A stretch of DNA of 64,000 nt, from contig JAILWY010000026.1 in the NCBI GenBank assembly GCA_022113835.1, positions 12,179,001 to 12,243,000 of the forward strand, read 5' to 3'. The translations under genes were made by a program, and so were the position numbers. Source of the DNA: Atopsyche davidsoni. Lineage: Eukaryota; Arthropoda; Insecta; Trichoptera; Hydrobiosidae. Below are positions 1 through 64,000 of this stretch, one piece after another; positions within the stretch are counted from its first letter, which is position 1, and each line of letters begins with the position of its first letter. The notes under the pieces are model-generated. The model was not told where the DNA came from. It searched no databases and worked only from the letters and a program-made list of their open reading frames with translations.

Positions 1-1285
1 AATTATAGTATTTAATTTCATTATATATATATTTATCTTATTGAAATATTTCTCAATTGTTTCTATGTATTACTACAAAGGTTTAATACCCTCTGGATGT
101 TATTGATTGGATGTGAAAAAATAATAAAATATATGATTTAAAAATAGTTTTAACACAAAATGTTCATTAATAAAAGTAGCTTTACCCGTTTTTATATTCG
201 AGATGGATCGATAAGAAGCTTTTTGGTGGGTTTGACACAGCATTTTGGTTGTTTATGAGGACGCTAAAATGCTAACAGCCAGGATAGCACAGTGACCGAG
301 ATGTCAAATGGCAATCCTCTACAATGGTGTATAAAAAATAACAGTTTTCAATAAAATTCCTGACCTGGATACAAAGTTGATTTGCACGGATTGCTCATAT
401 ATGCCATTGTCATTATTTTTTTATGATTTCATCTCGTCTATTGTCGTGTTAATATTTTTTTTAATGACGGTGATTAACATATTAGATTGTTTGCAATATT
501 TATATGCTGAAAATATTTTGTATATATCTATGCATGTTCGGTTCACTATTGGTTTTGATTGTCATTTTGTATCCTCTTTTCAAATGTATTGTTAGTATGT
601 ATTACAATTCATTAAACAGGTTTTAAATAGTAACATACCGGGAACGTGCAGAGAAGTAAGTTTATATCAGCTGTGTAGGAATATTCCACCAGAGTGATAT
701 TTAATAATATATCTGCACGCGTACTATGAATTATGTATTTGCTTTAATAGACATATAGAAGCAACAAGATGACATCAGTTATAAAAATAGCAACTGGGAA
801 TATTGTGGATGTACCTAAGCGATGCTATTTGAAGTCTGTTTATTCAATGTATAAATATTATTTTTTTAAATATTAGGTATTACTTTTCGACATCTATTGT
901 GACAAAATTTGCAGGTATCTTTATATTAAAGTACAGTAGTTATACGACTTCGTAGTTTCCGATTGAACTAAGAGCTTTTACGTTTCCATGATCTTAAAAA
1001 TATATTGTTTTTAGGTTCAACAGTTTCAATCTCAATAAAAAGCAATTTAGTTGCCACAATTTAAAAAAAATTGGCATATTTAAAAATATAATAAATGCCT
1101 GTAAGTAACCGATTTTTGGATGTATTTTCTAAAAAAAAGTCTGTATTGAATGATTTCGTATTATATTTCATATTTTGTATCATTTTTAGAATATATTATT
1201 TTACTAGCTTTATAGCACAAACGTGTACGATTCAAAGTCACGAATATAGTGAAATTTTATTATTTATGTAAATTATTTTTTTTAG
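1..1285. other. AT-rich sequence upstream of the SOD-like A exon
   Basis: No SOD-like exon, signal-peptide exon or other coding segment was recognised here. It is most simply the intron preceding the gene A terminal exon, because that exon opens in phase 0 after an acceptor and its partner exons must lie further left, outside the window. In gene B the equivalent intron is about 1 kb, so a longer one here is plausible. Confidence 0.5.
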
Positions 1286-1570
1286 AGCCGTCACGGAGGA
1301 CCTCGGGATCCCGTCCGTCACCTGGGAGACCTCGGCAACATCCGGGTGGGAGAAGACGGAGTGGCCCAGATCCGCGTGGTGGATCCTCTCATCTCGCTGA
1401 CCGGGCCGCGCAGCGTCATGGGGCGCGGGCTGGTCATCTCCGCCGCCGAGGACGACCTCGGGAGGGCGGCCTCAGAGGAGAGCGCGGCCAACGGAAGCTC
1501 CGGGGAGCCCGTGGCCTGCGGGGTCGTCGCCTTCCTGGCGCTCGGAGAGCAGCCAGAAGTGAACCCCTGA
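1286..1570 (+). CDS. SOD-like gene A, terminal exon only (partial)
   Basis: Last coding exon of a Cu/Zn superoxide dismutase family gene, cut off at the left edge. It starts in phase 0 after a TTTAG acceptor and encodes about 94 residues ending in TGA. Seen directly: RHGGP, then VRHLGDLGN, which keep the zinc ligands equivalent to H71, H80 and D83 of human SOD1; an ISLTG strand; a GRGLVIS strand; and the disulphide segment PVACG. The copper ligand equivalent to H120 is Ser, and the active-site Arg143 is Pro, so copper-dependent dismutase activity is unlikely. The electrostatic loop keeps the classic DDLGR start, unlike genes D-F, and the C terminus runs about nine residues past the usual end. 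Exons for the first barrel half and any signal peptide are not in the window. A consensus AATAAA lies at 1847-1852. Family assignment is firm; loss of activity is inferred from residues. Confidence 0.87.
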   Translation, partial: SRHGGPRDPVRHLGDLGNIRVGEDGVAQIRVVDPLISLTGPRSVMGRGLVISAAEDDLGRAASEESAANGSSGEPVACGVVAFLALGEQPEVNP

Positions 1571-2126
1571 ATGTACTCAACGACAAAAGCTTTACAAATA
1601 ACCATTTTTATCATCTGAATGCTTCCGAGTAGGACGATGAACAAGGTTTGTGCGGTGAGTGCGCATGGTAACAACCGACGAGCAGCCAATATCAAACAAG
1701 ATGGTTCTTTATATATGCTCTTAGAATATGTGCTGTAATTTATGATATTTAAATAAGCTTGCTAAATGTGGAAATACGTCATATGACATAAAATAAGTGA
1801 GGACTCTTCGTTTTGGTATTTCTTTAGCATAGTTTTGTGCATGTACAATAAAATATTCAATGTAATATGTGCTGTTTGTATAAACATAAAATTAAGTAAG
1901 AAATAAAGATTTTAGCAATTAAAATATTATATCGTATTGTTGAATGAGGGTGATAAAGGTGAATATTATTTTGTATTTTTTATTAATAAAACAAAGATAT
2001 TCAAAGCCAATGTTGAGTGTTGAAATAAATCACGAAAAAAAAATTTATAACAATTAACTCATATTAACAAAGAAAATAATTTAATTTCTGTTGTTGAGGG
2101 ACAAGGAATTTGAATGGTGAAGATCC

Positions 2127-2287
2127 ATTATTATAATGATTAACAATAACTTTTTATTTATATCTTCACTGTGAGTTTATTAGAATTATTTTGCATAACT
2201 AAGGTCATACATAAGGTCGAAACTAGTTATGCAAAATAATTCAGTGAAGATATAAATAAAGAGTTATTGTTTATCATAATAATTTAA
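2127..2287. mobile_element. Hairpin-type MITE
   Basis: The two halves are near-perfect reverse complements. The left half runs from ATTATTATAATGATTAAC through ATCTTCACTG to TTTTGCATAACTA. The right half begins TAGTTATGCAAAATAATT and ends in TTATCATAATAATTT. The arms cover almost the whole element, leaving only a short centre, as in foldback or palindromic MITEs. No coding capacity and no clear target-site duplication were seen, so the superfamily is not assigned. Confidence 0.65.
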
Positions 2288-2390
2288 TTTCTTCCTAATA
2301 CGCTTGTTGAAAAATAAATAAAATCTTATGTCCAATGCTCACACAGTAACAGTTACAATATTAACTATGTGGCCATATATGACGTACTAC

Positions 2391-2456
2391 GGTGTCTATG
2401 ATCTCTATGGTCTCCATGGTGTCTATGTTGTCCATGGTGTCTATGGTGTCTATGGC
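2391..2456. repeat. Imperfect 9-bp minisatellite
   Basis: Roughly seven degenerate units related to GGTGTCTAT. Read on the minus strand they give a His/Arg-rich open frame, but that is low-complexity translation of the repeat and I do not call it a gene. Confidence 0.6.
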
Positions 2457-5400
2457 TCCGTGTGACTCCGCCAAGTCCGTTTCCCTCAGTCTGCCAACGC
2501 CATCTCTTGAAGTCGCTGCGCGCTAAGCTCGCCTCATCCGCAACCGCCAAATTACCAAATAAACAATCCAATATTTTCACCAAAAGTTCAATTAAAGATT
2601 AATTAATATCAATTGTCCTTTATAGCTTGAGGATCCATTTGTTGTGTTCGAGTTTATCGAAGTTCTGTGTTGTCGGCGTTGTGCTCCAAATCGAGTTTGC
2701 GAAACAGACGAAGAAGTACAACAGGTGAGTGGTTAAATGTTTTTGCGCAACGCGAAACTTTTACCTGCCCATGCGATAGTTGATTCAACAAATGAAAGTA
2801 TTCTTCGGTGGATTTACTTAGAAAAAAAATAGCATACTGCTTTCTATTGCTTGATATGGGCACTCTCATTAAATCGTTACAAAAAATATACACCGCATTT
2901 CAGTTTATAACAATTTTCTAGGTATTTGTTGTATTTAATTTGAGGTAAAAATGTAAATGATTTTTTGAACAATAAGGATGCACCACGGATGACTCAACAG
3001 AGCGACGACGTGGGCGTATACTTAATTACATATTCTTGGTGCATCTACTTTTTCGTGGACAGCTGCATTCAAACTATACGTGCCTTCATTCTCTGGTCCT
3101 CTAAAAAGGACTTCCTACGATTAAAAATAATTACACTGCCATGAATTACATCTTTGTATAGTCAGTAGACACGTATTAAAAAAATATATCATTAACATAG
3201 CTAAACGGTTAATAATGAATAATGATTTAGAAAATATGCTGGATTGTAGATGAAAAAAAATTAAATCGCAACTAACGGTTTTATTTCTTTTTTGCTATAT
3301 CAAAATGAAACTAGTTCTAGTGCAAATGGAGTTGATGTACGTGAAATATTTTAACTTATGCACGCAACTTTTTTCGTATCAATAACGTGTTCAATGGACG
3401 GGCGACGGGATAATACCCGAGTAGGTTTTATCGAACCATTAAAAGTAATTAAAACGAGCATCTTGCATATGTAGCACCAATTTATAAATAGCTCTGTATT
3501 GTGAAAATATTTGTCGGGGTACATGTGGTGGTCGTTTGCAAATCTGCCATCACTCCTTGTACGGAGGCCGACAGTCAGATACGGTCGTCTCTTTCGCTTC
3601 AATTATTGTTGTAATGCCGCACGGGAGACGCAACGCTGCCAGTCAAGGCGGTTATTTCGTTTGAATTCTTTAACCGTTTTGCATGATACTGGACAGGGAC
3701 TTTCAACACGATAATTGTCAATAATTTTATAAATACTATTTCAAGTTCAAATTTTATCCCAAAGCCGGGCTCGGATAAGCAAACATTGCAATTACAGATC
3801 AGTGGAAGAGATTCGTGGTTATTTTATTCGTGCTTAATATTTTGATAGGCGTGATGAATTAGACTGGAGTTTATTTATTTTTTGTTTAGTATTTTGATAC
3901 ACCATTAAACGTCCAATATGTTTTGGAAATTCGCCGGTTCGATGTCCGCATGACGAGCATAAATCATATTATTAACACATGCCGGTGTGTAAATAAATAT
4001 TTAGTATGTTTATTTAAATATTTTATAATCAATATATAGTTTCTTACACATACAAAAGGTTGTAAATTAGTAATACGACACCTTGCATAGTAATAACATA
4101 ATAACTGCGCTAATCAAAAAATCTCACAAGAATATAATACCCGATAAATTTATGTATGCGCACAGTCTGATTATGTAGATTATTAAATTTTAATATGGAT
4201 AAACACGGTTGTAAATAAAAAGTGTAATAAGTTATTATATGTTTACAAATACAAGTATGTGTAAATAGTTATTGTTTATGTGTCTATTTTGTATATGTTT
4301 AAATATATCTGTAGGCTTACTAATTATTAAATGTGTTTGATTAACACCATCTGTAAGCAAGTGTAACGTAATACCATCTCAAATATTGGTAGGGACATTA
4401 GTTAATTAGTAAAGAGGCGTTGGTTGTTAGTGACGCACGCGTAATAATGGCACCTACTGTTGTGTTTTCAAAAAAAAAAAACTATATTTTTGCGTGTTTA
4501 CTTTGTCTAACGTATACATTTTATGACATCATTTTTACAAAATGACATAATACTACCTATAAAGTTGTACTCGGCACTACCTGAGTGAATAATTCATTAG
4601 CTAATAGACCTCAGGCAAGACCTACTTTATTTAATACACTTATGTGAATCCTATGGGAGCAAACGCCGGCTAGACTAAACAAAAGCTGCAAAGTGAAAAA
4701 CATGGCATTATTAGTGCACGCACGTGACTTTTAATGTTTTCTTATGACTTCCGTTATTTACATTACTGAAATTGTGAAAATCTTTACTGTAGAATACATT
4801 CACAATTGTAGAATACATTCACAATTGTATAAGAATTTTTATTAGTATTAAACTATTCTGGCTTCAGGTGTTTTTTACTGGATACATGGAAAGTTTGCTT
4901 TTGTTAAATATTTACTGGACCAAAGATTTTTACAACTTTACTTACAACGTTAATAGTTAAATATTTTATAGTTAACACAAAAGTCTTCCGTTTCATATAC
5001 AACCACAATATAATTTAATTGATTTACAGAAATGACTTGGCACCCGATGATGTCGATCGGTGATGATCATTGTACTCCTATAGGAGCAGGACTCCTGACC
5101 GAGGGTTCACCGACTGATACTTCCTGGCGAGTGATACGTAATTGATGCATTCGGACACTCGTCAATATCTGACTATTCGAAGTTGACTTCTACTGACATT
5201 AATTACACTCATCGGAATACAAGCCATAAATTTGACAAGCTATCAAATTCGTTACACTTGTTGCAAAAAGCGTTATATTGCTCATAATTAATCAACGATT
5301 TAATATATTTAAAAGTAATAAATCGAGCCTCTGTTTATTGATACTGAAGAATCTAAATTCATAAATTAGTACACCAAATTATCCAAAGACTTATTGAGTT

Positions 5401-8400
5401 GCTTATAAACAAATATTTATTTTGTAATGCCAGGTGTTACGCTGATTTTTCACAAAATACATGATAACGCACGTCATTGTATTTGAGTGTTATTTTCTCT
5501 TCAATAAAGGTGATTTTAAACCTGTTGTGGGATCGGTGGTATTGAGAATGAACGGAACTATGATGATGAATGGCTGTATTATAATTTATGATTCAACTAT
5601 AGTCGGTATGTGAAAAAGTAGGCCGCTGCTTTTAGCACGACTGCAATTACGATAATGGACGTTAATGCAGTACATTCGGATGCGCAGCCTGCCGAGAGAT
5701 ATGTGATGTCACCGACACTCCTTCTAGGCGTACTGCAGTGGCAACAGAATTAAAAGGCAACACTGACTGCACTGATTGCAGACATGTATTAAACATCGAG
5801 GTTTAGAGAGAAGTTTAAAAATAGTTTTTACAAAAAAAAAAAATGAAAAATCTCGCCTTGTCTTGCTTATAAACATCAACAAAGAAACTTTTTTTTACGT
5901 TGTTCTGATGTTTGTGCGAACAAATTACATAAGCATCGAATATTCAAAAGAAAGTTCAGTGTAGTAAATGCTATCTTTTGGCAGTATTTTACCACTCGCT
6001 TACAATCAAAATTCATTGTTTATTATATACTATTATGATGGATGCTTTTGATGTTTAAGCTGAACTTGAAATATTACCTTGGCTGTTTGATGAATTATAA
6101 TTTACTGCCACGCCCACGACTTTGAGACCAAGAAAATTACTATAATCTATTGTAGCGAATAAATATAGCTTTCTTTTAAAAAATGAAATGTCTCAGGTAT
6201 ACAGTACATAATGTAATGATGAGAAATACGTGATTTTTTCAGGACAGATATATGGGATTCGAATTCACAATACTGAAGGGCTACCGTGGCTCTGCAAAAT
6301 GATAACATTTACTATATTAAATTGTTTGGTAAAATGCTAATATTTTTTTAGCATGCACGAAAGGAGGCATTTTTCTTCAATTAGGTCATATGGATTTGCA
6401 ATGCAGAACACTGAATATATAATACGTAATTGTACGTATTATATATGTACGTGCAAAATCAACGTTTTAGCAGAAGAGTATCGATGTGGCTGATTCGGAT
6501 GCCAGAAACGAATCGTTGAATCCGGCATGTAGTCTAATGAAACACGTGTCGGATAGTACTTGACTCCCGCCTTGCCCGCGATTTGCTTCCGTTAGATGAT
6601 ATTTTGTTGTGATACACATTCTGAACAGGTTTGAGATTTCGTCAAAATGTTTGTAGGTACAATTTAAAATACATGTGTTACAATTGAAAAAAAAAAAATA
6701 ATAATATATTTCTTATGAAATACAAAGATTTTTGTAAAATCATTACGCGACGTCATCAGCATCATATTCATGACGATTTATATTATGCTCAGAATATTAA
6801 TTTCACACATTTCAAGCAATATTTACGCGATAAAAACATGAAGTTGAGTTTTTTTAGCGGACAAATGAATTCACGATAGTTAATACGAAAATAAAACAAT
6901 TTTAAAACATCCTAAATGATTATTTTTTTTGTTTTTATTTAGCCAGCTTTAAATTTAATAAACATCAAAGGAGTAAGCGGTGGATCTGCCATGCACTCGT
7001 ACTTGACTCGAAGAAACTTTGAAGTGGTTGCCGCGTTGGTAATACCTTTGGCATACGTACTTGGTAACAGTGATTTTAATCTTTCAGGAAACACAGCTTC
7101 GTCATGCATATTTAAAACAGTTAATTCAAGTTCAAAGCCACCGGAATACTCTACAAAAACGAGCTCAAATGTACTCAAACACCGGATATAAATAATCATC
7201 AAAATTACCTGCCATTGTCACAGATCAAACGCTAAATATATTACTATTACATTTTAACAAAACGGAAGGTCCTCCCTGTGTATTTTCGACTGCTAAATTT
7301 TAACTCAATTTTCAGCAAATATGAAATTTTAAATAAACATAATTTGAAATGAATTTTTCTTGTCATTTTAACTATACCGAAGTGATAGACGTTAACCAAA
7401 TGATGGTGTATATTTTTCTCATTCTCATATCTTACTTTTAAAATAAAAGAGTTTATTATGTGTCAAAATGCGGTGTCTGAGCATGGTGCATGCACTATAA
7501 ACGCCATTGTTATTTAAGTGCTACGTGAAATTAGACATGCTCTGCATGACGGATAACGTTGTGATGAAAAATAAATGGGTATCAAAGATAATTTAGATAA
7601 AAATATTTTTGCTGTTCTTTACATACTCGATAAGTATTATTTTTTTGCAGAAATAATTTTTATATAAGTAGTTCCATAAACAACTGGTACGTAGATACTT
7701 TTACCGAGGTACATTGCTCGAATGCTTCCATAAGCCAACTGTTGGCATTCAGCTGTGGCATTCAGCGAGGGCCCTCGACATGAGACTATTCAATACGCCT
7801 TGATTCAAGATTCAATCAGATGCTTAGTCAAAGTCGGTGGTTCTAGAAAATGACCTCAGCCTCATGCTGTCATACAGAGGTACTCCAAGGTTGGGGCGAT
7901 GCCTTCGATACCGGCCAGTGAATGCCGCCGCTAACTTGGCGCATACCTCTTAATACTTTGGAGAACCCGTACAAAAGAAAGACAAACAAAGAAATTGCCT
8001 TAGATAAACGGATAAAGCTCTTCCTGGGTATTCAGGTGTTGGCTAATGTGTATGCGTTTGTACGAATCAGTGATTGTTTAGAAAACTGCTGGGAAAAATG
8101 TTTTATACAAACATGAATTATTCCAAATAAAAATTGGTTAATATTTATAAAGTCTCAGTGATTTGTTAGTGTAGCTTTTGCAAACTGTAATGCAGTGCGC
8201 GGAATGCATGTCGATAGTCCCCTATACTTTGATTGGTCTGTGATATACCTACAAAGGTACGATGGAACATTTATAACGAGGTTGAAAGTTCAAAGAGTCT
8301 TTGAATATCTTGAAATATAGCCCGCATTATACATCAATGCAGGCGTACTGATTAACCGACAATTTATACACTTAAATGGCTAGCTAAAGCATTTAAAAAA

Positions 8401-11400
8401 TTCAAAAACCACAAGTGGAGTTTATCGCGTTTATGCCACGCAATAAATACTTCTCAATGCATACATTATAGACACAACAAGTTAAACTAAATATAATACT
8501 TATTAATATTTGCTGATAAACGTATTTGTGTAACACCAACGTTTTAAGATCATTTAAATGAAAATTTTAATATAATAATAATAATATTAAATCTACTTGG
8601 AATAAAATAATAATATAATAATAATAATTTGCGCCGAAGACCCATAAATTATAATTTAATTTACATAATATTGTGACAAGGACTGAGCTCGTTTAATTTT
8701 TGTTAAGGATATAAAGTAATTTAATAAACTTTACCATGCTGTATACCGCATGGAAATATGCATAATTAATTTTTATATCAAAAATTAACTGAATAATATA
8801 AATATACGGTTTACTCGACAAGGCCTTGTGTTTGAGCATATATTTGCTTAAAGTATATACAAATTAAGGCAATGGATCAATTCCAATTATTATTAAAAAT
8901 TCACTTTTTTACATGAAATTCTGGATAAAAATTAATTAAGCTGCCTAAAAGATTAATTTTGTTTTCGAGCGCTCGCACAAGCTGTCTATTACAGATTCCA
9001 GTCTGGCGTTGTAGAAATAGACAGTTTGTACACGTGAGGATATAGGAATTTAATTAACCAATGACTTGAGATTTTAAAAGAAATTCGACATAACTTTAAA
9101 ATAACGTAAAAATTACAAATAAACGTAGTAGAAAGCAAAGTAAAAGGAAAATACTACGTTTATATAAATAATAACAGGTTTTTTTTTTTGTAATTCTACA
9201 AGTTTAATACTGAATAAATTCATATTTGTAATTCCTCAGCACTCCTTCATGACATCAGATTACTTAGTTTTATCAGTGTTTATCTGTTACAGGGAGCTTG
9301 TTAAATTTATAAATTAACAAATATTATACTGTTTCGATTTGTTCTATTCTGTTTTGGTAACATCTGTTTTGGAAACACGTAATGAAGAAACTCCACCCAT
9401 TAATAAATGAACGTCTCGGATATATTAATTGTTAAATGTCAATTTAATCTTGCGAGTACGATCAGTGGCGTGACAATTTTTAGCGGCAAGATACGTCGGT
9501 TTGCATTTACTACAGGTGAGAAAGAGCCGCACAAGTATACAGAGGTGATAATATTTTATAATATATTCAAAATAATAAAATGATATTCTGTAAGTGTAAG
9601 TTAATGAAGTTAAAATTACAAACCAGGTTTTTTATGCAATCCCAGACTAAATATCATTTTTGCAGTAGGATGTGGTCATTTTTATTATAAAGCGATTTCA
9701 AGCTAATAATTTAGTTTCGATGTTTTGAAAATTAATTAATGTACATACAGTGTCTTTGAGGTCCAATGAGAGTTCGAGTTTGACTCAACAGGTGAGTAAT
9801 CATTGATATGATTAATCAAGTTTTGAATCATAAACCGCATTGAGATTATTACAAAAGGAGCACAACAGGGAAATGCGGTTTCTGTAGATTATTTTTATAA
9901 TGTCGCAATGATATAAAGAACATCTTTCGTTGCATTGGGAAAATTTAAGGTTTTATGGAAGGAAGAAGTGAAACCATAATTAAACATAAAAACTAATATC
10001 AATACGAAAAGCCGACAACTCGTAAATTTCAACTCATTAAATTAATATTATTGATCAAATTTTTTTGTAAAATTTTATATAATTTTAACTTAAACAAATC
10101 TCACTAAACTGTCACATTGGAAAACATTATAAAAGGATTTAATATACGTAAGCTAAATATTTTGCGGCTATTAAAATAAACATGAGATATCTATGAGTAG
10201 TTTTCAATTTTATGACTTTTCTTTCATTTTCAAACTATTAAACTACTGATATTATCACCTAGAAATTAAACTGCTTACTGTTCTATGTTTAGTTATGTAT
10301 TAACGCTTTTTTAAGGACATAAAAGTATGTCTTTATGATTCTTAATTATATCTGCAGTTAATTATTAAATTACAAAATAGCATGCGCATACTTCATAAAT
10401 CAAATACTATTATAAAATAATTAACCTAATAACAAAAAAGTCACGCAAGCAAATATGTATTACTTTCTCATTAAAATTATTACTATTTTTGTTATTTGTA
10501 GCAATGGTCAGTGAAATATTTGGTAGCATTTTTTCGATGCTTTCGAAACCACTCCTTCGTATCGGCAAACCTTAAATAACAAAATCGAAAAGAAGATTAA
10601 CACCTAGAATATTCTTTGCTTTGGTTTAAACTAATAATGTCAATGTAAATTATAATAAAAATCTAAGAATAGATAAATTAATTTGAAACGTGGTATTTAA
10701 TTTAAATTTTTATGTTATTGAGCTGTTACCGACTTTCGTGTGAAGCGTAGAAGTTGAAAGCCTGAACCCAATGCATATATAACTTATTATAAGCGATAAT
10801 TGATCATCTAAAATTTATGCTTAAGAACAGTTTAATATTTGACAGTCTTTGTCTCTTGCCACTATGAGTGATTGTTATACACCCATGTTTCTTACACCCT
10901 TTCTAACTTCAGCCTGTCTCTTTACTTAAACAAGTGTCGATCAAAGCTAGATCAAACAGTCTCATCATCTCCAATGAATTCATATAGATCAAAAAAATAT
11001 TTGTTTTACAATTATACGAGTTACAGTACTCAAATATCTTTATACTTTATATGTTTTTGGGTGCATTTAGGTAGGCGCATCTTGTTACAGCTTCATTGAG
11101 ATCATAATTACGTTAAAGACATGCGCTAAGTTAATTACATGTTACACTCGGATGATTTAAGATGACTGCTGCAGGAATACAGTGCATCTAGCTACTAATT
11201 AACGCATTTAAATTGAGGGCAAAGATGCGATGAAAACGTTAGCTGTTAATTTGAAGCAGTTGCATGAATTTTAAACAACAGCCAATATGTCAGTGCTATT
11301 GGAAGTAGAAGTTCTTATTTGTTTTTCTATTGTTAGTATTTTAAAAAGGTAATTTATGTACAAGCAACTGTGTCGGTGTATGGAATCTCTGGGACTATGC

Positions 11401-11601
11401 ATTTTATCCTAGGGTTGAAAAATTTGCTAATAGTTTGTTTTTATAGATACTCAGCCTTATTTCAGTAGCTGTTTTCTCAGTCTGTTTTTTTTAGCCCTTA
11501 TTCTACAATACTTAAGTAATTTGAGAATGAGAAGTCAAGCCTAACTTAATGTTAGTTTTTAAGATGCTTTTTACGATCCAATAAAGTAATTTAATTAATA
11601 A

Positions 11602-11657
11602 TATGTTCGATGAAATGGTCACCAACCTCCTAAGAGAAGAGGCAACAGAAGAAGCAG
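11602..11657 (+). repeat. Dispersed repeat, copy 1 (partial)
   Basis: Shares the core AATGGTCACCAACCTCCTAA followed by GAGAAGAGGCA and GAAGAAG with copies at 35337-35416 and 45297-45376. This is the most diverged and shortest of the three. Probably a fragment of a SINE or a retroelement tail; family not identified. Confidence 0.55.
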
Positions 11658-13499
11658 AGTTAATAATAGACGCCAGAATATGCTATCATGATTTAAAATA
11701 GACATCTTTGATCAAGTGTTTAAAACCAAGTTCAAATCACTTTAAAAATCTAATAATTTTGCTATCCTTGATTTACTGATTTATTATCCTATTAAGATAC
11801 TTAAATTTTCGATATAGTGATTTGGGGATTGTAATATATTTCAAGAATAATAATATTAATGATCAAAATATATAATTTTTTGAAAATGAATTAATGCTAT
11901 TCATGCGCACCTGTACGAAAACCGACATTTTAAACGTAGATTAAATATCTTCAACACTTCGTGAAAACCACACACACCAATAATTATTTTTATTGCAAAG
12001 CAAATACTTTTTTTGAGTAACCATATCTTATTAACTATATTATTATTTGTTTATATTGTAATAATACACTGGTAAAATAATATGGCCAATGCTATAAACT
12101 TAGTAAATTTGAATAAAAAGTTTTATAATCAAAGGTGGTAGGTAGCATGCTAATTTTATCGACATCGTATACACGGTGCTTCAAAAGTCACGGTACTTCA
12201 GATAAATGATGACTGGGTATCATTTTTAAAATAAGAAAGATTTTCTTATAAATTTAATTGTTAGTTAAATATAATATTTGAAAAAAATGTAAGCTCATAA
12301 ATTTAAACTATTGAGAAAGTATTTAAAGCATTAAGCATTATACTGTAAAAGTTCTTTTTATGTTTTTTTTTTGATGTTGTTGATATGTTTAAGTATTTTT
12401 TTTGACTAAGCAAATCTTTTTAAATTAAATGTTAAAAAAAAAGTTCTGCACCAAAATACATAAAAGACGTTCTCGTAAACAAAACGAAACTAATATGCTG
12501 AATCGAACCCAGCTTACCTATTTGTATGACACAACGACTTCGAAACACCGTGTACTCCGGAATATGAAAATATTTACGATCTGAAATATATAGAGTCAAA
12601 ATTGATTGCTGTGTTTTACGAAGGCAAAAAAAAATGGTTAATTTGGTCGGAAATGGGGCAATGTCGACCACATCATTACACGCGCATATCCTCCAAACCC
12701 ACGGCCAGAATGCGGTACATACAGATTTGCGACCAAGCCAGCCGCCAAACATCTCAATTCCACACATCTACTTACTACTTATCCGAACAAAATGAACTTA
12801 AAATCGGCTACATTCTTCAAGATCTATTATATGATATATTTAATGTAGGTCATTAGTAATTTTTTCAATAAATCAAAATTCGTGATCTTATGTTCAAATC
12901 TAGCAGCTTGAAATAAACGCCTTTTAACGTTACCAAGACATTGTTTTTTTAAACATTACATCTGATATTTTACGCTTAACAACGAAAAAGTTTATAAATA
13001 TTAAAAAAATGTAAATAAATTACGCAAATAGATATAAGACGCTTTTACAGTGCTGACCGTATTTTTTCATGAAGTGTTAAACCTCATGTGTTTGACATTG
13101 ATTCTGTTTTAAAAATTCATTTTAATTGGTTTTTAATCCACGTTTGGTTAGTCCTTCAAACTCATGTCTCTGGAATGAAATTTAATAAACCAATATCTTT
13201 ACTGCCCTGTCGGTTATTTGGCGTTTACTGTAGAAACTAGGTATTTTTCAGCCGTTACAGAAGCACTATTAGAAATCTCAAAGTATCACATGTTGAATAT
13301 GTATTATACTTTTTGAATCTTCTTACTTTCATCACACCAAACAACTGTCGAATGACTAACAGTAATTTTATCTATCCAATGAAAGCATTGTGGGTATATC
13401 TAAACAATGTATACTCTCCACCTGCGCCGGAAGTTTTGTATGACTTGATGTAATATATATTTCAAAGTGAATATTTTAACATGGTGCTGCTATTCACCA

Positions 13500-13800
13500 G
13501 ATTCGGGCGTGTGGGCCAGCGTGCCTGGCGTCATGAGATCGCTTTCAGTTTGACACGATTTTGAGATATTGTTACGGGCTTGGAACAAAGCGGTTCCTAA
13601 TTGTTGTGGAGTGAGCAGCGCCATGTCGTGTCCGGCGCACCTGCTGCTCCTCCGGTTCTTCAGCCAGTGTGGCTTTAGTCGCAGCCGAGACGAGTGATTC
13701 TCCGGTCGCGCGTTCCGTTTGCTTTACGCATTTTCAGTTTGTGATTTGTGCCGGCGAGATTATCTGCGATCCCATATATATATATATATTTTTTGATTCA
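13500..13800 (+). promoter_or_regulatory. GC-rich island ending in a splice donor (candidate promoter and non-coding exon)
   Basis: A sharp rise in GC and CpG within AT-rich flanks. It contains an arthropod initiator-like TTTTCAGTTTG near 13730, then a short (TA)n tract, and ends at GATTCAG|GTAAAT with the donor at 13801. This fits a transcription start with a non-coding 5' exon on the + strand, possibly a distal alternative promoter of SOD gene B, whose proximal promoter lies near 16881. No long reading frame was found; the only ATG frame is about 24 codons. The link to gene B is inference. Confidence 0.35.
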
Positions 13801-16640
13801 GGTAAATAATGTGTTTATAATAATTTTAAACTCGTTTTGTTAGATTGCAACAGTTTTGTTTTCATCTGTGTTATCTGATCGCTTATCTCTGAAAGTGTTT
13901 CACAGTGTAACACAACAAACACGGTTGTAAGCCTAGACAGGATAGTTAAAATGAAGATTTTTATTTTGAATTGTAAATTCAGTTAGTATTGCATCGACTG
14001 TGATATAACACTTCACAAAGAAGCCAGTAGAATTTAAAGTTATTTATAAATAAAAGTCGAGGCGCTTTGCCGGCCTACCTGTGTGTATACCCACTTTGAA
14101 AGTCCACACCGTCATACGAATGGCTCCAAAATTTGACATTGTGTCATATAAGGACAAGGCGGACGAAAGTGCATAACAGTATATGCAAAAATTTGGTAGT
14201 CCATTGATTTAATATTTATTACACTTTGATAATCAGTTTTATTTGGTCGCCACAATACTGCACCCTCATCGCCGAGCCAGTCGTGAGGCAGACCGCGCAA
14301 TATTTAATACAATTGATTTTATCGTGCTCTGATGATTGACCATGGACGTCGCAGGGAGGTCTAGTTATTCCGTTAGTGTGTTGCTAAAGCTACTCGCAAA
14401 TATAAATATCAAATTAATTAATTGAAGATCATACACTTGACTGATTGCTGGCAGGTTTGATTATGAAGCTAGCGTTAAATTCAAAAGTAAAATATCATCA
14501 AAGTTGGTAGTATACTAGTTTATGACGCATTAACAACTAGTTCACTTATAATTTATTTAAATATTCAAAATATCACGTTTAGTTTGACCATTAAAGATTG
14601 ATGACAAACCATTTTGAAAGTGATTGATCGGTTGATAAAAAAAATCTAAATTATTCAGTGTAACCTATTATTATCTTCACTTAAAGATCTTTTCTAGATA
14701 ATTGCTGTACCTCTCCATAAAAGACTTAGCATGTATATTGGTTACTAAGGTTTATTGATCCTTTTTACTATTATTTTGCATTATACTAATAATAATAATT
14801 ATCGCTTCGACGCCATCTTTAGATCGGAGCCGTTACTAGCACGATACGCTGTGGAAATAATTAAACTTGTATGGAAAAGGCGAAACGGCAGCCTTATCTG
14901 CCAACAGAGGATATTTAAAACACTACAGCTAAAATTTATTGATTTATTGAAGAAACATTGATCAAAATAAGCATCATCACTATAATATTAAGAATTAACA
15001 TATATTCATGATACGAGTGTACCTGATAGTTTAATAATGAAAAAATTGCATACAATTTAATATTTACTAATTTCAATTAGTGACCGAAATATTTTAAAAC
15101 TTAAACTGTATGAAATGTTTAATTTATGAGAAAAATAAACATAGTTTATTTACCATGTTGGAATTTTTTGTTATACAATCACAAATTTATATCACAAGAA
15201 ATTCAATAAATCTAAGTAAAAGTAAAATAAAAGTTAACCTTTAAAAAATAATAGTAATGTACGAGGGGCATTGATAAAAACCCCAAAAAATGCACCGGGA
15301 AGTCGTTGTCATTGAATAATGAATCAAAATGATTTTTGTGCTTCAAACATAAGAGATAATGATAATTTCAGTAATTTTTAAAGACTTATATAACAATATT
15401 AAATAACTTCCGAACAATAACAACGTAATTTGTTTATCACAGTGACAACACTTCAAATGACTTCTGATGAATAATCAAAACTTACGTAATATAATGTTGT
15501 AAATATTTAAACAGCATCAATATATTTGCATATTTTTAATATCTATCTTACGATATCAGATTATGTATTGTGGTTTTTTTTGTTGTTGTAAAGATGATTA
15601 TATTGACTTAATTATACCAGGTATGAATAATTAGATTCGTGACCGTGGCCATCAGTGACCGCTTCTATGTCGATTATTCTAGAAAATATTTCATTTTATA
15701 TTACAGTTAGTAGTAGCTACTATCGGCTATAAATCAAAATACACAGCGTATCAACAAAGATTGTGCTAAAAAAAACTAGTTATAAGAGAGTAATTATAAA
15801 GTTCATCGATATTCATTTTAGTCATCAGACAGCAAGCGTAATGATATGGATTGGGAGTTTATAAAAATTATCAATATCCATTTTATTTATGAATCAACGT
15901 GAATTGACTTTTACAATACAAAAGTGTAGGAAGAAAATAACAGTGTTTTAGTGCTAATTTTTATGAGTATTTCGGTTGCCTTGGTTATATAATTGCAAAA
16001 TGGCGTAAATCAATGCACAGTGAATAAGATAAATCTTACAGTGCTGCTATTTACCCAGCTGAACAACAATCCGAGTCATTTTTGTCCAAATATTCTTTTG
16101 CACCAATGAAGGTACACGACACTTGTATTTTGAATACGAAATTAAAATCACAAAAGATTCGCAATCGTGCCAAATGTAACATATTTAGAAGGTAATTTTA
16201 CCTGGCATAATCTACTAATACATAAGTATTTGTTTAGACAGTTGTGTTCGGTCGTAGCAGATCATAAATTTAATGTATTCAAATTTAAAATTAAAAATAC
16301 GATTGCCGAGTGAATCACACTTCCACTGATTAGAGCTATTCTTGTATTGTTGGATCCCAAACGAGTATGCCGAGCTGGTCTTGGATAAATCTTAAACGAT
16401 GACCTTTGCTCGTGTTATGCAACAGCGGTGTGTGCAAGCGTAAGTGTATTAGTGCTTATTTCGTCACAAGACGTTTTCAAAAATTTCAGATAAATATTGA
16501 TGCTGTCATTTTTGGGACGGGAGCACGGGATTTATTTTTTGATTAAAAATGCGACCATCAGGGCAAATCGAACCTTTCAATTATTGAGGCTATCATCGAT
16601 CGTTTGGTGAATAAATAAATACGGCTCGCCTAGGTAACGT
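13801..16640. other. AT-rich stretch without recognised genes
   Basis: Nothing coding was recognised. If the island at 13500-13800 is a 5' exon, this would be part of its intron. Confidence 0.4.
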
Positions 16641-16654
16641 CGGACTATGATTGA

Positions 16655-16932
16655 TTCTCTCGCGCACTTGCAAGTATCGCCAGAGCAAAGAGTCTGATCT
16701 CCCTCTAGCGCGACGCGAAAGGCGAGGAAAGAGGAGAGGAAATTAGCGCCTCCTTCCTTCAGCCCCCTTCCTTCAGCGACCCCCTCCCTTCAGCGCGGGT
16801 TGCGCCACGAGATCAGGTTTGCGGGCCGCGCCGGAGCAAGTGGGATTTTGTTTACCACCCGTCACCAATAATACAACTGCTTAAATTGCCCGGCTCGGCG
16901 GCGTCCGTCGCATTCATAGACGACCGCCGGAG
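16655..16932 (+). promoter_or_regulatory. Promoter and non-coding first exon of SOD gene B
   Basis: A GC-rich island. TTAAAT at 16881 is followed 30 bp later by CATTCAT at 16911, the same box and spacing as in the promoters of C, D, E and F. The first exon would run from about 16911 to CCGGAG at 16932, followed by a strong donor GTGAGT. The matching acceptor TTGCAG ends at 17786, fourteen bases before the gene B start codon. Upstream at 16655-16671 is TTCTCTCGCGCACTTGC, closely related to an element in the gene C promoter. Start site is inferred from the shared spacing. Confidence 0.6.
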
Positions 16933-17799
16933 GTGAGTTGAGTCGCGGTCAGCGCTGCTGGCTTAGATCGTGTCAACTGTTGATTTGAACCATTTTCAAC
17001 ATGGGAACCTGTTTTAATGAGTTTTTCTAGAGCTGCTATTAACAGGCCTCGGACGTTCGTTGTAGTGTTTTTTTTTGTGTCTGATTAAAGTGAAAAAAAT
17101 ATATACAAGACAAAAATATAAATACGAAATACTTGTTTGGTGCATTTCCATTTTTTTTTAAAATCCTATTGAAATATCAGTTTTCACATAATTATTTTAT
17201 AGTTTAGCGCAAGTTTAATGACGCTAATAGCAAGTTTCCGCCGCAGCGTGTGTGGACACCTTTACTCTGAAAATGGTTCCACGGCTACTTGGAGGCATTC
17301 TAGTTTTTTTTCAACCGTTGCGTCGCCGTGACCTCCTAAGTTATTCAAGCTAAAATTTCAAGACTCGATTTATCGCGATCTGGTTTCGAGATCACCTGAG
17401 AAAAGGGGGATCTCGAGGGGTGCCCAGAAGATGTACGATGCGAAATCCTTAAACCAGTTCAGTCGCAAGCACTCCCGACCTGTGGCCGCGCCTCGCCTCG
17501 TGGCGTATTTACTTGTTCAATGCTCGTACCGGTTATTTCTTCAACGAAAACGTACATAATTATATTTGAATTTTTTTTGCTTTGTTTTTTGTTTGTCTTG
17601 CCTTGATGGTCGGTCGTATAAATTAAAGCAAGGATATCTCGATTGTTAGATAATGTACCCGATAAACTTGCTCTAGTAATGCAAGTTATGAAAAACACGA
17701 AATTGAATTATTTGTAAATTGAAAACGACTAAAATTGTATTTGATGGTTTTTTGACATTGTACTAATATATTTTTTATTTGTTGCAGATATAAACTAAG

Positions 17800-20158
17800 A
17801 TGATGCGTTTTGTATTCGTTGTTCTGGCAGTGTGTGCTGCGACACACGCCCAGGTAAGATTGCAATAAAGTCATCAATTGGAATAAATCGTACTAACCAT
17901 TCGAAATAAGGCATATTATCGAAATAAAGCATTTAATAAATGTTGCATGTATCGTAATTACTATGTATTGCATACGCATTAAAATACAAGGTATCTGATA
18001 CTCATTATAGCTAGTTGAAGAATAGTAACTAATTTATATAACATAATGCTGGGTTATTGGAAAAATTCCGTTAATTTGTAATTGATATTTATTATTATGA
18101 AATTAATAAATTATCTGCTTTTTTTTGCTTAGCACAGCGTTATTAATTATGTATTTGAATGAAAATGTTAGAAATTAGGGCTTATAATTTAAAGTCGATT
18201 ACCTAAAATAATTTTGACTGCAAAAATGATTGAATTGGGTTTTATCGCTGCTAATAATTCTCAAATAATTTAAAAGTACCTTATTATTGTATTGACGCGT
18301 GACTCCCCCATTATGCTATGCTTGAGGGTTCAACGGCCTAGAAATGCAAATATTTCAAAATTGAAACTGATTATATTTTGAAAATCTTCCACTACTGTTT
18401 CAACGAAACGCTGGATGGATAATTTTTTCAAGAATATTTGCATTTCATTTCCCATACAAGTCCCAACCTCGGCTGGTGTCCGGTGGCTTCCCAAACAGCG
18501 GTAACGGTGACCATTGTACCATGTCTGAACTGATCTATCGTGAACCAGCTGTACTACCAGCCGGCACCAGTCGACGGACCGGAGTACCAGTATTACTGGC
18601 CGCAGCCCCAAGCGTATTACTATGAGATTCCGGATGCAAGGGAACCCTTCTTACACCAGGAGCTGAAGGCCATCGTGAAGCTGCAGGGGGAGGTGGTCGT
18701 GGGGAACATCACCTTTACCCAGAACGGGCCGAACGGAGAGGTGCACGTCGAGGGAACTATCCTCGGACTCATGCCCGGGAAGTATGGCTTCCACGTCCAC
18801 GAGAAGGGAGACATCACGGGGGGATGCCTTTCCACTGGAGGACATTTCAACCCTTACAAGGTAAAACGAACTACACAACAACTCCTACACCACAAAATCA
18901 AAACAAAATTACTGAATTTGTATTGTAAAACTCGTATAAAAGTAACTATTATAATAAAAAATTACTCATATAAGTTCGAAACACATTATTTTTGTGCCAT
19001 GTTTATGATTAAATATATGTGGTATTGCTTTTGAGATAATAATGATTTTAATATTTTTAGTTTATTATACTACTTTTGATATTCAAAAAAAAAGATTTAG
19101 TGATACTCCTCACACCATGGAAGTACTAAGTAGTTACTAATGTAGATGAATCGCTTTGTATTTTATTACTTTAAATGATATAATATTATTTAATACAGTT
19201 TTTTGTTTTAAGTATTGATTATACCATAAAAGTTATTACGTAAAAATTATATAAATAATATTTTTTTTAACTCGTAATGTGTATAGTTCGACAGTTTGAT
19301 TAATTAATTTGGACTTTATAACCAACACGTGGAAGAATAGTTTTTCGTTAATGTACGTACAAAAATACGGTAAAATAGCCTCAAAGTACACTAATATAGT
19401 GAGCAAACAATTCAAAGTATACTTTTTTCACAATGCTAAGTATTGTACGTTCATACTTTTTTTGTTTTAGGTGGTATCATGTTCTTAAAAATACAATATG
19501 TCGTGATTATTTATCCACTATGCAATAGATTCATTTTAACGGGTTACTTATTTAATATGTATGTCTGAGATGCATATGAAATCACTAAAAATAATGTTTG
19601 AACATTTTAACATGCGAGAAGGTGAACGGATTATGTCACTATAAAGCAATAACCATGGGATGTGGGTTCATATCCCACCTGAGACTCGTTAAAAATAATT
19701 GAGTCATTTTCCTCGTAACGTAACGTGAAACTTTATGTACGTATTGTGTATGTAAAAAGTTTTGACAAAATGTGAAACCATGCATATTTATTGCGTAACA
19801 AAAAATATGAAAAACGAAACTTCTTGATGCATTTGAAATCTTTTCGCGTGTGTTAAGAATTTTTTTTTTTTTCATTTGTGTGTAAAATTGTTATCTGAAA
19901 TAGATGGAACACGGTGCTCCCGAGGATAGCGTCCGTCACGTTGGGGATCTGGGCAACATCGAGTCAGACTCTTACCGCATCTCGAGGGTAGATATCGTGG
20001 ACAAGCTCATCTCGCTGACCGGGGAGAGGAGCATCCTGGGACGCGCCGTCGTCGTGCACTCCACCGTGGACGACCTCGGGAGGGGAGGACACGCCGACTC
20101 CAAGAAGACCGGAAATGCCGGCACCAGGGTGTCCTGCGGCGTCATCGGCATCGTGTAA
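17800..20158 (+). CDS. Extracellular Cu/Zn superoxide dismutase (gene B), catalytically complete
   Basis: Converts superoxide to peroxide and oxygen outside the cell. Coding exons: 17800-17853, 18549-18860 and 19904-20158, all phase 0, giving 206 residues. Exon 1 encodes an 18-residue signal peptide ([18 protein letters not shown]). Exon 2 opens with a 37-residue Tyr/Pro-rich segment not seen in the other genes, then the first barrel half with GFHVHEKGD (ligands H46 and H48), the disulphide Cys in GGC, and bridging His in GHFNP. Exon 3 has EHGAP (H71), VRHVGDLGN (H80, D83), VVVH (H120) and GTRVSCG (Arg143 and Cys146). All catalytic residues are present. An alternative acceptor CACCAG at 18659 would remove the Tyr-rich segment in frame, giving 169 residues. 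AATAAA lies at 20311 and 20319. A further 3' exon at 21328 may give a membrane-tailed form. Probably the Sod3-type extracellular enzyme; the orthology is inference. Confidence 0.92.
19642..19690. repeat. tRNA-like T-arm fragment, possible SINE remnant
   Basis: Contains GTGGGTTCATATCCCAC, a T-arm and B-box-like motif that recurs in related form near 36852 and 43805. There is no D arm, anticodon arm or acceptor pairing, so this is not a tRNA gene. It lies in gene B intron 2. Confidence 0.35.
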
Positions 20159-21327
20159 TGACCCACACCTTCAAACATATATAGTATAAGAGATTTTGAA
20201 AACATAGGAAAAAATCGCTAAACGCAAAATATATCATTAAGCATGTCTCTTCTGCGATCAATGGATCCTTTAGAACCTATTTATTTTGTAATTTATTTAG
20301 AAATGTTTTTAATAAATGAATAAAAAATATATTTCCTATCTCTTATCATCTGTGTAAAGCCCACTACCTTCATCTATGTCTTACTCCTCGCATAAACAAA
20401 AAAAACGAATGTAGAATAATGCATTGTGCTTTTTGCATCAATTTTAGATTAATAATTATGTAACATTTTGAAGAATTCCTATTAGACATTTGGTATACAA
20501 TGTGGTCTGGAGCAAAACATATAATAAATATTACCTAAATGGATAATTAAAACTAAAATGGAAGTCTCATATATGAACTAACCATTTTATTAAAAAAATC
20601 TATTAACATTCATGGACTGCTAAATAAAAAAAACGATATTTCGAGAAAAGCAGTTTAATTATAATGCACGTATAGATTAACTTAAAACGCTAATTTTCAT
20701 AGTAATAAAAGAGTAAATGCAACATTTTTATTGTACGACAAATAAAAGGCATTATTACATATCCAACGATGCGATATAAATAATATTGTTTTATTTTTAT
20801 ATATGTAAAGTTCGTATAGTTTTGATTAGCCAGCCTGCTCTGAAGTAAAAAATAAAAATCAATTTGCACAATAATTATAAATAAAATAAAAAAGATTTTT
20901 TTCAGATATTAAATTACGTTTTTATGAAACTGAATTTGAATACGCTAATAGTAGACGAAACAATAAGTTGACACACGCTTAAATTTGTAAATGCTAATAT
21001 TATACAACCAAAGTATTGATGGTGTTAAGCCGAAACCTGTTTTGTGGAAAACTTGCTATTTGTTCAGAACAAAACATTATTTTGACCAGTGACAGGCATA
21101 CTAATTATCAAAACAGTACTAAAAATACATTTCTTATTATAATCTATCACTGAATTTTCTAAAACACTTGTTACAACAGTTTTCAAGTACCTGTAAAACG
21201 TTTTAACATTCAGTTGAAAATGAAATCAAACAATTTTGCATTTGATTTGTTTGATATTTAAATTTATAATTTTTTTATTTATTGTTGGGTAAAGTTTTTT
21301 CTGATTGAAACTTTTCTGGTTTTCCAG

Positions 21328-21427
21328 GGATTACCCGATGATCATCAACAGTACAGCCCCTGCCCTGGCGACCCCGTTCGTCCTCGTAGGAACAATGCTG
21401 GTGGCCTTGACCAACAATATTTTATAA
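21328..21427 (+). CDS. Candidate alternative terminal exon of SOD gene B encoding a hydrophobic C-terminal tail
   Basis: A strong acceptor (TTTTCCAG after a pyrimidine tract) opens a 100-nt GC-rich exon ending in TAA with AATAAA at 21427. The gene B stop region reads ATC GTG TAA, which can also be read as ATCGT|GTAATG, a usable donor overlapping the stop codon. Splicing 20154 to 21328 restores the same Val codon and adds 32 residues: a short linker with an NST sequon, then ATPFVLVGTMLVAL and a short polar end. That resembles a GPI-attachment signal or a single membrane anchor. Secreted and membrane-tailed isoforms by alternative 3' exons are known for C. elegans sod-4. Base composition, phase, acceptor and poly(A) signal agree, but no transcript evidence is available. 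Confidence 0.6.
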
Positions 21428-23071
21428 ATAAATAACTTAAATATTACAACCCCTAATGCGGCGTTGACTCTGAGACATGAAAAGGTTTTCATAAGACTAT
21501 TTGAGGTTAAATGACCCCTTCGAGTTTTAAGACCTCTCGCCATTTAACTTAATTCGGTAAGTACGTAAAGTCTCTTAAATGATTGGGTACTTATGTAAAT
21601 GATGAATATGTTATGTACAATGCAAAATCAACATTTATAAATCACAATATTTTATTTAAGTACAAATAAGATGTTAAGTTTTACAGGTTTTAATAACAAA
21701 AACATATTTATTTACTAAGTAATTTATATATACTTGTAATTAATCATAAAAAAAGTATTTTTTTAGCCAAAGAAAAGAAATTTACACTGTATTTCCATTT
21801 TCAATCATAGATTAATACTCATTTTTTCCACTTAGACACAGTAAAATATATGTTTTAATTATTTTTTTATTGTACTTATTTATTTATATTTTTGATTGAA
21901 TGTCTTTCTTAATTGTGGAGAGTATCAAACAATATTTGGTAAAATTTTGATTTGCTGGATTTTCTTTTAAAAAATAATATTAAAAATATATCATGTTACA
22001 AAAAATGTAAAATTGAATATTAATATATTCATCCGAAATTTTGTTTATTTTTAAGTATTGTTGAATAAAAAGCTCTGATACAATGTGAAAATACTGTTTT
22101 ATTTAATTAATAGTACAATTAGAAAAATATAATTCATCTTTCACATTGTTATATGAAAGTAGAAAAATATTATTGTTACTATTTTATATGGTACCTTGCA
22201 AATAGTAAAAAGTTTCAAAATAAATCATAGATGGCGTTTAAACAAAATTTAAATTTATTATTTTTGAAAACGAGTAAAAAAAATTAAAACTAAGAGTAAA
22301 TTAATATTTTATATAAACCATGTAGTCAATATTATAATAAATCCACACATTAAATACTTATGCATACTTAAGTTATAAATAGTAATGTTCATTTTTCTAA
22401 ATTAAAAATATTTTGGCATAGTTAAGTTGATAAATATTTTATGGATAATTTAACGATTCATTTTGTTTTAATAAGATTATCTACCGTAAAGTTTTATCAA
22501 AAAAAAATATACTAATTTATGTATGAAATTTTTTTCTTCATACTACGAAAGCTAACACAATCAAAAAGAAATCCTGAAATGAATTCAAAGATGGCGTTAT
22601 TTTTTTCAGGTGAACAATTTTTTTCATGACTAGAATAACTTGTTTTCACTATGACTTATGTTTTTCTTATTTCGTAATAAAATTATTATTAAGCTTAAAA
22701 GTGATTAGTATTACAGTTGAATAAATTTTTTATATTAAATCTAAAAATATTTTATTTATAGATTTAAGATGTTAAAATATCCACACATATTACGACTATA
22801 AATTTAGTATAAGACAAAAATTTAACACTTACAGGAAAACGATTACGATTTTGTTATTTTATGAAAAATTATCCACTTTTGGTTTGGCAGTGTTTTTGCT
22901 TCTACAGCATCGATAGAGTTTTTGTGTGTATTTATTTAAGACTAAGATAATTTTGTTAGTGTAAATGACCAAAGCTAGATTATATGCGTGCTATCTGTGC
23001 TCTCAGAGAGATTCAGTCGGTATGTTACGTGGATTCCCATGCTTATTAAAATTTATCGCGAAAACGTGGAG
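21428..23071. other. AT-rich intergenic region and distal gene C upstream
   Basis: No gene recognised. From about 22480 onward this sequence has a diverged second copy at about 29132-29960, so part of it belongs to the duplicated upstream block of gene C. Confidence 0.5.
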
Positions 23072-23288
23072 AATCTCTCGCAGGCACTTGCGTACGTGAG
23101 GAATGAAAATTGTCAATCATCACTCCTCTAAAAGCGATCCGTATTTAAATTCCCAGTCCCGACAGCAACCGACACATTCAACAAACACGCTGGAGTTGAG
23201 CAGAGAAAAGTCTTGAATAAATTACTGCTTGTTCAGATTGCATTGTGATATTAGCAGAGTTTTCACCTTCATACGGTTTTTATAAAGT
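23072..23288 (+). promoter_or_regulatory. Promoter and non-coding first exon of SOD gene C
   Basis: AATCTCTCGCAGGCACTTGC at 23072-23091 resembles the gene B upstream element. TTAAAT at 23145 is followed by CATTCA at 23175, 30 bp on. The non-coding exon probably runs to about 23288, before GTGAGT; the acceptor TTTCAG at 24085 precedes the start codon by 18 bases. The same block is copied at about 29725-29960, where no gene follows. Donor choice is uncertain. Confidence 0.55.
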
Positions 23289-24103
23289 GTGAGTGGCAAA
23301 TTGGTTTAAAGTGATGTAAGAATAGATAAGATGTGTAATTCTGTATTTACTGTGTTGTCGTTATTTGTTGGATGATTTGTTGACTGCACGCTGATAGCAT
23401 TACCTGTCAGTAACTACAAATACGAAGACGACAGAGACTATTTGTTTTAAAAGTAGTGTGAAAAAACTATATTTATATATATATATATATGTTATGACCT
23501 GTTATTGATATTTATTTTTATGCGCCGTATTTCGCTTTCAATGGAGCTCTAAATTCCCCTTTGGAGTGACGTCCGATGAATTTTAACGATACAGTAATCA
23601 ATTCAGTTTTAGTATAGACGTATAGACTATCACATTTAATGAATATTTTTTCTTAGAAAACTCTTACACGATTCCGTTAAAACTTTTTAAAAAAATCAAC
23701 TGAGGAGGGTGAAAATAAATATTTGTAATCCACATCCATTATAAAGATTTTTAATAGTTTTGTATTTTTGACCTTGGATGTCACCCGATAATGGAATAAA
23801 TATAAAAACTATATTTATAAAAACACAACTTATATTTAGGAAATTTATACTGAGGGCTCTACTCTCGTGCTAATAAGGAATATTTTTGAAGTAAAATTGA
23901 TTTGCGAATGGGGTTGACTCTATCTATTCTATCAAGTTAAGACAGAACCCAAGATCTGGTGATGATGCCCCCGGCACCAGTCTCCAATTGGAACAAGCCT
24001 GAATGGTTGATGTCTCCCAAGATGAATACAATACTCATTTAAATTGAATATATACGCAGCATCATGATGAAAACAATTGTTTCAGATATTATCAGCCAAT
24101 ACG

Positions 24104-26417
24104 ATGCATATTATATTATTCGTGCTAGCAGCAAGCGCTGTTGCAAATGCTCAGGTATGATATTATAATAATATTTATCATTTAATATTAAATTGTAATT
24201 AGCAAAAAGGTAGCCATCAGTAAATAAATTTATCCAAATAAGAGCGCTAAGCCTCATTTAGCTATGTAACGCCTATTGAATACTCAACAAATTTGCATTT
24301 AACAGCTATACAAGCTTGTCGTGTCAATAATGTTTTATCATATACGATACGTTCATAAACCCATAAAAAAACATATGTGGGAATTCCATACTAGAAGGAT
24401 ACCGAGGTGCTGTTATTTTATTAATGTCTTAAATACACCCTCGATATTGCAAAATATTTGAAAATCTGCTTATATGTAAAATTATGAACGTTCTTATTAA
24501 TGCCCTGTGTACCCAAAATATTTTGATTTGACTGTGCACTTATTTGTTGTGACTGTCTCTGCTCGAGCCTGTCTTGTTTTTAAATACGAATTCCGCTGGC
24601 ATTTGCAGTTTACGGCCATTGTGAAGATGCAAGGAGAAGGAGTTTCGGGGAATATCACCTTCACCCAGTACACCACCCATGCACTGGTGCACGTCACAGG
24701 AACCATCCTTGGCCTGAAGCCCGGGAAGCACGGACTGCACGTGCACGAGAAGGGAGACATCACGGGGGGGTGCATTTCCACTGGGGTGCATTTCAATCCG
24801 TTTGGGGTAAAACGTGAAAAATGTTACTTTGAAAAATAATCATTTATATACGGAGGCTTACGTTTAAGTAATTTATAACAAATACAGCCGTAAGATTGTC
24901 TAAAATAATACTGTAGTATGCATTTTTATGAAGACCCTCGAAGATAATACACAACATATACTAAATTTCGTTAATCTCCTAAAGACGATTTGGTGTCACA
25001 AAACTACCAAAAATTTTTCTTTAAAAATAAAACTGTGAGTGTACGCGATATTGATATTTTGTTGCACCATATATTGTTGTAATATTTGGTTGCGATGAAT
25101 AATTTATAAATGCATGCAATATGTCAAATACTTTTACTGTTACATTTTTTGAATCGACTCATCATTTAACAAATAAACTTTCCATGAACGAAAATAGTTA
25201 CAGTATCTGATATAGGTCGGACGCAATGATTCACTAGGAACTTGTATATTCAAGGACCAATGCGTATTGGGTTGTGTTTACAACCATGCCCAATCAATAG
25301 TTAATATTCTGAAAGGATGTTAGTGGTTGTCGTTACTGACCTGGTCACGAGCTAATGGTGATGATTGTCACAGGTGCCATGGAGATGTCCCAGTTCCGAG
25401 CTCGCCAACTTATCGCCTTTATCCAGGTTGATTGAATGTAGAAATCGAGGACTTTTATGACGGCCAATGATATGAATGTAACAAATCAAATATATGGGAA
25501 AGAGTACTTTTTTTCGGATAGCAACGTCGTTATTTTCAATTATTGTAAATCTTTTGGGTCAATCTAATGTAGTTTGGCAAAAAGATGTATGTTCTAGGTC
25601 CGCACGCGATGACAGTTGCAAGAAAAGAGGACGTTGTTCCAGTCGGAGTTCTTGTGTTGGCAGGCGTGGCGTAAAATCAGCCAGACAATTATTGTTACAA
25701 TAGAAGAAAAAAAAAATAGAGCTCACTGGCCGCGTGTTTAAACAGCAAATACTTCCAAAGACAATTCTAATTATATCATGTAAATTGTAAATGAATTCCC
25801 AAGCGTCAGTTTCATATACCGTAGAAATTCCAACATTCTGTTTTTTTTTTTTTTATAAATTTTAATATTATTTCCGACAGACTAATTCAATTTCAAGTTT
25901 TCTTTTTAACCAAAAATATGACCAATGGCTAGTGGATTTCAATCGTTTTTATTAGTGTCTTCTTCAGACATATAAAAATTATTGTAGTTTCACTATTTCC
26001 AAATATATTTTTTTAAGGAAATAAATTGTTTCAATGATTATTTGTGGCTTTAAATTGATGTCTGCCTTAGTGGAACATAAAAAAAATGTGATATTGCTCT
26101 TGTTTATATAGGCTGTAGTTGGATTTTTAATAACGCGTGTTGTATTCAATCTGTAACAGGTAGAACACGGAGCCCCTGGAGACAGCGTTCGCCACGTCGG
26201 GGATCTTGGCAACATCGTGTCTGATGATAACAAGATCGCTATAGTGAACATAGTGGACAGGGTCATCAGCCTGTCTGGACGGAGGGGCATCATTGGACGC
26301 TCCCTCGTGGTGCACGCTGAAGCTGATGACTTTGGAAGGGGAGGAAGTCCCTTATCCAAGACGACCGGAAACTCTGGCGCCAGGGTAGCCTGCGGTGTCA
26401 TCGGCATATTGCAATGA
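24104..26417 (+). CDS. Extracellular Cu/Zn superoxide dismutase (gene C), catalytically complete
   Basis: Secreted superoxide dismutase paralogue of gene B. Coding exons 24104-24154, 24609-24806 and 26160-26417, all phase 0, giving 168 residues. Exon 1 is a 17-residue signal peptide ([17 protein letters not shown]). Exon 2 runs directly into the barrel without the Tyr-rich segment of gene B; it has GLHVHEKGD (H46, H48), GGC and the bridging His in GVHFNP. Exon 3 has EHGAP (H71), VRHVGDLGN (H80, D83), VVHA (H120), DDFGRGG in the electrostatic loop and GARVACG (Arg143, Cys146). Every ligand and the active-site Arg are present, so it should be active. The exon 2 donor has the same GTAAAACG sequence as gene B, supporting descent from a common ancestor. 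AATAAA at 26606. No alternative membrane-tail exon was seen downstream. Confidence 0.92.
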
Positions 26418-27289
26418 TCCTCATATTAAAAAAAAAAACACCAAGAAAATTATAGCAAGCTATTTTAAAATAACTTGATTTTTTTAAGCAAGTTGTAAGA
26501 TAGGTTTATTGGGAATTATCTATGCTTGGTGATAAATTATTTTACATTCGAATCATTCAAATCCGTTTCTCCAGTCCAAGAAATATATATAAAAATCAAA
26601 TATTAAATAAAATCTGTGAGAATAAAATATCACACTAATTGAATATATGTAAATAAAAAAACGATCACAATATTTTATTATTTTATTTCATAGCAATAGT
26701 GAAAGTTATATCTCATACTATTAACATGCATAATAAAGAAAATGTAAGTAAATATTTTGATTTAGCTTATATTATATTTAATAAACATGATATGCTGCTT
26801 TAAATAAACACATTCAATGTAAAAATATTTGTACAATAATTAAAGACAAATAATGTCATTTTTTTATGTAGGCAAATACACAAATGTAAACATTTATTCA
26901 TTTACATTACAAATAATACCATGCAATTGTATTCTTGGAAATTTTATCTGAAAAATTGTTTATGGAAAATATTTGAGCTATATTAGTTGTAGTACAGTAA
27001 AATATAGAAATAAAATAAGTAAAAATACTAATGAATATTCATATATATTCTAAAAAATACCAGAGATCGTATTAAAATTACAATAGTATTTATATGCGGA
27101 GATTGAATTGTTAATAAATTGATATAAATTAGTATATGTATTTGACAATTGAACAACACATTATTATTTGTAAATTATTATCATGAACCTTGCTTGTGAG
27201 CGTTGTATGGTAGTATTATAAAATGCAGTAATAAAATATAACAATACGAAAGGTTTTCCTTTAATATGTCGTCGCTAGGCCCGGACTAC

Positions 27290-27356
27290 TTAAATACCTC
27301 TAGTTCGCTGCTTCTTGTCGCATTCATTAGATATTTGCGAACTCAAGGGTTCTGAG
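27290..27356 (+). promoter_or_regulatory. Promoter and non-coding first exon of SOD-like gene D
   Basis: TTAAAT at 27290 and CATTCA at 27321 (31 bp apart), then a short non-coding exon ending TTCTGAG at 27356 before donor GTATAG. The acceptor TTACAG ends at 27564, ten bases before the ATG. The sequence is nearly the same as the gene E promoter. Confidence 0.65.
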
Positions 27357-27574
27357 GTATAGGCTCATTTAATATGATTTTATATCCCAATCAACTGCTG
27401 TACTCTCACCAATACTCTTATCGTTGTCTGATTAAATCGTTTGCTATCTTTCAACTATGTAACTTGAGTGATTATTTATGCTTGCATTGATGTTTTAGTT
27501 GTTTTTTTTAATAAAAAATTATTAAAATATTTTTTATAACCTACTGAATTGTTTATGTTTACAGTTTTCATAAA

Positions 27575-28632
27575 ATGTACGGTGTTGTCGTACTTGTAAT
27601 TTTGGGTGTAAGCGCTGTAAGCAACGGCCAGGTAAGTAAAAAAAACCTCTTCATTATATTCAATTCATTGAATTGATTCGGCAAAGTACTTGCATGTTCA
27701 TTCGTTTTTCTCATTATATATCAAAATCATTTTATACATAGTATCTTCAAGCGATTGTGCACCTGAGAGGCGAGTTAGCCAACGGAGACGTTACCTTCAC
27801 CCAGCAAGTTCTTGACGGAGAGGTTCTCATCGAGGGCACCGTCACAGGTCTGCCGGCAGGTCTTCATGGCTTCCGCGTCCTGGAGGATGATTCGGAAATT
27901 GGTGATGGATGCGGGTCTACCCCTGGCCACTTCAACCCATTCGATGTAAATAAATATTTTTATTTTTGCTATTGAACTATTTTGGAATTCAGAAAAAAAA
28001 CTCTTGAAAATGAGTGTGGAAATTTGGAATTAATTTTATAATTTATAGTATAATATATTAACTTTGTTTATGATAGTAAGAGCTACTTTTGTTTTGAAAA
28101 CAGTCATAGTCAAATGAACACCATTTGTAAATCTTTAAAAATATTTAAGTGTTGTTTGATATATGCAATTTTGTATACAAACATCCCAGTATTACAATTT
28201 GAGTATAATGAAGTATTTATTCGTTTACAAAACACAGAATATAGTATAGTATTGTTATTAGTAATTTATATTACCATCACAAATGAAAGGAATTGAGCAT
28301 ATTCTTTATATTGCACACTGTATCTTCATTTCAAAATATGATTTATTCACGTCACATACATTACTAATGAGCTGTGTTACTGATTCTAACGTTTGGTTGA
28401 GCAGAATGATCACGGCCGCCTTGACGACTTCGAGCGCCAAGCTGGAGACCTCGGCAACATCGAGTTTGGAGAAGATCAAGTGGCCACGATCAGCATCCGC
28501 GACAGTCTCATTTCCCTGAGCGGAGAGAGGAGCATCGTGGCCCGCGCCGTGGTGGTGACTTCCGGCCCCGACTTCTCCACCGAAGACAACTCCAGAAACC
28601 CCGTGTCTTGCGGGATCGTCGAACTCCTCTAA
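27575..28632 (+). CDS. Secreted SOD-like protein (gene D), copper site lost and loop shortened
   Basis: Coding exons 27575-27631, 27742-27945 and 28405-28632, phase 0, giving 162 residues. Exon 1 is a 19-residue signal peptide (MYGVVVLVILGVSAVSNGQ). The barrel is recognisable (AIVHLRGE, VTFTQ, GLPAGLHGF, GHFNPFD, AGDLGNIE, ISLSGERS, PVSCGIV). Ligand changes relative to SOD1: H46 to Arg and H48 to Leu (GFRVLED), H80 to Gln (ERQAGD), H120 to Thr (VVVT) and Arg143 to Pro. It keeps H63, H71, D83 and both disulphide Cys. The electrostatic loop is nine residues shorter than in E, removing the His-rich part. Copper binding should be abolished and the zinc site is also damaged. The frame and splice sites are intact, so it may still make a folded secreted protein. 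It is a close tandem copy of gene E. No consensus AATAAA was seen just downstream. Confidence 0.9.
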
Positions 28633-28916
28633 AAAGTTTCCTTAACTTCAACATTAGATATCATTCAACCCCTTTCATCTTTGAATGCGTTTGAATATAT
28701 TAGCCTGGATATAATCACCTATTTAAATTATTCATTTGCTCAAAATTATATATATCCTATCATGTATTTTCTAAGACGATATTCTTGCTGAAAATATTGT
28801 TATTTAAAATTATAAGTGTGTATTGTTTTTTTTTATATTGTATTTATAAAAAATTACAAATGTATTAAATGTTTGTATTCATAAAACTGCTTCGATTTTT
28901 ATTCACCATTTACTTT

Positions 28917-28921
<5 letters not shown>

Positions 28922-28980
<59 letters not shown>
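28922..28980. repeat. (AT)n microsatellite
   Basis: An uninterrupted AT dinucleotide tract of about 29 units in the 3' flank of gene D. The equivalent flank of gene E lacks it, so it expanded after the duplication. Shorter (TA)n tracts occur near 13777, 23475 and 39545. Confidence 0.95.
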
Positions 28981-28986
<6 letters not shown>

Positions 28987-29129
28987 CGAGCGAAAAATAT
29001 TTATTATTAAAATATAAACATGATTAACCATAGTAAGCGTTGCACTGTACTTTAAAATGATTAGTATTTTATCCATACATATTAACTTGTAACTTTACAA
29101 ACTCACAATAACTTGACATTAAAATGCGA

Positions 29130-29965
29130 TGATCTACCGCAAAGTTTTATATAATATATATATTAATTATGTATGAGAATTTTTTTTTCTACATACTACG
29201 AAAGCTAATACAATTAAAAAGAAATCCTGAAACGAATTCAATGAAATTTTTTTCATGACCTGTTTAGCATAACTTGTTTTCACTACCACTTATGTTTTTC
29301 TTATTTCGTAATAAAATTATTGTTTTCCTCGAAGCGATTACAAGTATAACAATTGAATTTTTTTTTTTATAATTACTAAAAATATTTTCTTTTTCGATTC
29401 CAGATGAAAAAATATCCACACATATTACGACTAGAATTAGTATAAGCCAAAATTTAACACTTGCAGAAAAACATTTATGATTGATGAAAAATTATTGACT
29501 TTTTGTTTGACAGTGTTGTCGCTTCAATATCAAAGCTACAGCATCAATAGAGTTTGTGTATGTATTTATTTAAGACTAAGATAATATCGATAATTGTAGA
29601 TGACCAAAGCTAGATTATTAGAGTGCTATCTATACTTTTAGAGAGATTCGGTCGGTACGTTACGCGGATATCAATGGATGTCTTCTGATTCCCGTGCTCG
29701 TTAAAATATCGCAAAAACGTGGAGAATCTCTCGCAGGCACTTGCATTCGTAAGGAAAGAAATTGAGGAAAAGAGTTGAGAGGAAAAGAGAAAGAATTGAG
29801 GAAAGAATTGTCAATCACCACTCCTCAAAAAGCGATCCGCAATTAAATTCCCAGTCCCGACAGCAAACGACACATTCAACAAAAACGCTGGAGTTGAGCT
29901 GAGAAGAGTTTTGTTACTGCTTGTTTAGATTTCATTTTAATATTAGCAGATTTTTTCATATTTTG
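29130..29965 (+). pseudogene. Orphan duplicate of the gene C promoter; gene body deleted
   Basis: Colinear with about 22480-23270 upstream of gene C. Shared landmarks in order: TACTACGAAAGCTAA, CTTATTTCGTAATAAAATTA, ATATCCACACATATTACGAC, ACCAAAGCTAGATTAT, TCTCTCGCAGGCACTTGC, AGCGATCCG, AATTCCCAGTCCCGACAGCA, then CATTCA at 29873, 30 bp after TTAAAT at 29843. The similarity continues through the putative first exon to about 29950 and then switches abruptly, within TATTTTGATTTAG, to sequence matching the 3' flank of gene C (from about 26755). No SOD exon follows. The simplest reading is that a C+D unit was duplicated and the second C body, about 3.4 kb by reference to C, was deleted. The upstream part of the box is changed from GTATTTAAAT to GCAATTAAAT. 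Confidence 0.72.
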
Positions 29966-31010
29966 ATTTAGTTTATAAACATGATAAACATGATATGTTT
30001 CTCTAAATAAAGACAGTTAATGTAGAAATATTTATACAATAATTATAGAAAAATATTGTCATTTTCTAAGTAGGCAAGTACACAAAACGTAAACATTCTT
30101 TCATTTACATTACAAATAATACCATGCAATTGTATTCCTGGAAGTGTTGCTTTATTTGTCTTAAAAATTGATAACGGAATTTTTTTGAGTTATATTAGTT
30201 GTAGTACAGTAACATATAAAAATAAAAAAAAGTAAAAATAGTAATTAATATTAATAAATATTCTAAAAAAATGCCAGACTGTATTAAAGTAACTATTTGT
30301 ATTATAACAAATTATTATCGTGGAGATAGATAAATATTATTTTAAAATTTCGATATATTTTAAAAGGGGGAGGCTTGGTATAATTAATATATATTATTTT
30401 ACAAAAGAATTTTTTTTTATCAATAATATTAATTTAAACAATTTTTAAACGAATAACTAATTTTCTTCTTATAATTTATTATAGTAAAATAATACTTCTT
30501 TGATTATAAAAAATGTCCACATTTAATCTGTTATTTTTGGCTAGTAAATGAGTTTAGCCGTAAAAAAAAAAACTTTTGAATTTACACTTGTTGTATGTAG
30601 TTTTAAGTATCAAGCCCGATGAATATTTTACTGAATTGGGGAGTTCAGTCGATATTTATAATTCAGTCATAACTTAGATGTCAAAAATTCAAGTTCAAAG
30701 AATTTTTAAAATAGAAATCATCATCCCTCACGAATATTTTCATGATCAACAATATGGATTCTGCAGTAATTATAAATAATGTAATAAAAATATATAACGG
30801 AAAGTCGTTATGCGACATTCTGTGTAGGCACTTAAAGATTTTTACAAAAACGTAAACCAAGGGTACATAAACAATAAAGATAAGGAAAATTATTGGAAAA
30901 TCCATTTTTTTTCAAAATGATAATGAACCTTGATTGCAAGCGTTAGTATGTTAAAATGTAGTAATAAAATATAACAATACGCAAGGTTTTCCTTTAATTA
31001 GTCATCGCTG
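29966..31010. repeat. Duplicated intergenic flank between C and D, now upstream of gene E
   Basis: Matches 26755-27280 in order: AACATGATATG, TTCATTTACATTACAAATAA, ACCATGCAATTGTATTC, ATATTAGTTGTAGTACAGTA, GTAATAAAATATAACAATAC and GGTTTTCCTTTAAT. Relative to that copy it carries about 0.6 kb of extra AT-rich sequence near 30330-30910 without recognised coding or terminal repeats. Confidence 0.65.
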
Positions 31011-31022
31011 GGCCCGTACTGC

Positions 31023-31109
31023 TTAAATACCTGTAGTTTGCTGCTTCTTGTCACATTCATCAGTGGATCATCAGAGCTCAAAGTTATTTGCGAACTCAAG
31101 GGTCCTGAG
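31023..31109 (+). promoter_or_regulatory. Promoter and non-coding first exon of SOD-like gene E
   Basis: TTAAAT at 31023 and CATTCATCAGT at 31054, which includes the arthropod initiator core TCAGT. The non-coding exon ends GTCCTGAG at 31109 before donor GTATAG; acceptor TTACAG ends at 31327, ten bases before the ATG. Near-identical to the gene D promoter. Confidence 0.67.
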
Positions 31110-31337
31110 GTATAGACTCATTGTGTATGAATTTATATCCTTATCAACTGCTGTTCTCACATCACTAATCTTATCATTTTATAATTAAATCGTTTGCTAT
31201 ACATCGTTTAAACTATGTAACTTGAGTGATTAATTGGTGATGCTTGCATTGATTTTTTAGTTGTTTTTTTTTTATAGAAAGTTATTAAAATATTTTTTAT
31301 AACCTACTGAATTGTTTTTGTTTACAGTTTTCATAAA

Positions 31338-32438
31338 ATGTACCGTCTTGTCGTACTTGTAGTTTTGGCTGTTAGCGCTGTAAGCAACGGCCAGGTAAGC
31401 AAAAAAACCTCTTCATTATAATCAATTTATTGAATCGATTCCATGAAGTACTTACATATTTATTCGTTTTTCTCACTGTATATAAAAAATCATTTTTTAC
31501 ATAGCACCTTCGAGCAATTGTGCATTTGAGAGGCGAGTTAGCCAACGGAGATGTGACCTTCACCCAGCAAGTTCCCGACGGAGAGGTTCTCATCGAGGGC
31601 ACCGTCACAGGTCTGCCGGCAGGTCTTCATGGCTTCCACGTCCTGGAGGATGCGGAAATTGGCGAAGGATGCGAGACTACCTCCGGCCATTTCAACCCAT
31701 TCGATGTAAATAAATATTTATATTTTTGCTATTGAAATATTTTGGCATTCAGAGGAAAGAACTCTTGAAAATGAGTTTGGAAATTTGGAATTATTTTTAA
31801 TACTACGTCACGTTAATTAAAAGAGATTTGTGTTTACATTGTTATTGTCAGTTAGAGCTGCTTTTGCTTTGAAAACAGTCATAGTCAAAGGAACACCATT
31901 TATAAATCTTTAGAAATAAGTGTCGTTTAATTTATGGTATTTTGTATACAAACATTCCAGTATTATAATTGGAGTTTGTCTTTGCAAACGAAATGAGTAT
32001 TTATTCGTTTGCAAAACACAGAATATAGTATAGTTTTGTTATTAGTAATTTATATTACCATCACAAATGAAAGGAATTGAGCATTTTCTTTACACACTGT
32101 ATGTTCATTTGAAAATATGATTTATTCACGCCACTTACATTGCTAATGAGCTGTGTTATTGATTCATACGTTTGGTTGAGCAGAATGATCACGGCCACCC
32201 TGACGACTCCGAGCGCCACGTTGGAGACCTCGGCAACATCGAGTTTGGAGCAGACCAAGTGGCCACGATCAGCATCCGCGACAGTCTCATTTCCCTGAGC
32301 GGAGAGAGGAGCATCGTGGGCCGCGCCGTGGTGGTGACTTCCGGTCCCGACGACCACGGCCACACCAGCCACCCTGACTCCCCCATCGACGGCAACTCCG
32401 GAGACCCCGTCTCTTGCGGGATCGTCCAACTCCTCTGA
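31338..32438 (+). CDS. Secreted SOD-like protein (gene E), copper site lost, zinc site kept
   Basis: Coding exons 31338-31394, 31505-31705 and 32184-32438, phase 0, 170 residues. Signal peptide MYRLVVLVVLAVSAVSNGQ, then the barrel with GLHGFHVLED: H46 kept but H48 is Leu. The bridging His (GHFNPFD), H71 (NDHGHP), H80 and D83 (ERHVGDLGN) remain, so the zinc site looks whole. H120 is Thr (VVVT) and Arg143 is Pro (GDPVSCG), so only two of four copper ligands remain and dismutase activity is unlikely. The electrostatic loop is replaced by the His/Asp-rich segment DDHGHTSHPDS. The disulphide Cys pair is kept. The exon 3 acceptor is a GAGCAG tandem site that could add one Gln. It is a recent tandem copy of D with an intact frame, and could be a metal-binding or decoy secreted protein; function is unknown. 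Confidence 0.93.
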
Positions 32439-33681
32439 AAACTTTCGCAAACTTCAACTTTACCATAGATACGCTATGACCTCTTTAATGCTTGTATGCA
32501 TGTGAATATATTCGTCTAGGTATTTTTAGCACCTATTAAATATATTCACTAGCACAAAAAAATATATTTTATCATATATCTTCTTAGACGATATTTATCC
32601 TAAAAATATTGTTGTGTATGTGTTTTGTTTTTTTTTAAATATTGTATATCTATTAAATGTTTATATTCAAAAAAACTGCTTTGATTTTTATCCACAAATC
32701 TTTACAAAAATAGTGAGTGTTTTGACATTTCAAAGAGTTCATAAGACCTTTGCAAGTGAAAAATATTTATTGTTAAAATATACATGATTAACTATGGTAA
32801 GCGTTGTACTGTAATTTAAAATTTTCAATTTTTTTTGACCACACATATTTACTTGTAATTTTACAAACTGGCAATATCATTTACAAGAGCGAACGAGATA
32901 GAACATAAAAAATTACAATATAAATTGCTACAATGGTTCGGTTTTACAATCAGCGTCAGAAGTTAAAATGGAGTCTTTTATGTATTACCATATAATTAAG
33001 ATATGGCGTCATATTTTTATACTTAAATAATGTTTAATAATTTAAAATGTTACAGTGAATATCATATTAAGTAATGAATTCTCTCTCAAACTTGGACGGA
33101 CTGTCATGGTTATATCGTAATGTGTAGGTATGCTGTAATTTACCTAAATGCAACTTGGTGACATTATTAAATATGGCGTGATTCAAAAGTGTTAGTAAAA
33201 GTTATGATTTTGTCAGTTAGAAGTCAATTTTGATTTTGTGGGTATCGAAACTTGTTTAAAATATTTTTTTAAGATGCACTACAGGTACCGATTACTTATT
33301 TAACATTAATCAACTGCTATATATTATTATATATGTATATTTAGAAATAATAAGGAAAATGCAAGGCACTTGCAATTATCAAGAATCCTTCTATCATGAA
33401 CATGTACACATGTGAGTAGGTATGTACTTATAGTTTTTTTTTGTCGTTTTCTTTAATTTATTAATAAAAACATGTATGGCTTAGCACAGATGCATATCAA
33501 TTTTTTAAAATTAAAATTGATTCATTTTTTTGACCTCTTTGTTTAAAGTTGCAATACTGAGTAATTTCTGTATATGGGTAAAAAAATTATGAATTGTATT
33601 ATTACGTTAAATTTCATAAGATAAAAAAAGAAATCACAATTGAATAGTTATTCTTGTTAACTAATATTTTATTTAAAAACT
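32439..33681. other. 3' flank of gene E
   Basis: The first 430 bases match the 3' flank of gene D (for example GAAAAATATTTATT, TACTTGTAATTTTACAAACT), confirming that the duplicated unit includes this flank. The rest shows nothing recognisable until the pseudo-exon at 33682. Confidence 0.6.
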
Positions 33682-33794
33682 GACAGTTATATTGAAAAAA
33701 AAACATTAATGGTCACGTTATCGTGATGACTAAAAGTAAAGATGATAAAGGCCACTCCAGCCACCCTCACTCACATAGTAATTCAAACCTATGA
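33682..33794 (+). pseudogene. Decayed SOD-like exon, gene F type
   Basis: A clear remnant of the last SOD-like exon. Reading from 33705 gives a peptide that parallels gene F: a GHVIVMT strand where F has GRAVVVT, followed by DDKGHSSHPHSH where F has DDHGHSSHPHSH. At the DNA level GGCCACTCCAGCCACCCTCA is identical to F. Upstream, GACAGTTATATTGAA at 33682 corresponds to the F segment DSAISLN with a deletion and frameshift in an A run. A stop follows at 33792, before the Cys146 segment. No promoter, signal exon or first barrel exon belonging to it was found. It shows that at least one further paralogue existed between E and F. Confidence 0.75.
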
Positions 33795-34640
33795 CACCTC
33801 ATCTCCTTTCAGGCTTTATTTATATTAGACATTCTGACTTATATTATTTTAATTATCTACGTGAATATTACGAGAATGCTGCTGTAAATTAATTTAAAGT
33901 TATGATACACTTAAAAAATAAAAATTATATAACCAATTGGCTAAAAGAAGTATTAAAATAATTTGGTTGTTAAAACTCGCACTTTTTAAGTGTTGTTATT
34001 CGAGGCTTCATTTTATTTAATTTAAATGTTTATTTATTTTTAATTAAATGGATGGAAGAAACTATACATATTTTAAATTTCAACTGAGTTTCTTTTGCGT
34101 GAATTTCAAAACACATAAAAAACATTACGTGGATCTTTTGTAGAGTTCATGTCTTCCAATGCAATAATGGAGATAATCAAAACTATTCTCACTCATTTTA
34201 TCTAATCAGCAATATACTTTTTATTAAAAAAGCAGCTTTACAGTCAAAAAGTAGGACCAACTGGACAAATGACAAACGGACAAATGACATAATTGTGCAA
34301 ACAGAAAATAAAGTAAACAAGGTAAGGTGTGCACATCTTATTATAAAATTATTGTTGTAATTAAGTAGTTATAGTTTTATTGAAAAGGAATTCCAGTGTG
34401 CATTGTGTTTGTTTTTTTGATCGATTCTTCTATTTTTTTCTGACACGCTTATGCATAAAACATAATATACGGGGACTTCCACAGCCTTATGAAGAATTAC
34501 AGCCAACATGTAAAAAATAAAATAAAAGTATAAGGAAAATGATTTATTAAAACTAGGAGCAAGACTTGTTTGAATACAATTCATGTACAAAGTAAGAAGT
34601 TGTATTACCTGTAGATGATGTCATTACTTCAGCAGATCTG
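33795..34640. other. AT-rich intergenic region before gene F
   Basis: No gene or recognised repeat; separates the pseudo-exon from the gene F promoter. Confidence 0.4.
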
Positions 34641-34641
34641 C

Positions 34642-34727
34642 TTATATAGCGATATTCCGCTGCTCTTCGTTACATTTATTGACTGGTTTCCGAGTCAACA
34701 GCTACCTGTGCGCTTAAGGATCACCAG
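34642..34727 (+). promoter_or_regulatory. Promoter and non-coding first exon of SOD-like gene F
   Basis: TTATATAG at 34642 is followed 31 bp later by CATTTATTGACTGG at 34673. The exon ends ATCACCAG at 34727 before donor GTATGT. The acceptor AATAG ends at 35182, eleven bases before the ATG. More diverged than the D/E promoters but with the same spacing. Confidence 0.6.
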
Positions 34728-35193
34728 GTATGTTTATATTACTCCAGTTTTCCTTTGTAACACTCCTGTCATTATAAATTGTTTATATATTTGATTGCTC
34801 CGACTGACTATTAAGTTGACTATCCTATTACAAAAATAATGTAAAATGAAATATTTTTATTTAATACGTGGACTAAATCTAGTGTAAAACGATTTTCAAT
34901 TGAACTAATTTAACATTAACAAATGACATTTAATAAAAACAAAAACAGAATTAACATCAGATATAAATTCTGTAATATTATTATTTGTTTGCAATCATAT
35001 TTCATTAATAGTTGATAGTGATATTATTTGTTTCACTTCACTATGTATTTTAAAACATCTTTTTTTGGTTAAATTTCACGGTATAATTTGTCTTATTTTT
35101 TATGTGTTTGTTTGGTGCAAAAACTTTTATTATTCTCGGTAGTATCTAATGACTCATTAAAAGTCTTTTTTCATTTCAATAGATATTGAAAAC

Positions 35194-36296
35194 ATGTGCC
35201 GTCTTGTCTTACTTGTCGTCTTGGCAGCTTGCGCTGTGAGCAATGCCGAAGTGAGTATAAAACATCATTAATTAATCCAAATATGAATTTAACATTATCA
35301 TCACCAATCATTTAGACCGTTTAAGATATTTACACTATGAACACTGGCTTAGCATAAATATATGTTCAGTGAGATGGTCGCTAATCTCCTCTGAGGAGAG
35401 GCACCTGAAGAAGACTAGAAGACCAATCAAAATAATAAGTATTAATAAATTGATATTAACATCTTATTGATTTCATCGTAAATTTTCCAAAAATATATTA
35501 TATAATTAAATTAACATTTGTATTTTTTTTCTAGACCTTGCGAGCGATCGTAAAGCTCAAAGGAGAGTCGGTCAACGGAGAGGTGACCTTCACGCAGGCT
35601 GAGAACCAGGGGGGAGTCCTCATCGAGGGCACCGTCTCTGGTCTGCCGGCAGGACTCTATGGGTTCCACGTCCTAGAAGATGGGGAAATCGGCGAAGGGT
35701 GCAAGACTTCTTCCGGACACTTCAATCCCTATAACGTAGGCATATATTTTAACTATTATTTTCAAATATATTCAAAAACAGCGGCAACTTACCACGTTTC
35801 ATTTCATTGAAATTTTTATAAGTGGTACTGTTATTTATTAAAATAACAGTACCACTATCAATAATAATGAATTATTATTGAAAAAGTGTTACTTTTTTAA
35901 TTTGTTGGTATTTTTAAAATATCGTTAGTATAAAATTTGTTATAACCAGATTTGTTTTAAAATAAGCGTATAAGTTAAATTTTTTTTATCCACTAATACT
36001 GAATAACAATCTTACTTATTCTGGTGATTTCTATTGAGCAGCAGGATCATGGCCATCCCGATGACCTCGAACGCCACGTTGGAGACCTCGGCAACATCAA
36101 GTTCGGAGAGGACCGCGTAGCCAAGGTCAGCATCCGCGACAGTGCCATTTCCCTGAACGGGGAGAGAAGCATCGTCGGCCGCGCCGTGGTGGTGACTTCC
36201 GGGGAGGATGACCACGGCCACTCCAGCCACCCTCACTCACACGTCAACGGCAACTCGGGAGAGCCTGTCACCTGCGGGGTTGTCCAGCTTGTTTGA
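35194..36296 (+). CDS. Secreted SOD-like protein (gene F) with a His-rich electrostatic loop
   Basis: Coding exons 35194-35250, 35535-35735 and 36042-36296, phase 0, 170 residues. Signal peptide MCRLVLLVVLAACAVSNAE, then AIVKLKGESVNGEVTFTQ and GLYGFHVLEDGEIGEGC: H46 kept, H48 is Leu. The bridging His (GHFNPYN), H71 (DHGHP) and H80/D83 (ERHVGDLGN) remain, so a zinc site is expected. H120 is Thr and Arg143 is Pro (GEPVTCG), so the copper site is incomplete. The loop between the lost H120 and the disulphide Cys reads DDHGHSSHPHSHVNGNSG, with five His in twelve residues, which could form a new metal-binding surface. The acceptor is a triple GAGCAGCAG site. Intron 2 has a perfect 16-bp stem-loop and intron 1 a dispersed-repeat copy. 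AATAAA at 36535. Confidence 0.93.
35337..35416 (+). repeat. Dispersed repeat, copy 2
   Basis: An 80-bp segment in gene F intron 1, colinear end to end with the copy in tetraspanin intron 4 (45297-45376). Shared parts include TGAACACT, TTTATG/ATATG, GGTCGC, CTCCTCTGAG and AGAGGCACC. Probably a SINE or retroelement-tail fragment. Confidence 0.65.
35821..35856. repeat. Perfect 16-bp inverted repeat with 4-base loop
   Basis: Arms AGTGGTACTGTTATTT and its exact reverse complement flank ATTA in gene F intron 2. The hairpin is too short for a canonical microRNA precursor and is not GC-rich; function unknown. Confidence 0.85.
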
Positions 36297-37096
36297 ATTC
36301 ACTTCACCTTTAAAAAAAATGTAAAATAACACTACGTTGATAAAAGTTTTTGGAAGATTGGAATGATTTTTTAAAGATTGGAATATTGTTTATTTGATTT
36401 AGGTATTTTTAAAAGGCTATTACTAAACATAACTAGAACTTGTTTTTGTATATTTGTATATTTTATCGCCACCCCTGAAATGTGATTTAATTGATTTAAG
36501 CAATGTTTTTAATATTGAATCTATATAGAAAATTAATAAAAAATTAGCATTGAAACTGATATATTATTATGAAAAATGATCTCATTTCACTAATTTTCTA
36601 TAACCTAAATCATAATGTCGATTTAAGAACAGAGCTACATAAACGTACGATTAAATCAAAATTCACAAATAACATTTGCATGTGTTTATAAACAAAGATA
36701 TAGCGAGTATTTTATAACATGAAATAAAATATTATTAATTTTATTTTTGTGTAGACCGTCTTACAGAAATAACGTTTTTGCCTATACAGGTTTGATTGAT
36801 TGATAATGATTTAGTACATTTTATGTAATGCACCGGCCATGTAAGCTTGGGGATGTGGGTTCAAATCCCACACAAATCACGATGATATTTTCTTTAATCA
36901 ATTTTCAATATTTGAAAAAATGTACTTAAACATTATCAATGAAATAATAAATTTAACTAAATTGTTATTTGTTTAAATTACTAACGACACTTCAGGTACA
37001 GTTGAAAATTTTAAACAGGCAATATAAACAATTATATTAGGTCTCTCACAACCTCTTGGGTTAGCTAGCGTCCTAAATTTTTAATTACCTCATCTC

Positions 37097-37440
37097 GTTA
37101 CTACAAAACTGGAACAGAATGATACCAAATCAATATTTATCTGAAATTAGGGCGTCAAATTGAAATAAGTTCACTGTAATTACGTACTGCTAAATTTTCA
37201 AATTAAGGTCAGAGCTTATTCCACCCCTTAGTATTTTACTATTGTTTGCTTTGGGCGGGGAAAAATTGGAACAAAGCTATTATTAACCAGAAAAAGTAAG
37301 CTAAACGCCATGGAGATACGTATTTGATTAAAATTGACCTGGTCAGAGAAAGTCACTTAAATTTTAAGTTTCATTACAATCGTGTGATTTGTGATAGTTT
37401 AATGTAAACTTTCATGAGCATGTTCCAGTTTTGTAACTAG
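37097..37440. mobile_element. MITE-like element with about 20-bp terminal inverted repeats
   Basis: The left end carries CAAAACTGGAACA and the right end TGTTCCAGTTTTG, exact reverse complements, with partial similarity extending outward (GTTACTA on the left, TAACTAG on the right). About 344 bp and non-coding. No convincing target-site duplication, so the superfamily is unassigned. Confidence 0.5.
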
Positions 37441-39944
37441 AGCTTGTCACAGAAATCATTATGAAAAAAATGGAGAAATGGTTTATTTATATAGTTCATA
37501 TTTTTTGTCTGCTTTTTATTTCGATTTATTTATTCACGTATTTGATTTGTACGTGTGGATAAAACGGAAAGATTTTATAAGTCTGGCATGAAACCCGAGT
37601 ATCTAAACAATATACAAAGTGTTTCGAAAATTGTACTTGATCGACTTTATCAAAAAAGTTCCATTTAAAAAATAACCTAGTTTTTATGAAAATCAATATT
37701 CGTAACGGCTTCATTTCGCTGAAGGGAAAAAAGGATCAACAACCAAATCGTTATATTACAGATTACGATGAGTGATTCAGAAAAACTTGCCAATAGCGAG
37801 ATTAAAGCAAATAGTTTACCATATTTTGTTATAAAATATACGATATAATTTTCCAATTTTCTCCATGTGATTTTAGGAATTTATATTGTTTAAATTTTTA
37901 CCTTAATTGATACTCTTTAAAAATTCAGTTACGAATGCAAATCAATATGTTTCGATTTTACACGGCCAATAAAATAAACTAGGCATTAAAAAAAAACTTT
38001 AACGTCTATTTTAAAAGAGTTTGAATTTTTTGTAAATGAAAATATTATCAATGGTCTAAAACAAACTATTGTTTAATAATAAACATCTTCTATTTAATAA
38101 CATTTATTTTAATGTATTCGAATATCAACAAAAACATTCATACTTTCACCAATATACAATTCCTTTAAAAAATTCCAATATAATTTTTACTAGAAACGCT
38201 TCGTACATAATATACAGCCAATCATAGTCCACTTTTCATATGCCATGAATAATAAATCACACCTATTTACGTATATCTTACATAGTTTTTGGTGTCAGAG
38301 GGCTATTCTACTTTCACAGTATTATTCAGAATTTATAAAAAGAGCTCTTTTTGGGGGATTTTGAAAACTGGTCATTATTTTTACAGAGGCGGACCATCAT
38401 TTTTCATCGAATTTCTTTGGCTGGAACGACCTTTTATGACCTATGCCAGGTAACTCAGTTGTTTCTCCAAGGTTTTCTTACTTGCGTTTCTCTTTGTTAC
38501 ACTAGTTACGTGGAACCTGTGATATATTCGCAGGTGTAGTAAAATTTGTTTTAATTGTTTTCAAAAATCATAGTGACTAGCTTATTTTTTCATATTATTT
38601 ATGGATAAAAAAATTACTGGTACATTTTCTAATATACACACCTGGCCTTCATTAAAAACTGGAAAATTCTTGTATAATATTTTAGTACATTAAATTTAGT
38701 ACATTGTTTAAAAAAATGTAATTTAATAAAATCGTTTTATTATAAGCTTTCGACTATAAAATCCTTTTTTTAAATTTGAAAATATGAGTTATTGAAAACA
38801 TTTTCTAAGCATTTTGTTTATTATATTTATCCAATTTTAAATATTATCAAAAATGATATGTTACAAAATACGTCATATTTTCCATATTTATTTTCGTAGT
38901 ATCTCATTTACTACCTTACTATAATAAACACATACATTTTTCAAAAAAAATCTTTCATATTTGAGATTTAATAATATCCTAGCCTTTTACATAAAAATAA
39001 ATAAAATCACAGCCTTCTAAAATAAATAAATTACTTTCGTGTCTATAAATTAAAGAGCAGAAGTAGTTCCTGATCTAATTATTTCACGAAAATTATAGAT
39101 ATCATTGGTTGACTAATAATGCTAATAGGTTTTTTTGGTGATACTTTAAAACAGTTTGCCACCCCTTTCACCTAGAACTAGCCATGAAAGCGCAATATTC
39201 TATGGGCTGTTCCACTGTAACACGCATGGTCATTCAACGGCGTTTTTTTTTTTACTCAAAGCTTTTATTCCTATCGATGGGTCGTTCTTCTGTATAGCGC
39301 TAATGATTTCCACATTACGTCATGGAAATTTCCACAAAACAATTTCTGATTACAGTCACAACGAACGATGATTCGAGATTTTTAAACAAGCTATTATCGT
39401 TATTGACATTATTATATTAATTGAATATTTAATGAAACAGAATACAATTCGATAGACCAAGCAAAATACACAATACTTCAGCAGCATATAAAATTAGCAT
39501 TTAAATAAATAAATAAAATATTATATGAAAATGAGTGCACAATAATATATATATATATATATATATTTATATCTAGAATTCTGGTTTGCTTGGTTCTGAT
39601 AATATCTTTGTTCTTAATTCTATAACCCTACTAATATTCCTGTACTGATCACCTGTTATAACATAACAAATATATTGTCGTAGAAAGAAAATTGGTTCTG
39701 GTAAATATAAACTGTTGTTTCTTTAATTTATTCCGGAAATATGATATGGGGTTATTCCTTAAATATACTTAAATTGTACACATAAACATAAAACAATGCA
39801 ATTTATTTTTCAATAGCTTTCTGAAGATAGAAACCCAAGCAAAAACTCTTATAAAATACGTTCAAACCAATCAAAGTACTAAAATAACACGTAAGATTCA
39901 AATAAGGCTGTGTCGTGATATTTGAACTTGTAGGCTTTTTTTCA

Positions 39945-40215
39945 GTGGTGGCGTGTGGCACGCTCGCGACAAGTCCCTGGGCTGGGCACAGTGTACAGTA
40001 ATAACCTTTCTTAATGCTGGACTGATTTTCTTCAGTCATCGATTGGGTCGTTCAACCTCTGGTCTGTTCAGCTTCTCGCGGGCTTACATCATGCGCCGCT
40101 TTTTCGGGGTTACGGCACTGGGAACGATGGACTCGTTTGATAAACCCACCGGAACTGGGCACAACAGGAAGTTCTCAATTGGAGTACGGAGCTCATTGGA
40201 TTTTTCCTACGCTTA
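39945..40215. other. Unidentified GC-richer, coding-like patch
   Basis: A GC-richer island in an AT-rich region, open for 60-87 codons on both strands. The minus-strand frame contains KKGYYCTLCPAQG, and the plus-strand frame ends shortly after DFSYA. No domain was recognised with confidence and no flanking splice sites or poly(A) tail decide it. It could be a decayed transposon or a processed gene fragment. Confidence 0.25.
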
Positions 40216-43200
40216 AAATAGTGTTTAATAAAAACTGGTGACCCCTATTTGGGTATGTTGGTTTTTATGGTAGAATTATGTACTTTCAAAGGCAATTTTG
40301 CTTGCCTGTAATCTAGGTAACCCTTTAAGGTGGATTTCATGCAGTAAACAATTGGTAGAAACATATTAACGTTCATACAAAGCGTTATGGATACTTTCAT
40401 ACGTGTCCAGCCAAATAAAACATTTATCTAAAATTATTATGTTTTTTAAATACTCCCATAGAATAAAATAATTCGAAAAGGTGAATATAGAATATTTTTT
40501 ACGATTTCTGTATTTATTTATGCCTTCGTGCTTGGTATTAAGATTGTTGAATTGATTATGCAATTTAAGGTTTTTTAACCGTTTTCAAATCAATTATAAT
40601 ACATTTGGTATAATAATAAATAAATTATATTGATATTGGCTATATCAGGACATTTCATGATTTATAGAGATTGAAAATTTTCCATATAAAGACATGTTAT
40701 ATCCATAAAAGACAATTAACATACGCACTATAGCCTCAAATAAAATACAAAAAAATACTCTACAAATGCTTACATGAATATTTCAAATCTTTTCCAAAAT
40801 GTATACGACCATCTTTGTCTCAACAAATTCGTTTCAACACGTTCAATACATATTTATTATTTGTTCTTATAATAAAACACATATAAATACTCGAAATTAG
40901 TAAGCGTTAAGGTTTTTGTACGATACATTAGTCGATTATGCAAAGTATAAATATTCATGTAGATTTAAATTTATTCTTAAAAAAAAAAACGAATTATATT
41001 AAAGTTAAAATATAAAAGGGGTCAATAGCCAAATGCTTCAGTTTCTCAAGAAGTTGCACGCGATCCTTAAAAAAAGCTACTAAAAAATGACGAGAAATTA
41101 AAATACAAAATAATCAATGTGAAATTGTACCTAATGTTTTTTTACGTTTAATTATAAGTCATATTATACATATTCAAATATATTAAATGATCAATATCAA
41201 CTTCAAAAGAAATTTATAATCTTTATTAAAAAAAAAAAATTGTCGACACGAACTGATAATCAATCATAGTAATAGGTGCTTTTTTATGATCATTACATAT
41301 GAAGTGAGTATTATCGGTGATGGTCAGTATAGTTGCTTTTCAAGCAGTTGATCCGGGTTTGATTCTTAGCCGTCGTACATTTTTTTAATCTCTTACTAAA
41401 ACTTAAATTTGTATACTTATATTTTCGTAGAAATGTAATGACCTATGAACTTTCTTATCTGGTTGTTTTATTTACGCTAATGGCGGTGAGTATGGCGTAA
41501 TTTACATACACGAAAGTTTTATTCACACTGCTTATCATTATATAGTAAGTAATATGTAACGTTTTAAAAAATCACTTATTCAAACCCCTCACTACACGGC
41601 GTGGAAAAAGTTATGTATATTTGTCACTGTTTCGAGTATCTTACGAAGATTTAAAACATAGTACGTAATAAGTAAGACTGTATGAATATTTAAAGCAAAC
41701 ATTTTGAAGTTTAAATTATTTAAATAACGTCGAAGTAAAAATCAGTTTATAAATTTTACAAAAGCCTTTAGGATTGACCTGTGTGATGATGATATTATTA
41801 TTTCTTCGTAAGTCTTGAGTGTTTATTATATTTGCATTAAGAATTGAGATTATTAAATCATCATCGCACACAATCCCTCTTTCATAAATATATATTTCAT
41901 GTCTTTTAAACAATTTACCAGGTTTGTTTATATTTTTAAGCAATATTTTTAACACAGTAATAAAAAAACTGTTTCCATTTCAACAATATTTATTGCACAA
42001 TCGATTTATATTATATTTATTATTTCATAACTTCAATCTATAACAAAATAAACACTTTTTACTAAATACATTCGAAATATTTATTTAGAATGGCACACAG
42101 AAAGCCTACATTCACCTGCAAAAATAAAATTACGGAAAATACATTATTTTGTACATTATTTCTTTACACATTTTTTTGGTATTATATTTATCCAGTTATA
42201 TTGGAACGAACCAAAAGTTAAAAAAGAAAGTTATATCGCAACTTTATTTCTTTTGATTTCATTCTGTTAGAATTACTAAGCAAATCTGTTGTATTTTTCA
42301 TAAAAAAAAGTTTCACCCTAGAAATAAAAAGACATGGAAATGATTTTTAGGTGTTACACATGTACTTATCTACCTACACGTCAATCAATAATTCTGTTGA
42401 CAATAGAATAACTGTGTAAACATCAAAGGACATTGTCTATAGAAAACTTTATCGATCAGTTAGGCTTTCAAAGTACTTTAATGGGTAGTTTTCCTCGAAA
42501 ATGAAATCACTATTTGTATAACCCAAATGATATCGTTTCACAGCAACTTACAGCTAAATTTCTTTGGTATTTTACTTAAAGCAAAGTGTTGACAATATAA
42601 TATATAATATAAGCAAATGTAAGAAACTTTATTTATTAAAAATATATAAATATTTCAAAAATTGAAGGAAGAGTAATTGTATATTTTATACAAGTAAAAC
42701 AAAATAGGATATTTATTTTTTTATATTGAATATCTTTGAGTCGTTTTGAGTAACGCAGTCGATTAGTCCATGTTGGAAATTATTTCTTTGTATGATGATG
42801 ATTATATAATTAAAGCGGTACATCTTCTGATATCTGGTGAAACATATAGAGAGGTATGACTGTTCTGTATCCATAATATATCTTGATAAAAGCTACCATC
42901 TTACACAGTACCAATCCCGAATGGGATATGTAGGAATGATTGGAAGGGATTTGCATATTATCGGTAATCATGGTTAAATTGGCGACAGAATCAAGTACAG
43001 GAAGACCGTAGTAAATAATAAAAAAAGCCAAAGCAGTACTCGCCTATTCAGCAGCTCATCGATGACATGTACTGGTGAATATGCTAGTTTCGTATTTGAA
43101 GCCACAAATGAAATAAACCTCAAAAAAAAAACGTTGGCATCTTACAAGCTTAAACATAAATTCAATTTCTAAAAGTTAAATATATTATAACAAGAGAGGG

Positions 43201-43482
43201 TAACTTAACATAGTTATAAGAGTATATTTTTTATACATTCATCTAGATTCACTCGAATAAAAAATATCAACTTGAAAACATGTTTTATACTGAATATTAA
43301 AAACTATTGACGCGTCTAGGAGCACATATAGTTATCATTTTCTCACATCGATTTAATTATATAATACATTATATGGAGTTATCAGCTAGTAATGATCTTT
43401 AATTAATATATTTTCATATAATTTTATATACTATGGAATAACTGATGATCTCGGTACTGTAGCCTGGCAGGAGTTGCCGAAC

Positions 43483-46400
43483 TCAGGCCGTGCGAGACGT
43501 CCTTCCACTCTCGGAGGTTTCTGTCTTATTCTCCTGCTTGATTGACTGAGCTAACCACAGCGCCAATACTATTCCAATGACCTGGAAGAAACGATATCAT
43601 GAAACAAAAGCCTACTTAAACCCATATATTTGATATCTTACAAATAAAATTCAGTACACAGGTTTGAATACAAATTATTTTTAATGTATTTTGTTTAAAT
43701 AATAAATCCACATTTTTCATTCGTACAGGTTTATTGTATATTCAACATATAAGAATTTGACTTATAAATATACTGATGGATGGTGAATTTTTGATACCCG
43801 TAGTGATGTGGGCTCGAATCCCACCAGTTTATTGTAATCATTTCATGAAATTCTAAATAAATTTGTACTAAAACATAAAAATGAACTAGATAAGGCAAGA
43901 CATGGACATAAGATTTCCATTATCTACGCTGTATTGAATTAATGGTCAATGGCAGTGTTGACATAATAATGACATATAATTAAGCACATGATGCTTGATG
44001 TAGTACAAAATATTAACTATGAAATACTGTTTATTCCTCTGTCAGCTATTCGCCAAGTGTCCTTTTAAACGGTAGTGTTAATTTTGACATGTTATAACTA
44101 CTTGTCATACTAACAGCAAACATTGGCATTTCATTTTCAGTTAGCACAGTAGGTCATGTAATATTTCTCGTTACGTAGTATTAAAACTCGACCTATTAAA
44201 AAAGTTATTAGCTTTGTTGGTCTGAATTATGAATCCACGTAAACATGATTGCTGGTTTGTTTGCTCGTAATATAACTGGATGTTTGGATAGTTAGAAATA
44301 AAAGTTTTTTTTTTAAGGAGTCAAGCTATCGATTGCTTTCAATGTGACCTTTTGAATTAATAACGAAATAATTAACCATTATCTGTGCATGCGTAATCAA
44401 AAGGACGGTTTGCTAAAACTATACATATTTGGAATCTATAAATATGTTTATTGATACTCGTTTATCGTCAGATTCATTCCGCTCTACCTTGGCTATAGAT
44501 ATGAGATTGATTTCCTTTTTGCATTTTAACACTACTACCAAAACTACCGGCAATTAATATACTTCACATGAAAAATTTTGAAGCTATAAATAAAAATATT
44601 GTGTTGCGATCTATAAAAATGACGAAGTATACATGGCGGTTACTTTAAAATTAAGTTCAAAACAGCTTTACCCAAAAGATAGTCGCATAAAACGAGATGT
44701 CAGTTAAACAATTTGCATATAGGCTTGTGGATGATGAAAATGCATGTAAGGGTAGAAATACAAATAAGTCGAATTCTTATAGAACAGTGCTTCTCAAAGT
44801 GGTCCCTACGGACCCCAGGTGGTCCCTGAGATCATTCAGGGGGGTCCTTAGAAAATTAAAATCGATTTGGGGGTCCCTGGACAACGTCAGGGGGTCCGCG
44901 CAAGGTTTAGTAAAATATAAATATAGGCAGGTGCAAAAATACAATTAATAACAGGCATCGCGGTGAGTCAGGTAGGTTAATACAGGAACGCAATAGTCTA
45001 TAATATGAATTTATGTAGTTTTTCACCCAGGGTCCGTAGGCAAGTTTTGACTATGAAAGGGAGTCCATGGGCAAGTTTTGACTATGAAAGGGGGTCCGTG
45101 GGGAAATTTGACTATGACAGGGGGTCCGTTGGCAAGTTTTGACTATGAAAGGGGGTCCGTAGGCCAAAATAATTTGAGAGCCACTGTTTTAGAAGGTCTT
45201 AGAACACAATATAAAGTATGAAGAAATTGCAAATGATAAATGTATTTGTGTATCAGTAGATATTACAAAGTGTAGAAGGACTACACTATTTTCCCCATGA
45301 ACACTAAATCAGAATAAATTTATGCTTAGCGGGAAGGTCGCCGGCCTCCTCTGAGAAGAGGCACCCGATAAAGAAGATATTACAAACGCAATGGGTGGAA
45401 ATGGTATGTGCGTAAGTTGTACTGTTCGAACCTCGAGGAAGCAGAAGACAATGCCGGTGACTATGACGGCTATGCCCGCTCCGTGCACGGTCTCCAAGAT
45501 GCGGTCCTCGCAGCCCGTGGGGTAGTAGGCCTTCTGCACCACGCACTCGCTGCGGCGGCTCTGCTCGGCCTGCTGCGCCTGGGCCGCGCTGGGGGAGCTG
45601 TCCCCTCCGCCGCTCCCGGGGCAGCAGGACGCGGGGGGCACGGGGATGTTGTTGCTCACCTCGTTGTAGTCCTCTGGCCCGATCACCCCGCAGCAGTGCA
45701 GCTGGGCAAGAGTAAAAACACCCGTCAAACGAAATTCTGACGCTGTTTCTTTTAAATATCACCCGAGTGACTTTTTATTTAGACAAGGTTGTGAATTGAA
45801 GAAATAGGATATTCTGCTGAAAATTTTTAATTTAACATCAAGTCTTATTAACATTTTCTCCTAAGTGTCTTTTTATGCCACGGAAATCTAGCTAGAATGT
45901 GTAATATGATGCCTCTTTCCTCTTTGCAGGAACGCAGCATATATCGAAGAAATGCCTGCGGGGAATCTACCCCGCAGGGAAAGGATGCCTTTCTTTCAGC
46001 TTCTTTTTATTTTTGAGAAAAAAGAAACGCCCCTGTAACCCGGTAGGTGCTCGATGGCGGTCCCGGGTACGGGTTGCAAAAAAAAAAAAGGTTGTGAATT
46101 GAAGAAATAGAATATTCTGCTGAAACTCTTACTTAGAAATCGTAAGGTATGATGTATGAGCTAAATTGGGTATGTAATGTAAGTGTAATACGATTGAAAA
46201 GAAGCATAAATAACACAATAATCATTAACTTTTTTACATAAAAGGAGAAAATGACAGTATAAATTATTCATTAACGGAATGGGTTCAACGATAAAATCAA
46301 GATACATGCCGGTACGTCAAACTTTATTTTAAGGTCAAGAATAAATTCATATTAACAAAATATTGATTATTTTAGATTGCTTTTATTTAATCAAATTTAA

Positions 46401-49400
46401 ACCGACTAGATAATTTTGATGAGACTTGCGCTAAGTGGTCTCAAGAGTCAATGAACTCACAAGTAAAAACAGAACAAGAAATGCGAAAAAACTCTTACAT
46501 TCATTTGCAGCTTGTCCCAGAAGACTCGGTGTCCCGAATCTGCCTTGTTCTTGATGAAAGACTCCCGGAGGTGCTTCTTGACTGTGGTCTCCATCTGAGG
46601 TCTCAGAGCTGCTGCAGCAATGCCCACAGACAGCTCCAGAATGATGATCAGCGCCAGGCAACCAGCAAACTAAGGACAAATGCATTTGTGATATACTTAT
46701 GTAATTTATTGTTACAAATTTAATATTCTTTCGTCTGGATTAGTAGTTTATCCTTTGTGTATGAGATTTAGAATAATATATTTACTGAATCATGTTACTC
46801 AAAGTCAGTAGGGCGGGTGACTTAAAAACGAATGACTATTACCGTCTTACGAAGTAATTTAATGAGAGCTTGCCGTAAAGTTTAAAATCTTTAGGTTCGC
46901 TTTTGCTTCAAAAAAAAATTAGAACCTATTTTTTTACCAGGAATAAGCTAGGCTTAAGATATATCGCTGCACGAAGTTTGCTACGACTTTTCAAGCTATC
47001 TTTTTAAGCAAAAGACGATTTACAGATTAATTAATAAACGTTTTGAAAAACATTGATGCTAACTTGGAGATACTTCGTTAATCAAGGGTTTGGCAAAAAA
47101 ATATTATTGACCACGTTAACTTGTTTTTTTTATTAAAATCCGCATGAAATGGAAATGTTCAAAATAAACTCAAGCCTATTATAAATAAAAGTTTATTTAA
47201 AGATTTTTTTTCACACATTAGGAAAAAAAATGTGTTCAGCACTTTATATTTCCTGTAATTATTTTTTCGAACATAAACAGGATTTATGAATATGCCTGCC
47301 ATATGCATAAAATTCAACTCATTTTGACAGTCTCGTATTACTGTCATAAAGATCGTATACGTTTGTTTATCCTTTTTTTAAAGAAATATTATTAGTATTG
47401 ATATTAAAACTATATATATAGTATAATAGATGTTTCAAATTCCATTTGTGTTTTCACATAAAATTCTATATGGTTAAACAAACAATTATTATCAGAGCCT
47501 TTATTATTAGATGCATAATGCAAAAAATTAAGAAAGATACCCACTATATAACACTGAGATAACAAAGGTTATTATTTTTATCATAAATGAATTGTCAAAG
47601 AGTTTTTTGTAGATAATATTGAGATCCTCCATATTCAGGATCGTATGAAGTGGAGCACATTCAGACATTGTTGTGAATATTGAGTGGACACTGAAAATAG
47701 CGTCAAGGGCTGCTGAGTGGCCCAAAGAGTAGTACTCGTAGATTAGAGTAGAGTAGAAAGCCTACGTGCAAAATCAAACGGCTTAATTTTAACCAGTGTT
47801 GAATCTGAATTAAACTTGAACTATAATTTTCAGTAGAAATTCCTTTGAAATTCCATGTTGTCATGGGTTTTAAGTGGCATTCATTTTGACGAAGGGGAAG
47901 TCATTAAGGAGTTCTGCCGTGTCGGCCAGCTTGAGCCGAATTTCGCATTCAAAAAAGTGCTTATAACGTTTGAATAGTTTTTTTAATGCTGGGCAAATAA
48001 CTTCCTTAGTGACTTTGAAAAGAATAAATCGCCGACTATGATAAGAATTGCTAATAATTACTACTTGTAACATTGTCCATTGTTTACTTGCTCGTGTCGG
48101 AAAATTGGACGTTTGATTTGATCGAAGTTTAAATCGTGATTTTTGTATAACTGTCAGGTTTTGATTGGTGGTCTCGTTTAATAAAAATTTACAAAAAAAC
48201 ATTTTTTGGTTTGGTTATCAGAAATTTCTGTATTTTTTTATATTTTTCCTCTAAATTTACACTCGATAAAAATTATATCAAACTTAAAAATTTACTCTCA
48301 ATATATTTTACAACTTTAAATTTTGACTTTCTCGTTTAGAGATTAGAGAAAAAATAGATTGTAACATTCATTTTTTATTGAAATAGATCGATATGGGGAA
48401 AGTAAAATATGGATAAATTTTCAAATGAATTAGGTCTATCTTAATGATCTAACCGTGTCTCTGCTATTAATTGTATTTTTTAATGCTTTTAATTTACTTA
48501 CGCAGAATTCGAACTGACAATTATTCGGTAATTTACACAGGAATCTCTAAGTTATTCTGAGCATAAAAAGGCAAATTGCGAATTTGGCCATTGCCCAGCC
48601 CCGACGAAGATACCATCAGTTGGCGTGTCCTGTCGGTGTTGTGTTCGGTTTAGTGTTCGTGTAGAGCTACCGAAAAACTATTATTTTCAGGAATATAAAA
48701 GATATGACCGTATTGTGAGACAATATGCGTTGATACAACATGCGTGTTAATAGCGATCTAATAGCATAATTTAATCCAAATATTAATATGACTTAAAACA
48801 CGCTTATTATTCTGTAAACCTCGCGGAACTGTTAACAGCAATCAAACGCATGTCTATTAAATGATGCAATAATTTTTTTTTACAATAAAATTTGTTGTTA
48901 CGTGTTTAAGCTACCGCGTGTTACGTTACAATAGAAACTCGATTATCCGGATCGAAGTGGAACAAGGAAGGTTCGGATAGTGAAAATCCGGGAAATAGAT
49001 TCTGCGCAATACCTTTTGTGAAAAAGTATTCATTTTAAAAAATAAAATGGTATTAATCTCAATAAAGTCATATTTATAACATATTATAAAAAAACATATT
49101 TTTAATTGAAAAGTTTTACTTTTCAATATTCAAAAATAAATCATGATTTCTCGTAGGTCATAATTTATATTTAAAAATTAACAATTTTAACATATATTTA
49201 GTAATATTTTTGTTTCTGGTCTTAGATTTATTGTTTTATAATTGTTTGAATAGCGACAGAGGTGTAAAAAATGAAATCACTCACAATATAAAGAAGCTTG
49301 ACGCTTTCTTTGATGGCTCCAAAGCAGCCAAAAGCGGCGATGATGAGGATCAGGATTCCAATAACAATGAGCAGGATGTCAGTTTCAATACCACTGACTT

Positions 49401-49626
49401 CCCCCATGTTGGAGTACTCCTTTACATACGATATGTCTATTGACGCTGCCACGATGATCAGGATCCCAAGGATCTATGACAAAACAAACAGTGTTTAAAT
49501 AGTTAAAAAATATTTACTTGCATAGAATATAATAATATCAAGTTTCTAAATTCTATAACTCACCGCAAACACCGCATTGAAGATGAAAAGCAGGTATTTG
49601 ATGACACTCATTCCGCAGGTCTCCAT
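43483..49626 (-). CDS. Tetraspanin (CD63-like), complete five-exon gene
   Basis: A four-pass membrane organiser of the tetraspanin family, 263 residues. Coding exons in transcript order: 49564-49626, 49285-49473, 46499-46669, 45432-45701, 43483-43581, all joined in phase 0. Residues 1-21 (METCGMSVIKYLLFIFNAVFA) start TM1, with the family Lys-Tyr-Leu-Leu-Phe-x-Phe-Asn signature. Exon 2 completes TM1, the small loop and TM2 with AAFGCFGAIKES, where the usual Cys-Cys-Gly is Cys-Phe-Gly. Exon 3 has TM3 and the start of the large loop (WDKLQMN). Exon 4 has the large-loop signature LHCCG, then PASCC, a Ser/Gln/Ala-rich insert, SECV and TGCED, giving a six-Cys loop, and the start of TM4. Exon 5 finishes TM4 (VIGIVLALWLAQ), with a polar Glu at the exon 4/5 junction as in CD63-like members, and a 20-residue tail. 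The exon 4 donor (GAG|GTTCGA) is weak but required. Introns: 90, 2615, 797 and 1850 bp. Confidence 0.94.
43795..43832. repeat. tRNA-like T-arm fragment, possible SINE remnant
   Basis: GTGGGCTCGAATCCCAC with no other tRNA arms; related to fragments near 19661 and 36852. It lies in tetraspanin intron 4. Confidence 0.35.
44785..45186. mobile_element. Non-autonomous hAT-type MITE with internal tandem repeats
   Basis: The left end starts CAGTGCTTCTCAAAGTGG and the right end finishes TTTGAGAGCCACTG, inverted repeats of the hAT type. GTCCCTACGGAC near the left and GTCCGTAGG near the right continue the pairing. Flanking 8-bp duplications are TTATAGAA (44777-44784) and TTTTAGAA (45187-45194), one mismatch, as expected for hAT. 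About 402 bp, no transposase. The right part holds about four 31-bp units containing AAGTTTTGACTATGA. It lies in tetraspanin intron 4. Confidence 0.88.
45297..45376 (+). repeat. Dispersed repeat, copy 3
   Basis: An 80-bp match to 35337-35416, ending only about 55 bp from tetraspanin exon 4. It contains TTATGCTTAGCGGGAAGGTC followed by CCTCCTCTGAGAAGAGGCAC. Class unknown. Confidence 0.65.
45785..46125. mobile_element. Short retroelement insertion flanked by a 38-bp target-site duplication
   Basis: Direct repeats at 45785-45823 and 46088-46125, beginning AAGGTTGTGAATTGAAGAAA, differ by a single G/A change. Between them lie about 264 bp ending in a run of about 11 A immediately before the second repeat. 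The insert contains a stem CTGCGGGG/CCCCGCAG and a GC-rich 3' part (AACCCGGTAGGTGCTCGATG). The A tail and long duplication point to a 5'-truncated non-LTR element or SINE; the single mismatch suggests it is young. Inserted in tetraspanin intron 3. Confidence 0.75.
48925..49000. mobile_element. pogo/Tigger-like terminal repeat fragment
   Basis: AGAAACTCGATTATCCGGAT followed by an inverted TTCGGATAGTGAAAATCCGG resembles the ends of pogo/Tigger elements. No matching opposite end was found, so this is a fragment. It lies in tetraspanin intron 2. The class is recalled from general features, not from a search. Confidence 0.35.
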
Positions 49627-49716
49627 TTTGATGAGTTTTATTCACACAATTTCCAACAAAAAAAAAACAAACAATATCCACAGAAGCACTGATTTTCAAC
49701 GTAATATATTAATTGG

Positions 49717-50098
49717 TTTTTTTTTTTTTTTTTACATATTACTGTTTATTATAACAACACTCTTGGTATTTGTATTTTTGCTGAAGTTTAACGCCTGAAA
49801 GTTTTCTTTGTTGGAGCAGAGCGCGGCGCCCATCCAATAAGGCGTCGGTTTCCAATGCAGGCGAGGAACGAACTGTATGGAGCTCCACCAACTCGTTCGC
49901 AGTTGGCCGGTGGTTGAAAAATCGAATAACACCTCGCAACCCTCCAGACTTAACCTACATACTATTGCGGCTAACCTCTGCCAGTATTGGAACACCACAG
50001 AAGAATATACCGACCCTAGGAACAATACAACAAAAAACACCAGTCGATTAATCACACTGAAAGCGTGTATAAATTTTAATAAACATAAGTTAAAATAA
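49717..50098 (-). other. Transcribed-looking segment with 3' A tract: processed retrocopy or tetraspanin 5' leader
   Basis: On the minus strand a GC-richer segment (about 49800-50020) with open frames of 66 and 107 codons ends in AATAAA (the complement of 49745-49750) and then a 17-base A tract (49717-49733). That order fits a processed retrocopy of an unidentified mRNA. The 107-codon frame starts with a hydrophobic MINRLVFFVVLFLGSVYSS. No flanking duplication was found, and the segment lies 90 bases upstream of the tetraspanin ATG, so it may instead be that gene's 5' leader, with an initiator-like TTCAGTGTG near 50060. The two readings are not resolved. Confidence 0.35.
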
Positions 50099-50099
50099 T

Positions 50100-51537
50100 G
50101 CGTGGACTAACTGCGGGTAAGTTTCTATCTGAACTTATGGAAATGGATTTTTTTTTGTTGTTTTCACATTTTAGATGCCTTACGCGGAAAAGGTTACTGA
50201 ACGATGAATAAATATAAATTACTCGGGATGTTTTAGAGTATCTGAGATTTTTTCATAAGTAATGACGTGTTAGTGAGGATGACCGATTATATAAATATAA
50301 TATGTTGATTGTTAGCATTTAAATTAACAAAAAATTAAAAGTATGAAACACGTTAAAGTCACAGGTCAAATATCGCATTGCCTTTTGCTGTATCCATTGT
50401 GTAATTACGAACATGAAAGTAATCTGTTTTAATAACGTCAAGGTCTTAGTCCTTGTGAAAATATAATCACATATCGTTTGTTTTCTTCTCGATAAAGTAT
50501 ATTTTATTGAGCAGATACATAATACGCCATTTTGTTCGGTTTGAATAATTACGTAAGTAATACATAATTGAGATGTCACGGCGATGGTTAAATGAAAAGC
50601 AGAATTCTTAAATTCTCAATTTAATCATCAAAAATGAATATTCACAAATCTAATGCCTTAACAAAATAGAAAATTTAAATATCGTATATTTTATTGCGTT
50701 AGTGGCATATATTATCTACACTGTATAACTAAGTCAGGGTTTAGCCTTTGTGTGTTAATTGTATTGTTAATGAGTCCGCACACACATACATGTATTTTTT
50801 TAAATATTTTTACTGACCAAACAAATGCTTTTTTAATAAAACAGTTTTTTTTAACACTCAAAAATATTTTGATCGGGATGTGACCGACAGTGTCACCCTA
50901 AAACGCAAATGAATTGAAAAAAAATCAATAATGTAAATTACCAATTTATTATGGTTCAAGCAAAATTATATTTATTTATGAACAATATTTATAAAATACT
51001 AATAAATGTGCAAGGAAAACTTTAAAAAAGCATATTTTTTAAAAACTCTGTTTAGGGTGCACAGTCATACAACATAAACCAATAAAAAAAATCAATGGTA
51101 TAAATCGTAAGGTCTTAAATTGTTCGTGTCCACTGTCATCTATTTCACACCTTGCGGCTACTTATTCGGGCTTCAGGTGCGAGTTATCTCTAGGTTGTGA
51201 ATACAAACTGGTCTGCTACGCCTTTTGGATCACGAAACACCACTGGTCATAAGTAAAGACTGAAATAAAACTTCATCTGAACGTTTAATTAAGATTTCTA
51301 GAATTGTACGATTATTACATAATCACTTGAATTATGATTCATACATTCATCTTATTTTTTGCGCAATTCTGATTCTGATCCATGGTAACTCGTAAGGTAA
51401 TTTTAAAAATCTTTTAAAAGTATTGTAATCTCAGAGTGACTTAACTCCTATTAAACAAATACAATTGCATATACGAGTATTTAAATTATGATTTCACTTT
51501 AGGTTTTTTTTTTTAAATAAACGCTAAAACTTACGAC
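50100..51537. other. AT-rich stretch without recognised genes
   Basis: Nothing coding or repetitive was recognised. Confidence 0.4.
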
Positions 51538-51539
51538 CG

Positions 51540-52400
51540 CAGATGGATGTGGAATTAGCGATGAGCATGATTTTATGTTTCAGCTTCCTAGCTGTGAGAT
51601 TCCAGTGAATATTTTAAATTTAATCCCATAAATAAATACTTGAAATACTGCAATAAATGTATAAACCGTTCCCAGATTGGTGTGGAATGAGTTATTAGCA
51701 TAATATAATATATAATCTTTACATCAAATGAGCCCTATATTTGATAATCCTATTTAAGCTGATTGTGAAATATGACACAAAATTAAAATACAGTAATACC
51801 CTCTTTACGCGAGGGATACGTTCCGGAAAAAATCGCGTTAAGTGAAATTCGCGTATATCGGGGTTTACGATTAAACATACTTACATAGTCAAAACTTAAT
51901 TTAAAAAAAAAACGAATCATTAACTTTGATTCTAAGAGCACTTTATGCAGTATTACATGTTATTTTTACTGAAAAATACATCTATTGTTTTTGTGGGTAG
52001 CGTTTCTTTTACGCTCTTGTAAAATACGTTCATAACACCCAACGCTGTTTTTAATCGTTAATAACTACATTATGTTTATACACTTTCTTAAAATAATAAA
52101 TTCGCGTAATCGCGAAATTTGAAATTCACTTAATAGTGAAACCGCGCAAAACGGGGTCGCGTAAAGGGGGGTATTACTGTAATGTCAATAATTTATAAAT
52201 CACCAGCCGATTGGCATGGGGTGAATGAGAGCATGATCGATACATGTGAGACTCCAGTATATATTTTAATTTAACCCCGTTTCAGCTAATTTGTGAAATA
52301 CGACAGAAAAAGGTAAGACTTGAAATACTGTCAATAATTTTCAAGCCGACAGTCGATTGGCGGGGGATGAGTGATGTGCATGATCGGCTGATAGCGGAGC
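51540..52400. repeat. Diverged tandem repeat, two to three units, interrupted by a MITE
   Basis: Units marked by TTGAAATACTG, TCAATAATTT, a CGATTGG segment, GAATGAG, GCATGAT, GTGAGACTCCAGT and a GTGAAATA(C/T)GACA end recur at about 51540-51790, 52181-52320 and 52320-52400. The MITE at 51791-52179 sits inside one unit; removing it re-joins the unit at AAAATA and TGTCAATAATT. Confidence 0.55.
51791..52179. mobile_element. pogo/Tigger-like MITE with TA target duplication
   Basis: The left end begins CAGTAATACCCTCTTTACGC and the right end finishes GCGTAAAGGGGGGTATTACTG as its reverse complement with two mismatches. It is flanked by TA on both sides, as in Tc1/mariner/pogo insertions. The inner left sequence GGGATACGTTCCG is also typical of Tigger-type ends. 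389 bp, no transposase frame. Confidence 0.85.
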
Positions 52401-52680
52401 GGGCCGCTATTCCGGCGGGTGATGTCAGGCGAGCTCGGGGTCGTGTGCTGCATGAGGCATGAGGCTCGAGGCATGAGGCATGAAGTATTTGTTGTGCCCC
52501 CCGTTGGCATGGAAGCCCGGGGCTACTGCCCCACGCCGGCCCCGTCCACCCCCGGCTCCCCCACGGGGAGCACCCTTGTTTACAGCGATGACCCACCCCC
52601 TCTCCATCGATTATTCCCTGTCTTATCACAGCGATCAAACGAGGGGGCGCCGGTTCTGGCTGGTGTTGAAAAAGTGATTT
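52395..52680. other. GC-rich patch with GCATGAGG repeats
   Basis: A GC-rich patch with four to five copies of an 8-bp motif close to GCATGAGG (52450-52490), followed by a CCCC-rich tract. It is open for 60-87 codons in several frames on both strands, which is the pattern of high GC rather than of one gene. No gene called. Confidence 0.4.
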
Positions 52681-55600
52681 GATCAATTTCGTTTTTAATA
52701 TGAATTTAAAATGTTTCATTTTCATGATTTTACTATTGAAATATATCAGCAGTAAATTGTCTTTAAGGTAAACCAAAAATAATTTTATTCATATGGTGAT
52801 CTAATTTTATTCATATGTTAAAATGCTCTTATGCCATTCTCCATAAATGAAACAGCTAATAAAATAACATAATATATTTATTATAGTTACAAAATAAAAC
52901 ATTATAAAAATACCATCTGTTGGCAGTTCCTTCTACGTTTATAGTTTTATTTGTCGGTGTGGCGCTTTTTACTGGAGAGGATTTCATTGTTAGCCGTCGA
53001 TCACTAGATGTCGTTTCATTTCGACGAAAAATAAAATATCACATTTATTTTATTTTCTTTCCACAAAACCCGACCAAAATAATAAAATAATTCAAGAATA
53101 AATGAAGCATAAAACAACGAGTTTGTTTATTCCCCACAAATTTTTAAGTAACGTCAACAGTTCAATTTATTTATAACCGAAATTCCTATGTAGATGAAGT
53201 GCATGGGAACCTGAAATTATTTCGAAACGCATTGTTTTCTTACAGGTGCCTACACGCTACATTAATATAAATGACTCTATAATCATACAAGAACAACAAA
53301 CAACTATATTCATTCGTGATGGTTTTCATTTAATGTGAAGTTTTAGTGACAATGGGTGTGTTCATTGTTTGGGCAGGGGCTATAAGATAATATTATCAAC
53401 AAAAAAACACTCTTAATAAAAAAATGATAAATATAAAGAAGTATGTAAGTATTTATGTGTACAAATATGTATATATAAATATACATAATTTTCTTTTTCT
53501 CTTTTGACCATTTCGAAACGTAGTTTCAGACATACTGGGATTTAGACGAGTAATCGATCGCTGCTGTATATTTCAGCAATGAGACTTTCGCAATAATTTT
53601 TTATTTATTTATTTAGCATGTAAAGCCCTAGCATGCTTTTAAGACAGTTGTATATTATTTAACGCTCGTTGGCTGGGAATGATGATGGTAAATGATTAAG
53701 TCGGTGCCATTCAAATGCAGGTACTCTCGGAGCACGCACGGTATGAATAAGTCATCATCTACGCTTCGACTAAGTAAACGGTCTCAAGACTCAATATTAA
53801 AAACGTATTACGCACGAAAGTTATGCAATCAGTTCGCTCATGCCCTTTTAGTCACACCAATGTAACATTATTAGAAAGAATGAAAAATAAACACTGAGAC
53901 TAATCTAAATTTTACTTTTTATAAACTAATCTTAATAAACCGTATTTCTGACATTTTTTTTTTCTTTAAAAATTTGTTACAAAAATTTTATAGATTATGT
54001 ATTTATTGCGCATGTATTGAACGTTTTAAAATTTGAGAGCTGGTTTTATGCAGTGCTTTGTGCTAACTGAATGAAATCATTGTGTGTTGATGCATAGTCA
54101 CGAAATTCACACCAGAAGATTTGATGAAGTTTTTGACAAGTAATTAACGTTATAGTAAAAATGTTTGCCCATGTTTTGAATTCGCTGCACACTACTGCTA
54201 TCAAGAGTACTTAAAATTATTGTTACATATTTGTATTCATTTGAAAATTGTGCAAGTGGGTGTATATTTTTACGGAAGACTGTTCGTAAGTGATCTGATG
54301 ACTTGTATAAAGATAGATACAAAAGGCAGTTGTACTGTAGAAAAACCAGTATGGTGAGTTGGGATTTTGGTCTCGTTAGGCAGAACCACCACTGCTTATG
54401 CCGTATGTTCAACCGAGATGATATCATTTGACGCATGATAAGCGTGTTACATTTATTATGTTTGAAATAATAAAATGTCTAATTAGCCCTCAGATTCGAG
54501 TGTCGTGCCTGACGAGCGTCCCACGCGGGGGTAGCCTGCGCCCTAATGACTGGTCCCAGACTGAGTATTTCGGGTCGTAAGATTTTACGACCTGAAATTG
54601 CCGAGTATTAATATTGCGACTACAGAACACTGTGTCGCGTGTCTTCGTGTCGGCCTGAATAATACGAGGATGATGTAAATTATGCCGAAGCTAAACTTCA
54701 AAAAATCAATGACCGTAAGAAAGTTTGACGCCATAAATGTGATTGTTTTTCTTTGGAAACACAGCTCATAATCACTCAGATACTGTGGAAATATTCAAAT
54801 GTATTTTTTACAATAAAAAAATGTTTTTATATAACGAGAAACGTGTAAGTTTTAAACAGTATTTTTTATTCGGTTTTTAGCAATGGATGAAAGCAAACTC
54901 GCCCTTTTTAAATTATTTCAAATAGCAAACGTTCATCCCAAAAAAATATATTACAACGCACATTTTTAAAACTCTTTTCGTTGATTTCATAAAATTTTAA
55001 CCTCGTTGAAAATTACAAAAAAACAAAAACAATGAATTAAATAATGTTTAATATTATACATTACGATATTATAATTATATCGCGTTTACTTACAATAAAA
55101 AAAGTGTGTTTGTTATATACTTAAGAGGCATTTTATCCGAACAGTCTGAAAATTCAATTTCCAGGAAGGAAATTAAATCAAACGATAAAATCTGTAGTAG
55201 GTATAAATCGGCGTACTTGAAAAAATGGTAGACTTAAATAAGTAAATACAATGCTTAAACGCGGTATAAGATATATACTATATTATTATCTCAATAGTCG
55301 TGTGAAATGGCTTACAGGTATGTACTCATGCTGGCAGGATAACCGCTATAAATAGCTATTATCGAAATATCAATGTCATTTTGCGTTTGTAATTCAATGA
55401 TAATAATAAATTATTACATTAGATATTAAAATATAAATCCAAAAGCTAGAAATCGAAAGGATCCGGGAATTCTTATTTGGGATGTATATATGTTTACAGG
55501 TTACATATGTACCAATACCTGATAAATAATAAATTCATTTCTTGCGAGCGAAGCGAAATTGTTATTTACTTGTTTCATTGTTTTATAAAAATATTAGAAA

Positions 55601-55690
55601 TCTCATATAATTAAACTCAAGCGTTGCAACAATCGAACCCATAAATTGCGTATTTTAAAATTAAATTTAATAGCGTTCCGTTCATCGCGG
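52681..55690. other. Mostly AT-rich stretch without recognised genes
   Basis: No gene recognised. A GC-richer patch at 54485-54700, containing an inverted GGGTCGTAAGA/TTTTACGACC, is probably an old repeat of unknown type. Confidence 0.4.
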
Positions 55691-55699
55691 CCGGTTGAT

Positions 55700-56760
55700 A
55701 ATTGAGCTGCAAAAAACGGTCGCGATAAGCGGCAAACATCGTGCAACGAAAATAACGACGTTGCAAAAGCAAAAACAAAATCAAGTTCATCCATCGCCAC
55801 AAACGGAGCGAGATGGTCTCCGAGTGTACCTGCGAATCCGCGTCATCGGCCACGAGCGGGGCGCGAGCCGCACGAACAGCTGGGCGCCCCCCCCCCTCCC
55901 GCGCCCCGCCCCCTCCCCCCCTCCGCGGCGCCGCTCCCGAAAGATAACTCACGAGTCGCGGCCTCAGTACGAACCCGCGCCCCGCGTCGAGCGCACGCCG
56001 CCCGTGTCTCCGCAGCCGCATGCGCGTCTCCAATGCGTCAAACATCGCTCGCCCATCGTTGTTTACGTCGAGGAACTTTGCCGCTCTCTGCGATACCGCG
56101 AAGCGAACTGCCCCGCGAGCGAAGGGGGTGTCCCGCCGCGCTGCATCGGGACGCGATGCACCGTTTTATCGATTCCGAAATAGAATGGATGCAACGCTCG
56201 GAGTTTGTTTATCGCATCTGCGACGGCAGTGTGTCTTTGGGTCACGCGGCGGCGCGTCCAGGAAGCGAACGGGCTGCATCTCTGCCGGCTCGAGCCAGCG
56301 CGCCCGCCGATAGTCCCCCGCTCGGCTTTGTGACGGTTTGAAAACTTTGTTGTGACAGATCTTCGATCCCGTGTCCTTTTGTGACGTCCGATACTGTAGA
56401 CATTTCGAACTCACTCGTGTTGTTGACGGGTCTCCGTTTGCGGCTTCGGTGCGGGAAACAAAACTGAAAGTAAACAGCGAGAAGATTCTGTCAAACTGCA
56501 AGTTAGTATTTATTATATTGTTATTGTGCCGTATTGGTGATTCATAATATTTACAGATTTGTGTCGGTTTCATTTGCGCCATTGAAATTCTTGTGACGCG
56601 CTTTATGGCGTGGCGACTCCGTCCGCGCGTCCGTCTCGCGATCGACGATTTGCAACAATTATGGCCGGCCCGATGAATAAGTGAGGTCGAGGGTAGTTTC
56701 TAATAGTTGGTGTGTCGCGAAGGCCGGTGCCGAGTCGCGGGGTCGATATGACCGGGGGCC
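55700..56760 (+). promoter_or_regulatory. CpG-rich island, probable promoter of a gene starting at 56661
   Basis: About 1 kb of high GC and CpG with a C-rich tract near 55890-55920, set in AT-rich DNA. Long overlapping frames occur on both strands, as expected in GC-rich sequence; none has recognisable domains. It ends around an ATG at 56661 followed at once by a splice donor, so it is best read as promoter plus 5' leader. An initiator-like TACTGTAGACATTTC is near 56390, but the start site is not defined. Confidence 0.5.
56661..56680 (+). CDS. Candidate first coding exon (MAGPMN) of an unidentified gene
   Basis: CAACAATTATGG is a good insect translation-start context. The frame reads MAGPMN plus two bases (AA), then donor GTGAGG at 56681, leaving the intron in phase 2. 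A very short first coding exon after a GC-rich leader and before a long intron with GC islands is common in insect developmental regulators, but the product cannot be named from six residues. No downstream exon was matched within the window; the best acceptor-donor pair on the right (63664-63792) would hit a stop in this phase. Confidence 0.35.
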
Positions 56761-57849
56761 GGCGACGGTGACATTCCCGAGTTGGGATATTACTTATATT
56801 TTCCAGTCATTGTTGATACCGACATCGACAGTAAAAATACTTACCTTTTCAATATTATTTTGATGTAGTTCTTTTGTGTGTCCGTTATCTCTGTCTTTAA
56901 TTGACGTTATCTTACCGCAACAATACTGATAATTCGTGTGTGGATATTGGCGCACGATCTTATCGACGGTCTGCTTTTAGTCTGACCCATAACAGGCGAC
57001 TATTTTTTTTGGTTAGCCCTATAATTACTACGTTTGAGCGCACTTATTCCATTCACAGCAAATAATATACTCGGCACATTGAAACGAATGCAAAGATGTA
57101 ATCTAAGACACGTGATGAGTTAAATATCTAAGACGTTGTGAAAATAGTTGCCGCTGCGCCAGGAGAAATTTCTTAATTGTGAATGACGTTATTTACATTC
57201 ATCGTTCAAACCGAATAATTAACCAAAAAATAATTAAAAAGTACCGACTTGGGTATAATAAATAGTATTTCTTATTTTTCCGTTGGAATAAAGTGATGCC
57301 CCAGTAACCGAAGTATTTGTAAACGTACTAATTGGGCGCACCTACTTTATTAAGGTCGACGTTTTACTCCAAACGACTCCACACCCGCCGAGGTGTATTA
57401 AAAGCCGAATATTACAATAGTTGTTTCTTGGACTGGAACTTACTTTAAACCCCAGGGCTTATATTGTAATGCAGAGAAAGGGCGGATGTTCCTGCCAACT
57501 TCATCGAGGGCCATAATCATCCGAGGAGAATAGCGCGGAGTTTGAAATTAATAATGTAATTGGAAAGGACAGGGAAGAGGCTTCTCGGGATTTAACATTA
57601 ATTACATGTTAATATAATAAAACTTTCGTTAAGGAGACGCGTGGGCCGTGCCCCTCTGCTCGTTCCGACGGAGAGACCGTCATTACGTGACGGCACGGAG
57701 TGTATTTCTTGCCAGTGCCAGTGCCTCGACTGCCAGGCCGGAGAGGCAGACGGAGTGTCTGGCCGCAGCCGCGAATGGCCGGCTGCATTGTTTCGGTACG
57801 TTTTTTGATGTTACATTAACGCCAATATGGCGATGAGTGACGTGTGACG

Positions 57850-57857
57850 TGACGTCA
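57850..57857. promoter_or_regulatory. Perfect CRE-type palindrome
   Basis: TGACGTCA, the consensus site for CREB/ATF bZIP factors, inside a GC-rich island that also contains ATTACGTGACGG. A second perfect copy is at 62310-62317. Confidence 0.4.
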
Positions 57858-58035
57858 TGGGCGTCGAGCTGGAATGGCCGAACCCTCGACCTAGATTAAA
57901 AAAGGACCGACAAGAGTTCAGTATCGGAATCAAACTATTTTTAAATTGAAATTTACTGTTGTAAAACTACTAAAAGACGGCTAAATAAAAAAGAAAACGA
58001 TTCTCAAATTTATTAATAAAATTGACCGCCTTATA

Positions 58036-58063
58036 AATTTCTGCATATATATATGCAGAAATT
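58036..58063. repeat. 28-bp perfect palindrome
   Basis: Each half reads AATTTCTGCATATA (58036-58049), with its exact complement following without a spacer. It could form a cruciform or be a symmetric binding site; function unknown. Confidence 0.85.
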
Positions 58064-61000
58064 CGATCCCATAATCACAGTAAAGTAACAGCGTTAAAGT
58101 TTTATTGAAATTTAGTTTAATTCTACAATTACGAGCTATTAATTTTCTGTTACGTACGATTTATCGATTTTTCTGTGTACTTTGAGCAAAGACGCCGACA
58201 CTTTTAACTGCGACGGCGATCAAAAACGCTTCGTATCCATGCTTTGCGGGCGAGACGCCTCGTCTGCATATTGATTGTCGCTTCCAGTACTAATTTTTTA
58301 ATCCTTTTATAGAAGACTTTGAATGCGAATGAAACATCCGAGTTCGTGTTGGTGTTGCGGTGCTCCAGAGCTCCCTTCCCCGCGGACTCCCTAACGAGAC
58401 CTCGACAAGGCTAACGGAGTACCTTGTCTCAGGCGAGAGATTTATTCGGAATTATGTTCGAGTAAATTAGAGCGACACATCTCCTCCCCCCGGGTTAAGG
58501 CGCCCCGGGCCGGCCGTGGCTTCCCTTTCGGTAATTTATCGCGACGGATATATATTTTACTCAATACCCGATCCGCGACGGACCTGGCAGCTCGTAAATT
58601 ATTGCCGCTGAAAATTAGGATTACCCTAGCGATTGTGAAATGGAGCAGTTTGTCTTCGCAGGTCGGGTGTGACTCACGGATTAAGAATGTGAAAGTGATC
58701 ATTTTCGTGCTATTTTTTTGGTATTGTCACATTTTTTTTGCCGCCGTAATGAATTAGCCACGCCGCGCGAATGGCAAATGACAACTAATGACGCTGCCCG
58801 TACATTCAATGTTGTGTCACACGCTAATGCGCCACCGTTCTCTGTACGATTCTGTAACACACGAAATCGGAAGTATTTTGCGACTCCAGTGCCGAATCCT
58901 CTTATATTTCAAGGGTATTATTGCACACGACTAAGCCACGTAGACAGTACACGCTTGGAATAATATTCTAAAATTATTAGTAGACATTTTGTAAGGACAA
59001 AGTGAATTCGATGTCATTTCTAGTATACGAGTTCTAATTTGATTATTGTGACATTGTTATGTCATAATTTATTAAATTATTTGAATAGTCGTGCGTGTTT
59101 TATTATTGTTAATGACAATCGGCTGTTGTAATCAAAATATACTGGAAATATAACATATTGTGCCAATATTGACGCGGTAAGCAATAGCATTATACCAACA
59201 CAATATAGAATATGTAGGCATATGTAATATGTAGCAAAATTATGTATAATACAGTGGTATTTAAATTAATAACATAACCGTTTAATATGGCTATATAATA
59301 TTGTTGGACCACCTATGAAGCTTGCGAATGCGCAGTCGCATGTTGCTGCCGGGTAAAAAACCGGGAGAAGCGGAAACGCTTGGACAAGAGGAACCGGCAG
59401 ACAATGCCGAAGATTCTAGTTTGATCTTCTCGTATTGAGTCAGCACGGCGAAGCTGGTATCAGTGCTGCCGAATATCGCGAGAGACATTTGATCTCCGCA
59501 GTGGTCGGTGGCTTGAAAGGATTCGGCTTGACGGACATTGTTTGGAGCGGAGCGTGCGGACGCGCGGCGTCTAACGCAACGGGTTCCGGAGCCAACCTGC
59601 TTTTATCCCGGTGCGGGCCGATGACCGCACTCGGTAGGTGGTCGTCGCAATGGCACTCTTACAAATCAGCTGCACCGGGTGGGGCCCCTGCGCCCCTCTG
59701 CGCCCCTCCGCGCCCCCGCTCTGACCTTCAGACGACACCTTCATCCTGCCCCGGCTGGCAGATGCTGAAATATCGCGGAAGTGTCCCGGCGGCGCTAATC
59801 CCATCGCCTCCGTAGGAAAACGTTACCGAAGACGTATTTATATCTTATAAATACAGGATTGCCTTTGAAAGGCTTAAACAATGATAAATATAAAAAAAAA
59901 CTTATCTTACATTAAATACACAAAGATAACCGATTCGATCGTATAAAATAAAAAAAACCATTTTAAACGAATCGATTCTAAAATTGACTGTGTGAAACTG
60001 TGTTAATTATATAAATAAATATCAATATAATGTCATAAACTATTCAAACGCTTTTTGTTTTTTTTTTGTATAAAATCACGGTGGAAACAGTCGCCTTTAC
60101 GAGTATGTTTCGGATGATATTGCACTATTTATAATTCATAACAATAAACATGAATAAACCACATTGGCTAGGAGATAACGATCTACGTTAATTATACGAC
60201 CACGAGGTTACAATCATAGCAATCTACGTATCTTTAAGCTTTTCATGTGTTGTAAATATGGAGTATTACACATAAGACAAGTCTGTCGTAGATAATTTAA
60301 ATGTTACTTCAAATTAAAAGCATTTTTTCCCTTATATTAAGGTGGCGAATCAAAATAAGTAGACCATACAAATGCTCGTTAAAAATCGTTATATATTTGC
60401 AGTCGTATAATCAATCCATTTTAAGCAAACAAAAGTAAAAGATATATTCACATCTAGGCCGCGGGCTCTGGGACAAGCCGAGCGTGAAAAATGGTGAAAT
60501 TTTATGCATTTACTGCTCCCGATACACAAGTGGGAGACCATCGCCCAACGTGTGGAAGCACACAAGTTTTACATACATTAATATAATAAATAATCTTCGA
60601 CAGCTTCCGCGCCACATTCGCTCGCGTGTAAACGCCTTGCGTTTGTGGGTAATGTCCCTGATGCAACGAAAATAAATGACTCCCAGTGAAATAACGGGAC
60701 TTCGCGTTAAATCGCACTTCATTTCGTCTCTGACACTTATCGGCTTTAATACTCTCAGAGCTTACGGAGAGATCTTTGACTTGTATTGTCAAAAAAATAT
60801 TTATATACATCCACGAGATTTGTAAGAGTGCGAGCATTAGGTCCTGACTTTTACGATTTGAAAAGAAAACATGTTTAAAAATGAAGATAAATAAGTGATA
60901 GCAAGTAAAATAGCTTTTTTTTTTCAACATGACATGGCCGTTTTTTAATGGCCAACAGTTGAATTATTGTGTATACAAAAATATTGCAGAAAAAAAAAAA

Positions 61001-61456
61001 AAAACTACCGTAGTGTTTATATAGTTGAATTATTGAATTTTTAGTGTATACTTTTTGTAATAATTTAGAAAAATTGCAATTTGTGATAATAAAATGAAAT
61101 ATAAGTTTAAATGTCTTTATAAGATGTACAATTCATCGCAATCAGAGATCAATCCCCTTAACTTGTGTCGAAACTAATCACCAAGTCCTTTATATTTTTT
61201 ATACGTGGGCCTGCGTTTGTATTTAATCTAATATTGCGCAACGATATTTCAAATCACGTCTCGCTATGAATTGATATTACCATAATAGCCAGTTTGCGCA
61301 GCTATAAAAAAACATGTTCTGGGTAATAACATAGAAATGTGCAAGTTATTGAAGGCAGTGTGAAGTACGGCGATCATGACCCGATACATAATCACTCGTG
61401 TTAATATTTTTTTTACATTTGCAATCTCCTTAAAAGAATTCGGCCTTCATTTGAAG

Positions 61457-61580
61457 CAGTGCTTCTCAAAGTGGGCGGTACGGCTCCGCTGGGAGCTCCG
61501 AGGAGATCAAGGGGGCGGCAGAGGTCTCGGGGGACTAGGGGGCGTTAAGGAGCAATGAGGGGGCGGTGAGGACCGAAAAA
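61457..61580. mobile_element. Left end of a hAT-like element, right end missing
   Basis: CAGTGCTTCTCAAAGTGG matches, base for base, the left terminus of the complete MITE at 44785. It is followed by G-rich sequence (GGGGGCGGC-type runs) rather than the same interior. No matching right end or target duplication was found, so it is truncated or a relative sharing only the terminus. Confidence 0.6.
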
Positions 61581-61713
61581 GCCTATTTGAATATTAGAAG
61601 AGGTCAGTTTTTGGGTACGAAATAGTCTTCATGCTATGGTAAATGTGAATCTGTTTATCATTATTTAAAATTTAGTAGATTCTAGGCGGTGAGTTTATTT
61701 ACTTAGTTTAGAG

Positions 61714-61918
61714 CATGGGTGGCCAACCTTTTTCAGCAGCCGGGACAAATTAATGAAATGAGATTGACTGTGAGATAGATTGAGATGAGACTGGGCTACT
61801 TCCAAATATATGATATAGAATATTTTATTGGTGGTTTTATATACAATAAAAAAAAATGTTTGCATATGCTCCGCGGGCCAAAAAATATGGCCCGCGGGCC
61901 ATGGGTTAGCCACCTATG
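61714..61918. mobile_element. hAT-type MITE with perfect 8-bp target duplication
   Basis: The left end is CATGGGTGGCCAACC and the right end GGGTTAGCCACCTATG, inverted repeats. Exact 8-bp duplications GTTTAGAG flank it at 61706-61713 and 61919-61926. A subterminal CCGCGGGCC palindrome occurs twice near the right end. 205 bp and non-coding. Confidence 0.88.
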
Positions 61919-62309
61919 GTTTAGAGTGTATTTTTAAATTCCACGTGTTTTAATACAATTAAATTGTAGCTTTGGTATAATATCAATCGAGTTAATTGAG
62001 TATCATGAAATAAACTCGCCTTAACGACAGCCAACATTGTCGATGTCGTTTAAATGCCGGCGAGCCCATTTGGGTTACAAATTACCGAATCTTATAAATT
62101 TCCAATTTCCTAAACCGCGCGGAGATGCCTCCATCAGTATGTGGCCGGGCTGGCCGACTCCCGCTTGCATATTAATAGGTGGAGACGGGGGCCGGCGTCA
62201 TGAGGCGCTCCCGCCTCGTTCCGGCGGGCCCGCTCGCCTGTGGAATCTTAACGACCCCTGTCGCTTAGCTCGCAATTAAAGATTCACCGGAAAGCGACAA
62301 ATGCAGGCG

Positions 62310-62317
62310 TGACGTCA
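62310..62317. promoter_or_regulatory. Second perfect CRE-type palindrome
   Basis: TGACGTCA in a GC-rich island (62060-62420) that also holds a nuclear-receptor-like half site TGACCT near 62346. Confidence 0.35.
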
Positions 62318-63663
62318 CAGATATCAAAGGCCCGCCGCGGCATTGACCTGGCGCAACCCCGCGGGCGCACAATCAGAATCCAGAGGATTGTTCTGTCTCT
62401 GAACGCGTGAGGTTAATCTGGCGGATATATATTAAATACATGTTAATCTAGGCTAAAACCAAGCCTAACGAATAACCAGACCAATAAAAACCAAAATATA
62501 TTTTTCGCAATTTTATTACGATTGTTAATTGTGTTGTGACACTGACTTATACTAAGTACATGGAGTTGCATTCTGACATCTTAGTTACATTCTGGTCTCC
62601 AAGCTAGAAGCAAGCCTTTTGGTTTTATCGTTTTAAGCTGTCACTCTGGTCATATATTTAAGTGTCTTGCCGTGATTTTAGCAGCACACCAAGTCCGTTT
62701 AAGACCACCGCGAAATCACTCATAACCGTTAGTTTAAAAGATAAAGTATACAATTACGCATAGCCGTAGCTTATAATATTAAACATCTACCTGTAAACAA
62801 TAATTTTTTGATAAATATTTGAGTGTGAATAAATGATTAATCCAATCATATAATACATAAATAATCGTGCTTATAGGATGTGCATTTTAAAAATTAAAAA
62901 TGTACAAAGCTATAATCAAACTTCTTCAATATAAATCCGTAGGGCGTAATTTTCTAGTTTGCGGTGAGCGGTATTAATGTCTCCAGACTTTTTCCGCTGA
63001 TAAGTACGAATTGCCACATCACGCTTTCGACATTTGTGTATTTATTAATAAGCCATGATTGATTTTTGTGAAAGTCGCGGGTGAAAGGAGTCCATCGGGA
63101 CATTAGCGGCCGCCGGACAAACAGCCGATAGGCCGCCGGGACGCGCCACTCGCCGGGCAGCATCCGAAGAAACTTACCGGAAGAGGAACAATAACCACTC
63201 TGTGAATGCCGATGCCGAGTCGATCGCCGTACTATCGCAAGGAAGTCGGAGAAGTGATAATTTGCAGCGCCGCTTCCAAACGGAGATCATAAATCAACAA
63301 CAATCAGAGCTGTTGACGTTTGAACATTTATAGACTTAATCAATTCAAAACGCGGCGCTTATCGAAATGCGACTTTTATTGCCAATTTGTATCGCGTTTT
63401 GCTGAACGCAAAGCGATACTTAGCATGAGTTGGAGTTTGTAAGAAGCCGTTTAATTTATTTCGCGGTGCAAAAAACGCAGTATCATGTTACGCAAAGTTC
63501 TGTTATTGTGCCGGCCAAGCGGGTCGGTCGCGCGGTTCTTCTGCGATTGTTTCGAGCGAGGGATAGGAACAGTTCGGATATGCGATATGCGAGCAGTCTA
63601 GACTCAAACAGGTTGCAGACTCCCATTGTCGTTATTAATAATATTCTTTTTGTTTGCTTTCAG

Positions 63664-63792
63664 GTCACGAAGTTGCCGAGGAATAGAAATTTAAGACATT
63701 ATTTGCGTGCACTTCCACTGACAATACGCGTGAACCGTTCGAACTGTGACTGCGCACAACGGAGGGAACTGCGGGGGCAGAGAAGGCCCCGA
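63664..63792 (+). other. Candidate internal exon
   Basis: A strong acceptor (TTTGCTTTCAG) and a strong donor (GA|GTGAGT) bound 129 nt that are open for 43 basic codons in one frame. In the phase required by the 56661 exon it meets a stop, so it would have to be a 5' UTR exon from another start site or belong to another gene. No domain recognised. Confidence 0.25.
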
Positions 63793-64000
63793 GTGAGTGA
63801 AATCGTGAGATGTTCAATTATTTATTTATCGTTCCTTCCCATTGACTGGGAGAAGACGTTTTGAATAAAGCGACACTTCATTCTCAGTGCGGGCAAGGCG
63901 GCCGGTTAAGGCTACGGTTTATTGCGTCGGACGCCGGGCATCTTAATTAAAAAGTAATAAAACAGTGTAGTTTGTGGTGAAGTCCAGTGCCCCCAGTGTG

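Follow-up and report, generated by a model that had tools for sequence, protein, structure and literature searches.

Gene B of the window, as we call the 64,000-nucleotide stretch of Atopsyche davidsoni DNA analysed here, is a Cu/Zn superoxide dismutase (SOD) gene of the extracellular SOD3 type, and it probably has two alternative 3′ ends, one for a soluble enzyme and one for an enzyme held at the membrane by a hydrophobic tail, most likely through a GPI anchor. Three coding exons make up the short form and four the long form. If the last intron, predicted at 20155–21327, were left in and the 3′ end formed downstream of an early poly(A) signal at about 20311, translation would stop at a TAA formed by the splice donor, and a soluble enzyme of 206 amino acids would be secreted. 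Splicing of the same intron would instead add a hydrophobic C-terminal tail of 32 residues, and the resulting protein of 238 amino acids would be held at the outer membrane face, most probably by a GPI anchor. We infer that both transcripts are made, that competition from polyadenylation sets their ratio, and that the tail anchors the protein to the membrane in the manner proposed. This reading builds on the sequence features of the gene, on the coding-type base composition of the tail exon and on tailed and untailed insect relatives whose sequences diverge after the same residue.

All exons of gene B lie on the plus strand. The coding part of exon 1 (17800–17853) encodes a predicted signal peptide of 18 residues, hydrophobic by hydropathy, and ends in a strong donor (CAG/GTAAGA, the slash marking the exon end). 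Exon 2 (18549–18860; donor AAG/GTAAAA) encodes a Tyr/Pro-rich extension followed by the first half of the Cu/Zn SOD domain. Exon 3 would run from 19904 to 20154 in the long form, ending in ATC GT, and from 19904 to 20158 in the short form, ending in ATC GTG TAA (GTG at 20153–20155, TAA at 20156–20158) with a 3′ UTR continuing beyond. The predicted tail exon (21328–21427), if joined at 20154/21328, rebuilds the identical Val codon and continues with DYPMIINSTAPALATPFVLVGTMLVALTNNIL to a TAA at 21425–21427, the frame being open for 32 codons after Val. The protein holds one Sod_Cu domain (PF00080, residues 68–203, E 3.8e-46, 157.3 bits against a cut-off of 28.9). Invariant in an alignment of 22 rows are H100, H102, H117, H125, H134, D137, H174, R197, C111 and C200, which we take to be the copper and zinc ligands, the active-site arginine and the disulphide cysteines.

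The proposed switch centres on a donor, GTAATG (20155–20160), that overlaps both the last codon and the stop of the short form: its GT (20155–20156) takes its G from GTG and its T from TAA, and the last exon base is 20154. A previous sequence-only reading had proposed this gene end, this donor and an exon at 21328, and all were found at, or within a base of, the positions it gave; the restored Val codon, the 32 open codons, the hydrophobic tail and the terminal TAA with its AATAAA are likewise present. On a crude scale the donor (CGT/GTAATG) scores 4.0 of 10.5 and is the weakest of the three in gene B, the other two scoring 9.5 and 7.5. It has neither G at −1 nor G at +5, and 34% of the 3475 plus-strand GT dinucleotides in the window score at least as high. 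The exon-2 donors of the paralogous genes D and E (GAT/GTAAAT) score 5.5 and that of gene C (GGG/GTAAAA) 5.0. The acceptor, with its AG at 21326–21327, closes a pyrimidine-rich stretch, TTTTCCAG (21311–21327), and is preceded by a candidate branch point, CTGAT (21301–21305), picked by eye. It had been called strong; an acceptor is indeed there, but of ordinary strength, as 156 YAG acceptors on the plus strand outside the SOD exons have at least as many pyrimidines. Among eight donor/acceptor pairings tried, the tail frame was read only with the donor at 20155 and acceptor exons starting at 21328 or 21352. An alternative donor at 20153 was rejected, as it scored lower and gave a polar frame when joined to the acceptor at 21328.

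Candidate poly(A) signals are present for both forms. Two AATAAA hexamers at 20311 and 20319 (20311–20324) could serve the short form, and a third (21427–21432) overlaps the stop of the tail exon by one base. The hexamer at 20311 does lie inside the would-be intron, as had been pointed out, though AATAAA is common on the plus strand of the window, with 186 copies or 2.9 per kb. As evidence this is a cheap feature that proves little, and it was set aside.

Harder to obtain by chance is the joint occurrence of a frame that is open and in phase, a C-terminal segment that is hydrophobic and uncharged, and a base composition of the coding type. The GC content of the tail exon is 51% against 26% in the surrounding intron, and by codon position it is 0.47/0.41/0.69 in the predicted frame, compared with 0.62/0.40/0.75 in the body of gene B; the GC-rich position falls third in the predicted frame only. 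Equally GC-rich were 73 of 3429 overlapping 97-base stretches (2%) outside the SOD exons between 5000 and 44000. When acceptor-like sites outside the SOD exons were searched for an uncharged hydrophobic C-terminal tail following in the same phase, a test whose criteria were chosen after the tail had been seen, one of 294 sites passed (156 on the plus and 138 on the minus strand) and none when G was required as the first exon base, while first-order Markov sequence gave 0.33 passes per 64 kb over 30 runs. By these measures the tail exon looks real. The tail sequence as such appears to have no conservation: a homology search with residues 191–238 of gene B gave four candidates and no match at E≤0.001.

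The relatives were drawn from two protein searches, the best 120 of 7768 and the best 120 of 7977 matches giving 162 distinct proteins. By a simple rule, 73 of these listed homologues have a hydrophobic tail after the CGVIG-type motif (66 with a hydrophobic N-terminus, seven without), 42 end at most two residues after the motif (36 of them have a hydrophobic N-terminus, and P0088 and P0098 among these carry fungal names), and 47 have other endings or no motif. The fungal P0127, with 208 residues after the motif, was left out, leaving 72 tails of 25–60 residues. According to source names, tailed forms occur in Plutella, Papilio, Cydia, Pieris, Arctopsyche, Protohermes, Drosophila, Anopheles, Fopius, Macrosteles, Rhodnius, Tenebrio and Schistocerca, which we take to represent Lepidoptera, Trichoptera, Diptera, Hymenoptera, Hemiptera, Coleoptera, Megaloptera and Orthoptera. 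In gene B, at the level of the predicted exon, the hydrophobic tail directly follows the last SOD strand, and the nearest caddisfly relative, Arctopsyche grandis P0014, has its tail at the same place. Fopius arisanus isoforms X1 (P0095) and X2 (P0120) share 172 identical residues, after which X2 stops at GIM and X1 goes on into a tail; no other short and long form among the 162 listed proteins have the same body. That insect homologues either end or enter a hydrophobic tail at the same residue supports the secreted/membrane switch originally suggested from the letters of the stretch. The NST sequon also noted there is present in the tail of gene B, but an NxS/T sequon occurs in only 7 of 72 relatives' tails; it is thus not a conserved part and was set aside as evidence.

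Endings of a different kind were also seen. P0016, P0022, P0044 and P0096 (Rhagoletis, Bactrocera, Sarcophaga and Haematobia) have another C-terminus, rich in Pro, Tyr and His, after the same motif. Cu/Zn SODs were confirmed in 241 of 250 matched stretches of IMG/VR viral contigs, and the one examined among 80 kept from these 241 loci (L034, 3001–3603) ends after CGVIILKD and has no tail.

Any phase-2 intron with a GTAA donor brings the overlap of stop codon and donor with it, so that the overlap is not independent evidence. When such an intron is retained it always reads NNG TAA, and the restored codon is likewise no separate coincidence; Val is restored because the intron is in phase 2, the donor is GTAA and the acceptor exon starts with G. 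If the stop is made by the donor elsewhere too, the last residue of short forms should be one with an NNG codon. This holds for 35 of the 36 short forms with a hydrophobic N-terminus (L in 21, M in six, V in four, K in two, W and E in one each), a set of related proteins and not 36 independent tests, in a code where 13 of 20 residues have an NNG codon. The single exception, P0035, is labelled 'partial' by its source. The last residue is L, M or V in 31 of the 35, which under the donor-stop reading, and from a comparison of proteins, would correspond to T at donor position −1.

The tails themselves bear on the type of anchor. In 69 of 72 tails a triplet of small residues lies before the hydrophobic core, compared with a fraction of 0.33 among 5000 control stretches from the same proteins. 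After the extended hydrophobic segment a median of 2.5 residues remains, although tails were selected to have their core at most 10 residues from the end and the hydrophobic end is partly a matter of construction. Two or more K/R residues among the last eight were found in one tail, and a single one in 40 of the 72, the latter count speaking against a GPI signal. The tail of gene B has the small-residue triplet, four residues after the hydrophobic segment and no K/R. Given the triplets, the short stretch after the core, the rarity of two or more K/R and a segment in Bombyx mori BmSOD4 that ends at the very last residue, the tails would, as judged by hydropathy, fit GPI-attachment signals better than the transmembrane segment of a type I membrane protein. 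In print, as far as the available text of the two sources goes, such tails are called transmembrane (PMC6379424, PMC4274663). Among the titles listed in searches of the literature on GPI-anchored insect SOD and on insect SOD splice variants, none concerned a GPI-anchored insect SOD, and the GPI-anchored SOD that was found is fungal.

The window holds six SOD genes, A to F, and of gene A only the last exon was seen, at about 1286–1567. In a scan for signal-peptide exons, genes B to F had one candidate each, with the two adjacent ATGs of gene B counted as one; that of gene C (24104–24154, 17 residues, donor CAG/GTATGA) was the sole candidate between 20160 and 24600. As each of C to F has a candidate of its own, none of them needs the tail exon, and its assignment to gene C was rejected on this ground. 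A donor at the gene end was found in B only, the others ending in CCC TGA (A), TTG CAA TGA (C), CTC TAA (D), CTC TGA (E) and GTT TGA (F). The end of gene C (26406–26417) reads ATATTGCAATGATCC where B has ATCGTGTAATGACCC, with GCAATG for GTAATG; the stop TAA has become CAA and the frame runs one codon longer to TGA, as if the tail form had been lost or the donor had turned into a rare GC donor. A looser screen for tails downstream of the six genes gave 16 candidates with overlaps counted (A 3, B 5, D 6, F 2, none for C or E), two of which are starts within the tail exon at 21328–21427. The candidates for A, D and F are unsupported, these gene ends lacking a donor GT, and the one for gene D at 31328 holds the signal-peptide exon of gene E. 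In a tree of 39 domains without strong support and with an arbitrary root, gene B was nearest by path to gene C (0.68) and to Arctopsyche P0014 (0.72) and fell outside the lepidopteran clade. Together with a Tyr-rich N-terminal stretch common to B and P0014, the tree points to a caddisfly, or a near relative of one, as a likely source.

Genes D, E and F (27742–36293) differ from B within the domain. The FHVHEKGD of gene B is FRVLEDDSE in D and FHVLED in E and F, and its VVVH reads VVVT in all three; the histidines lost are presumably those of the copper site. The three genes are probably inactive as SODs, judging from these replacements, though each keeps a candidate signal-peptide exon. Between D and E the SOD domains share 84% identity. 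On the minus strand, tetraspanin pieces (PF00335) were seen at 45312–45758 (35.8 bits, above the cut-off of 32.1) and at 49231–49473 (28.5 bits, below it). Among the listed homologues, Parnassius P0033 has both PF00335 and PF00080, and the C-terminus of Iphiclides P0027 carries a long additional stretch. The SOD/tetraspanin neighbourhood may be old, and the Parnassius and Iphiclides gene models may be merged.

Other explanations have to be weighed against two alternative ends, as the donor is weak, the tail sequence is not conserved, genes A and C to F have no donor at their ends and not all relatives are tailed. Splicing to the tail exon could be constitutive, gene B making the anchored form only and the TAA at the donor being ordinary intron sequence. 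Any retained phase-2 GTAA donor would read NNG TAA, the early AATAAA proves little at the frequency of this hexamer, and BmSOD4 was cloned as a tailed protein according to the available text (PMC6379424); a donor that is the weakest of its gene nevertheless speaks against constitutive use, as does the occurrence of both forms in relatives, seen in Fopius X1/X2, in those 36 of the 162 listed homologues that are short and have a hydrophobic N-terminus, and in the two Drosophila cDNAs. We regard constitutive splicing as unlikely.

It is more improbable still that the intron is not real and that gene B makes the secreted form only, with a chance or relic open frame at 21328. The weak donor, a tail without detectable homologues, and a paralogue, gene C, with GC in place of the donor GT and no tail candidate downstream, would all fit. 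Chance would poorly account, however, for an exon with 51% GC and coding-type third positions, of a kind found at 1 of 294 acceptor-like sites, or for the tails that other insects, the nearest caddisfly relative included, carry at this junction. The exon at 21328 also sits between B and C and has in-frame ATG codons, as might be expected if it belonged to another transcript, for instance as the first exon of gene C. With a better signal-peptide exon at 24104–24154 for gene C, one such exon each for B, D, E and F, and a stop that lies in the frame continuing gene B, this has very little probability. Gene B with alternative soluble and membrane-held ends is the reading we prefer.

If both forms are made, a single gene would divide the conversion of superoxide between the haemolymph, or silk, and the cell surface, the place where NADPH oxidases are active. 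From the relatives compared, the tail switch seems old and widespread in insects and not specific to flies. It could be the reason that SODs with and without a tail have been described as separate types, BmSOD3 and BmSOD4 for example, and if the GPI reading is true, the release and assay of the anchored form would change. A more general scheme is offered as a tentative conjecture, in which we would place rather less than even trust. In insects generally, the final exon of extracellular SOD genes would end in a donor that is at the same time the stop (NN/GTAA), and the hydrophobic Leu, Met or Val at the end of the barrel (NT/G) would force T at −1 and keep the donor weak. The coding sequence would in this way hold the balance of splicing and polyadenylation, the tail so gated would be a GPI signal and not a transmembrane helix, and insect SOD3 would be a releasable lipid-anchored enzyme.

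The Tyr/Pro-rich extension before the SOD domain of gene B (18549–18647) is partly common to Arctopsyche P0014 (YWPQPQ ... YYYE), and given this extension a role in silk is worth testing. In the caddisfly Hesperophylax, SOD3 and peroxinectin are reported from silk, where dityrosine cross-linking occurs, and in Plectrocnemia an SOD3 transcript was seen and the protein was not seen in silk, according to the parts available of PMC9432349 and PMC11092239.

A nearest relative of the mechanism in Drosophila melanogaster is Sod3 (CG9027), for which two mRNAs were cloned as cDNA, SOD3v1 of 181 and SOD3v2 of 217 amino acids (PMC4274663). Like gene B, it encodes a secreted Cu/Zn SOD with a short and a long form made by alternative splicing, the long form having a hydrophobic C-terminus 36 residues longer, but it has five or six exons where gene B has three or four coding exons. 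The added region is termed transmembrane, and in the main text as available the term 'stop codon' is absent and the donor overlap is not described in those words (PMC4274663). The same source supports the precedent cited in the sequence-only reading, C. elegans sod-4, a nematode gene with the same secreted/membrane pair made by splicing (SOD4-1 extracellular, SOD4-2 membrane-bound); the closer cases of Drosophila Sod3 v1/v2 and the tailed BmSOD4 had been missed. BmSOD4, of 201 residues, resembles the long form of gene B in its signal peptide, its Sod_Cu domain and a C-terminal segment (V181–N201) ending at the last residue, and differs in being a one-exon gene, on chromosome 8, with no second form mentioned in the available text (PMC6379424). 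Its authors derive it from a duplication of BmSOD3 with an added tail, and they report a BmSOD4-type SOD to be absent from Manduca sexta (PMC6379424, as available); BmSOD4 is possibly a retrocopy of a long-form mRNA. Two leaf-beetle SOD3s are held to be most likely unattached, extracellular SOD being undetected in membrane or cytosolic fractions (PMC4828634, in the part available), and for the honey bee Sod3 of 178 amino acids the available text uses neither 'hydrophobic' nor 'transmembrane' (PMC1847502).

In the unrelated immunoglobulin mu gene, an intronic poly(A) site competes with splicing to the membrane exons and so switches between secreted and membrane forms; there the secreted form keeps a coding tail of its own, whereas the stop of gene B would be made by the donor. 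Searches by title of the literature on secreted isoforms and intronic polyadenylation, and on caddisfly SOD, found nothing about a tail switch in SOD. Judged from its sequence, the probable switch of gene B is of the kind already in print for Drosophila Sod3 v1/v2 and C. elegans sod-4. Refined here are the explanation of the donor-stop overlap, by a phase-2 GTAA donor, and the tentative reading of the tails as GPI signals rather than transmembrane segments.
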